Positions 1 through 47,855 of a stretch of DNA of 47,855 nucleotides are shown here, one piece after another. A program made the position numbers and the translations under genes. The DNA lies in NCBI GenBank assembly GCA_001791795.1, contig MGFH01000153.1:1-47855 (forward strand), read 5' to 3'. Numbering within the stretch: the stretch's first letter is position 1; every line of letters begins with the position of its first letter. The stretch is from Candidatus Wallbacteria bacterium GWC2_49_35. GTDB lineage: Bacteria > Muiribacteriota > UBA9980. A model generated the notes under the pieces. It saw only the letters and a program-made list of their open reading frames with translations, had not been told where the DNA came from and ran no database searches.

Positions 1-1
1 C

Positions 2-3000
2 AATGAAAGTGCCGATCACGTGACGGTGTTCAGCGGCGCGACGACCAACGCGAACACCACCTCGCTACTGACCTGCTACCAGTCCAGCGACGCGGCAGGC
101 TCTCTCGTAATCGAAAAAGGCTCCAAAACCGGCGTCGACCTTTCTGGCGCATACAATTTCACCGCAAGTTCGAACGGCGGAGTGATCGGCACCGGAAAAT
201 ATGTACTGTACACACTGACCAACGAAAATAAAAACGTCTCGTCATACACCGTGGACGGAACCATTCCGACCGCCCCGACTCTGCCGGCTGCGGCCTCTCT
301 TATAGCGGCCGGCGACGGCGGCGCTTTCGCGTCGGCGGGCTATGTCAACAGCGCGGGTAAACTCGCCGTCAAAATGCGGCCGGCGCTTGCCCTTTTAACG
401 GGCGAAGCGGTAAGCGTAAAAGTCACTGACGAAGCCGGCACGCCTAATGTAATAAAAATGAGCGCCGGAGCGCTTTCGGGCGTCACGCCCGTATTCGGCG
501 AACAGACCGCCGGGGTTACTTACAGCGGAAGCGGAAATATCACAACCGGCTCGTTCGATTTCACGACGATGTCAACGGCGGACCTTTCTGTCGCTGCCGC
601 GCTAACCAACACTAACGGCAATTCTTCGGCGTGGAGCAGTCCTGCCATAGACATTATCTACGATACCGGAAACGCAGCGCCCGCAATCACTATCGCCGAC
701 TGCCTGGCTACCGACGACGACGGCGACGGCAAACTCAATACACTGGCATTAAAATTCAGCGAAACTATCAAGATAAACGGCACTTTGAGCAATACCGCCG
801 ACGCGGGCAGCTTCCATAACGGAATCACCGTTCACAACGGAACGGCCGACGCGCCCCTGATCGTCACCGGTTACAGCGTCTCAGGCGACAATAACGACAA
901 GCTGATCATCACCTTCGACGACAGCGTTACGGGCACCGGCCGCGTTAAAATCAATATAGTCAACGCCCACGCGTCGAATTTCCTGAGCGATTATTTCGGT
1001 CTGAAACTCGCCGCCATAAACCTGAACGCCTCTGACGCCCCCCATACGATACTCGACATGGTCGCTCCCGCGCCTTCGAAAATAATCGCAGACAATTTGT
1101 TTTATAATAACGCCGTCGGAAGCGTCACTCTTGCGAACTCCGACATCTCATGCGGCGAAACGGCCAAGCTCGAAGTTTACTTCGGAAGCGACCCGACGGA
1201 AGTCACCGTCGCAACGGCCTTCAAGGCAACCGCGGCTTCTCACGTCATCGGAACGCTTATTTCAAGCATCGCCTCGCAAAACAGCGTAGGCGTTTACTAC
1301 AGGCTGGTCGACGATTCGAGCAACAAATCAGCATGGGTGTCCGACGGCAGCGTTCCGACGCCGCCGGCCTCGGCTAATATAAGCTGGTCCGACGAGACCA
1401 GCAAATTCACGGTCGCCAATTTAACCATCGGCGACACGGCTTCTATTTTAAGGATCTACCGCAGAGACGAGAACCCGGCGACGCCGACCTATACATATCT
1501 CGGCCGCGCAGTTACCGACGACACCAACACCGACAAAAAAGGCGTTTACGCCATAGGCGTTCACTGGGCCAAGCAGGACGGCGGTTGGGCCGTAAAGGTT
1601 TACAACGACCCGAAGCATTTCGTAGCCTACACGCTTTATAACGATCACGGCAACGAATCGGCCTACGCGATCGACGCCAACGCCGCTCCCACGGCGCCCG
1701 CCGCCGCCAAGCTCTTCGTCAACGCCCAGGATAAGACCATCAACTATTCGTCGGGCCTCAACGGCTCCGACAATACCGGCTTGCGCCTCTGCCTGAAGGT
1801 CAAGCGCGGCGTTTCGGAAGCGGTCTACAAATCGAAGACCCTTTTCACGAACAACAATTCGTCGGTATTGACCTTCATGGCCGATTTCGACCGCACCACG
1901 ACCACTTCGCTCGACGATTTCCCCGTCGTAGGCGACGCCGTCGAGTACGCCCTCGAAACCGAGACGGGTAAAATTTCGGCCTACACCGCCGACGGAACGA
2001 TCCCCGCCGGAGCGCTTAACGCGGGTAAATTCAACTATAACGCCAGCACGAACCTCGTCGGTTATCTGGCGTCGATAAACGGCACGGCCAACACGTCCTA
2101 CAAATTGTACGTCGAAGCCGTCAAAAGCGCCGACAAGGTAGTTTTCTATTCGAGCGCGGCCCTTGTCGAGGCCACCGCCACACGCAATCTGGGCACCGAT
2201 TTCACGAGAACGGCCACGCCCGCAGGCAACGAAGCCAACGTTTACAGCACGGCCCCGGCGCTTGTGGCCGGCGCTTCCGTCAAATACGCGCTTATCGATA
2301 ATACCAGCGGAAACATTTCGCCGGCGGTAACGGTAGGAACCGTTCCCGCGGCGCCCGACACGACTAAACTCGCTTACTCCCTCGCCGCTAAAACAGTCAC
2401 CACGCAGAGCGCAGTGAGCACCAACACCAACACCGCCTCCGTATTGAAGTGCTATCAGGCCGATAACACCAACGGATTAAATCTCGTTGAAAAAGGCACC
2501 AAAACCGGAATTAACTTTAGTACGACCGGCACCGTCTTCACCGTAGCGGATATCGCGGCCAATAAATACGCGCTTTACACGCTGACCGATGAAAACGGGA
2601 ACACCTCGGCATACGCCGCGGACGGCATGGTTCCCGACCCGCCGCTAGCCGCTAAACTTGCATATTCGGCCATCAACGGCGACGTCAGCGTGACGCTGGG
2701 CGTCACTACCAACACCAGCACGCTATGCATAATAAAATGCTATCAGGCCGACAGCGCGGCCGGCGCCAATTTAACTCCTGAAAAAGGCTCTAAAACAGGT
2801 ATCGATCTCACTTTGAACAACGCGACATTCTCCGCTATCGCCAACGGCGGAATAATTGCGGCGGGCAAATACGTCATATACACTCTCACCAACGAGAACG
2901 GTAACACTTCGAATTACACCGCCGACGGCACCATTCCGCAGGCGCCCGGCACCGCGGCGTTAAGCGATCTCGCGATACGCCAGGGCAGCGCGGGAAAATA

Positions 3001-6000
3001 CAAAATACAGCGCGTGGACGCGACGACGGCAAGCGATATAACCGCTTCCATGGACGTTCTTTTCACCCTCGACAGCGGAACGGTCCTTACCAAATGCGGT
3101 TCGACCGACGCGGCAAGCGCGTACACGTTCGTCGCCGACATAGGCGATGTCAGCGCGCTGCTGGTCGGAATGACCCCGAAGTACGCCTACAGGAACCCCG
3201 CGAGCGACAATATCAGCTCGCTTTCGGCCGCCGACGGCGCGGTCCAGACGCTGAGCTCCGCCTCGCTCGAACCTATGGGAGGCGTTATCACCTTCACCTA
3301 CTCCGCGGCGATCAACGGCCTGCCGACGCAGGAAGACTTCGACACAAGCAAATCAGGCGTCATGGCTCTCGCCGCGAACGCCGCGGGAACGCTTGTCGGC
3401 ACGCCCGCCGAATTCGCCGCCAACTGGACCATCTCGGGCGACGACAACATCACCCAGCGTATTTTCACTATAAAATCAGGCGCGCAAAGAGCGCAGAGCG
3501 TAACCGGTCAGATAATGGTATTCGGCGACGGCACCACCGCCGGCGGAAAACTGTTCAACCTCACCGTGATCGGAACTAAAAACATATTCGAGTCTTCCGG
3601 TGGAAATATGCTCATTCCCGCTTCAGCGGACCGCAAGATATCGTTCAACGTCACAAGCGACCTCACGCCGGTTCTCAACGGCGCGAAGGGCGAAACCAGC
3701 GCGGGCGTGTTCACTCCTCTGGCAAACGGCATATCAATAACAAACGGCGGCAATTTTCATCTTGAATTCAATAAACCCGTCGTAGCCAATCTTACCACTT
3801 TATCCAACTCGACGACCACGGCGTGGGCTTCGGGAACCCCGCCCGTGTTCAACGCGGCCGGCGCGGCCCTGCTCGCGAGCAATTTAGTCACTATGGTCCT
3901 GGACAACACGGCCAACCCCGGCGCGGTAACGACCAACGACTCGATAACGGTCACAAAAACCTCGGTCAAAGACCTTATGGGCAAATCGCCGGACACCGAC
4001 TACAAGTTCACCGTCGCATCCGACGTCTCAAAACCCGTGTACAACACCATCGCCGTGCAGAGCGCGGCCTACAATAACAACGTCGTCGCACTGACATTCT
4101 CCAAGAGCGTATGGTGGGGCATCAACCTGACCGACCCCGCGCACATAACCGCCACGGTCGGCGGCGTCGGCCGAACGGTCAGCGCGATCTCGCCCAGAGC
4201 GAAAGGCTCAGCGGCGACCACTCTCAACATAACTCTGGCCGGTGCGGCTATTACCGACGGCCAGGCCGTTACCGTGACCATAACCGGAACCGGCGCGGCT
4301 AACATCAAAGACAGCACCGCCAACGAAAACACTCTCGATACGGGCGTGCTGATACGAAGCACCAATTACGCCGCCGATACGACCCCGCCGTCGTTCGATA
4401 GCATCTCCGTTCAAAGCGTAGCGCTTGGCGGAAACGTAATAAAACTCACCTTCAACGAACCCGTATGGTGGTCAGGGCTTGGTTCCGGCGATATTACCGT
4501 ATCCATCGGCGGCGAGAACAGAACGCTTTCAAAGATAGACGACGCAGTATTGCCGAACAGCCGCGTAAAAGCCTCCGCGGCGACCACCGTGAACATCACC
4601 GTCGACGGCGCGGCGATAACTAACGGCCAGGCGGTATTCATAGCCATCACACTCGCCGGCTCGGCAAAGATCAAAGACAATTCATATTCGGAAAACGTGA
4701 TGCAGGGCTCGCAAAACAAGACCGTAACCGCGTCCGTAAGCGCCTCGCCCAACCCTAACCACTTCTTCGCCAACGCGCGGACAAAAAACATAACTATAAC
4801 CGGTTCCACGGCCAACGCCACGGCCAGGATCTACGTTAACGGCACTTTCCAGCAGTCGGTAATACTCGGCTCCAACGGCGGCGGCTCATTGACCTTAAGC
4901 TCGCTCGCGGCCGGAAACTCGATGTCATACTCACTCACCGAAACGGGCAAGATCGAATCGGTGGTCGTTCTCGACGGAAGCATTCCCCAGGCAACCATCG
5001 ACGGCGGCGGCAGTACTTCCCTTTCGCTTTGCATGCAGGCTGCCGGCGTTACCGATAAAGTAAAATCAAACGCTTCGATGGTCGGATCCGGATGCTATCT
5101 GCTGGTCAATAACGCAAGTTACACCGGCTATGTCGCATCCGCCAACCTTACCGCCAACACATGGGTGACCCCGAAGTCATCTCGCGGCGGCGTCAACGAT
5201 ATGCCGCTCGACGCCGGAACGGTATCCTATCAGTTCGAGAACGTCGACGGCAACGCGAGCCCGGAAATTTCGGACGGCAGCATTCTAGCTGCGCCTGATT
5301 CCGCTCTCATACATGCAGGCGCAAACGGCATGATAACTTCCAGCTCCGGACTCGCCAGCGCGACCTACACCGTTTACTACACAGTCGGCTCGAATCCGCC
5401 GGTATCGACTTTAAATGAAAACACCAGTAAAATGCTTATAAACAACACGGCATCGGCAACAACCATGGTTCTTCCGGCTGTCAACAGCACGGTCGTCGGC
5501 GATGTTATTCAATGGGCGACCTACGATTCAGGAACCGGCAACTACTCGGAAGGCAGCCTCGGCGAAACACTCGTAGGCGTCGGCAACGAAGCCTCAGCTT
5601 ACAAGAATCAGGAAAAATACGTAACAACTTCCGTAACCGATATATTCGTAAGCCCCAGCAGTGAAGGCGTAAGTTATCTTAAAGTTCTATTCACCGGCGC
5701 CATCGTTGTAACGATTACCGGCGACGAGCTTTCGAAATTGACCGAAATAAGCGGACCGGTCATCGGCGCGACAAATAAGGTAAATTCCACTATAACAGCA
5801 GTAGCCGGAAAAACATCCACCAAGGTAAGCAAAGTGTTGAAGATCGCGAACAAACTCACGCCCCCAACCTTCGGTGTCCATCCTGGAACTACCAAGTTCA
5901 ACCTTACATCGGCCACCATGAAGATCACCGACGCGTTCGGTAACGCCGTATTCCCCGCGACGGCGGGCGCGACGGTGAGCACGACCGGCACAACCGAAAC

Positions 6001-6010
6001 CGACGACTAA
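2..6010 (+). CDS. Giant repeat-rich surface protein, 5' end outside the window
   Basis: The reading frame is open from the first bases of the window with no stop, so the gene continues to the left; a GTG at position 20 lies inside repeat-like sequence and is not a convincing start. At least 2003 residues are visible. Roughly eleven diverged copies of a unit of about 80-200 residues end in a motif like YTLTNENGNTSxYxxDGTIPxAP. A second repeat type occurs as a tandem pair (4046-4350 and 4400-4711) with the signature VQSxAxxxNVxxLTFxxxVWW. Composition is rich in Thr, Ser, Asn, Ala and Gly, and cysteine-poor, as in extracellular beta-sandwich (Ig/FN3/SwmB-like) proteins. No sorting signal, membrane helix or autotransporter domain is visible at the C-terminus, which ends in a Thr-rich tail. 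A role in adhesion or a surface layer is inferred from architecture only; no enzymatic motif was recognised. A terminator follows directly. Confidence 0.85.
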   Translation, partial: NESADHVTVFSGATTNANTTSLLTCYQSSDAAGSLVIEKGSKTGVDLSGAYNFTASSNGGVIGTGKYVLYTLTNENKNVSSYTVDGTIPTAPTLPAAASLIAAGDGGAFASAGYVNSAGKLAVKMRPALALLTGEAVSVKVTDEAGTPNVIKMSAGALSGVTPVFGEQTAGVTYSGSGNITTGSFDFTTMSTADLSVAAALTNTNGNSSAWSSPAIDIIYDTGNAAPAITIADCLATDDDGDGKLNTLALKFSETIKINGTLSNTADAGSFHNGITVHNGTADAPLIVTGYSVSGDNNDKLIITFDDSVTGTGRVKINIVNAHASNFLSDYFGLKLAAINLNASDAPHTILDMVAPAPSKIIADNLFYNNAVGSVTLANSDISCGETAKLEVYFGSDPTEVTVATAFKATAASHVIGTLISSIASQNSVGVYYRLVDDSSNKSAWVSDGSVPTPPASANISWSDETSKFTVANLTIGDTASILRIYRRDENPATPTYTYLGRAVTDDTNTDKKGVYAIGVHWAKQDGGWAVKVYNDPKHFVAYTLYNDHGNESAYAIDANAAPTAPAAAKLFVNAQDKTINYSSGLNGSDNTGLRLCLKVKRGVSEAVYKSKTLFTNNNSSVLTFMADFDRTTTTSLDDFPVVGDAVEYALETETGKISAYTADGTIPAGALNAGKFNYNASTNLVGYLASINGTANTSYKLYVEAVKSADKVVFYSSAALVEATATRNLGTDFTRTATPAGNEANVYSTAPALVAGASVKYALIDNTSGNISPAVTVGTVPAAPDTTKLAYSLAAKTVTTQSAVSTNTNTASVLKCYQADNTNGLNLVEKGTKTGINFSTTGTVFTVADIAANKYALYTLTDENGNTSAYAADGMVPDPPLAAKLAYSAINGDVSVTLGVTTNTSTLCIIKCYQADSAAGANLTPEKGSKTGIDLTLNNATFSAIANGGIIAAGKYVIYTLTNENGNTSNYTADGTIPQAPGTAALSDLAIRQGSAGKYKIQRVDATTASDITASMDVLFTLDSGTVLTKCGSTDAASAYTFVADIGDVSALLVGMTPKYAYRNPASDNISSLSAADGAVQTLSSASLEPMGGVITFTYSAAINGLPTQEDFDTSKSGVMALAANAAGTLVGTPAEFAANWTISGDDNITQRIFTIKSGAQRAQSVTGQIMVFGDGTTAGGKLFNLTVIGTKNIFESSGGNMLIPASADRKISFNVTSDLTPVLNGAKGETSAGVFTPLANGISITNGGNFHLEFNKPVVANLTTLSNSTTTAWASGTPPVFNAAGAALLASNLVTMVLDNTANPGAVTTNDSITVTKTSVKDLMGKSPDTDYKFTVASDVSKPVYNTIAVQSAAYNNNVVALTFSKSVWWGINLTDPAHITATVGGVGRTVSAISPRAKGSAATTLNITLAGAAITDGQAVTVTITGTGAANIKDSTANENTLDTGVLIRSTNYAADTTPPSFDSISVQSVALGGNVIKLTFNEPVWWSGLGSGDITVSIGGENRTLSKIDDAVLPNSRVKASAATTVNITVDGAAITNGQAVFIAITLAGSAKIKDNSYSENVMQGSQNKTVTASVSASPNPNHFFANARTKNITITGSTANATARIYVNGTFQQSVILGSNGGGSLTLSSLAAGNSMSYSLTETGKIESVVVLDGSIPQATIDGGGSTSLSLCMQAAGVTDKVKSNASMVGSGCYLLVNNASYTGYVASANLTANTWVTPKSSRGGVNDMPLDAGTVSYQFENVDGNASPEISDGSILAAPDSALIHAGANGMITSSSGLASATYTVYYTVGSNPPVSTLNENTSKMLINNTASATTMVLPAVNSTVVGDVIQWATYDSGTGNYSEGSLGETLVGVGNEASAYKNQEKYVTTSVTDIFVSPSSEGVSYLKVLFTGAIVVTITGDELSKLTEISGPVIGATNKVNSTITAVAGKTSTKVSKVLKIANKLTPPTFGVHPGTTKFNLTSATMKITDAFGNAVFPATAGATVSTTGTTETDD
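4046..4711 (+). repeat. Tandem duplicated Ig-like module inside the surface protein gene
   Basis: Two adjacent coding modules of about 100-105 residues share the motifs VQSxAxxxNVxxLTF, VWW, GGxxRT, KxSAATTxNIT, GAAITxGQAV and IKDxxxxEN. The DNA has diverged but the protein alignment is clear and collinear. This looks like an old tandem duplication of one beta-sandwich domain. Confidence 0.75.
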
Positions 6011-6037
6011 AATAAAACCTTAAACTAACCATAAACA

Positions 6038-6084
6038 AAAGCGCATCCGGAAATTCAAATTGAGCCGGATGCGCTTTCGTTTTG
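6038..6084 (+). terminator. Rho-independent terminator of the first surface protein gene
   Basis: A perfect 10-bp stem (GCGCATCCGG 6041-6050 with CCGGATGCGC 6065-6074), extended by A-T pairs on both sides, is followed by TTTCGTTTT. It starts about 30 bases after the stop codon, so the next giant gene is probably a separate transcription unit. Confidence 0.85.
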
Positions 6085-6223
6085 CCCGCACGCAAACTTG
6101 CCGTGTTTAGTAAATAATTCCAGTTATATTCAATCTTTAAAGTTATTTCAATGAGTTTTTTGTGGTTATTTTTTTCATTAGGATTAATAATAAAATAAAT
6201 TATTTTAATTTATCTTCATATTA

Positions 6224-6232
6224 TGCTATAAT
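6224..6232 (+). promoter_or_regulatory. Extended -10 promoter candidate for the 4726-residue protein gene
   Basis: The sequence TGCTATAAT contains a perfect TATAAT (6227-6232) with the TGN extension. No good -35 box is seen at 17 bp spacing. Transcription would begin near 6239, giving a leader of about 119 bases before the ATG at 6358. The surrounding 6085-6357 stretch is very AT-rich and I see no gene in it. Confidence 0.5.
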
Positions 6233-6234
6233 AG

Positions 6235-6270
6235 ATATAGGCGTCCCTTTTCAGACGCCTGTATTTTTTT
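6235..6270 (+). terminator. Hairpin plus T-run at the predicted transcript start (attenuator or tiny RNA)
   Basis: AGGCGTC (6239-6245) pairs perfectly with GACGCCT (6254-6260). The stem can be lengthened by four more pairs including one G-T, and is followed by seven T residues (6264-6270). It has the form of an intrinsic terminator but sits exactly where the transcript from the extended -10 element should start. It could be an attenuator, a 5' stabilising hairpin, or a second terminator for the upstream gene. Confidence 0.55.
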
Positions 6271-6357
6271 GTTATTTTCATTATTTTTTATTTTAATTTA
6301 ACAGTAAAATCAAGGCTTTTTAATTTTTTTTAATAGACGCAAGGAGCGTGGTTTATT

Positions 6358-9300
6358 ATGCTGAAAAATCGTAGATTCGCTTATCTTTGTTTATCCGTCC
6401 TTATTTTTTCTTTATCCGTCATCATTTTTTCGCCTGATCCAGGGCGCGCCTTCCAGTACACGGGCGCGAGCACTAACACCGCCCCTTCAGCCAACAGCGT
6501 CAAGATCATAACCCCTAATTCCCTGACGCCCATCACTTTCGCCCAGGCGCCTACGACCTGCGACTGGTTCTGCGCGGGCGGGCGGACGCTGGTTGCGGAT
6601 TTCGACAACGACGGCGTCAACGATGTAATTGTCGCGAGCCCTTACGGCGAATATAACTTCTCCGATCAGCTGGCCGGCATGGTAATGATCTACAAAGGGC
6701 CGGTCGCCTCCGGCGGAACTTATTCATGGGATAGCGGCAACTGGGACGCCGCTCCCAACACGACCGCAACGGGCTATATACTCGGCGCCAACGTCAAAGA
6801 GCACACGGGTTTCGCCATCGCCGCCGGTAATTTCGGCTCCAGAGCGCTGGTGATAGGCCGGCCATACGAAACGGGCACGCCGTCAGAGGTGGCAGTGATA
6901 TTCACTCGCGCGATCGCCAATCTGAACGGCAACGCGACACGCATAAAACCCAATATGATAGACATGAAACAAATGGGAGACGCCACCCAGACGCTCGGCA
7001 AGAACGACATGAAAAACTTCAGCCTGCTGATCAAAAACATTCCTGGCGCAAACGCTCCCGCGGTCGGCGGAATATATCCGCATAACTCCATCGGGGCGGC
7101 TTCCGGCATGAGCCTCGCCTGCGGCGACGTAACGGGCGATTCCGTCGACGATATAATAATAGGCTGCCCTAACGACGGCGGCACCGCGGGCGCGGTTTAT
7201 ATCATAAAGGGCAAAACCAACTGGAAAGACAACGATTCCAACACAGCGCCCCTCGAAATCGACGTAACCACGATGACGGCCGCCGACGGTTATAAAATAA
7301 CCGGCGTCAACGCTGGCGATTTTTTCGGCGCTTCACTGCTGGTCAGTAATATTTACGGCGACAGCAGGGGCGAACTTATCATCGGCGCGACCGGCGCTCA
7401 GGCCAAGGGCGGCGTCGTTATCATTCCCGGCGGCACCATCGACAGCTGGAACGTGCTTACCTACAGCATCGGACTCATAGCCGAAGCCAAGGGCGTTATA
7501 AGCCCCAGCGGCTCCAACGGCCTGCGCATGGGCCACGCTCTCGCGACCGGAAAATTCCACGATTCCGGCGCGGCGAACAACGATCTGATCGTGACCGAGT
7601 TCGCCGATGCGGACAACGCCACGGCGGCTTACGTCATTTTCGGCAACGCAACGCTTCCCGCAGCCAACCCCATCCCTGTCGATGTAACCATTAAATCCAA
7701 CAAGACCACCGAGCGTTTCGGCTTCTCGGTTTCCTGCGGCGACATCAACGGCGACGGTTTTGACGACATAGCCATCGGCGCGCCGAAAGGCGGCATAGAC
7801 GCCACGACCGGACGCGGAAAGGCATATGTAATTCACGGCATGGCTTATATTTCCGGAAGCGAATTGGATCTCGCCAACGCCGCCGGCAGGCCCTTCATGA
7901 ACTCTACATTTCAAACGCAGGGCAACTACGGACGCATAAATACCGGCGACACTAATTATTTCTTCGGTTATGGCGCCGCCATAGGAAACGTGGGCGGCCC
8001 GAACGCCCGCGCCGAGCTGATCGTATCATGTTATTCTGAAACACCTACTACCACTGGTGTTTTCACCAACGCCGGCTATCAGGGATCGACTTACGTTCTT
8101 TTCACCTCCGCCTGCCCCGCAAAGCCTTCCACCAACCAGCTGGCTTCTCCGTCCTCCAACGGCAATCAGACGGTCACCTGGAGCAATTTTTCCGACCCCG
8201 AAGGCGACACCATGAAATACTACCATGTCCAGTTCTCGCGTGACGCGACATTTCAAGATTTCGCCCAGATAGTCGACAGCGGCGTGATATCTGTGGCCGC
8301 AAACACCACGCAGCACACCGAAAACCTTACCATTGACGGAACCTATCACTACAGAGTGCGCGTCGGCGACGACTACTCTTTCTCGCAGTTTTCGGATGTG
8401 AAGCAGGTCGTTATCAATAAAAACCCGCCCAGCGATGTCACGGACATAACCCCGATCAACGGCCAGGACGTGGTCGCGCTCGGCGGACAGCGCCAGATCA
8501 AAATACGGGTCACCGACGACACGATGTGCGAAACACAGGTCACGGCCGAAATCTGGATCAAATCACAGGACGACGCCAACGCCAACGACGTCTGGGACGC
8601 CGGCGAAGGCGGCACGACCATCGCAACGCCTATAACGGTCGTAGGCGCTATCACTGATTACTCGTTCAACGTCACCGAAGGCCTCGCCAAAGACTCCATC
8701 CGCATATTCATCACCGGCTGGGACTCGGCCAAGAACGTGATCCCCGAAGCGGTCGGCGGTTCGCGCGCGAACCCGAAAATAATTTACCAGATACACTCCA
8801 ACAAAGGCCCTATAGTTTCCGCCTGGCGGATCAATCCCCGGACCGGTTTTAAAAAATACACCAACGACAACAACGCGAAATTTGTCAATGACCCTCAGCC
8901 GATCATCACGGCCAATCTGACCGACGACGACTCGGTGGTCACAAATATAAAACTCAAGGTGCAGGGCACCGAATATGGAGTCGGCCCCCAGCTGAACTAC
9001 GTCGACCCGGGACTGACATTCACGCCATCCACCGATCTTGTCAACGGCTCGCTGCCGGTAGAACTCACCTCGGCAGACGACGGATACGGCAACCCTGTGC
9101 AGCCGATCACCACCACTACCGGTTTCGTCATCGACAGGACCGGCCCGTCCGCCGTCGAAGCGAACTGTCAGCCCGTGAACGGCGGCGCCTCCGACAAACC
9201 CAAGCCGACGATAGTTTTCGCTCTTAACGAATTCGCCAGCGGCGTCGTCGGATGCGGCGTTAAAGATTCTCTGGAAATCAAAATATTCAATAACAACAAG

Positions 9301-12300
9301 TGGACCTACTTCACGCTCGAAGGCAACGACTACAGGGAAAACAACGTCCCTAAGTTCCCCGCGGCCATTACCATAGACGCTTCCGGTGCCGGCACGGGAT
9401 TTTATCTGGTCAAAATCGATCTCAACCTGACCGGGTTGACGCTGAGCAACGGCGCTACGCAGGCCGTCATAAAGGCTTTCGACAACCTCGACAACGCCAT
9501 GTCCGGAACCACATACACCATCAACTTCACCGTCGGTCTCAAGGGGCCGCAGGCTGAAAAAAGGGAACCGCAGCCCGACAACGTAAAGGTCAACAGCGCC
9601 AAGATCAAAATAAGGATCTGGAGCGACGACGGACTGGCTATAGACACCCTCAGCGTAGATCTGAAAGTGTCCGGTCCGCCTCCTACGAATAACGTAATCT
9701 ACCAGAAAATCGGCTGCAACCAGACCGAACTGGTTTACGACGTGCCGACGCAAATATTGACCTTCGATCCGACGAAAACCTCTCCGGCTACGACGTTCGA
9801 ACAGGGAACCATCACAGTCCTTCTCAACGACGTAAAAGATTCGGAGGGCAATCAGCTCAGGTCACGCCCGCTGACATGGACCTTCGTCTTCGACAGCGTA
9901 GGGCCGGCCGCCGGCACCGATACGGTCCCCGCCAAAGACGCGTGGACCAACAATAACAAGCAGATAGTAAAAATGAAAGTGTCCGATGTTACCACGAAGG
10001 TTGTCGGCACATCGATAAAGTTCAAGGTCGACGGAAATATTTATACGACCTCCTCGCTCGGAATGAATTACGACCCGACGACGGCATGGATAACTTTCGA
10101 CCCGACCACGCAGGCGGTGACATTCGCCGATAAAGTGATCAACGTCGAGCTTGTCGAGGCGTTCGACGAAGCCGGCAACCCGCTCACCGCCGGCGCCAAC
10201 AACACCTGGTCGTTCAAGGTCGACTCGACGCCCCCAGTGGCCGCGAACTTCGACCCGCCCGACAAAGCCATACGAAACATAAACACCCTGCCGATAAAAT
10301 GCAGGCTGACGGACACTTTTTCAGGTATAGACACAAATTCCGTGACTTTCAAGATCAACGGAACGCAGATAACCACCTATACCATAGCCGGCGACGGAAC
10401 GCTCAGCTATAACGCTACGCTGCCGATCGGCGTGAACACTTGCGAAGTGAGCGTAAAAGACATCGCTACCAACACTCTCGCCGTCACCCCCGCCGTATGG
10501 ACCTTTACAATCGACAACGGAAGAATGCAGGTCATAAACGACGCGACCTCCCCCGATCCGGCTGACAATTCATATACCAACACCGCCAAAAACAATTTTA
10601 CGCTGAAAATGACTAAAACCTCATCCGGCCTCGACACCGCCTCCGTCACCTTCGACGTTCTGCACGGCATTCCCGAAGCCACCATACTGGGTGTCGTCAC
10701 GGCGGAAGAAAAGAGCGACCATTATCTGCTTAAATGGACGTCCAGCGCGGGCGACTTCCTCGAAGGTCCCGTCAAAATAAGCATGACCAAGTGCCAGAAC
10801 CTGGCCGGCTGGAATTTCCTGAACGCTCCTTTCAACTGGAAATTCACTTACGATAAAACCAAACCTTTCGCGACCATCGATGCGCAATCGCCGTCGCCTG
10901 CGCCGAACACCATCCAGACCAACAATAAGGTGCCGATCACTTTAAAACTTGACGACGCGCTGGCCGGGGTAGACCCCGCTTCGATAACGCTTTCCATAGC
11001 TCCCGGAGGCCAGGCGCCCCCTGGTGCGGACTACACGACCGCAGACCCGCAGATGAATTATGACGCGATCAATAAAATATTGACGTTCACCACGACCAAC
11101 GCCTACCCGGACGGCACTCTGACCGTCACATTAAAAACGACCAAAGACAAGGCTACCAATACTTACGACACCGTTCCGGCGAGCTCGATACCATACACAT
11201 GGGCGTTCTCGATAGACACGCAGCTGCCGGTATGCCTTATCACAAGGCCGCCGAACGACAACGACATAGTCCTGATGAACGACGATTACATAACCGCAAC
11301 GCTGGGCGACCCTCAGGGCATCAATACAGGCGAAATAAAAATCACGATAGTGTCTTCAGTGGACAACACACTGGAAAACATGCTCCCCGTGACGCCGCCT
11401 TATTTCACCTTCACGCCAGACAGCTCGACCAGCGGCACTCTCAAATACGATCCCAAACTTAAAACGCCGGCTCTGAAATTCTCGGACGCGGTCATCGACG
11501 TTTACGTTTACGCGAAAGACAACGCCGGCTTCGCGATAGTACCCAACCCCATCCACCGCGTCTATAAGGTCGACACCACCGGCCCCGTCATGATCGACGG
11601 CTCGAAACCGCCGGTCGCCGATTCGCGCGTCCCCGCGCCGGCCACAACCGTCGGCGTAAGCGCGACCAAGCCACTGCAGATAAAATGCCGCCTCGAAGAT
11701 ATGCCGGGCGGCGTAAAAAGCGATTCAATAACCTACAAATTCACGACGACCGACGCCGGCGGAAACGTTCTCACCGACACTCTTACGCCGCTTAACGTCG
11801 TCAATATAAGCCCGACGGTGGTCGAGATCACCTACACCATACCGAACGCCAATCTCACCGCGGGGGCCATACCCGACGTGTGCACATGTGAAATGGAGAT
11901 CCTGACGGCCACCGACCTGACCACCGCGCTGCATCCGCTTCAGGCTAAAACCACCAACAAGTGGTCGTTCTTCATAAATAACAGCAACCCCATCGCCATA
12001 AACCCTTATCCGGCGCACAACTCCGTCATCACCTCGAGCTCCGAAGAAGTAGGCCTCACGGTATTCCACGCATTCGGAATAAACACGACCTCTATCGAAT
12101 TTTATTATAACAACGTCCAGGCGCTCTTCCCGAGCAGCCCCGGAAGTTATATCTTCAATTACGACGACCCGACATCGAAGCTGAGTTTCAAACCGCTCGG
12201 AACCGCGACCTCGCAGTGGGTCGAAGGCACCAACACCGTCGAATTGAGGCACGCCAAAGAGAAGATCAGCGGAAAAGATATCGCCAATCCAGTGATCTGG

Positions 12301-15300
12301 TCGTTCTTATGCGACACCGTGCCGCCGCTGGCGTCTATGAACTATCCAAACACGCAGTACGTAACGACACAGAGCATAGATATTCTGATCAACCTTTCCG
12401 ACGCTACGAGCGGCATAGACCCGGCCACCGTGACGTTTGAAATCAAAAAGCAGGGCGAGACCGATTTTTCGGCGTTCTATCTGACGCCGGGCTCCGCGCT
12501 TACCTACGCCGGCAACGTTCTGAAATATTCAAGCGGCCAGCCTTACCAGGCGGGCACTCACGAGATCAGGCTCGCCCGCGCGAAAGACAGGGCCGGCCAC
12601 AATTACGCGACCGCGCCGTATCCTCCGGGCGGGCCGCTGCCGCTCACCTTCACTTTCAACGTGGTGAAGGACGGCCCCGTCGCGTCCATAATCCAGCCGC
12701 TGCCAAACGCCGTGGTTGATTACAACCTGGTCCCGGGCAGCGACGAAATAGTCATTAAGATCGAACCGCCCGCGGGCTCTCCGGGCGTGGACCCGACGTC
12801 GATCGAACTCGAGCTCACCGAGGGCACCAACCCCGCGCGCCTGGTCAAGGTCATAGCCGGCAGCGGTCTTACCTACAACGCGACCACCAAACTGCTTTCA
12901 TACAGGTACACCAACGTCGTGCCGCCGCTGCCGATCCCCGAAGGAAAGGTCAAGGCCAAACTCAACAAGGCCCTCGATTATCTCGGCAAGCCTTACGCAT
13001 CGAGCCCGAACCCTCTGACGTGGACCTTCATCTTTGACACGGTGGCGCCGAAACTGGTCGAATCGACCATTAACCCGATACCGAACAAGTATGCCCTCAC
13101 CGGCACGCAGGAAATCACCATGCGCCTGGATGACGGCCCCTTCGGCTCGGGCTTCGACACCGCCTCGATCCAGATCGAAGTTAAATACTATCCCGCAACC
13201 AACCCCGCCAATCAGCAAGTCACGGTCGTAAACGTCGGCACGTTCCTGAAATTCGAGAACAAGCCGCTGGCCGGAGTTACCGGTGATTATCTGCTCAGCT
13301 TCATACCGAGCCCGGGATACGCCGAAGGCACGGTCGACGTGAAACTCATCTCAGGCAAAGACCTCGCGGGACATCAGTACGTTTCAGACCCTTCGAATTC
13401 ATTCCCGTACTCATACAGATTCACGGTCGATCTGAATTCGCCCAAACTGCCGGACGATCTTGTCCAGCCAGGGCATATCGCGGTCGTACGCTACACGAAA
13501 AACAATATGCTGCCCATAATAATGCGCCTCGAAGACGGACACGGCTCGCAGGTCGACCCGAGTTCGATACAGCTTACCGTCGGGCCTAAAACATATAAAA
13601 TAGGCACGGACCCCAACCTCACCTACGTCACCGACGCCAACTCGCTGACGCTGACATTCAATCCGGCGACGCCTTACGGCGAAGGGACCGTCGACGTTTC
13701 GCTCGACGTCTGCAAAGATTTCGCCGGCCGCAGCGCGCTCGGCTTCCCGTCGAACGCGGCGACACCCTACAGGTTCGCCTTCGTGTGCGACACGGTAAAA
13801 CCGTCGCCGCAAAATCCAGTTCCGATGAATAATTCTTTCACTTCCGATAACACGAGCTTCATCTCGCTGCAGCTTAAAGACTTTACCAGCGGGGTAAACC
13901 AGTACACCATCACGGTGCGCGACAAGAACAGCAACGTTCTTCCGCTGATGCCGACGGCCACCACTTATAACCCGTCAACCTACGTTTTACGCACCCGCAC
14001 CCAGAACCCTTTGCCGGAAGGCACGGTTTCGGTCGAAGTGTGGTGCCAGGACAGGGCAACCAACGAAATAGAATCGTCGGAAATGCCTGCCCGCTACCGC
14101 TGGAGTTTCCTGGTAAGCATAGGCGGCCCGACGGTCGATATGACGAAGCCGTCGCCGGCGACGAACCCGAAATTCCCGCGCGTGAACGACAATCTGCAGA
14201 AGCTCGAATTCGTTTTCAACGATAACGGCGTCGCGCTCGAAGAGGCCAGCATAGCGCTCACGATACAGTATCCCGACGCGACCATACTGACCTTCAGGCT
14301 CAGCCAGCCGAATTATCTAACATACGACGCGCTCAACAAAAAAGTGACGTTCAATCCGGGCTCTAACAATCCCGCGGCCAATCCGCCCATAATGTACAAG
14401 GAAGGCACCATAAGCGTCAATATAGCAGCGAACAATCTGAGCGGCTTCCCCGTCGCCGGAAACGCCAACTGGCAGTTCCAGGTAGATTCGAAAGGCCCCT
14501 ACGTGATTCCCGGTACGCCCATGCCCGTGCCCAATTCGACCACGGGCAACCCGCAGGCATTGCTCAAATTAAAGATAAAAGACGACCTCGGCGTAATCGA
14601 TCCGGCCGAAATTTTATTCAGGATAGACAACACCGGCCTCACGGGCGGCTTCATAGACAATATAACGCTGTCGACGCTCGGGCCGGGCGGTCTTACACCG
14701 CTGACATTCAATCCCGCCGATGGCGAGATCGTGTTCGACCCCGCGAAAATGAATATCAATTTCGCCAGCGAAGTTACAGCCACGCTGAAACGCGCTAAGG
14801 ACGATCTCGGCAACGGCCTTTCGGGCGGCTCCTTCGCCTGGAAGTTCACCATCAACGCAACGTCGCCATGGGCCGATAATCCGACCATAAATAAAGTAAT
14901 CGGCGGCATCACGGGGCCCTCGATACCCGCAGGCGGCGCAAAGATAAATTCGACGCGCTTTATAACTTCAATGGAAATATACCCGCAGCAGGCCTCCGCG
15001 ACCATAAATAAAAACACGATCAAGATAAAGGTCGGCGGGACCGAATACTCTTATCTCGAGCCGGCCATGATGTTCACGCCGGTCGCCGGGCAGAATTACG
15101 GAATTCTCACTTTCGACACTGGAAAACTTGCGCCCGCGCCTTCAGTGCCTTCGAACGATTCGCTCGAAATATCGCTGACCGCCGTACAGAACAGCCTCGG
15201 CACCAATCTGGCCGCGCCTTATAAGTTCACCATAATCATCGATACGGCCGCTCCCACGATAGGCATCGAAAACCCCGCCGATAAGAGCATAATCACCAAC

Positions 15301-18300
15301 GCCAGGTCCATACTTTCGATAGAGCTGTTAGATCCGCCGGCGCACCGTATCGACACGTCGTCGATAGAATTCACCGTAAACGGCATACTGTTCAATTCGA
15401 CGACAGGCGGGCTCAGTTACAACCCCGTCACGCACAAGGCCGAACTGAACCCTATTACGGTAAACGTGCCGGCTAATTATTCCTACAAGCAGGGCAACAA
15501 TAACGTGTCGCTCACCAACGCGCGCGACGAGGCCGGAAACCCGATCGCCGGGCCGAAATCGTGGTCGTTCTTCGTCGATGACACCGGGCCGGTCGCGTTT
15601 TTAAGCACGGCGACGCCCGCGCCCAACACAGTCACCGGCGATCCCGGAGCGCTCATCGGAATAAAAGTGACCTCGGCCGGCACTAAGATCAATCCGGCCA
15701 CGTTCCTGGTCAATATCGTCAACCATACGACCAATCTTGGCGACATAGCCGGAACGGACGAAGTGCGCGGCATATCTTATAACGAGACCAGCGGCTTCTA
15801 TACCATAAACCCGGCTCTCCATCCTCTGCTGCACTTCAATAACGGCACGATAAGCGTCACGCTGAAAAAGGTCGAGAACCTGGCGGGCAATCAGCTTCAG
15901 AACCCCGTCAACTGGCAGTATTATCTCGACCGCATCGGCCCCGTCGCGCTCCGAAACTCGAAGACCATTGGTCTTCCCGACGGCCTGCCGGCGAGCTCGA
16001 TGACATCGAGCAGGACTCAGAAAGCGATATTCGAGATCGCCGACGACAACAATATATCGCTCATCGACGTCGCTTCGCTTAAAATGCAGCTGGTTTACGG
16101 CGGCTCAACAATCGAGGTCGGCGCATACAGCCCAGGATGCGAATACTCCGTTTCGCTGGGACGTTTCACCTACGATCCGTCGAAGCTCCAGCCGCCCGTT
16201 CAATATCCGGACGGCACGGTCGCCGTCATTCTCTCGCAGGCTAAAGACATACTGGGCAACAATCTCAGGCCGCACCTGCTGAACTCGTTCTTCTTCATAG
16301 TCAACACGCGCGGACCGAACGCCTCGAACCCGGCGCCGCTTCCAAACGAGGTCGTGTCCAGCCAGTATCCGAAGATATCTTTCGACCTGACCGCGGAACC
16401 TCCCGCGAGCATAGTCATGACCAACGAACGCCCAATAGAGCTCAGAGTGAACGGCGTGCTCTATTCAAGCAAGTCCATTCCAACGCCGGTAGTGAAGGCC
16501 GGAAACCGCGTGATCTTCGATCCGGCGCTCATAGGCCTTCAGTTCGGCTCCTCACAGATAACTTTCGAGATAGTCTCCGCGTTCGACTCGCTCGGCAACT
16601 CTCTGAGGCCTTCGACCGACCCGCGCATAGGCTCTTCAAACAGCTGGATCTTCAAAAACGACGTGACGCCGCCTTCGATCAGCGCGCCGACGCCGGCCCA
16701 CCAGAGCGTCGTCGGAAACCCCGCACCCGTAATTTCGGCCACCATTAAAGATAATCTTTCGGCCGTCAATAAAAATACCATAAAACTCAAAATAAACGGA
16801 GGAGCCGAAATAGATTCTTCGAAGATCTCATTCGATTCCTCGAGCGGCAGGATGAGCTGCGACCTTTCGCAGGCCGGCATCGCCGACAGGCTCGCCGCCG
16901 GTGACAACATCATCAGGATAACCGACGTGCGCGACTCTCTCGGTAACGCCATACCCGTTCCTTACGCATGGAACGTTTACCTCGACAGTCAGCCGCCCGA
17001 AGTGACGGCGGGTTCCGAGCGCCCTGTAAACGGCTCGAAGGGCAATATTTTAAGGCCCGTTATCTCATTTTCCGTCGCCGACAACCCTAAAATAGCCTAC
17101 GGCGTCGCCTACTACGGCGACGTTAACCGCAACTCCATAAAGGTCAGGATAACCAACGGCAACACCGACCGCATCGTAAAATACGGCGACATAGGCTTCT
17201 ACTACGCGAAACCGGCGGTCACTATCGATACCGCCCTTCTAGGCTTCAATCTGGTCGACGGGCTCTGCGAAGTGTCCGTGCTCGGTGAGGCGGGTGGAGC
17301 GACAAACGCCATGGCGGATGTTTTCGGCAACAAGATGGTCTCCGATTACACATTCTCGTTCACGGTCGTATCGAGCGGCCCCTATGTCTACGGCGTTCCG
17401 ACGCCGGCTCCTTCGAGCTCGGTGACCAACAACAAACCGCTCATCAAAATTAACCTGCGCTCCGACAAATCTACTATCAGGCCCGTCACGATAAAACTCA
17501 TGGTCGACGGCGTAACGTATACCACCGCGTCACCGGCGATGACCTACGCTGGCGACGAAGTGCGCTTCAACCCCGCCGACGCGGGCATAACGCTGCGCGA
17601 AGGCTCGATCGAAGTTAAACTGGCCGAGGCCGAAGACGAGCTCGGCAACAAGCTCGCCGCCGACACTTCGGGTATAAATCCCTGGACCTTCAGGGTCGAT
17701 ACGGCCGGTCCGACGGCGAAGGTCGGCGCAAACCTCATCAGCGACGATCTTCCGACCACCATGCTGATAACGGCCCAGCCGAGCGAAGCGCTCACGGGCA
17801 CGCCCTCGCTGAAGGCCACCTACGGCGACGGAACCGTCTCCTACCTGAACGTGACGGACACTTACGGCGACCAGAAATACTTCTCGGGAGCGCTCGAGCT
17901 CGCCTCGATCCCGAAATCGCCGGTGACGTTCACTTTCATCGGCACCGACGCAAACGGCGTATATTCCGAAACGCCCATAACCAATTTCAGCCTGTCGAAA
18001 ACATCTATAATGTCGCCGGTAACTTTCAAAAATCAGAAATATTACCTGGTCGGCCTGCCGGTCGCGCCCGACAACACATCAATATCTAACGTATTCACCG
18101 GGCTTCCGTCCGCCGGCTACACCATATGGGAAGGCGCCGATTCCAACAGGCAGATCGCCTATTACATGTTGCCCGGAAAGGCTTACTGGCTGCTCAATTC
18201 GTCCGGAGGCGACTTCAACGTGTCGGCCAACGGCTACGAAATGAGCGTTCCGATGCAGAAATTCGACATCAACCTCAGGGCCGGCTGGAACCTGGTATCA

Positions 18301-20538
18301 TTTCCTTACAACAGCCGCGTCAAGCTCAACCAGTGCACCATCAAGAGCGAGCAGGGCGAGGTTTCGATGTTCGCTTCCGACAACGTGTACACGGAGCGGG
18401 CGATGTGGTCTTACGATTACGATACGAGCGGGTCGCCGACCTTCTCGCTCAACCACTACGACGCGCACATCACCCCGTTCACCGGCTATTACATTTACGC
18501 CTACGCGGAATGCTCGCTGCGCGTGCCGCCGGTGTTCGTGACCAACGACGAGGTCAATAAATATCCTCTTCCGCCTTACGGCATGACGCTCACCGGCTCG
18601 GGGCTCGCGACGGAGCGCAGCCTGTGGTGCCGCCTCGGCGTTTCGTGCGACGGGTACCGCGACGAATATAACTACTTCGGCTTGAAGGACGGCGCGCAGG
18701 ACATAATAGAAAAAGACTGCGACCTGATGGAACCGCCCGTCAATCCAGTCGGCCAGGGGGCTTATCTTTCGGCCTACCTTGGCGAAGGCACCGCCGTCAA
18801 ATACTGCTCCGATTTCAGAAACACCCTCGCTGCACGCAAAAAATGGAACTTCGCCGTCAAAACCAATTTGAGCGGTAAAACCGCCGTCATGACGTGGCAG
18901 ACCCTTCGCGACAGGCTTCCTTACAACTACGACCTTATACTTTACGACCGCCTGAGCGGCGGCACCGTGAACATGCGCACGGCCTCGTCGTACCAGTTCA
19001 GCGCGGCTTCGACCGGCGAACGCCTGTTCTCGATAATCTTCAATCCCATAAACGCCTCGGGCGAAGGCGGCGGAACATCCGACACGACCAGGCCATCCAT
19101 AATATCGCGTTTGCCCTATGAAAATCAGCAGAGCGTGCCGGTTTCAAACTCTGTCTATCTGAGGTTCGACGAAAAACTCAACCCCGCCTCAGTCCAGAAT
19201 TCGATTACGCTCAGCAATTTATCGTCCGGCGGACTGGTTCGCGGCGTCACATATTACGACGAATCCATCAACGAGGTCACTTTCAAACCCGAAAACAATC
19301 TGGATTCGAATACCACCTACAGGGTGAGCGTCAACAACATAACCGACGCAGCCGGCAACTTCATGACGAAATCCGAATGGATGTTCTCCAGCGCAAAAGT
19401 TTCCGCGACCGAGCAAAACGTAAAAATAACTGTCAAAAAAGGCTGGAATCTCATTTCAGTCCCCGTATATCCGAAAGCTAAGAGCATCGGCGAAATCTTC
19501 TCCGGCATGAGCTCGAAGTTCGTTTTATATAACAGGAAGGGCAACCAGCTGTCGGTCTATAACGGCGTAGAGGCGTTCACGCCTTTCGTAATAGGCCCTG
19601 GAAACGGCTACTGGCTCTATTCTCACTCCGATTCCGACGTCGCGCTGAATATAGCCGGATACGCCGTGCCGGTCGACTCGTCGAGCGACACTCACTTCGA
19701 AATACCTCTTACGAAAGGCTTCAACCAGATAGGCGTGCCGTTCAACATCGGCGACGCCGAAACCATAGCCATAGCCGGCTTCGGTTTCAGGCTCAGAAGT
19801 TCCGCTTCGCCCGTCAACGTCACGGCCGCGATCGGTAACGGATATATCAGAAATACCTTATATACTTTCACCAAGCTCGGCATTTCCGGCCAGATAAACC
19901 CGCTTTCGTTCACCGACGTTAGCGCGAAACTGAGAAACGCCGAAGGATTTTTCGTTTACAGCAACCAGGACGACGTCGTGCTCAGGATACCGCGGCCAGG
20001 CGTAACTTCGCCCGCGCCCGCGGACAGAGGCGCGTCTAAAAAGTCGGCCGTGAAATTAAATATCGACCCGCTCAGAAGCTGGAAGGTCAAACTCGGGGTA
20101 ACGAGCCCGAAGATCGGATATCAGGATTCCGCCAACTATTTCGGCGTCGACTACGTGGCAGAGGACGGCCTTGACGCATGCGACGTTCTGAAGCTGATAT
20201 CGCCTGATCCCTGTCTGGCGTTGTATTTCGTTAAAGAAACGCCCGGCGGAAAATACACGCTGGCATCGGACATCAGGGCTTCCTCCACGCCGGTTTCGGC
20301 GGCAGGCGGCGGGCACAACGCTCTCAGATGGCGGTTTACGGTCGCATCCAGAGGCCTCGACTACGCCGACGGAAAGATCGTCTGGGACAGGTCGGCCCTT
20401 CCATCTTCCGGCGGGCTGGTCCTCGTTGACAGGCTGCAAAACACTGAAACCGACATGCGTTCGCGCGACGGCTACCCCGTCATAATCGACGGCGCCGCCC
20501 GCGAATTTGAAATAATATATACTCCGGAGATGAGATAA
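6358..20538 (+). CDS. Giant exported protein with FG-GAP propeller and about 25 Ig-like repeats
   Basis: 4726 residues; ATG start with AAGGAG at 6341-6346. Residues 1-31 form a signal peptide (basic MLKNRR, long hydrophobic core, small residues near RAF). Residues about 70-575 contain integrin-like FG-GAP repeats with calcium-type loops such as DFDNDGVND, GDVTGDSVDD and GDINGDGFDD. An FN3-like domain lies near 581-690. From about 690 to 3780 there are about 25 Ig-like units of 100-130 residues, each ending in a W-x-F-x-x-D-x-x-x-P junction and often containing DxAGNP-like strands. The C-terminal region (3880-4726) has two modules with GWNLVSFP/GWNLISVP motifs and GKAYWL/GNGYWLY, separated by one SbsA-type Ig domain (about 4241-4345). 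No membrane anchor or sortase motif is visible. A surface adhesin or structural role is inferred. Its stop codon abuts the ATG of the lipoprotein gene, so the two are probably co-expressed and may function together. Confidence 0.88.
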   Translation: MLKNRRFAYLCLSVLIFSLSVIIFSPDPGRAFQYTGASTNTAPSANSVKIITPNSLTPITFAQAPTTCDWFCAGGRTLVADFDNDGVNDVIVASPYGEYNFSDQLAGMVMIYKGPVASGGTYSWDSGNWDAAPNTTATGYILGANVKEHTGFAIAAGNFGSRALVIGRPYETGTPSEVAVIFTRAIANLNGNATRIKPNMIDMKQMGDATQTLGKNDMKNFSLLIKNIPGANAPAVGGIYPHNSIGAASGMSLACGDVTGDSVDDIIIGCPNDGGTAGAVYIIKGKTNWKDNDSNTAPLEIDVTTMTAADGYKITGVNAGDFFGASLLVSNIYGDSRGELIIGATGAQAKGGVVIIPGGTIDSWNVLTYSIGLIAEAKGVISPSGSNGLRMGHALATGKFHDSGAANNDLIVTEFADADNATAAYVIFGNATLPAANPIPVDVTIKSNKTTERFGFSVSCGDINGDGFDDIAIGAPKGGIDATTGRGKAYVIHGMAYISGSELDLANAAGRPFMNSTFQTQGNYGRINTGDTNYFFGYGAAIGNVGGPNARAELIVSCYSETPTTTGVFTNAGYQGSTYVLFTSACPAKPSTNQLASPSSNGNQTVTWSNFSDPEGDTMKYYHVQFSRDATFQDFAQIVDSGVISVAANTTQHTENLTIDGTYHYRVRVGDDYSFSQFSDVKQVVINKNPPSDVTDITPINGQDVVALGGQRQIKIRVTDDTMCETQVTAEIWIKSQDDANANDVWDAGEGGTTIATPITVVGAITDYSFNVTEGLAKDSIRIFITGWDSAKNVIPEAVGGSRANPKIIYQIHSNKGPIVSAWRINPRTGFKKYTNDNNAKFVNDPQPIITANLTDDDSVVTNIKLKVQGTEYGVGPQLNYVDPGLTFTPSTDLVNGSLPVELTSADDGYGNPVQPITTTTGFVIDRTGPSAVEANCQPVNGGASDKPKPTIVFALNEFASGVVGCGVKDSLEIKIFNNNKWTYFTLEGNDYRENNVPKFPAAITIDASGAGTGFYLVKIDLNLTGLTLSNGATQAVIKAFDNLDNAMSGTTYTINFTVGLKGPQAEKREPQPDNVKVNSAKIKIRIWSDDGLAIDTLSVDLKVSGPPPTNNVIYQKIGCNQTELVYDVPTQILTFDPTKTSPATTFEQGTITVLLNDVKDSEGNQLRSRPLTWTFVFDSVGPAAGTDTVPAKDAWTNNNKQIVKMKVSDVTTKVVGTSIKFKVDGNIYTTSSLGMNYDPTTAWITFDPTTQAVTFADKVINVELVEAFDEAGNPLTAGANNTWSFKVDSTPPVAANFDPPDKAIRNINTLPIKCRLTDTFSGIDTNSVTFKINGTQITTYTIAGDGTLSYNATLPIGVNTCEVSVKDIATNTLAVTPAVWTFTIDNGRMQVINDATSPDPADNSYTNTAKNNFTLKMTKTSSGLDTASVTFDVLHGIPEATILGVVTAEEKSDHYLLKWTSSAGDFLEGPVKISMTKCQNLAGWNFLNAPFNWKFTYDKTKPFATIDAQSPSPAPNTIQTNNKVPITLKLDDALAGVDPASITLSIAPGGQAPPGADYTTADPQMNYDAINKILTFTTTNAYPDGTLTVTLKTTKDKATNTYDTVPASSIPYTWAFSIDTQLPVCLITRPPNDNDIVLMNDDYITATLGDPQGINTGEIKITIVSSVDNTLENMLPVTPPYFTFTPDSSTSGTLKYDPKLKTPALKFSDAVIDVYVYAKDNAGFAIVPNPIHRVYKVDTTGPVMIDGSKPPVADSRVPAPATTVGVSATKPLQIKCRLEDMPGGVKSDSITYKFTTTDAGGNVLTDTLTPLNVVNISPTVVEITYTIPNANLTAGAIPDVCTCEMEILTATDLTTALHPLQAKTTNKWSFFINNSNPIAINPYPAHNSVITSSSEEVGLTVFHAFGINTTSIEFYYNNVQALFPSSPGSYIFNYDDPTSKLSFKPLGTATSQWVEGTNTVELRHAKEKISGKDIANPVIWSFLCDTVPPLASMNYPNTQYVTTQSIDILINLSDATSGIDPATVTFEIKKQGETDFSAFYLTPGSALTYAGNVLKYSSGQPYQAGTHEIRLARAKDRAGHNYATAPYPPGGPLPLTFTFNVVKDGPVASIIQPLPNAVVDYNLVPGSDEIVIKIEPPAGSPGVDPTSIELELTEGTNPARLVKVIAGSGLTYNATTKLLSYRYTNVVPPLPIPEGKVKAKLNKALDYLGKPYASSPNPLTWTFIFDTVAPKLVESTINPIPNKYALTGTQEITMRLDDGPFGSGFDTASIQIEVKYYPATNPANQQVTVVNVGTFLKFENKPLAGVTGDYLLSFIPSPGYAEGTVDVKLISGKDLAGHQYVSDPSNSFPYSYRFTVDLNSPKLPDDLVQPGHIAVVRYTKNNMLPIIMRLEDGHGSQVDPSSIQLTVGPKTYKIGTDPNLTYVTDANSLTLTFNPATPYGEGTVDVSLDVCKDFAGRSALGFPSNAATPYRFAFVCDTVKPSPQNPVPMNNSFTSDNTSFISLQLKDFTSGVNQYTITVRDKNSNVLPLMPTATTYNPSTYVLRTRTQNPLPEGTVSVEVWCQDRATNEIESSEMPARYRWSFLVSIGGPTVDMTKPSPATNPKFPRVNDNLQKLEFVFNDNGVALEEASIALTIQYPDATILTFRLSQPNYLTYDALNKKVTFNPGSNNPAANPPIMYKEGTISVNIAANNLSGFPVAGNANWQFQVDSKGPYVIPGTPMPVPNSTTGNPQALLKLKIKDDLGVIDPAEILFRIDNTGLTGGFIDNITLSTLGPGGLTPLTFNPADGEIVFDPAKMNINFASEVTATLKRAKDDLGNGLSGGSFAWKFTINATSPWADNPTINKVIGGITGPSIPAGGAKINSTRFITSMEIYPQQASATINKNTIKIKVGGTEYSYLEPAMMFTPVAGQNYGILTFDTGKLAPAPSVPSNDSLEISLTAVQNSLGTNLAAPYKFTIIIDTAAPTIGIENPADKSIITNARSILSIELLDPPAHRIDTSSIEFTVNGILFNSTTGGLSYNPVTHKAELNPITVNVPANYSYKQGNNNVSLTNARDEAGNPIAGPKSWSFFVDDTGPVAFLSTATPAPNTVTGDPGALIGIKVTSAGTKINPATFLVNIVNHTTNLGDIAGTDEVRGISYNETSGFYTINPALHPLLHFNNGTISVTLKKVENLAGNQLQNPVNWQYYLDRIGPVALRNSKTIGLPDGLPASSMTSSRTQKAIFEIADDNNISLIDVASLKMQLVYGGSTIEVGAYSPGCEYSVSLGRFTYDPSKLQPPVQYPDGTVAVILSQAKDILGNNLRPHLLNSFFFIVNTRGPNASNPAPLPNEVVSSQYPKISFDLTAEPPASIVMTNERPIELRVNGVLYSSKSIPTPVVKAGNRVIFDPALIGLQFGSSQITFEIVSAFDSLGNSLRPSTDPRIGSSNSWIFKNDVTPPSISAPTPAHQSVVGNPAPVISATIKDNLSAVNKNTIKLKINGGAEIDSSKISFDSSSGRMSCDLSQAGIADRLAAGDNIIRITDVRDSLGNAIPVPYAWNVYLDSQPPEVTAGSERPVNGSKGNILRPVISFSVADNPKIAYGVAYYGDVNRNSIKVRITNGNTDRIVKYGDIGFYYAKPAVTIDTALLGFNLVDGLCEVSVLGEAGGATNAMADVFGNKMVSDYTFSFTVVSSGPYVYGVPTPAPSSSVTNNKPLIKINLRSDKSTIRPVTIKLMVDGVTYTTASPAMTYAGDEVRFNPADAGITLREGSIEVKLAEAEDELGNKLAADTSGINPWTFRVDTAGPTAKVGANLISDDLPTTMLITAQPSEALTGTPSLKATYGDGTVSYLNVTDTYGDQKYFSGALELASIPKSPVTFTFIGTDANGVYSETPITNFSLSKTSIMSPVTFKNQKYYLVGLPVAPDNTSISNVFTGLPSAGYTIWEGADSNRQIAYYMLPGKAYWLLNSSGGDFNVSANGYEMSVPMQKFDINLRAGWNLVSFPYNSRVKLNQCTIKSEQGEVSMFASDNVYTERAMWSYDYDTSGSPTFSLNHYDAHITPFTGYYIYAYAECSLRVPPVFVTNDEVNKYPLPPYGMTLTGSGLATERSLWCRLGVSCDGYRDEYNYFGLKDGAQDIIEKDCDLMEPPVNPVGQGAYLSAYLGEGTAVKYCSDFRNTLAARKKWNFAVKTNLSGKTAVMTWQTLRDRLPYNYDLILYDRLSGGTVNMRTASSYQFSAASTGERLFSIIFNPINASGEGGGTSDTTRPSIISRLPYENQQSVPVSNSVYLRFDEKLNPASVQNSITLSNLSSGGLVRGVTYYDESINEVTFKPENNLDSNTTYRVSVNNITDAAGNFMTKSEWMFSSAKVSATEQNVKITVKKGWNLISVPVYPKAKSIGEIFSGMSSKFVLYNRKGNQLSVYNGVEAFTPFVIGPGNGYWLYSHSDSDVALNIAGYAVPVDSSSDTHFEIPLTKGFNQIGVPFNIGDAETIAIAGFGFRLRSSASPVNVTAAIGNGYIRNTLYTFTKLGISGQINPLSFTDVSAKLRNAEGFFVYSNQDDVVLRIPRPGVTSPAPADRGASKKSAVKLNIDPLRSWKVKLGVTSPKIGYQDSANYFGVDYVAEDGLDACDVLKLISPDPCLALYFVKETPGGKYTLASDIRASSTPVSAAGGGHNALRWRFTVASRGLDYADGKIVWDRSALPSSGGLVLVDRLQNTETDMRSRDGYPVIIDGAAREFEIIYTPEMR

Positions 20539-21459
20539 ATGTTTAAATCAATCAGAAAAAAATCGATAATTTTCATTCTTGCGGCGCTCACGGTCAACCT
20601 CATGTTCGTCCTTTCGGCCTGCGGAGGAGGCGGGGGCGGCGGAGGCGTCACGCCCGTCACTCCTCCTCCGGTGGACCCCGTTTCGGGCCAGCCCGCCGCG
20701 GTCGGTAATTTCAGCGCCGCCTACGGGTCAAAATTCGGAGATATCACGCTCACCTTCAGCGCTCCCGCTCCGGCCGAGGGCTCGGCCGTTCAATCGTACG
20801 ACATCCGTTACGCCAACACCGCCATCACGGCAGCTCAATTTTCATCGTGCAGCCAGATAGTGCAGACCATGGCGCCCAAAAGCGCGGGCTCCACGGAATC
20901 ATTCACTTTCAACATATCGGCTCTCGTTTCCAGTTCCATATTCAAGGGCGCTAATATTTATTTCGCCGTCCAGTCGGCGTCGAATGCCGGCTACGTGTCC
21001 GCGATATCCAATATCGCCGCCATTAAGGCTCCCTGGCAGACTCAGGTAAAGGTCTATTACAAGAACGACGCTTCGAAATTCTCGATACTGGCGTTCGGCA
21101 TCCAGGGAAACGCCTCTTCGGGAACCGATTCCTTCGACGCCATCATGCCGCTCGAGCATGAATTGAACGATTTCTACGCCCACTTCACGACGGCGAGCGA
21201 CAAGCTGGTCGTAAATACCCATCCCGATTTCACCATCGACGACAAATGGACGTTCGACGTGACCGGCGCGCCGCTTTCGATCGTAAAGATAGAGTTCCCG
21301 GCGTTCAGCTCGAACGGCCCCTACCTCAACAACGTCGTGCTGATAGAAAAAACGACCGGCTCGAACCAACGCGAATTTGCCGTGCCGGACGCGGTATCCG
21401 CCGCCGAGTTCACGCTCGACGGTACCGGACGCGGCACCTACGACATTTATATCAATTAG
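20539..21459 (+). CDS. Lipoprotein with poly-glycine linker and FN3-like domain
   Basis: 306 residues. The ATG follows the preceding TAA with no gap, and GGAG lies at the end of the upstream gene, so translation is probably coupled. The N-terminus is a lipoprotein signal with lipobox LSAC, acylated cysteine at about residue 28, followed by eight glycines and a Pro/Val/Thr linker. Residues about 50-165 resemble a fibronectin type III domain (strand motifs ITLTFSAP, YDIRYA, IYFAVQS). The C-terminal 130 residues are probably also beta-rich and were not recognised. The likely location is the outer membrane. Operon position suggests it anchors or assists the giant Ig-like protein, which itself lacks a visible anchor; that link is inference. 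A terminator follows. Confidence 0.85.
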   Translation: MFKSIRKKSIIFILAALTVNLMFVLSACGGGGGGGGVTPVTPPPVDPVSGQPAAVGNFSAAYGSKFGDITLTFSAPAPAEGSAVQSYDIRYANTAITAAQFSSCSQIVQTMAPKSAGSTESFTFNISALVSSSIFKGANIYFAVQSASNAGYVSAISNIAAIKAPWQTQVKVYYKNDASKFSILAFGIQGNASSGTDSFDAIMPLEHELNDFYAHFTTASDKLVVNTHPDFTIDDKWTFDVTGAPLSIVKIEFPAFSSNGPYLNNVVLIEKTTGSNQREFAVPDAVSAAEFTLDGTGRGTYDIYIN

Positions 21460-21539
21460 AATCTTTATATAAAATCCGGAATGAACTAAAATCAATAATT
21501 TCAAAATTCCGAAAACTGAATATCGTTTATAACACCCGA

Positions 21540-21570
21540 TAATGGCGCGCGGCAGCGTGCCATTATTTTT
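21540..21570 (+). terminator. Terminator after the surface-protein/lipoprotein operon
   Basis: TAATGGCGCG pairs with CGTGCCATTA (one G-T pair) around a six-base loop, followed by TTTTT. It lies 80 bases after the lipoprotein stop. Confidence 0.85.
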
Positions 21571-21610
21571 ATCCGGAGGTTTTCGCGCGCCCATTTTTTT
21601 TCCGGCAGTC

Positions 21611-21639
21611 AGGACATTTTACGAGTTTTATGATATAAT
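21611..21639 (+). promoter_or_regulatory. Promoter of the response regulator/histidine kinase operon
   Basis: The -35 AGGACA (4 of 6) is 17 bp from a perfect -10 TATAAT (21634-21639), which carries a TG extension (TGATATAAT). The start would be near 21646, making the leader very short, with AGGGGGAG just before the ATG at 21659. Confidence 0.7.
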
Positions 21640-21658
21640 TTAAACAGGGGGAGTAATT

Positions 21659-22063
21659 ATGAGAATACTCGTAGTGGACGATGATTTCGTCAGCCGCAAA
21701 AAAATGGAGATCATCATGCAGAATTTCGGCGAATGTGATTCGGCGAAAAGCGGCGAAGACGCTGTCGGCATCTTCGTGATGGCCTGCGAGTCACGTTCCC
21801 CCTACGACGTGATAGCCCTCGACATTTCAATGCCCGATGTCGACGGATTCGAAGTTTTATCGAAGATACGCCAGATCGAAGACTCACGCAACATCCAAGC
21901 CGAAAAAAGGGTGAAAGTAATAATGGTTACGGCGAAATCGGATAAGGCTACCGTGGTCGAGTGCTTTCAAAGCGGATGCAACGACTATATCGTCAAGCCC
22001 GCTAACTGGAAGATAGTATTTAATAAACTGGTCAAATTAAAAATACTTAAGTTTTCTCAATAA
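21659..22063 (+). CDS. Single-domain CheY-like response regulator
   Basis: 134 residues forming one receiver domain and nothing else. Conserved residues are present: acidic cluster D7-D9, phospho-acceptor D55 in ALDISMPDVDG, switch T91 in MVTAKS, and K113 in IVKPAN. A strong Shine-Dalgarno (GGGGGAG) precedes the ATG. With no output domain it should act by protein-protein contact or as a relay intermediate. The hybrid kinase begins 13 bases downstream, so it is the likely phosphodonor or partner; that kinase also has its own receivers and HPt, so the separate regulator may take phosphate from the HPt. A motility role is possible, but no flagellar or chemotaxis genes are in the window. Confidence 0.93.
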   Translation: MRILVVDDDFVSRKKMEIIMQNFGECDSAKSGEDAVGIFVMACESRSPYDVIALDISMPDVDGFEVLSKIRQIEDSRNIQAEKRVKVIMVTAKSDKATVVECFQSGCNDYIVKPANWKIVFNKLVKLKILKFSQ

Positions 22064-22076
22064 AACGTTAAAAATT

Positions 22077-25000
22077 ATGAATAAAAATAATCGAAAAAAC
22101 AATGGGATCAATCAGAAAAAATCGATAATTTATTTTTTTATATTATCGCTTTTTTTTTCATATTTATTATTGAACGCCGTCGGCGTTTTTAACGCGAACG
22201 AGGCCTTCGGCCCGTCCGCGGCCGCCGCGCCCCTTGAACTGCGTTTTTTCCTCTTCGTCATCACGGCCATAGTAATTACCGCTTTCGGCCTCACTATTTA
22301 CGGAACGTTTTTCTCTCCGGCGCCGAACGCGGGCCCCGGCCGCCAGGCTTGCGGAGAAGACGGGCCCGCGACGGTCAAAACACCTTTAAATAAAGAAAAA
22401 GCACGAGAGCTGATAGCTGCGTGCTCGAATCTCATAATAACCCATAACAATATCGACGAAGCCGTCAATAAAATCTGCCAGTTGATACTTTCCTCTTTCA
22501 ACATAGACAGAATGCACGTTCTTGAAACGGAAAGCGGCGCGGTCCGCCGCGTCAGAACAGCTGAAAACTCCGGTGCCCGGATTCCAAACTCCGGTTCGTG
22601 CAATATCGCGGCGATGCCGAAAAGCTGGCGCTCATCGCTGGCAGCGGGGATCGTAATAAAAGGGACACCCGGCGGCTTTGAAGGAGACGAGCGAAAATAT
22701 CTTGAAGCGCTGAATATAAAATCGCTGATGCTGGCGCCGTTCAAACGCTCCCGCGAATTCAGCGGCGCGCTGTGTTTCGAAGACCTTACGAATGAGCGCG
22801 TGTGGTCGGAAGAGGAATTTCTGGTTCTGACCGCAGCCGCTGATATCGTCGGAAACGCTATCGAGCACGGACTCGCCGAAGAAGCGCTCGTCGAAAGTGA
22901 ATCTAAATTCAGGAGGATATGCACTCTGACCACGGACGCCGTCATAGCCTGCGACTTCGACGACCGCGTCGTGCTGTGGAACCTTTCGGCCGAGAAAATG
23001 TTCGGATATAAGGCGGACGAGGCTATGGGCAAAAACTTCTACCATCTGGTAGCCTCTCCTAAATACGACGCGGTTTTCCTTCCCGAGGTCGACTTTTTAA
23101 TGTCTTCGGCGATAAATATCGACGAAGGAAGAGCGTTCGAACTCAAGGTCGTCAACAAGAACAAAGAAGAGTTTCCGGTCGAAATGTCAATATCGGCCTT
23201 TAAAATAGGCGGGCGTGACCATACCGTGTGCATAATCCGCGATATAACCGAACGCAAGCGTAACGAAACCGATCTTCGCCAGCGCGACACGCTCCTTGAA
23301 TGCGTAAGCCTCATCTCGGAGCGGCTGTTCAAAGCCGCAAATATCGAAAGCGAACTGGACGGCGTATTAAAAAGCATAGGCGAAGTTTCAGGCGCCGACT
23401 GCGCGTACATACTTAAAAACAGGGCGCTTATCGACGGCAATATCATCGCCAACGCCGATTTCGTGTGGCACTCTGAAAAATGCTTGCTGCACGGCAACTG
23501 CGGCATGCTGAAAAATATCGATTGGGGAAAGGAAGAATACGGCCGCTGGTTCGACTCGCTCACTCATAACCGCATGATCCACGGAAGGGCCGAAAATTTT
23601 AACGAACGCGAAAGGGAAGTTCTCTACAAAAACAAAATCAGCGCGATCATTTTAATGCCGGTATTCGTCATGAAAAACCTGTGGGGCGTGCTGGGGTTGA
23701 ACGAGTGCCACGGAAAAAGGCGCTGGTCGGCCGGCGAGGCCGGCGCGATAAAGCTCGCCGCGAACGTGCTGGGAGCGGCGATCGAGCAACGGCGCAGCGA
23801 GGAACTTCAAAAGGCGAAAGACGCCGCCGAGGCCGCAAGCAGCGCCAAAAGCGAATTTCTGGCTAATATGAGCCATGAAATAAGGACGCCGCTGAACGCG
23901 ATAACGGGCATGACCGAAATATTGATGGACACCGGGCTCGACGAAAGCCAGCGCTGCTTCATGGATATAATCAATAAAGAAGCGGGGTCGCTTCTGAACA
24001 TAATAAACCAGATCCTCGACCTTTCAAGGATAGAAGCGCGCAAATACGAGATCGAAACGCTGGAGTTCGACGTTTTCGACGTCGTGGAAGATATGGCGGC
24101 GGGCTTCGCCCTCAAAGCGGAACGAAAAGGCATACAACTGCTGACGCGCGTCTCGCCTCTTATAAAAAAACGGCTTTGCGGCGATCCTTACAAGATAAGG
24201 CAGATCCTTGTCAATCTGGTCGCAAACGCAGTCAAATTCACCGATACCGGAGAGGTTTTTATATCGGTCGACCTTCTCGAAGAAACCGGCGAAGACGTTT
24301 CGCTTCTGTTCAGCGTCAAAGATACGGGCATCGGCATAGCCCGCGAAAAGCACGCGCTGATATTCGAAAGTTTCACCCAGTCGGACGGCTCGACCACCCG
24401 CAAATACGGCGGAACCGGACTCGGCACCGCCATCTCGAAAAAAATAGTAGAGCTGCTCGGCGGTTCGATAAGCCTCGAAAGCGAGCCGGGGCGAGGAAGC
24501 GCCTTCAGCTTCGACATCCGCCTGACGAAGGCCCCCGGGACTGGCGGGCACGAATTTTGCGGCTTCGATCTTTCGGCCCATAAAATAAGCGCGCTGGTCA
24601 TTTCGAACAACGCCGACTGCGGGGCGATAATAAGCGAATATCTTGAAGCCATGGGTGCCCTGTGCGGCGTCGCCCGAGGCTGGAAAGAAGCCCTGAGCGA
24701 GCTCGACGGCGACGGCCGCCCCGGCGCCGGCATGATTATAATCGACCTGCCCGTGGCCGACTGCGAGCTGTCAGCGATGATCTCCGAGCTGCGCTCGCGC
24801 GAAGCGTATTCTTCGGTACCGGTAATATTGCTGATATCGATCGGCGTCGCCAACTACAGCGCAAATTATAAAGCCGAAGGCGCCGCCGGATGCCTGGTCA
24901 AGCCCGTCAGGCTGAGGGAACTTTATCAGGTCGTATCGGGCGTTTTCAAACCCCGGACGGCGGAGTCCGGAGCGGCGCCTTATGAAAACTCCGGCGAGGT

Positions 25001-25829
25001 CGCCGTCGACGGCCGCAGCCGCCGGATACTGCTTGTCGAAGATTACGAACCTAACCGCCAGGTGGCGCTCATCCATCTCAATAAGGCGGGCTTCGAGGTC
25101 GACTCGGCCGTCGACGGCGGCGAAGCGCTGGAGCTTTTCACTCAGAAAGACTACGACCTGGTCCTGATGGACATTCAAATGCCGGTGATGGACGGATACG
25201 AATCCGCGGCGGCCATGCGGGCTTTCGAGAAGCTCAGAAACGCCCGCGAAAAAAACGGACGGGCCGCCGTCCCAATAATCGCCCTGACGGCGCACGCCAT
25301 AAAAGAGTTCACCGACCGGGCGCTAAAAACCGGAATGGACGATTTTCTTTTGAAGCCGCTGAAAAGAAAAGACCTGTACGCCATGTGCTGCAAGTGGCTG
25401 GAACGGACGGACGAGGCGGGCCGGACGAAAACGTCCCGGGAAGATCCGGATAAAATCGGCGCGAACCGAAGTACCCCCGATAGTTTCGATCTTCGCGGAT
25501 TAATGGAAGATTTTGACGGCGACTTCGAAGCCGTAAGCCGCCTGGTAAAATATTTCATCGAAAACGTAATGGCGCAGTCCGGCGTAATGCGCGGCGCGAT
25601 AGAAGCGGGCGAGCTGAAGACCCTCGAAAGGGAGTCGCATTCGATCAAAGGCGGAGCGTCCAATATTAACGCTCCGCTTGTGTCGAAAGCGGCCGCGGCG
25701 CTCGAGCGCGCCTGTGCGAAGGGCGACATGGAAGAGTGCAGGACGCTTTTGCTCGAATTCGAAAACGAGTTCGGACGTTTCGTAAAGGTAATCCGGTCAT
25801 TAAATCTGGCGGCGGACCTGTCTATTTAA
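22077..25829 (+). CDS. Hybrid sensor histidine kinase (2TM-GAF-PAS-GAF-HisKA-HATPase-REC-REC-HPt)
   Basis: 1250 residues. Two hydrophobic helices (about 15-38 and 54-80) suggest membrane attachment with little periplasmic sequence. A GAF-like domain lies at about 105-265, PAS/PAC at 275-395 (ending IIRDITERKR), and a second GAF-like domain at 405-575. HisKA carries phospho-accepting H600 in MSHEIRTPLN. HATPase has the N box around N713/N717, the G1 box DTGIGI (749-754) and G2 GGTGLG (778-783). The first receiver (about 838-955) keeps D890 and K942, but the usual acidic pair is replaced by SNN, so it is probably degenerate. The second (983-1108) is complete: E987/D988, D1032, T1071, K1093. A C-terminal HPt carries H1188 in ESHSIKGG. 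Ligands are unknown. The start has no clear Shine-Dalgarno; the 13-base spacing indicates translation from the response regulator message. Confidence 0.93.
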   Translation: MNKNNRKNNGINQKKSIIYFFILSLFFSYLLLNAVGVFNANEAFGPSAAAAPLELRFFLFVITAIVITAFGLTIYGTFFSPAPNAGPGRQACGEDGPATVKTPLNKEKARELIAACSNLIITHNNIDEAVNKICQLILSSFNIDRMHVLETESGAVRRVRTAENSGARIPNSGSCNIAAMPKSWRSSLAAGIVIKGTPGGFEGDERKYLEALNIKSLMLAPFKRSREFSGALCFEDLTNERVWSEEEFLVLTAAADIVGNAIEHGLAEEALVESESKFRRICTLTTDAVIACDFDDRVVLWNLSAEKMFGYKADEAMGKNFYHLVASPKYDAVFLPEVDFLMSSAINIDEGRAFELKVVNKNKEEFPVEMSISAFKIGGRDHTVCIIRDITERKRNETDLRQRDTLLECVSLISERLFKAANIESELDGVLKSIGEVSGADCAYILKNRALIDGNIIANADFVWHSEKCLLHGNCGMLKNIDWGKEEYGRWFDSLTHNRMIHGRAENFNEREREVLYKNKISAIILMPVFVMKNLWGVLGLNECHGKRRWSAGEAGAIKLAANVLGAAIEQRRSEELQKAKDAAEAASSAKSEFLANMSHEIRTPLNAITGMTEILMDTGLDESQRCFMDIINKEAGSLLNIINQILDLSRIEARKYEIETLEFDVFDVVEDMAAGFALKAERKGIQLLTRVSPLIKKRLCGDPYKIRQILVNLVANAVKFTDTGEVFISVDLLEETGEDVSLLFSVKDTGIGIAREKHALIFESFTQSDGSTTRKYGGTGLGTAISKKIVELLGGSISLESEPGRGSAFSFDIRLTKAPGTGGHEFCGFDLSAHKISALVISNNADCGAIISEYLEAMGALCGVARGWKEALSELDGDGRPGAGMIIIDLPVADCELSAMISELRSREAYSSVPVILLISIGVANYSANYKAEGAAGCLVKPVRLRELYQVVSGVFKPRTAESGAAPYENSGEVAVDGRSRRILLVEDYEPNRQVALIHLNKAGFEVDSAVDGGEALELFTQKDYDLVLMDIQMPVMDGYESAAAMRAFEKLRNAREKNGRAAVPIIALTAHAIKEFTDRALKTGMDDFLLKPLKRKDLYAMCCKWLERTDEAGRTKTSREDPDKIGANRSTPDSFDLRGLMEDFDGDFEAVSRLVKYFIENVMAQSGVMRGAIEAGELKTLERESHSIKGGASNINAPLVSKAAAALERACAKGDMEECRTLLLEFENEFGRFVKVIRSLNLAADLSI

Positions 25830-25913
25830 AATTCATATTATGTTGGTCCTACAAGGTTTTTCGCAGAACAAACAAGATAAAAAATAAAAAAGATAAAAAA
25901 ATTCAAGAAAAAG

Positions 25914-25942
25914 TTGACAAAGAAAACCTTATGTGTTATAAT
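25914..25942 (+). promoter_or_regulatory. Consensus sigma70-type promoter of the zinc-ribbon gene
   Basis: A perfect -35 TTGACA (25914-25919), 17-bp spacer and perfect -10 TATAAT (25937-25942). The transcript would start near 25949, leaving a leader of about 135 AT-rich bases before the ATG at 26084. This is the best-matching sigma70 promoter in the window and predicts high, housekeeping-type expression. Confidence 0.9.
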
Positions 25943-26083
25943 GTTATTACGTTCTTGTCCTGGTACTCACTTTTATTGTTATATTTTAGTATTTTTTTTG
26001 TGGAAAAATATCTATGACAAAATGGGTTTCAAATCAGGCACAAAGAATTCACTATTTTTTTACAATAATTGGGAGGAAGATCC

Positions 26084-26395
26084 ATGGAATTACAAGACAA
26101 AAGTTTAGTTTGCCGCGACTGCTCGAAAGAATTTACGTTCACAGCTTCAGAACAGGAATTCTACAAATCAAAAGGTTTCGAAAACGAACCTACCAGATGC
26201 GCTGATTGTCGCGCAAAACGCAAAAGCGGCTCGATGAGCAATCGTCGCGGCGGCTCAGGCGGCGCTGGCGGCGAAAGACAGCTCTTCACGGTTAACTGCT
26301 CGGACTGCGGAAAAGAAACTCAGGTTCCGTTCAAACCCGTTCAGGAAAAACCCGTTTACTGCCGTGACTGCTATCAGAACAAAAAAAGCAGATAA
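26084..26395 (+). CDS. Small double zinc-ribbon protein
   Basis: 103 residues from the ATG at 26084, chosen because GGGAGGA ends 6-7 bases upstream; an in-frame TTG at 26069 would overlap that site. The N-terminal half matches the small zinc-ribbon family typified by (D)K-L-C-x-x-C-x-x-x-F-T-F-T-A-x-E-Q-x-F-Y (zf-trcl type), with C10, C13, C39 and C42. After a Gly/Ser/Arg-rich linker (47-65) the C-terminal half has C72-x2-C75-x17-C93-x2-C96, the CxxC-x17-CxxC pattern. Both modules should bind zinc. The basic linker and C-terminus (KKSR) suggest RNA or DNA binding, but the family's function is not established. It has its own promoter and terminators, so it is a single-gene unit that is probably strongly expressed. 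Confidence 0.9.
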   Translation: MELQDKSLVCRDCSKEFTFTASEQEFYKSKGFENEPTRCADCRAKRKSGSMSNRRGGSGGAGGERQLFTVNCSDCGKETQVPFKPVQEKPVYCRDCYQNKKSR

Positions 26396-26400
26396 TTAAC

Positions 26401-26426
26401 TTTAAAATATAGACTTATATTTTAAA
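26401..26426 (+). repeat. AT-only inverted repeat overlapping the terminator foot
   Basis: TTTAAAATATA and TATATTTTAAA form a perfect 11-bp inverted repeat around GACT. Its last three bases are also the first three of the next terminator stem (26424-26426), so the two hairpins compete slightly. It may protect the 3' end or act with the terminator. Confidence 0.6.
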
Positions 26427-26460
26427 CAGGGACGCGATCTATCGCGTTCCTGTTTTTTTT
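26424..26460 (+). terminator. Strong terminator of the zinc-ribbon gene
   Basis: A stem of up to 15 bp (26424-26438 with 26441-26455, one G-T pair) with GC-rich core GACGCGAT/ATCGCGTT is followed by an unbroken T-run to 26460. Confidence 0.92.
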
Positions 26461-26463
26461 CGT

Positions 26464-26486
26464 CCGGCGTTTTGCCGGTTTTATTT
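26464..26486 (+). terminator. Second, back-up terminator
   Basis: CCGGC (26464-26468) pairs with GCCGG (26474-26478) around a GTTTT loop and is followed by TTTTATTTT. It lies 4 bases after the first terminator, insulating the next operon from the strong zinc-ribbon promoter. Confidence 0.65.
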
Positions 26487-26538
26487 TAATTAGTTACCTT
26501 CCATTTATTAATAAATTATTATTTATTTGATTTTAATC

Positions 26539-26567
26539 TTGAAAAATTACGGGATTAATAGTAGAAT
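26539..26567 (+). promoter_or_regulatory. Promoter of the FHA/kinase operon
   Basis: The -35 TTGAAA (5 of 6) and -10 TAGAAT (26562-26567, 5 of 6) are exactly 17 bp apart. The start is predicted near 26574, 67 bases before the chosen ATG. Confidence 0.75.
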
Positions 26568-26640
26568 ATTGTGGCGGCAGAAAACATACTATTAACGGGC
26601 CGCGGACAGTATTTATTTTTATGTGTGCGGGATCGATGAA

Positions 26641-28866
26641 ATGAGCTCAACTTTTGAAATATCCAGCTCCGAAGTATTTATTTTAAGGCCTTATTCCGAA
26701 TTTGAAATCCGTTTCAAACTCGACGCCGCCAAAGGCGAGCAGCTCAATATTTACTACAAGCTGATAAACTGCAGGGGCTTTAACGCGGACGGAAGCAACG
26801 ACGTCGTGTTTTCCGGAAGCGCCATGATCTCGGCTTCTTCCATGCCTTCGATAACGCTTCAATCACCTGAGATCCCCGGCGATTACAGGCTGTGGGTCTC
26901 CCTCGCCCCCGATTTCGCCGACGCCCGCGCGGCGAGAGTCATCGTGACCGTCACCAAAGTCGAGGTCAGCCCGGAAATATCACTTTTTAAAGACGAATCC
27001 GAACTCATTTCGGGCGTTTTTTTCCTTTACGAAAAAATCACGGTAAAAAAATTATTGTATAACAAGTCCAGCGAATATAAGCTTTTCTTCTGCCAGGCCC
27101 AGCCGTCGTCATCAGTCAGCGCCGGTATCAGCCACCATATCATCAAAGTAGGGTTCCGGCATTTCCTCAAATCGGAACTCATCGGGCTTAACAAGCTCGC
27201 GGCGCGCGGCGCGGAGGGCTTCAGCGAGGCGGCCGATTTCATCTTCAGGGAAGATTTCGGAATAATATTATTCAAGTTCAACGGGGCCGCGTTAAAAACC
27301 GAATGCATTAATCTTATCGATTTCATCGAGTCGAAAAATAAGATCGAAATAATCACCGCGATAAAGAACTTTCTGATCGAAAACCTCACTTCCAACTTCT
27401 ACGGAGAACCTTCGCAAAAAAAAGACGTTCTGATCAACGACTATGAATCGCTTTTTTTCGGCGGCAAGGTGTTCGGCCTCTTTTCATATCCGCCACACGT
27501 GAAGATAGAAGGCGGCGGGCTCGTCAAGCCGATGAAGATCGAAGGAGAGAACCGCAGCACTCTTTTCGAGACGCACAAGTTCAAAGGCACCGTAGAAAAA
27601 GCCTATGACCGCTCCATCGTAGCGCTCGCCAGAAGCGGCGGCAACGTGCTCGAACGCTCTTATTTCATCTATAATCCGGTGATAAAAAAAGAGAGGCTCG
27701 CTAAATTAATAAATTCCACGGAGTACGATTTCGAAATTAAAAGCGCTCCACCGCTTGCTATCGAAGAGTTTTACAACGTCCTTCTGAATAAAACTTTTTC
27801 CGAAAATAAAGACCTGGCCGGATTAATAAAAAAGAACGATATAATAAATTTTCTCAGGGCGGTAAAAAACGAAAAATACTCCTACAAATCGGCATTTTCG
27901 GTCGGCGGCCTCAACCCGCGTGAAATGTATCTATCGGGCGGCGACCAGATATTTATGACCTCGTTCGAAGACGTGGAAACGGACCGGCACATTCTTTATG
28001 ACTTCGCGCTTTTCGAAACATATCTCAAGGTCAACGGCGCTTACAACCTCATGATCAAAAACAGCCTTCCGGCTAAAGCCGCGGATGAGTTCGAGGACGC
28101 GCTCGACGGCGTCCAGACGGTTCAACGGCCGTGCTTCGCGCCTTATCTGGCAGCGATCGAAACGATCCGCGAATGCGCGACGGAGCTTTTTTCAAAACCC
28201 GGAGAAGCCGGAGAATATTACGCGGCGCTCTTTCTGACCGAGATCGGCCTGCTCAAGAATTTTTATATCAACGCTCAGAGCAAAATAGCACAGTTCATCT
28301 TCCGGGCCGCCGATAAGCGCGCGAAGGCTATTTTGAGCGGCTCCATACGGACCTGCAAACTTTTCGGCGGCAATTTCGCGGCGCCCTCAAGGCCGGAGCC
28401 GCCTCAATCCCCGCCGAAGACGGCAGAAGAAAAGAGCGGCGACGAGCCGGATCAAGGTCAAACCGGCGAAGGCCCGAAAAAAAGCGAACCGCCGGCCAGC
28501 CCTATCAAGTCTACTTTCCGCAAGGCGGCACAGAATTTCGTCACTCTCGATAACTACGATCTCTTTCTGGTCTGTCTTTCGCCCCCCTACGCAGGAAAGG
28601 AATTCAAGATCGAACGCGGCGCGACAACCATAGGAAGGTCACGCCAGTCCGACATATGCCTGCGCGAATCCCCTTTCATGTCTGGGCAGCACGCCACCAT
28701 CGAAGTGAGCGAGATCGCCATAAAAATAAAAGATCTGTCGAGCACCAACGGCACGTTCATCAACGGCGACAAAATAGGCGAAAAAGTGGTTCACGAAGAG
28801 TGCGAAGTGCAGTTCGGCGACATATCGTTCAAACTCGAATTCCGTAAAAAAGGACGCAAAAAATAA
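26641..28866 (+). CDS. FHA-domain protein, N-terminal region of unknown function
   Basis: 741 residues from ATG 26641, chosen because CGGGA lies upstream of it; an in-frame GTG at 26623 would add six residues but has only AT sequence upstream. Residues 10-105 look like a beta-sandwich domain. Residues 105-590 are mixed and not recognised. Residues 590-645 are a Pro/Glu/Lys-rich linker. An FHA domain occupies about 655-735, with the phosphothreonine-binding features GRS (665-667), SGQH (681-684) and STNGTF (701-706). No membrane segment or signal peptide is seen, so it is probably cytoplasmic. The kinase gene starts 10 bases downstream. FHA domains commonly read phosphothreonine marks made by such kinases, so this is a likely substrate or adaptor; that pairing is inferred. 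Confidence 0.85.
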   Translation: MSSTFEISSSEVFILRPYSEFEIRFKLDAAKGEQLNIYYKLINCRGFNADGSNDVVFSGSAMISASSMPSITLQSPEIPGDYRLWVSLAPDFADARAARVIVTVTKVEVSPEISLFKDESELISGVFFLYEKITVKKLLYNKSSEYKLFFCQAQPSSSVSAGISHHIIKVGFRHFLKSELIGLNKLAARGAEGFSEAADFIFREDFGIILFKFNGAALKTECINLIDFIESKNKIEIITAIKNFLIENLTSNFYGEPSQKKDVLINDYESLFFGGKVFGLFSYPPHVKIEGGGLVKPMKIEGENRSTLFETHKFKGTVEKAYDRSIVALARSGGNVLERSYFIYNPVIKKERLAKLINSTEYDFEIKSAPPLAIEEFYNVLLNKTFSENKDLAGLIKKNDIINFLRAVKNEKYSYKSAFSVGGLNPREMYLSGGDQIFMTSFEDVETDRHILYDFALFETYLKVNGAYNLMIKNSLPAKAADEFEDALDGVQTVQRPCFAPYLAAIETIRECATELFSKPGEAGEYYAALFLTEIGLLKNFYINAQSKIAQFIFRAADKRAKAILSGSIRTCKLFGGNFAAPSRPEPPQSPPKTAEEKSGDEPDQGQTGEGPKKSEPPASPIKSTFRKAAQNFVTLDNYDLFLVCLSPPYAGKEFKIERGATTIGRSRQSDICLRESPFMSGQHATIEVSEIAIKIKDLSSTNGTFINGDKIGEKVVHEECEVQFGDISFKLEFRKKGRKK

Positions 28867-28876
28867 GGAGCTTTTT

Positions 28877-30313
28877 TTGAAGCACTGTCTGAAATGCCAC
28901 GAACTCAACAATAACAGCGCCGCGGCCTGCGCCGGCTGTTCCGCGCCGCTGGCCGGCGTCGAAAAACTCGAAGACAGTCTGAGGCCCGAAGACCGCCAGC
29001 GTTTTAAATTCGTCGGCTTCGCCGGCGAAGGAAGTTTCGGCAGGGTTTACCGCTGCCAGGACACTAAACTTCAAAAACTCGTGGCCGTCAAACTCATAAA
29101 GTCGGAATGCCTCGGCAACGAGCTTTTTATAGACCTTTTCAAAAGAGAATGTGAATTTTCAAAGAACATAGGCGAGGAACACCTCGTATCGACCCTCGAT
29201 TACTTTGTGGCGGGCGATTACGCATATTCGGTAATGGAATTTATCGAGGGAATAGAACTGAATTTATATTTAAAGAATAAAAAATCGCTCTCGCTCGATG
29301 AATTCAAAAAAATAGCCGTGCAGATCGCCAACGGCCTCCATTTTTTCCATTACCACGGCCTTCTGCACTGCGATCTGAAGCCTTCGAACATTATGATAAA
29401 TCCGGAATCGCTCAAACTCAAACTCGTCGACTTCGGGCTTTCGCACTTTAAATTCGAGGAAAATATACTCGAAAAAGACATGGTCGGCGGAACTCGCGGC
29501 TATATGTCGCCGGAGCAGGAAGCGGGAGGAAAGGCCCTGACGGCCGCGAGCGACATATATTCGGTCGGAGTGATATACTACGAAATGCTCACCGGCATAC
29601 GCCCGGAATTTAACGAAATGGGCGAACCGGTTGCGCCTTCGGCATTCTGCGACGTTCTTCTTTCTTCCGCCGACGAAAATTATTTCAGCGACGAAAGCCT
29701 CGACGTCGAGCAGATCAGCAGAGAAGTGGTCAACGTGATCGATTATCTCGACCTGATCGTCCTTCGCTGCCTTCAGAAAGAGCCGCGGAGCCGGTTCAAG
29801 TCGATCGAAGAGCTCAGGGCCGTCGTCGAAAAAGCCGGACACGACTTCAAACTCGATATTATAATTGAAAAATCCGCCGCGGCCGCGGCTTTCGCCGAGA
29901 CAAGCGCGGCGGGAACGCCGGATAAGGAGACAGCGCCGGCACCCACTCCAGTCAAGGAAGGCAGCGCCGTGAAAAAGATAAAGCAGAGTACGCTCGTGAC
30001 CAGGGTGCTCTCCGCCGGACCGCCGCCCGAAGAACCGAAAACATCTAAAACGCTGCTTTTAAAATATAATAAACCCAGGCCCCAGGCCGCCCCTGAAACC
30101 AAAGCCGCCGAGCCGTCTAAATCCGGCGGAACGGCCGGATATACAAAACCGGCTCTAAAACCGCAGCTGGAAGACAGGCCGCGAAAAAGAGGGACCGTTT
30201 ACAAAGGCGAAAACAACGCCGATATGCCTATCGCGCAATACGCAGTCACGGCCGTTATCGTCATAGCCGCCGCGGCCGCCGCCTTTATGATCTATTCGAA
30301 ATATTTCAGCTGA
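28877..30313 (+). CDS. Membrane-anchored Ser/Thr protein kinase with N-terminal zinc ribbon
   Basis: 478 residues starting at a TTG, with AAGGAG ending six bases upstream; no ATG or GTG fits better. A zinc-ribbon-like C4-x2-C7...C18-x2-C21 opens the protein. The Hanks-type kinase domain spans about 43-320: glycine loop G50-E-G-S-F-G55, lysine K72, catalytic loop HCDLKPSN (D166, K168, N171), DFG 185-187, activation segment GTRGYMSPE, and conserved D226. The usual HRD arginine is cysteine (non-RD), which suggests activity not dependent on activation-loop phosphorylation. A Pro/Ala/Lys-rich linker (330-450) leads to one hydrophobic helix (about 455-474) and a very short tail, so the kinase is tail-anchored with no outside sensor. 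It is co-transcribed with the FHA gene and meets the RsbW-like gene end to end. Confidence 0.93.
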   Translation: MKHCLKCHELNNNSAAACAGCSAPLAGVEKLEDSLRPEDRQRFKFVGFAGEGSFGRVYRCQDTKLQKLVAVKLIKSECLGNELFIDLFKRECEFSKNIGEEHLVSTLDYFVAGDYAYSVMEFIEGIELNLYLKNKKSLSLDEFKKIAVQIANGLHFFHYHGLLHCDLKPSNIMINPESLKLKLVDFGLSHFKFEENILEKDMVGGTRGYMSPEQEAGGKALTAASDIYSVGVIYYEMLTGIRPEFNEMGEPVAPSAFCDVLLSSADENYFSDESLDVEQISREVVNVIDYLDLIVLRCLQKEPRSRFKSIEELRAVVEKAGHDFKLDIIIEKSAAAAAFAETSAAGTPDKETAPAPTPVKEGSAVKKIKQSTLVTRVLSAGPPPEEPKTSKTLLLKYNKPRPQAAPETKAAEPSKSGGTAGYTKPALKPQLEDRPRKRGTVYKGENNADMPIAQYAVTAVIVIAAAAAAFMIYSKYFS

Positions 30314-30739
30314 TTAATTTAAATTAGACCTGATTATGGTGACCTGATTTCCGTTGTCGTTGTAGGCGACGCTGGTCATCATATTGTTGATCATGAACAG
30401 GCCGCGCCCGCACAGCTCGTAACCGGTGAAATCGTCCCCGCCCCTGAGCCTGGTGCTTCCGCGCCAGTCGAAACCGGACCCCTGGTCTTTTATGGTTATT
30501 TCGACGCCGGCCGAGTTGATTTTATAAGTGATCTCTACAAGCAATTTTTTATTGTTCTTGTTGCCGTGCTTGATCGCGTTAGTAAGGCATTCGTCCAAAG
30601 CGACAGCTACGGCCATTTTTGACTCTTCGTCAAAATTATGGCCGGCCATTTCCAGAAGGACCGACTGCCTGACGGCTTGTATTTTCGCGATGTCGGAATT
30701 GATCGACAACCGCTTTTCGATGGTTACCGTTTCTACCAT
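30314..30739 (-). CDS. RsbW-like anti-sigma factor/ATP-binding regulator
   Basis: 141 residues forming a single GHKL ATPase domain of the RsbW/SpoIIAB class (HATPase_c_2). Visible motifs are the N box LDECLTNAIKHG (E50, N54), G1 box DQGSGFD (85-91) and G2 box GRGLFMI (111-117). Family members bind ATP and either phosphorylate an anti-sigma antagonist or sequester a sigma factor or other partner; no cognate sigma factor or STAS antagonist is in the window. The stop codon directly touches the stop of the convergent Ser/Thr kinase. There is no Shine-Dalgarno, and the -10 box lies 8 bases from the ATG, so the mRNA should be leaderless. Confidence 0.88.
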   Translation of the reverse strand: MVETVTIEKRLSINSDIAKIQAVRQSVLLEMAGHNFDEESKMAVAVALDECLTNAIKHGNKNNKKLLVEITYKINSAGVEITIKDQGSGFDWRGSTRLRGGDDFTGYELCGRGLFMINNMMTSVAYNDNGNQVTIIRSNLN

Positions 30740-30747
30740 ATCGATAT

Positions 30748-30776
30748 ATTATAATACATAATCCAACGAAAATCAA
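30748..30776 (-). promoter_or_regulatory. Promoter of the RsbW-like gene giving a leaderless mRNA
   Basis: On the minus strand, -35 TTGATT (30776-30771), 17-bp spacer and perfect -10 TATAAT (30753-30748). The predicted start near 30741 leaves one or two bases at most before the ATG at 30739. Confidence 0.75.
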
Positions 30777-30812
30777 TTTAAATATCTTTTTTATATCTTT
30801 TTTCGCTCAACG

Positions 30813-30909
30813 GTATTCAATAAATACGCAAAACGATAAACAGATGGTCGTTTGCCATCCAGCACGGTGCTCAATAAAAGCACAGCCGGACGGGGGCCGG
30901 CATTTTTTT
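30813..30909 (+). ncRNA. Candidate structured RNA with intrinsic terminator
   Basis: Four small perfect stems follow each other: GTATT/AATAC (30813-30827), GATGG/CCATC (30843-30859), GTGCT/AGCAC (30867-30883) and GCCGG/CCGGC (30885-30901), the last followed by seven T residues. AAACG (30831-30835) can also pair with CGTTT (30849-30853) inside the loop of the second stem, giving an alternative fold or pseudoknot. The terminator points along the plus strand although no plus-strand gene lies between the kinase and this site, so a short RNA made here is the simplest reading. I could not match it to a known riboswitch class, and no clear plus-strand promoter was found. Confidence 0.4.
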
Positions 30910-30933
30910 CGCTAAAGTAAATGAAAATTTGAA

Positions 30934-30960
30934 CGATAAAATATAGATTTCCGTTTATCG
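30934..30960 (+). promoter_or_regulatory. Inverted repeat, possible activator site upstream of the sigma54 promoter
   Basis: CGATAAA (30934-30940) and TTTATCG (30954-30960) form a perfect 7-bp inverted repeat with a 13-base spacer. Its centre is about 68 bp upstream of the predicted start of the sigma54-type promoter, close for an enhancer-binding protein but possible. Confidence 0.35.
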
Positions 30961-30988
30961 GACGGGCTTAAGAACCTTTTAAGATCTT

Positions 30989-31004
30989 TGGCATACTATA
31001 TGCT
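30989..31004 (+). promoter_or_regulatory. Sigma54-type (-24/-12) promoter candidate for the SPOR-domain gene
   Basis: TGGCAT-N5-ATGCT has GG and GC exactly 10 bases apart, as required for sigma54, and keeps most consensus bases. The start is predicted near 31015, with a leader of about 208 bases. No sigma70-type promoter was seen between here and the gene. Confidence 0.55.
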
Positions 31005-31027
31005 TTAATATGCTGACCAACTTTATG

Positions 31028-31096
31028 TAACCGCGGGCCGGACCGGAAAAAGAAAGCAGAGAATTGAGAATCCATACCGTTCAAAGGCCGCGGTTA
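31028..31096 (+). repeat. Long-range inverted repeat in the SPOR gene leader
   Basis: TAACCGCGG (31028-31036) is the exact reverse complement of CCGCGGTTA (31088-31096), with two further G-C pairs possible after a one-base bulge. It encloses about 50 bases, so the leader could fold into a closed domain. Function is unknown; it may be a regulatory leader. Confidence 0.5.
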
Positions 31097-31222
31097 AATA
31101 AAAGTTGTTGCTGTTGTAAGGAAACAGGGAAATTCAAAATTACTATAAAATATTGATCAGATTCCATTCTTATAACATAAATTTTACTTTAATTTAAGAG
31201 TTAATTTACAGGAGACTTCACC

Positions 31223-32008
31223 ATGAGATTTTTCGCATTATTTTTAATATTATTCATTATCGTGTTCATTTTTAATTACAATATCGGCTCCGCCTTCGCC
31301 AGCGCTTCCAATTCGCCTGACGCCTGGTCCAACGGCATCACCGACGCCGCCATCGAAAACCTTCCAGACGCCGATTCCCCTTATACCATTGAATGCGGCC
31401 CTTTTAAAAACCGCGAAAGCGCAAGGCCGGTAATCTACTCTCTGGCAGGCGAGCTTCAGACGCCCGGTTATTTCCATCTGATCCGCAAGGCAGAAGAAAC
31501 CCCACAGGACAATATTTTAGCGGTACGAGTCGGCAAATTCTCCAGCCTCGAGGAAGCGCAGGAAAAACTCGGCGGAGTGCAAAAGGCGCAATCTTATCCC
31601 AATCTCAAGATCGTATGCGCCGCGAACGGCAGCGACGAAATTAAAGACCTTGTCATGCTCGACGTTTTATACGAAGAATACGACGAAGGTTCTCGCTATA
31701 CCGGTCGTCTCGTCCTGGCATGCACCCCCGAGATACCTCATTCAGTCAAAAATTTCATAAATTACTCGTCCGAAAAAAACGAAGTGAGAATACCCATACA
31801 CCTCACCAGAATATCTTCCAACGCCAACGCCGCGATCAAACGCATCAGAAATCAGCAGCACCAGCTAATAAAAGACATCGACGTTGAATTCGACGAGCAG
31901 TTCGGCTGCCATGTGCTGATATTCAAAATGAAACGCAGGATCGAAATCGCCAGGATCAGCCAGTACGCGCCGATCATCGCTATCGATTTCGAAAAAATGC
32001 CCAACTGA
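31223..32008 (+). CDS. Exported SPOR-domain-like protein
   Basis: 261 residues; CAGGAGAC precedes the ATG. A signal peptide covers about 1-27 (hydrophobic run, then SAFASA). Residues about 52-135 resemble a SPOR domain, with the two half-repeats YTIECGPFKNRESA and LAVRVGKFSSLEEAQEKL and a terminal strand LKIVCA. SPOR domains bind denuded peptidoglycan, so a periplasmic cell-wall role is likely. Residues 150-261 are a separate beta-rich domain (AMIN-like in strand pattern, weak call). It stands alone behind a sigma54-type promoter and a long structured leader, which suggests conditional expression. Confidence 0.75.
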   Translation: MRFFALFLILFIIVFIFNYNIGSAFASASNSPDAWSNGITDAAIENLPDADSPYTIECGPFKNRESARPVIYSLAGELQTPGYFHLIRKAEETPQDNILAVRVGKFSSLEEAQEKLGGVQKAQSYPNLKIVCAANGSDEIKDLVMLDVLYEEYDEGSRYTGRLVLACTPEIPHSVKNFINYSSEKNEVRIPIHLTRISSNANAAIKRIRNQQHQLIKDIDVEFDEQFGCHVLIFKMKRRIEIARISQYAPIIAIDFEKMPN

Positions 32009-32014
32009 TAAAAC

Positions 32015-32049
32015 AGTGCATAGTTTACAGTGCATAGTGCATAGTAATA
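32015..32049. repeat. Degenerate heptamer tandem repeat
   Basis: Five consecutive 7-base units begin with AGT: AGTGCAT, AGTTTAC, AGTGCAT, AGTGCAT, AGTAATA. This resembles the short tandemly repeated heptamers found between genes in several bacterial genomes. It begins six bases after the SPOR gene stop. Confidence 0.75.
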
Positions 32050-32095
32050 TACGGACAAACAAAAACAGAAAAAATACAAATACAAATAATAAAAG

Positions 32096-32132
32096 AAAAG
32101 CGGCGCCGTGATATGCGGAGCCGCTTTTTATT
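32096..32132. terminator. Bidirectional terminator between convergent genes
   Basis: AAAAGCGGC (32096-32104) pairs with GCCGCTTTT (32120-32128). T-runs follow on the plus strand and, read on the minus strand, CTTTTCTTTTATTATTT. It serves the SPOR gene and probably the convergent FecR-like gene. Confidence 0.8.
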
Positions 32133-32241
32133 TTAAATTCGGACGGAGTCTATCTAAACCCGAATATATTTATATTGACATAAACTTAAAATTTATAGTT
32201 CCCCGCCGCCGCGGCGGAGATGAAAAAACTATCCGACAAAA

Positions 32242-33504
32242 CTATCTGCTGAAATTCTTTAACTTTTCGAGATATTCCGCGGCCTCTACGACTTTATGCG
32301 TAATTAAACGCCCGAACCAAATGCCCGACTCCGACGGATCTATTTTGACCGGCCCGGCCTCGGCCTGGTTCATCGAAACGAGCTTGCCGGCGTCGCTTAT
32401 CTCTATTATAAGAGATTGGCCGGCGCCAAGGGACCTTCCCGCGGCGATGCCTGATTCGAAGCCCACTTCGGCGCTTCCTTCGTGAGCGCTTAGTTTGATG
32501 ACTGAGCGGTTGGAGGAGTCGGAAGGCTGATTCGACAGCGAAAATAATCCGCTTTTAACTTTAAGCTTCACGAAATTTCCGCCGTATATGGTCGTATCTG
32601 AAGACTGCTGCTCGGCTTTTACAAGTATCTCTCCGCGCTCGAGTTTCAGATTCGCCATATTCAAAAATTCCAATCTGCTTTTCTGATTGACGAAACCGAT
32701 CGTGCCGTCATTGAGTTTGAAGCAGGTTATCCCTTCGTTGGTTTCCAGGACCTGATTATATTTTACGAGAGGGGTTTTGAACAGAGGGGCCTTCTCCCTG
32801 GCATTTTTGACGCCCACTATGCCCGTCGTGGTTTCATAAAGGCTCAGATATTCGCCTATGCAGTCGGCGCCCTTGCCCAGGCTCACGAGACTGTCGTCCA
32901 GAGGCTCCGCAAGTTCGGTTTTGAACATGAAGGTCTTGATGAAAAAATTAATATCGCCTTCGGAATTGGTGAAGTCGGACCTCGTCGGATAATAAAAAAT
33001 TGCCGCGTATATCCGCGCGTCGCGCGCCGCGGTTTTTTTTATGTCCTGCGCCAAAATGACGCGCACGTTCGAAAGATCGTTCCTGTCCTTGTAAATAATG
33101 TCGCGAAACGCGATGTCGTTGTGGCTGAACTCGTTTTTGAGAAACACCGTGTTGGCCTTGTCCATCGTTATTTTTTCTATCATGACCTCGTACGCCCTGC
33201 CGATGTCATCGCCATACATCTTCGCTTCAAGAGGGCTTATGCTCAGAAGCACGTTCTGGCTGTCGTTTTCGATGATCAGCGACATCGCGGGAGTCAGATT
33301 GAAAAATAGCTGCTCGTTCAAGGGATTGTCGAACCAGCCGGCCGATTTGAGCGAAAAATTAAAAAGGCCTTCGGGATGGACGAAATGCATCGCGGCTGAA
33401 GCGGGAGCCGCGAAACACGCCGAAAATGCCACAAGCATTATCAGCAGAGCGGAAAGCGGACCAAAGCCGATCTTAACGGCTGAAAAAAGATTATTACGGA
33501 CCAT
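32242..33504 (-). CDS. Exported FecR-like domain protein
   Basis: 420 residues; ATG with CAGGAG upstream. The N-terminal signal peptide spans about 1-38 (hydrophobic core, ending APASAA). Residues 40-200 form an unrecognised alpha/beta domain. Residues about 240-390 resemble a FecR-type beta domain, with motifs LFKTPLVKYNQVLETNEG, KLNDGTIGFVNQKSRLEF, LERGEILV and LSAHEGSAEVGFESG, the last two matching the usual order of this family. In this context the domain is probably a periplasmic or surface structural module rather than an anti-sigma factor: there is no sigma gene nearby and the protein is exported. It is the last gene of a minus-strand run after UppP. Confidence 0.75.
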   Translation of the reverse strand: MVRNNLFSAVKIGFGPLSALLIMLVAFSACFAAPASAAMHFVHPEGLFNFSLKSAGWFDNPLNEQLFFNLTPAMSLIIENDSQNVLLSISPLEAKMYGDDIGRAYEVMIEKITMDKANTVFLKNEFSHNDIAFRDIIYKDRNDLSNVRVILAQDIKKTAARDARIYAAIFYYPTRSDFTNSEGDINFFIKTFMFKTELAEPLDDSLVSLGKGADCIGEYLSLYETTTGIVGVKNAREKAPLFKTPLVKYNQVLETNEGITCFKLNDGTIGFVNQKSRLEFLNMANLKLERGEILVKAEQQSSDTTIYGGNFVKLKVKSGLFSLSNQPSDSSNRSVIKLSAHEGSAEVGFESGIAAGRSLGAGQSLIIEISDAGKLVSMNQAEAGPVKIDPSESGIWFGRLITHKVVEAAEYLEKLKNFSR

Positions 33505-33576
33505 AAAATCACTCCTGTATAATTAATTTAACTTCATTTTTCATTTCTATTAATTTGATGATAATTTGCCGATATT

Positions 33577-34401
33577 CTATTTTCTCCCCGTGAGAAAAAA
33601 ATATATTATTGCGAAAGCGCCGAATATGAAGCGGTACACGGCGAACGCCTTAAACCCTCTGGTCTGTATGAATTTCAGCATGAAACTTATCGCGAGGTAT
33701 CCGACAACCGCCGCGCTTAAAACCCCCGCGCCGAACTGGGCGGCCGAAACGCCTTCGAGTCCGGTTTTGGCGATCTTCACGCCCTTTAAAACGCCTGCGC
33801 CCGTTATTATCGGAATCGAAAGCAGGAATGAAAAACGCGCGGCCGCGTCGCTGGTAAAGCCGAGCAGAAGCGCGGCCGTTATGGTCGTGCCGGAACGCGA
33901 AAAACCCGGCACCAGGGCGAGCGCCTGGGCGAGCCCTATCAGGATGGAGCTTTTCAGCGTGATACCCTCCAGGCCCAGCGTTTTTTTGCCGTACTTATCG
34001 GAGACCAGAAGCACGAAGCCCATTAAGATGAGCAGCAGCGATATCAGATTGACCGAATCGCGAACCGAGTTCTCTATGACGTCTTCGAAAGCTTTGCCGG
34101 CGATGGCCCCCGGGATGGTGGCCAGTATTATGTAATAACACAGGCGCGACTCGAATGAGACCGAAAACGAGCGTTTGCGGACCGACTCAACGAAAGCGCG
34201 CAGGAGCTTGATAATATCTTCGCGGAAATACACCGTCACGGCCGCGAGCGTACCCAGATGAAGGGAAACGTCGAACGCCTGACCGAAATCATCCCAGTTC
34301 AAAATTTTAGGAACCAGGATCAGGTGCGCAGAGCTGGATATGGGAAGAAATTCCCCCAGCCCCTGTATTATGCCGAGCGTTATGGACTGAATGAACTGCA
34401 T
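33577..34401 (-). CDS. uppP: Undecaprenyl-diphosphatase
   Basis: 274 residues, a normal length for the UppP/BacA family. It dephosphorylates undecaprenyl diphosphate at the inner membrane to recycle the lipid carrier for peptidoglycan and other polymers, and its overproduction can give bacitracin resistance. Several hydrophobic helices are present. Family motifs are GLGEFLPISSSAH (E17, H26) near the N-terminus and PGFSRSGTT (165-173). GGAGGT lies just before the ATG. It is followed on the minus strand by the FecR-like gene 72 bases away. Confidence 0.96.
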   Translation of the reverse strand: MQFIQSITLGIIQGLGEFLPISSSAHLILVPKILNWDDFGQAFDVSLHLGTLAAVTVYFREDIIKLLRAFVESVRKRSFSVSFESRLCYYIILATIPGAIAGKAFEDVIENSVRDSVNLISLLLILMGFVLLVSDKYGKKTLGLEGITLKSSILIGLAQALALVPGFSRSGTTITAALLLGFTSDAAARFSFLLSIPIITGAGVLKGVKIAKTGLEGVSAAQFGAGVLSAAVVGYLAISFMLKFIQTRGFKAFAVYRFIFGAFAIIYFFLTGRK

Positions 34402-34414
34402 GAGACCTCCGATT

Positions 34415-34437
34415 TTTAAAAACTCGCTCCGAAAGCG
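34415..34437 (-). terminator. Weak terminator after the KAP NTPase gene
   Basis: Read on the minus strand, CGCT-TTCGG-AGCG is followed by AGTTTTTAAAAAT. The stem is only 4 bp, so termination may be partial and UppP may be reached by read-through. Confidence 0.35.
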
Positions 34438-34491
34438 CGCCGGCCCAAAGCAGCCGCTTCAACGGGAGTTTAGTTAGTTTTTTATTTTCAC

Positions 34492-36687
34492 TTAAATATT
34501 GTTTTTGTTATTAAAAGCGTTGTACGAGTTAAAAAACAAATAGGCCGCGCGCTCCTCCTGTGAATCGTTGGAAATGGATTTCAGCGAAACGCCGTAAACG
34601 TGCTTCAGGGCGTTATGCACCACGCGGACGTCGACCGCCCTGGCTATGGCCTGGTAAGCCTCGCAGTCGGATTCCGGGCACGCGTCGTCGCGGCCGCCGT
34701 CCGTTCCGAACGCCGGCTCGATGAAGCACTTCAAAAAATCAAGAACGCGTTTTTCCTTTCCCTCGAAAGTGCCGGCTACGTATTTTGACGTTTCCTCGCG
34801 AGATTCGCGGTGGGCCCAGAAATGAAGAAGCCGCTGGGCGTCTTCAGGGAAACTGATATAAAGCGGAGCTTTATGGGCCTCGCGCTTTATCCTCTCGAGA
34901 AGGAGCTCGGCCAGCTCGTGTTCGTCTTCTATCGGCAGGATGCGGTTCAGCTCGCCCTTCTCGTCGGTCGTTTTGAACCATTTGAAGCATTCGAGCGAGA
35001 ACGGAAGGGGATCGGCCTCCGATATTATCGCGCGGGCCGTTTCGTTCCTCAGGCTTATCGACGAGATATTGCGGACGAACTGGCCGATGAGTATGCCTGC
35101 CTGCGAGAACGCCGTGGTGAATGAAAAAGCTGTCCTGGGACGGCTGAACGAACCTCCGAGCTTCGAGACGGCTATCGCGAGATTTATATTCAGCGCTTCC
35201 GATATCTTCTTCTCTTTTTTCATGAGTTTTAAAATAAGGTTTTCGGCGCTTTTACGGGCGAGCATTTTTTCGAGCTCGCGGGCGATATCGTCTACAGTGC
35301 CGTGGCGGGCGCGCTCGAGAAGCGTTTCGATCTCCGCGTCGTTGACGGAGTCTTCCGAGACCGTATATGTGAAGTAGCGTGAAAAATGCTCCTCGGAGCA
35401 GATCCGGCGCTCGCGGCCCCACTTTTCCTCCCATTCGCTGCCGTAGTGAAAATTGTCGAGTATTCCGCACAGCTTGGGAAACAATATCTTCAAAAGATAT
35501 TTGGCGGCCTCGCTTTCGTCGGTCGTGAGGCCCTCCAGGCCTTTATTTATAACGTCGAGCGTTTTCTGGCGTATGACCTGCTCGTAGTTCAGATATAAAT
35601 TCAGTTTTCCACCCAGGAATATTTCGGCGTTGTCGCGTATAACATCGTATAGCATAGGATAAAATACCCTTATGCCCTCAATGAGCATGAGGTCGGACAG
35701 GTTGACGCGGCCCTTGAGTATCGGCATCGAAAAGCCCAGAACGTTGCGGTAGCACTTCGCGATGCGCGGAGTCTGCAGTTTTATTTCAATACCGTAAACG
35801 AAGTGGACGACGAAGGCCTGCGCCTCGTCCTCGCTGAGCCTGATGCAGGTCTCCCTGAGAACCTCGTCGACGCAGTCGAAAAAGAACTTTCTGAGCGAGA
35901 GTTTATCGGCGGTCGGAAGATAAAGCGGCACCTGGACGATCTTTTCAAGAAAGCTCCGCCCCGCGTCACGGATGCCTCCGGTGCCGTATTTTTCGCCCAG
36001 CGCGGCGGAAACCATTTCTTCGTCGAAGGCCAGAACGTATGCCGTATGGTTGAAATCGGCGGAAAGTTTTACCAGCTTGAAGATGTTTTGTATCTCGCAG
36101 CGGTCGAGACGGTCAATGTCGTCCATAAGAATGACTATGCGCTTGTTTTCTTCGTTCAAAAAATTTTCTATGCGCTTGCGCACGTCCTCGAGCTCGACCG
36201 AGGAGAGGACCTTGGCGATATTTTTCATCCCTTCGCCCGGCGACAGCTCGAATACGAAAGGCATCGACACAGAAAGAGGCGCCAGAATGCCCGCGTAATG
36301 GGCGAACCACTGGCCTATTTTCTCCTTGTAGGAAACCGCCGACCGACCGAGCGCGTCGGCTATGGTTTTAAAGAAATTCTGCAGCAGGTGGACCTCGTCG
36401 CTGAAACGCCAGGGGTTGAACCGGACGCATATAATGCCGGGGTCGGCGTTGAGCTCTTTTTCTATGAAATTCAGCACGGTGGTCTTTCCCTCACCCCACG
36501 CGCCATAAATGGCCACTACAAGACTTCCCGGATCGCGGCGCGAACAGATCGTGCCGGCGACGCGGCGGGCGAAATTCCACCGTTTGAACCTGTCTTCGGA
36601 AGGATCGTCAATAGGGACGTCCGAAGCGAAAACGTTAGTTCCGCCCGGGCTGAACTTTTTACCTGTTTTGATTTTATCTTTTGACAT
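34492..36687 (-). CDS. KAP-family P-loop NTPase
   Basis: 731 residues. Walker A is GAWGEGKT (62-69), the KAP-typical RFNPWRF follows (89-95), and Walker B is IVILMDDIDRLD (184-195). Many KAP proteins carry transmembrane helices between Walker A and B; here only a short moderately hydrophobic stretch (about 133-147) lies there, so the protein is probably soluble or peripheral. The C-terminal 400 residues are helical and unrecognised. KAP NTPases are associated with membrane-complex organisation and, in some bacteria, phage exclusion or defence, but no partner gene of that kind is adjacent. Only a weak Shine-Dalgarno is seen. Confidence 0.88.
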   Translation of the reverse strand: MSKDKIKTGKKFSPGGTNVFASDVPIDDPSEDRFKRWNFARRVAGTICSRRDPGSLVVAIYGAWGEGKTTVLNFIEKELNADPGIICVRFNPWRFSDEVHLLQNFFKTIADALGRSAVSYKEKIGQWFAHYAGILAPLSVSMPFVFELSPGEGMKNIAKVLSSVELEDVRKRIENFLNEENKRIVILMDDIDRLDRCEIQNIFKLVKLSADFNHTAYVLAFDEEMVSAALGEKYGTGGIRDAGRSFLEKIVQVPLYLPTADKLSLRKFFFDCVDEVLRETCIRLSEDEAQAFVVHFVYGIEIKLQTPRIAKCYRNVLGFSMPILKGRVNLSDLMLIEGIRVFYPMLYDVIRDNAEIFLGGKLNLYLNYEQVIRQKTLDVINKGLEGLTTDESEAAKYLLKILFPKLCGILDNFHYGSEWEEKWGRERRICSEEHFSRYFTYTVSEDSVNDAEIETLLERARHGTVDDIARELEKMLARKSAENLILKLMKKEKKISEALNINLAIAVSKLGGSFSRPRTAFSFTTAFSQAGILIGQFVRNISSISLRNETARAIISEADPLPFSLECFKWFKTTDEKGELNRILPIEDEHELAELLLERIKREAHKAPLYISFPEDAQRLLHFWAHRESREETSKYVAGTFEGKEKRVLDFLKCFIEPAFGTDGGRDDACPESDCEAYQAIARAVDVRVVHNALKHVYGVSLKSISNDSQEERAAYLFFNSYNAFNNKNNI

Positions 36688-36760
36688 TTAATACACTCTG
36701 CTGATATACATATCGGTTTATCATAATATTTTAATTTAACAACGGGCGTCGAGCGCGGCG

Positions 36761-37756
36761 CTAAAATTCCGCCGAAGCGGCGGCCGTCGGAACGCCTCCA
36801 GCCTTCTCGAGCGACGATTTAAGAGAGCGGAACATTTCCGGCGCGTCAAAGCCCGCGGCGGCGTTAATGACCCCGCCGGCCATATTGTGGTGGCCGCCGC
36901 CGAATCCCCTGCCGTTGAGCAGCTCCTGGATTATGTTAGCGGCGTTCCAGCATTTATTCTCGCTCCTGAGCGAAAATATTACCTTGCCTTCGTATTCGGC
37001 GCACAGCATGACGAAGACGACCTCTTCGAGCGCGAGGAAAAAATCGGCCATTATTCCCAGCAGGTTCTGCGAACAGCCGGTTTTAAGAAAGCAGAAGGCC
37101 GCGCCGTCTGCTATTTTGATGTTTTCGATAGCGTATTTAAAATAGCGCAGATCCGCAGTCTCTATGCAGTTTCTGACCATGCTCTGCACGAACTCGTTAT
37201 CGGCTATGGAAAAAAGAGAAAAGTAGGCCTTGACGTCGTCTTCGGTTATGTTTCGCATAAGGATGGCGGTGTCGACGCATAGGCCTATCATCAGGGCGGT
37301 CGCGGTAACGCGGTCGATCGGCACGGCGAGCGCTTCGAAATATGTATAAATGATGGTCGAGCACGAGCCGCAGGCGGGACGGATATCGATAAATGGAATA
37401 TCTTCGACGCGGCTCGTATCGTGGTGGTCTACCACGCCTATCAGAACCGAGTTTTTAAGTTCCTTCATGTTCTTGTTGCCGCGGCATCCGTCGACCATTA
37501 TCACGGCCGCGCCGGCCGCGTCGTCGATTTCGCGAACTTTGTGAGCGGCTATATCGAGCTTTTTAACCATATTCGCCAGGGAGGCCCGCGTTATATCGCC
37601 GTCGTAGATTATATATGATTCGACGCCGAAGTACTCGAGCAGCGTTTTCATGCCAAAGGCGGCAGCGAGCGCGTCATGGTCGGGGAAATTATGGGTCTGT
37701 ATGTAAACGCTTTTATATTTTTTTGCGCAGTTTATCAGATCGGTTATTGCGGCCAT
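36761..37756 (-). CDS. DHH-family phosphoesterase (NrnA-like)
   Basis: 331 residues from the ATG at 37756, chosen because GAGGTG lies five bases upstream; an in-frame GTG at 37762 would overlap that site. DHH motifs are present: FPDHDA (24-29), VDG (88-90), VVDHHD (108-113), and the DHHA1-type GGGHHNMAGG near the C-terminus. These residues bind the metal ions that hydrolyse phosphodiester or phosphate bonds. By size and layout it resembles NrnA-type enzymes that degrade oligoribonucleotides or pAp; a cyclic-di-nucleotide or linear-dinucleotide substrate is possible. No membrane or GGDEF-like segment is present. Confidence 0.9.
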   Translation of the reverse strand: MAAITDLINCAKKYKSVYIQTHNFPDHDALAAAFGMKTLLEYFGVESYIIYDGDITRASLANMVKKLDIAAHKVREIDDAAGAAVIMVDGCRGNKNMKELKNSVLIGVVDHHDTSRVEDIPFIDIRPACGSCSTIIYTYFEALAVPIDRVTATALMIGLCVDTAILMRNITEDDVKAYFSLFSIADNEFVQSMVRNCIETADLRYFKYAIENIKIADGAAFCFLKTGCSQNLLGIMADFFLALEEVVFVMLCAEYEGKVIFSLRSENKCWNAANIIQELLNGRGFGGGHHNMAGGVINAAAGFDAPEMFRSLKSSLEKAGGVPTAAASAEF

Positions 37757-37786
37757 TGCCACCTCGCACGATATTTACTGTGATTT

Positions 37787-37815
37787 ATTTTATCAGATAA
37801 TCGCAAATAAATCAA
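37787..37815 (-). promoter_or_regulatory. Promoter of the DHH phosphoesterase gene
   Basis: On the minus strand, -35 TTGATT (37815-37810), 17-bp spacer, and -10 TAAAAT (37792-37787) with a TG extension (TGATAAAAT). The start is near 37780, about 25 bases before the ATG. Confidence 0.7.
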
Positions 37816-37833
37816 CACTTTTAAATCAAGTAA

Positions 37834-37863
37834 GAAGCAGGCGCCCCCGGGGGCGCCTGCTTC
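37834..37863. terminator. Perfect 30-base palindrome, likely terminator of the arginine decarboxylase gene
   Basis: A 15-bp arm (GAAGCAGGCGCCCCC) is followed with no spacer by its exact complement. On the minus strand it is followed by a weakly T-rich stretch (TTACTTGATTT). A second hairpin, TCCGGC-AA-GCCGGA, lies at 37868-37881. Termination is the simplest role, but the missing strong T-run is unusual for so stable a stem. Confidence 0.6.
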
Positions 37864-37933
37864 GTGATCCGGCAAGCCGGAATTTATTTTTTGCTGAAGT
37901 TCTGGTAAAATTAAAAAGGCGCGCGATCCGCGG

Positions 37934-38482
37934 CTACATTAGAAGCACGGCGGCAGCGACGACGGTGGTCCAGAGGCCGTTTTTATCGCCGATGGCCGAT
38001 TGGGTAAGGTTTCTGGTGCGGACCTTTATGTTGTTGATCTTCCATATTTCGGATTTTTCATCGTATTTGACGTCGCTGTCCATATCGAAACCATAAGTAG
38101 AAGCGAGCATGGCGGCAGCGAGGTCTTCCGCGTAGTCGCCGACGGCCTTGTCGGTAGCGCCGAAACAGTGGTGCTCGGAAAGGTATCCGTATCTTTTTTT
38201 ATCGTCAGGCTGCGCGATGCCTATCGAGGCGGCTATGAGACGGTTAGGCTCGTTGGTCGCGATGTCCGCCAGAACTACGAAGGTTATCTGGCCCGACTTT
38301 AACTTCGGAGATGCTACTTTTTCTGTTAATATCTTCGCGCCTGGCGGAAATATGGATGAAACGCGGACCAGATTGTACTGGGCTATCTTCGCGTTCCTCA
38401 ACGCCATTTCAAACGACTGCAGTTTTTCCTTAGATTTTCCGACGCCTTTTGTTAAAAAAAGCCCTTTGGGTACGAAATCCAT
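37934..38482 (-). CDS. pdaD: Pyruvoyl-dependent arginine decarboxylase
   Basis: 182 residues from ATG 38482; the TTG just upstream (38485) is also possible, and AAGGAG lies at 38500-38495. The enzyme converts arginine to agmatine and CO2, the first step of agmatine-route polyamine synthesis. The proenzyme self-cleaves between two serines to create the pyruvoyl cofactor; here the site is RVSSIFPPG with S42/S43. Other family features are the YLSEHH segment with its catalytic-site glutamate, and the short alpha/beta size. No agmatinase or agmatine deiminase is in the window, so the downstream pathway lies elsewhere. It has its own extended -10 promoter and a palindromic terminator. Confidence 0.94.
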   Translation of the reverse strand: MDFVPKGLFLTKGVGKSKEKLQSFEMALRNAKIAQYNLVRVSSIFPPGAKILTEKVASPKLKSGQITFVVLADIATNEPNRLIAASIGIAQPDDKKRYGYLSEHHCFGATDKAVGDYAEDLAAAMLASTYGFDMDSDVKYDEKSEIWKINNIKVRTRNLTQSAIGDKNGLWTTVVAAAVLLM

Positions 38483-38536
38483 CAATTATATTATCTCCTT
38501 CTTTTTCCAGGTTAAAGCGCTAACTTTTAATTTTTT

Positions 38537-38545
38537 ATTATATCA
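38537..38545 (-). promoter_or_regulatory. Extended -10 promoter of the arginine decarboxylase gene
   Basis: The minus strand reads TGATATAAT (38545-38537), a perfect -10 with TG extension. The 17-bp spaced -35 position reads TTGCAT (3 of 6). The start is near 38530, with a leader of about 48 bases carrying the Shine-Dalgarno. Confidence 0.65.
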
Positions 38546-38740
38546 CTATAAAAATTCAAATGCAATATATTTTTATAATTTTTTTCGATTTATCGCGTTA
38601 CTCACTTGAAATAAAATCGAAAATATAATAAAATTACTTCCGACGCCGTATTCCGGCCCCGAGCTCTTCCGGCGGCAATAATATCACGAAATCATTATAT
38701 GCCGGATATCCCATAGATTTATAGTTATACGGAGATGCAC

Positions 38741-40825
38741 ATGCCCGACGACACCATGGATTTCAATTTCAACGGCGGCGCCGCCTCCGCGGCGTCTGAG
38801 CGCATAAGGTCGCTGACCGAATTCATCACGAGGTGCGACCACGAATATTACCTGCTCAACAGGCCTTCCGCGAGCGACATTGAATACGACCGCGCCATGG
38901 CCGAACTGGAGAAACTCGAAAAAGAACACCCCGGGCTGAAAATGCCGGGCTCTCCGACCGGACGCGTTTCCGGCTCGCCCGCGAAGGAGTTCCGCCAGAT
39001 AACCCACGAAACGCCAATGCTCTCGCTCGCCAACTCCTACGGCATCGAAGATCTCCGCGACTTTGAAACGCGAATATTAAAAGATCTGAATATAGGCAGG
39101 GCGCCTTCCGATTTCATAAAACCTGAAGATATACAATATTGCGTCGAGCTGAAATTCGACGGCGCATCGATCTCGCTCACTTACGAGCGCGGCGTTCTAA
39201 AAAGCGCCGCCACGCGCGGCGACGGGCGCACCGGCGAGGACGTGACGGCGAACGTCGCCACCATAAAACAGGTTCCGCTCCGGCTCGCGCTCGACTGCGA
39301 CGCGGTAGTTCGCGGCGAGATCTTCATGCCCCGAAGCGTCTTCGCCGCTCTCAACACCGCGCGCGAAGATGCGGGAGAGGCGGTCTTCGCCAATCCGCGA
39401 AACGCCGCCGCCGGAGCGCTCAGGCAGCTCGACGCGAAGGTTACGGCCGGACGCGGCCTGAATATTTTTCTGTACAACCTCGCGAAATCCCCTGTGGTCT
39501 ATGAGAAAGGCAAAGGGCGCGAAACGGCCTTCGAAACGCATTCAGCTTCGCTCGAGTTCCTCGCGGCCCTCGGCATGCGCGTTTCTGAAAACTTTTCGGT
39601 CCTTCGCGGCATGGACGCCGTCATCGCGCATATCGAAAAGTGGGAAACGATGCGCCGCTCGCTCGACTACGACACCGACGGCATGGTCGTGAAGGTCGAC
39701 AACCTCGCATGGCAGGCTTCCCTCGGCTTCACCGCGAAATCGCCGCGCTTCGCTATGGCTTATAAGTACGCGCCCGAGCGCGCCGAAACCGTCATCGAAA
39801 GCATCCAGATCCAGGTCGGAAAAACCGGCACGCTCACGCCCGTCGCGAACTTCACGCCCGTGACGCTTTCTGGCACGCGCATAGCCCGCGCGTCGCTTCA
39901 CAACGCCGACGAGATCGAGGCGAAGGACATCCGCGAAAACGACCATGTCATAATAGAAAAAGCCGGCGAGATCATCCCGCAGGTCGTCGAGGTCATAGTT
40001 TCCCGCCGCGGCCCCGATTCGAAGAAATTCACGATGCCCTCCGAATGCCCCGCCTGCGGCTCGCCGGCCGTCCGCAACGAAGGAGAGGCCGCCTGGCGAT
40101 GCGTTTCGCTGTCCTGCCCGGCCCAGTTCATCAGAAAAGCCGAATATTTCGCTTCCAAACGCGCTCTCGACTTCGAAGGCTTCGGCGAAAAAGTTATCGA
40201 AACGCTCGTCGAACACGGACTTATCGGCGACATGGCCGACATACTCAAACTCAGATACGAAGACTTCCTCAAACTTCCGCGTTTCAAGGAAAAACTGGCG
40301 TCGAAGCTCGCGCTCGAGATCGAAAAGAAAAAGAACACCACGCTCAACCGCTTCATCACGGCTCTTCAGATACCCTTCGTCGGCGAAACCACCGCGGCTT
40401 CCCTGGCGGGCCATTTCAAATCGTTCGAAAAGATCGCCGCCGCGTCGCCCGAAGATTTCCTGGCCGTGGGAGAGATAGGCGAAAAGATCGCCGCGTCGCT
40501 CGCGCGCTTTTTTTCCAACGCAAAGAACGCCGGGATAATAAATAAAATTTTTGAAGCGGGCCTCAGGATCGAGGCGATATCCTCCGTCAGAGCCGAATCG
40601 GATCGTCTCGCGAACAGATCCTTCGTGATAACCGGAACGCTTTCGGTCCCGCGCGATTCAGTTGAAGAACTTATCGAGGCCCACGGCGGCTCGAACGCCT
40701 CGAGCGTGTCGAAAAAGACGTCCTTCGTCGTCGCGGGCGACTCGCCCGGCTCGAAATTCGACAAGGCCGTCAAACTCGGCGTATCAGTGATAACTTACGA
40801 GCAGCTTCTTAAAATGATAGAATAA
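38741..40825 (+). CDS. ligA: NAD+-dependent DNA ligase
   Basis: 694 residues from ATG 38741; an ATG six bases earlier touches the GGAG site and is too close to it. LigA joins DNA nicks in replication and repair using NAD+. Domain order is normal: the Ia NMN-binding domain (YYLLNRPSASDIEYD near 36-50), the adenylation domain with catalytic K138 in ELKFDGAS, an OB domain, a four-cysteine zinc finger (CPACG...CVSLSC) near 430-455, helix-hairpin-helix repeats, and a C-terminal BRCT domain from about 617. Length is typical. It stands between a divergent arginine decarboxylase gene and a convergent foldase gene, so it is transcribed alone. Confidence 0.98.
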   Translation: MPDDTMDFNFNGGAASAASERIRSLTEFITRCDHEYYLLNRPSASDIEYDRAMAELEKLEKEHPGLKMPGSPTGRVSGSPAKEFRQITHETPMLSLANSYGIEDLRDFETRILKDLNIGRAPSDFIKPEDIQYCVELKFDGASISLTYERGVLKSAATRGDGRTGEDVTANVATIKQVPLRLALDCDAVVRGEIFMPRSVFAALNTAREDAGEAVFANPRNAAAGALRQLDAKVTAGRGLNIFLYNLAKSPVVYEKGKGRETAFETHSASLEFLAALGMRVSENFSVLRGMDAVIAHIEKWETMRRSLDYDTDGMVVKVDNLAWQASLGFTAKSPRFAMAYKYAPERAETVIESIQIQVGKTGTLTPVANFTPVTLSGTRIARASLHNADEIEAKDIRENDHVIIEKAGEIIPQVVEVIVSRRGPDSKKFTMPSECPACGSPAVRNEGEAAWRCVSLSCPAQFIRKAEYFASKRALDFEGFGEKVIETLVEHGLIGDMADILKLRYEDFLKLPRFKEKLASKLALEIEKKKNTTLNRFITALQIPFVGETTAASLAGHFKSFEKIAAASPEDFLAVGEIGEKIAASLARFFSNAKNAGIINKIFEAGLRIEAISSVRAESDRLANRSFVITGTLSVPRDSVEELIEAHGGSNASSVSKKTSFVVAGDSPGSKFDKAVKLGVSVITYEQLLKMIE

Positions 40826-40874
40826 GCGCGAAATAAAACGCCGCCGAAAAAGCGCACGCGCACTAAAATCATAC

Positions 40875-40913
40875 AAAAAAGGGCCTTACCCTGAGAGGGG
40901 CGGCCCTTTTTTT
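40875..40913. terminator. Bidirectional terminator between ligA and the foldase gene
   Basis: AAAAAAGGGCC (40875-40885) pairs with GGCCCTTTTTT (40902-40912). A T-run follows in both directions. Confidence 0.85.
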
Positions 40914-40994
40914 GTGCTGAATAAAATATATTCGATAAAGTCTGAGTTTATAAAACAATACTTTATTATAAAATTATTTTAATTAATTAAAAAA

Positions 40995-41017
40995 TTAAAT
41001 ATTAAATATTAAATATT
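40995..41017. repeat. Short TTAAATA tandem repeat
   Basis: Three exact copies of TTAAATA plus TT, ending three bases before the stop codon of the foldase gene. It is a simple AT repeat, possibly from slippage. Confidence 0.8.
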
Positions 41018-41019
41018 GT

Positions 41020-42507
41020 TTATTTTATTTTTTCATTGAACAGCTGCGGTTTGTATTTGTCTCTGAGATATTTCTGGAAAGCGTCGCGCGCCGCCATCTG
41101 TTTTTCCCGCTTCAGCGAGTTCTCTATTTTCGGCGTTTCTTCGGCGAGTTCGCGCTGTTTGCCTTCTATCTTGTCGGTGACCTTTATTATGTGGAAGCCG
41201 AACTGCGTCTTGACTACAGGTGTCATTTCGCCTTTTTTGGCCGCGAAGGCCGCGGTCTCGAATTCCTTCACCATCATGCCGCGCCCGAAAAGTCCGAGAT
41301 CGCCGCCTTTTTCCTTCGAAGGACAGCTTGATTCGGCTTTTGCGAGTTCTTCGAAGTTAGCGCCTTCCTTGAGTTTCTTTTCGATCTCCTTCGCCTTTTC
41401 TTCGCTCGCTACGAGTATATGCGAAGCCTTAACCTGGTCGTCACGGAAGCTGGCCTTGTTATCCTCGTAATATTTCTTAACGGCGTCGGGGCTGACCTCG
41501 ATATTTTTAAATACTTCGCTGTCGATAAAAAGTCTTTTTTTCTGCATATTTTTGATCTTTTCGAGCTCGTTTTTGACCTTTTCGTTCTTGTCGGGAGCGT
41601 ATCCGTTCTTGACCGCGTAATCTGAAAGCAAGTGGGCCTTGAGGAGGTTATCGGCTATCATGGCGCAGTATTCGGGGCTTTCGAGATTATGAACCGACTT
41701 GTTCTGGCTGACTATCTTGTCGGTGTCGAACGCTTTTTTCAGATCGCCGAGCGTGATGCTCGCGAATTTGGTGTCGTAAATCGAAATCGCGAGTTCGCTC
41801 GAATCGAGCTTCGCTATGTCTTTTATCTTCGCAAGGCCCGCTTCGTTGGTCTTCACTTCATATTCTTTAGCGGTGTCGAGCCAGTATTTCATGAGGTATT
41901 CCTCGAGTCTTTTATTTTTCAGTTCTTCGTTTATAGCCTGCTTGACGTTGTCGAATTCGGCCGTTTTGAACTGAGTTTCTTTGTTCTTATCGTAAAAATC
42001 TTTAATTTCCTGCTCGCTTACTTCGACTTTGTGGTTCTGTATCTTTTCGGTCATATAAAAGTGAAGTATGACGCGCTTTTCGATCTCGGACATGACCTGT
42101 TTGAACTGCTCGTTGTCGTCGAATTTCTTCTCGGCGATCTCCATTTCGAGCATTTTATCGTCGACCATCTGTTCTAAAAATCTTTCTTTGTCGGCTTTTT
42201 TTATAGTATTGCGCGGAACGTAAGGCGGTATCTGCTCGTCGAGCTTCGCGTTGAAATCTTTGCCTTTGATCTCGTCAGTTCCTACCTTCGCGAGAACTTC
42301 TTCGGGGGCGATCGTGACTATTTCGGCCGTAGAGGCCATTGCGGGACCTTCGGCGTCGGTCACGTTGAATTTCATGTTATCGACGTTGACCTCCTGTGAA
42401 GCGCCGACTTCGGTCGTCGAGCCGTCAGCGGCCTCCGAGCGGGCCGGAAGGGACATCGATATAAGTACCATTGAAGCGATTAAAAGGCTTAATTTTACAA
42501 GATCCAT
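41020..42507 (-). CDS. Periplasmic parvulin-type peptidyl-prolyl isomerase (SurA/PrsA-like)
   Basis: 495 residues; AAGGAG lies five bases before the ATG. The signal peptide covers about 1-27 (hydrophobic core, then ARSEA). Charged helical chaperone-type segments follow (about 60-330), resembling SurA N-terminal and linker regions. One rotamase domain occupies about 355-450, with the family motifs [26 protein letters not shown] and [10 protein letters not shown]. It helps proteins fold after export, consistent with the many large exported proteins in the window. Length is between single-domain PrsA and two-domain SurA. A strong sigma70-type promoter precedes it. Confidence 0.93.
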
Positions 42508-42539
42508 AAAAACTCCTTAATTTATTTGATGACCGCTTG

Positions 42540-42568
42540 ATTATATTTGTAAACATCTTAAAAGTCAA
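42540..42568 (-). promoter_or_regulatory. Sigma70-type promoter of the foldase gene
   Basis: On the minus strand, -35 TTGACT (42568-42563, 5 of 6), 17-bp spacer, and perfect -10 TATAAT (42545-42540). The start is near 42533, giving a leader of about 26 bases. Confidence 0.88.
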
Positions 42569-42642
42569 GATATTTATTTGGGCGGCGCCATGAAATCCGG
42601 CCGGTTTGAGGGGCTCGACCGAACCTTCCGGCGAACGCGCGC

Positions 42643-42675
42643 AAAAAAATAAAAAAGGGCATTAAAAAAATGCCC
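42643..42675 (-). terminator. Terminator after the small exported protein genes
   Basis: On the minus strand GGGCAT pairs with ATGCCC around an A/T loop, followed by TTTTTTATTTTTTT. It lies 39 bases past the stop of the 154-residue protein. Confidence 0.85.
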
Positions 42676-42713
42676 CTCAGCTCAGAAACGTTTATAGTAC
42701 GATTTTTCGCGCT

Positions 42714-43178
42714 TTATTTAACTTTGTTTTCAACCGTGCCCGCCGGGACTTTATCCGGCGCGTTTTTTAAAGCGTTTTCGGCAGTCGCCGGATCGCCGGC
42801 ATTTACAGGCGGCGTTGCCGGCTGTTTATAAATTTCGAAACCGCTCATTAAAATGCCCTTTTTCCTGTCTTCTTTACTGAGCCGGAGCTGTCCGGCTACG
42901 GTAAACTTAAGCGCGCCGTAATCTTTAACCGCCAGTATCTGGTCCACAATGGCCTTCGGGCCTATCAACTTATATTTTTCCCCTTTTTCGTCGACAAGTT
43001 CATAAACGGGCCGCGATTCTTTTTTAACGGTTTTTACCTGGCGCACCGCGCCGACCGCGGTAAATAAAACTTTTCCGTCCGCTACACCGCCGGAAGGCTC
43101 GGCGTAAACATGCGTCAGCGGCACCTGAGCCGCGAACAGTATGAATATTAAAAACGCATGAAAAATTTTAGAGATCAT
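42714..43178 (-). CDS. Small exported protein, OB-like fold suspected
   Basis: 154 residues, ATG with GGGAGGAAGG upstream. A signal peptide covers about 1-26 (ending HVYA). Residues 35-118 contain alternating strands with the pattern Y-E-L-V-D-E-K-G-E-K-Y-K-L-I-G, then a conserved DYGALKFTVAGQL and a closing GFEIYKQ. The same order (L-F-V-A-E-D-G-Q-K-Y, then DYANKTFKVKG) occurs in the next gene, so the two are probably old paralogues; the pattern fits a small beta barrel as in OB-type exported proteins. The C-terminal 30 residues are Pro/Ala-rich. No known function was recognised. It lies 94 bases downstream of its paralogue and probably shares its transcript. Confidence 0.75.
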   Translation of the reverse strand: MISKIFHAFLIFILFAAQVPLTHVYAEPSGGVADGKVLFTAVGAVRQVKTVKKESRPVYELVDEKGEKYKLIGPKAIVDQILAVKDYGALKFTVAGQLRLSKEDRKKGILMSGFEIYKQPATPPVNAGDPATAENALKNAPDKVPAGTVENKVK

Positions 43179-43221
43179 TTTGCCTTCCTCCCCTTGTCCA
43201 GGGTTTTTAGCCTGACCGGCG

Positions 43222-43246
43222 CCCGCTCCGCTTTAAGCGGAACGGG
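43222..43246 (-). repeat. Intergenic hairpin between the two paralogous exported protein genes
   Basis: CCCG-C-TCCGC and GCGGA-A-CGGG pair with one mismatch around a TTTAA loop. No T-run follows on the minus strand, so it is more likely an RNA-stability or partial-attenuation hairpin than a full terminator. Confidence 0.5.
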
Positions 43247-43272
43247 GACCGGCGAAAAGAGATTTAAATTAA

Positions 43273-43842
43273 TTATTTGCCGGTTTCAGCGGGTTTTTCT
43301 TCGGCTTTAGGAGCTTCGACAGCGGGCGTTGCCGGTACTGCCGGCGTCGCGGAAACCGCGGGAGCTTCGGGGGCCTTTACTTCAGCTTTAGGAGCTTCAG
43401 CCGCGGGCGTTGCAGGCGTTGCGGGAGCTTCGGGAGCCTTTACTTCAGCGGGAATGGCGGGCGTGCCGACTTCGCTGAATTCATCTATCTTTAAAGAAGG
43501 ATAGTAGTCTTTTTTGTCTTTGTCTTTCTCAGATACGGGTTTCGAAGTGCCTTTCACTTTGAAGGTTTTGTTAGCGTAATCAGCAACTGCGAATATGCCG
43601 GCTTTTTTGCCTTTACCTTTGATTATGAAATATTTCTGGCCGTCTTCGGCTACGAATAAATGTTTCTCTCTACCTTTTGTGTCTTTTTCGCTGAGGATCT
43701 TGCCGGTGAGTTCTACTGTAACGAAAGCGCCTTTTTTGTCTTTGCCTTTTTCTTCTTTTTTCGCTTCTTCAGCCGCTATAGCAGTAGCAGCGAAATAAAC
43801 CGTGACTAATAACATGAACAATACCGCTAAAATTTTTTTCAT
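43273..43842 (-). CDS. Small exported protein with Ala/Pro/Glu-rich tail
   Basis: 189 residues from ATG 43842; a strong TAGGAGG site lies 11 bases upstream, and a GTG at 43854 overlaps that site and is rejected. The signal peptide covers about 1-23 (ending ATAIAA). A lysine/glutamate-rich stretch follows, then a beta-strand domain (about 45-120) like that of the neighbouring 154-residue protein. Residues about 130-189 are low complexity: repeats of KAPEAPA, ATPA and EAPKAE. Such tails often span the periplasm or cell wall. Function is unknown. It sits behind a consensus sigma54 promoter, so expression is probably triggered by an activator. Confidence 0.8.
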   Translation of the reverse strand: MKKILAVLFMLLVTVYFAATAIAAEEAKKEEKGKDKKGAFVTVELTGKILSEKDTKGREKHLFVAEDGQKYFIIKGKGKKAGIFAVADYANKTFKVKGTSKPVSEKDKDKKDYYPSLKIDEFSEVGTPAIPAEVKAPEAPATPATPAAEAPKAEVKAPEAPAVSATPAVPATPAVEAPKAEEKPAETGK

Positions 43843-43894
43843 TATGGGATACACCTCCTAAAAATTAGCCGCGATGAGCGGCAATAATCAGCAA

Positions 43895-43910
43895 AGCAAT
43901 TTGCGTGCCA
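43895..43910 (-). promoter_or_regulatory. Consensus sigma54 promoter
   Basis: The minus strand reads TGGCACG-CAAA-TTGCT, matching the sigma54 consensus TGGCACG-N4-TTGCW at every position. Start near 43885; the gene begins at 43842, with TAGGAGG between. No competing sigma70-type promoter was seen here. Confidence 0.85.
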
Positions 43911-44020
43911 TGTAACGCGAAAATTCGCCCGGTCCGCGGATACACAAAAGCCGCCAGCCGTAAAGTTAAAACGTCTGATCGTTTCAGCTCCGCAAAATTT
44001 ATGCAATAAAAATATCGCTA

Positions 44021-44040
44021 AGTGATAAAAAATTATCACT
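44021..44040. promoter_or_regulatory. Palindrome upstream of the sigma54 promoter
   Basis: AGTGATAA and TTATCACT form a perfect 8-bp inverted repeat around AAAA, about 145 bp upstream of the predicted sigma54 start. It could be an activator-binding site. It also lies 17 bases after the stop of the TPR gene and is followed on the minus strand by a partly T-rich tract, so it may instead be a terminator, or serve both roles. Confidence 0.45.
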
Positions 44041-44056
44041 TATATCATGCCGGTCA

Positions 44057-45163
44057 TCACATGATTTTTGAAAGGTTGACGCGCGCATCGGCAAACCCGG
44101 GATCGACGGCAAGCGCCTTTTTAAAAAGCTCTGCCGCCAGGCCGCTGTCGTTCAATTTTAAATGGAGGATGGCGCAATTGTTTAAAAAAGCCGCGCTGGC
44201 CGAAAATTTTTCGTTTTTTTCATCGGCGTATTTTTTCGCCCGCTCGTATTGTTTGAGGCTCAAAAGACATGAAATAAGGTTAATGGCAGTGTCGGCGTCG
44301 CCGTCGTCGTGCTTTTCGGCCAGCGAATAAAATTCGACGGCCCTTTCATAATTTTTAACGGCCTGATGACTGAACGCGATCTGAAAATATGCCAGATGCT
44401 TCTTTTCATCGTCGCCCGCGGCTTCCAGGGCGGCGTTAAGACACTTCTCCCGCTTTTCGAATTCGGAAAGCGGGACGAGACGGGCATGATAATAAACGGC
44501 CTCCCACGGCGCGGTCTTTTCATTCGGTTTACCTGCGATGAAAAGTTTTTCGAACTCGTCCGCGGCCTCCCGCATCGCGGAATCGCCTGCCGCGGCCGCT
44601 GACGATGCGGCAGCCCTGCTTTTGAAAATTGAATAGGCCGTCTGATAATAACGCCGGAAATGCTTTTTGTCGGGAGTGAAAGCCGCCAGCAGCGACGCCG
44701 CTGCATTATAGTTTTTTGCCGCGATATTTTTAACCGCTTCGTCCATCGCCATCGAATTCGCGCCCAGGACCGCCTCGCTTTCGGCGTCCTCTTCCAGCTT
44801 CAGTATTTTATTCAGGCCTATCAGCAGATCGTTTTCGCCTTCGGTTATCTTTCCGTTCAAAAGCATCCGGTAGTATGCTTCGCGGTAGATGGATATCTTG
44901 TATTCGCGGCCGTTCTCGTCGAGGTTACAGCCGCCGGCGAATATATTGCCTTTTTCTTTGATCTCCGCGACGGTTTCGGCGAGGACCTCGGAATATTTAG
45001 CGTCGCTTATCCCGAATTCTACCTTGAACCCTGCAAACAGGGTTTTTTCGGCGCCGTCGATCTTATTATCGCAAAGAAGTTTTTCGAACAATATCTTAAG
45101 CAGGTCTATCCTGTCGATGTCCTTCGTCGTATGTGGCGTAGTCTGTTCGATGGAATTCGTCAT
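44057..45163 (-). CDS. TerB-like/TPR repeat protein
   Basis: 368 residues. The N-terminal 120 residues are helical with acidic and hydrophobic spacing (LLKILFEKLLCDNKIDGAEK; KITEGENDLLIGLNKIL), reminiscent of TerB-like domains. From about 145 onward several TPR-like helical pairs are visible, including one with YFQIAFSHQAVKNYERAVEFYSLAEK and a last one ending VDPGFADARVNLSKI. No signal peptide is seen, so it is probably a cytoplasmic scaffold. Its ATG is one base after the stop of the pseudopilin-like gene, with AAAGGAG ten bases upstream inside that gene, so they are co-translated; it may assist assembly of the pseudopilin-like protein. Confidence 0.8.
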   Translation of the reverse strand: MTNSIEQTTPHTTKDIDRIDLLKILFEKLLCDNKIDGAEKTLFAGFKVEFGISDAKYSEVLAETVAEIKEKGNIFAGGCNLDENGREYKISIYREAYYRMLLNGKITEGENDLLIGLNKILKLEEDAESEAVLGANSMAMDEAVKNIAAKNYNAAASLLAAFTPDKKHFRRYYQTAYSIFKSRAAASSAAAAGDSAMREAADEFEKLFIAGKPNEKTAPWEAVYYHARLVPLSEFEKREKCLNAALEAAGDDEKKHLAYFQIAFSHQAVKNYERAVEFYSLAEKHDDGDADTAINLISCLLSLKQYERAKKYADEKNEKFSASAAFLNNCAILHLKLNDSGLAAELFKKALAVDPGFADARVNLSKIM

Positions 45164-45164
45164 A

Positions 45165-47645
45165 TTACAGCGGCTCCTTTACCCAGTAAGTGAATTTTTT
45201 CGAAACGCTTACGAAAAAATCGTCCTCGGTTTTCATCTCATGAAAAAGCGGATCGTATTCTATGACCGTGTTTTTCGGGAAAGCGGCCAGATTGAGGTGG
45301 TCCGCCGCGAGATTGCCTTTTATCTTCAGGCTGTTCGCGCCGCCGGACCCCGAAGCGGGGCCGCTCACGAACGAAATGAGGTTTTTATCGGGATTATAGA
45401 ACGGATGCAGCGCGACGAGCGAAGCGTTTATTTCGAGATTGTCGCCGGTTATGGCGATGGTGCCCCAGCTCGAATAAAGGCAGAGCAGGTCGGTCGGGCC
45501 GGCCTTGGCGATGCGCGTGCCGATGTATATGTGACGCGGCAGCGGAACCATGCCCGAAGTGTCAGGCGCGACCGTTATGGTGCCGCAGCCTTTATAGACG
45601 AAAGGCGCCCCCATGAGATGAAGGTCGCTTTTGACGATAACGTTTCCGTGCAGATTCAAAAAATTCACGGTCGTTCCGCCTATGATAGCCTTCGAGACGC
45701 TCTTTTTAAAAAATTCAGTCTCGTTGTCGTATATGACGGCGTTTTTACTTGATATTACCGGCGTGAGCTCCTCGTAGCCGCGCGGCGGCGGAATGAGCGT
45801 CTGAACGGCCTCGGGCGCCGCGAGAGGCACTTTCACGGCCGCCGGCACGCCCATATTGTAGGGCCTGACAACGACCTCCGAGTTGTAGTCGATGTTAGAG
45901 CTGCCGGCCGCCGTCTGGAACGGTCTTCCAATGGTCTTTCCACCTTCCTCGCGAATGACGGTGGCGCCGGTTATGTATATCGCCGAAAGCTGCGCATCGG
46001 TGTACATGGTGTCTAAAAACAGCAGGAACGCCTTGAAATCGACCGCGGGAAGGTTTTTTTGCACGGTGTCCTTCGGAACTGTTTTAAACATGGCCGGTAT
46101 AACGAAATTGATGTTATAGGTCTTGCTGGCCGGCGCCGGCAGAACGATCTCCATCGCGAGCGTCGAAAGGCTGGAATACCTCTGCCAGACATTGCCTTCG
46201 ACCAGGCCGAACTGGCGCGCGCCGGGCGCGCCGAAAATGTCGATCCCTCGCCTTGCGGTGTCGGTGCTGTGATTGTAATGGATGAACGTCTTCCGGGCGA
46301 TCTTCGCGGACGAAGAAACATCGGTGGCGGGCGCGTCCTGGTCGTTGAGCTGGTCGCAATTTACCCATTTATAGGCGCTCGACGGCTTCATTACAGTGTC
46401 GGCGAAAAGGAGCATCGAGCCGAGATAATTCGACGTGTGCGCGCCGAAGACCCACTCTTCCTTTGCCAGCTCGTCGAGGTCGGACATGTTCTTAAGCGAC
46501 GTCTTCGGCTCGGCGTCGGCATTCGCCGGCTTGGATTTCGCGTAAGGCGCAGAGGTGTTCTTGCCGTATATATATTGCGGATTGAAGCCGCAGTTCTTCT
46601 TCTTGAATAAAAAGACGGTGTTATTGGTGAGTTCGGTCCACGCCGCATCGGTCAGCGGGTTGCTCGTGTCGTAAAACAGGCTGCGGTAAAGCGCCTCGAG
46701 CTCCTTCGCGGGCATCTTCGGATCGCTTCCGGCCTTGGTGGCCGATTTCGAGTTCGGGCCCCATATCTTGTTAACGGCGCCGGCGGCAGGCCATACTTCG
46801 TCCATCATGTCGGTGTCTTTATCGGAAAGGTTGATTATCATCTTTTTGTCCGAATCCATCGGGCCGCCGAAAAGCACCCGCCCCGCCGGCAGGCTGGCTT
46901 CCGGCTGCGAATTGATCTTAAGGTAGCGGTCTTTCGGGTTATATCCTTCGTGCGAGCCGGGAAGGCTTTTATACGCCGAAGGGTAGCCGGCGTTACCCGC
47001 CGACGAATATTCTCCCCAGGCGTCTTTTATGAACAGGGCGTAGTTATTCAGGAACGGGTTCCTGGCGTGAACCACTTTGAAGTCTCTGCGGGCCCTCAGC
47101 GATGCGCCCGTTTCCATGAATTCGGATATACATTTGAACTCGATCGAGCCGCACTTTTCAATATCGCGGAACGATTCGGCGTTTCCGCCCAGATCGTAAA
47201 ATTTATCGACGGCTGATAAAGTGGCCCTCAGTTCCTTTATTTTGGCGCCACGGTCCTTGAACTGCAGCAGCAGAGACTTCACGCCCGGAAGGTCGCGCAG
47301 GTCCTGCGTCAGTCCCTCCGAAGCGCCCACGCCCTTGCGCAGGCTGGAATACCAGAAGTTCTTGCCAGCGTTGTAATTCACGTCGTTCATTTCGTTGTTC
47401 ACGTGCAGAATAGCCAGCTGCATTGCCGCTTCGGCCAGGTTCATGGCGGAGCTTGCGAAGAATAGTTTGTGCGCCTGGCGCGAGCGCGTCTGGGCGTTGT
47501 AGATATGCTGGAAGGCGTAAAAAGCGACCAGGAAAAGCACTATCAAAACCAGCAGCAGTATCGAAAACCCGCGCCGGTTTTCAAAATATTGAAAAATACG
47601 GGACGGCAAGCCGCTTCTTTTGCCGCTGGTCTTTAAAATTTTCAT
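45165..47645 (-). CDS. Large pseudopilin-like (PilX/GspK-type) protein
   Basis: 826 residues. The N-terminus has a basic leader of 26 residues ending RRG, then FSILLLVLIVLFLVAF and a long amphipathic helix with SSAMNLAEAAMQLA. This matches a type III (prepilin peptidase) signal with cleavage at G26/F27. The usual Glu at mature position 5 is Leu, as in tip-type minor pseudopilins of the GspK kind. The remaining 750 residues are a large beta-rich region of unknown fold, much longer than typical PilX or GspK. No other pilus or type II secretion genes are in the window. The Shine-Dalgarno is weak (GGCGG). A TPR gene follows in the same operon. Confidence 0.75.
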   Translation of the reverse strand: MKILKTSGKRSGLPSRIFQYFENRRGFSILLLVLIVLFLVAFYAFQHIYNAQTRSRQAHKLFFASSAMNLAEAAMQLAILHVNNEMNDVNYNAGKNFWYSSLRKGVGASEGLTQDLRDLPGVKSLLLQFKDRGAKIKELRATLSAVDKFYDLGGNAESFRDIEKCGSIEFKCISEFMETGASLRARRDFKVVHARNPFLNNYALFIKDAWGEYSSAGNAGYPSAYKSLPGSHEGYNPKDRYLKINSQPEASLPAGRVLFGGPMDSDKKMIINLSDKDTDMMDEVWPAAGAVNKIWGPNSKSATKAGSDPKMPAKELEALYRSLFYDTSNPLTDAAWTELTNNTVFLFKKKNCGFNPQYIYGKNTSAPYAKSKPANADAEPKTSLKNMSDLDELAKEEWVFGAHTSNYLGSMLLFADTVMKPSSAYKWVNCDQLNDQDAPATDVSSSAKIARKTFIHYNHSTDTARRGIDIFGAPGARQFGLVEGNVWQRYSSLSTLAMEIVLPAPASKTYNINFVIPAMFKTVPKDTVQKNLPAVDFKAFLLFLDTMYTDAQLSAIYITGATVIREEGGKTIGRPFQTAAGSSNIDYNSEVVVRPYNMGVPAAVKVPLAAPEAVQTLIPPPRGYEELTPVISSKNAVIYDNETEFFKKSVSKAIIGGTTVNFLNLHGNVIVKSDLHLMGAPFVYKGCGTITVAPDTSGMVPLPRHIYIGTRIAKAGPTDLLCLYSSWGTIAITGDNLEINASLVALHPFYNPDKNLISFVSGPASGSGGANSLKIKGNLAADHLNLAAFPKNTVIEYDPLFHEMKTEDDFFVSVSKKFTYWVKEPL

Positions 47646-47693
47646 ATCGTTTACCGCCGTTTGTGAAGTTATTTTCGTTAGACGTTTTTCGTT

Positions 47694-47699
47694 ATTATA
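47694..47699 (-). promoter_or_regulatory. Possible -10 element of the pseudopilin/TPR operon
   Basis: A perfect TATAAT on the minus strand about 48 bp upstream of the ATG; no good -35 box or TG extension accompanies it. The 47646-47807 stretch is otherwise AT-rich without a gene. Confidence 0.35.
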
Positions 47700-47807
47700 A
47701 AATCATTTTATTTTTGGTTTATTCCTCGCGTTACCTTATTTAATTCTAACACAAACCCGGCAAGTTTTCAACAACATATAAATTTTGCCGATAAAATTTA
47801 TTCCGGA

Positions 47808-47840
47808 TAAAAAAAAATCCCGCTGCGCGCTGCGCTGCGG
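47808..47840 (-). terminator. Terminator of a minus-strand gene beyond the right edge
   Basis: On the minus strand CCGC-A-GCGC and GCGC-A-GCGG form a stem with one A-A mismatch around AGC, followed by GATTTTTTTT. It implies a gene entering from the right. Confidence 0.75.
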
Positions 47841-47855
47841 AACGGTTTCCTGCTT

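Follow-up and report, generated by a model that had tools for sequence, protein, structure and literature searches.

A predicted sigma54 promoter with a conserved upstream block precedes genes for two small exported proteins in Candidatus Wallbacteria bacterium GWC2_49_35 and its sister species

In the phage-shock response, sigma54 and a dedicated activator (PspF, acting on pspA) drive an envelope-related operon. Sigma54 promoters with remote enhancer-binding proteins (EBPs) have been mapped in Desulfovibrio vulgaris (PMC4641369) and in Clostridiales (PMC6615313), and among the activator sites that these surveys describe are inverted repeats, one of them palindromic and AT-rich. Control over the exterior of the bacterial cell has also been ascribed to sigma54 (Francke et al. 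2011, PMC3162934, as cited in PMC4551910). Among exported proteins, the BOF family (YgiW, Vibrio cholerae SipA; PF04076) consists of small periplasmic OB-fold proteins with stress-responsive expression (PMC6370654).

The locus described here lies in a window of 47,855 nucleotides, the whole stretch of DNA that was analysed, from a draft genome of 3.67 Mb that is 77% complete. The comparison set comprises four species of one genus (this genome, G000, and the sister species G001–G003), which represent about three independent lineages. The -24/-12 elements in front of the first gene, p1 (tGGcacg / tTGCt), are like those of D. vulgaris (PMC4641369). As in the D. vulgaris and Clostridiales surveys, the upstream site contains an inverted repeat (one of the D. 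vulgaris sites is AT-rich), and conservation across species serves as evidence (PMC4641369, PMC6615313). Unlike those systems, the locus belongs to an uncharacterised genus, the gene of the proposed activator is not adjacent to its target, and the upstream block consists of two tandem AT-rich dyads unmatched to a described EBP motif. The logic of sigma54 and activator is also that of the phage-shock response, whereas the products p1 and p2 are small exported proteins that are not PspA-like. Exported or surface products under sigma54 agree with the theme of Francke et al. (PMC3162934) as it is cited, of which p1-p2 would be only a new instance. The type of switch is well known and its mechanism classical; the protein family is outside Pfam and NCBIfam. 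The features of the locus are as follows.

44021 to 44040, no strand assigned: inverted repeat AGTGATAA-AAAA-TTATCACT with 8-bp arms, the first dyad of the block
44003 to 44018, no strand assigned: second dyad, imperfect, GCAATAAAAATATCGC, its centre 20 bp from that of the first
44004 to 44039, minus strand: conserved 36-bp upstream block from the four-species comparison, proposed activator (UAS) site
43895 to 43910, minus strand: predicted sigma54 promoter TGGCACGCAAATTGCT (-24 GG / -12 GC), exact consensus, kept in 4 of 4 species
43843 to 43884, minus strand: predicted 5' leader of 42 nt with an AGGAGG Shine-Dalgarno sequence, its +1 near 43884 placed from the -12 element
43868 to 43882, minus strand: 5'-terminal hairpin GCCGC-UCAUC-GCGGC, which folds in 4 of 4 species
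43273 to 43842, minus strand: p1, a 189-aa exported protein (by sequence) with orthologues in G001–G003
43215 to 43253, minus strand: hairpin between p1 and p2, a strong fold (region z -3.35)
42714 to 43178, minus strand: p2, a 154-aa exported relative of p1 (by profile and sequence similarity), second gene of the operon
42654 to 42678, minus strand: intrinsic terminator of the p1-p2 unit, with terminator-like sequence likewise placed in G001 and G002
42540 to 42568, minus strand: sigma70 promoter of the next gene, TTGACT-17-TATAAT (11 of 12 matches), with an equivalent in the sister species
41020 to 42507: gene of a PpiC-type peptidyl-prolyl isomerase, downstream of p2

The sequence TGGCACGCAAATTGCT has no mismatch to the sigma54 -24/-12 consensus and keeps the fixed spacing of the elements; judged by dinucleotide shuffles of the window, an exact match is expected 0.005 times per window. 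Taking the C of TTGC at 43896 as -12 puts the predicted +1 near 43884, and AGGAGG and then the ATG of p1 (43842) follow at normal distance 3' of the site. The claim of an earlier note on this DNA, that a promoter with the sigma54 consensus at all fixed positions is correctly placed before a Shine-Dalgarno sequence and an ATG, is thus borne out, with 43884 in place of its 43885 as the expected start. The p1 orthologues in G001–G003 have the site at equal position (TGGCATGTAAATTGCT, TGGCATGCAAATTGCT and TGGCATATAAATTGCT).

The predicted leader is highly conserved in the four species, and its 5' hairpin keeps its pairing despite sequence changes (GCCGC/GCGGC, GUCGC/GCGGC and GCCGCC/GGCGGU). Both the order of p1 and p2 and the position of the hairpin between them are the same in all four. 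Because a terminator follows p2 and the PpiC-type isomerase has a separate sigma70 promoter, the sigma54 unit is taken to comprise p1 and p2 only, and co-transcription with the isomerase gene was rejected.

Between species the upstream block is 89–97% identical, as against only 51–57% (72% in the closest pair) for the spacer that separates it from the promoter. The longest word common to all four species has 15 nt, compared with 9 nt for the longest in 2000 shuffles, and the consensus across the genus is GTGATAAyTTTTTnTCAy..TAGCGATATTTTTAT, of which the core of the second dyad, TAGCGATATTTTTAT, is invariant. The block is placed 110–133 bp upstream of the promoter. The distances from the centre of the inverted repeat to +1 in the four species are 135, 136, 146 (this genome) and 158 bp, so that the conserved block, at -135 to -158, lies within about 100–200 bp before +1. 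These distances are near whole helical turns, which with three independent lineages is suggestive only (P about 0.11). The 8-bp inverted repeat that the earlier note had singled out at 44021–44040 is indeed perfect here, but a mismatch interrupts it in G001 and G002, and the conserved unit is the 36-bp block, of which the palindrome forms one half.

The genome scans were pattern searches, and in the four genomes they found no other intergenic copy of the block motif. The palindrome scan that had been suggested came out empty in the same sense, and the palindrome was rejected as a regulon-wide motif, the other matches to the block motif in the genus all lying inside coding sequence. Since no other intergenic copy of the motif was found in the four genomes, a dedicated activator is the simplest proposal, and we read the block as its candidate site.

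The absence of rpoN, which had been named as grounds for refuting sigma54 control, is not what the genome holds. A single rpoN gene is present and intact, with a product of 536 aa whose DNA-binding domain matches at E=1.2e-61. The genome also has 18 matches to PF00158, of which 14 are strong and represent EBPs; most of the EBPs that were read out show GAFTGA-type loops. None of the EBP genes lies on the contig of p1. Across the phylum, RpoN was found in 35 of 40 genomes.

As had been claimed, the products of the locus are two related small exported proteins: p1 and p2 share 28% identity (E=1e-4), one profile retrieves both, and both start with signal-peptide-like stretches. In p1 a strand-rich core (about residues 41–125) is followed by an Ala/Pro/Glu/Lys tail, and the orthologues in G001–G003 are 76–81% identical to it. 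In all four species the family has three clear members per genome: p1, p2 and, on another contig, p3. The lack of a recognised function that had been noted for these products also holds, in that the family is absent from Pfam and NCBIfam; searches for p1 and p2 in Pfam, in NCBIfam and among PDB sequences gave nothing usable. In the search for named homologues, the one match in the genome collection, from Lachnospiraceae (L034), covers the Ala/Pro/Glu tail alone (residues 125–186) and was discarded as composition. An AlphaFold2 model of p1 from a two-row alignment has five strands in residues 41–125 at a mean pLDDT of 60, and the PDB fold matches of this low-confidence model are led by SSB-type and other OB-fold proteins (E 0.005–0.09). 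With modest confidence we consider the p1 core to be OB-fold-like, which falls short of proof. Small size, a predicted periplasmic location and, if the p1 model holds, an OB-fold would be shared with the BOF family. Unlike that family, the proteins are predicted to be under sigma54 control, p1 has its long Ala/Pro/Glu tail, and the PF04076 (BOF/YgiW) profile matched none of 14 family members at E up to 10. A literature search on sigma54 with periplasmic OB-fold proteins found no paper.

Weaker relatives occur in G013, G018, G023 and G028, which belong to two genera in another family of the phylum. A sigma54 consensus was not found upstream of these four; by eye, the sequences there are sigma70-like, two with TTGACA-like boxes and TAGAAC and the other two with a TATAAT.

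Predicted sigma54 sites at three further places, each present in 4 of 4 species, are solid by their orthologous placement: before p3, where the site in this genome is TGGCATGTAAGTTGCT and the leader is able to fold into a hairpin in G001–G003, before hsp20, and before an RNA upstream of an RNase E/G-like gene. The Hsp20-like small heat-shock gene, assigned by sequence, has the consensus at L020:1501-1516 and at L066, L085 and L094. Enrichment of heat-shock chaperones under sigma54 has been reported in Planctomycetota and Bacteroidota (PMC12316311), so the sigma54-hsp20 link is not new in kind. The RNA, of roughly 95–100 nt, begins at about +1 of its sigma54 site (L059:1395-1491, minus strand of contig C251 in this genome; orthologues L082:1824-1926, L090:1932-2033 and L091:1978-2081). 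It has a near-invariant 5' segment, GUGGCACUUAACGAACCCAAUU, a covarying stem and an intrinsic terminator, and in all four species it lies upstream of the RNase E/G-like gene, a name given from the sequence. It has no convincing Rfam match and was not found elsewhere in the phylum, and we consider it likely to be a new sigma54-driven small RNA.

Several other sites were observed in passing. A sigma54 consensus lies 106 bp before the start codon of a DnaK-like gene in this genome (L025:1501-1516), and the strict scan found none in the sister species. PilA-type and Flp-type pilin genes are preceded by sigma54 sites (L024:1501-1516; L072, L079, L092), in the PilA case with an EBP gene on the same contig (C181). 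Within the window, a second, weaker sigma54-like site, TGGCATACTATATGCT, occupies 30989–31004 (plus strand), about 220 bp before the gene of an exported protein (31223–32008). An open reading frame of 4726 aa at 6358–20538 (plus strand), with stretches that by eye look like repeated Ig-like or FG-GAP-like units, probably encodes a giant surface protein.

A chance match at p1, with transcription in fact starting from a sigma70-type promoter or reading through from upstream, would be in keeping with the background of the strict sigma54 pattern, which in the four genomes gave 49 sites compared with 19 for the reversed control (about 40% background). Single pattern sites are weak evidence because of this ratio, and it is orthologous placement that counts. 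Before p1 the position and sequence of the site are kept in all four species while the surrounding DNA has diverged, and no sigma70-like promoter was found on the p1 strand between p1 and the upstream gene, so that an accidental match is very improbable. A sigma54 promoter could also be combined with a block that is not an activator's site. The block lies 17 bp past the stop codon of the preceding TPR gene and folds as two RNA hairpins in this genome (z -5.1), as might befit the terminator or an RNA hairpin of that gene; a repressor or nucleoid protein could bind there as well. The fold weakens from -15.8 here to between -4.9 and -7.8 kcal/mol in the sister species and changes its shape although the DNA stays 89–97% identical, and the block was not called as a terminator, having no G+C-rich stem with an immediate T-run. 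Unlike the conserved 5' hairpin, the block is kept in sequence beyond pairing and therefore points to protein–DNA binding, and we regard these other roles as distinctly unlikely.

The purpose of the proteins is a separate matter. Instead of serving a stress response, they might be structural or surface proteins whose regulation is shared with pili, considering that pilins of both types in the genus also have sigma54 sites and that the gene two upstream of p1 (45165–47645) has a prepilin-like start. Neither p1 nor p2 has pilin features, and an alignment confined to the sigma54 sites of p3 and hsp20 revealed no upstream block in common with p1. A role alongside pili is somewhat unlikely. The label of an envelope response, suggested by the export signals and the kind of regulation, is a plausible hypothesis.

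Sigma54 control of p1 by a distant activator, as the earlier note had proposed, is strongly supported at the level of sequence by a promoter, an upstream block and a spacing that are kept in four species. We put the probability that this is a functional sigma54 promoter with a remote activator, driving p1-p2, at about 0.85. Under sigma54 control of this kind, RNA polymerase bearing RpoN would wait at 43895–43910, and a dedicated EBP encoded elsewhere would bind as dimers to the two adjacent dyads (44004–44039) about 140 bp upstream, loop over and open the promoter through ATP hydrolysis. The transcript would run from near 43884 to about 42654, would probably be stabilised by its 5' hairpin and efficiently translated, and would yield p1 and p2 as small, presumably secreted proteins. 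Its likely purpose would be to supply more of these periplasmic, probably OB-fold proteins once the activator senses its signal.

More tentatively, it is possible that a genus-specific sigma54 circuit with an undescribed activator motif captured three genes, at two separate loci, that encode exported proteins of one OB-fold-like family; distant members of that family elsewhere in the phylum would be expressed from promoters of the sigma70 type. The genus gains a well-supported predicted sigma54 target with a candidate activator site of footprint grade, and a family outside Pfam and NCBIfam is now tied to what would be activator-controlled expression at two loci. What this genus senses through its EBPs becomes a testable question.
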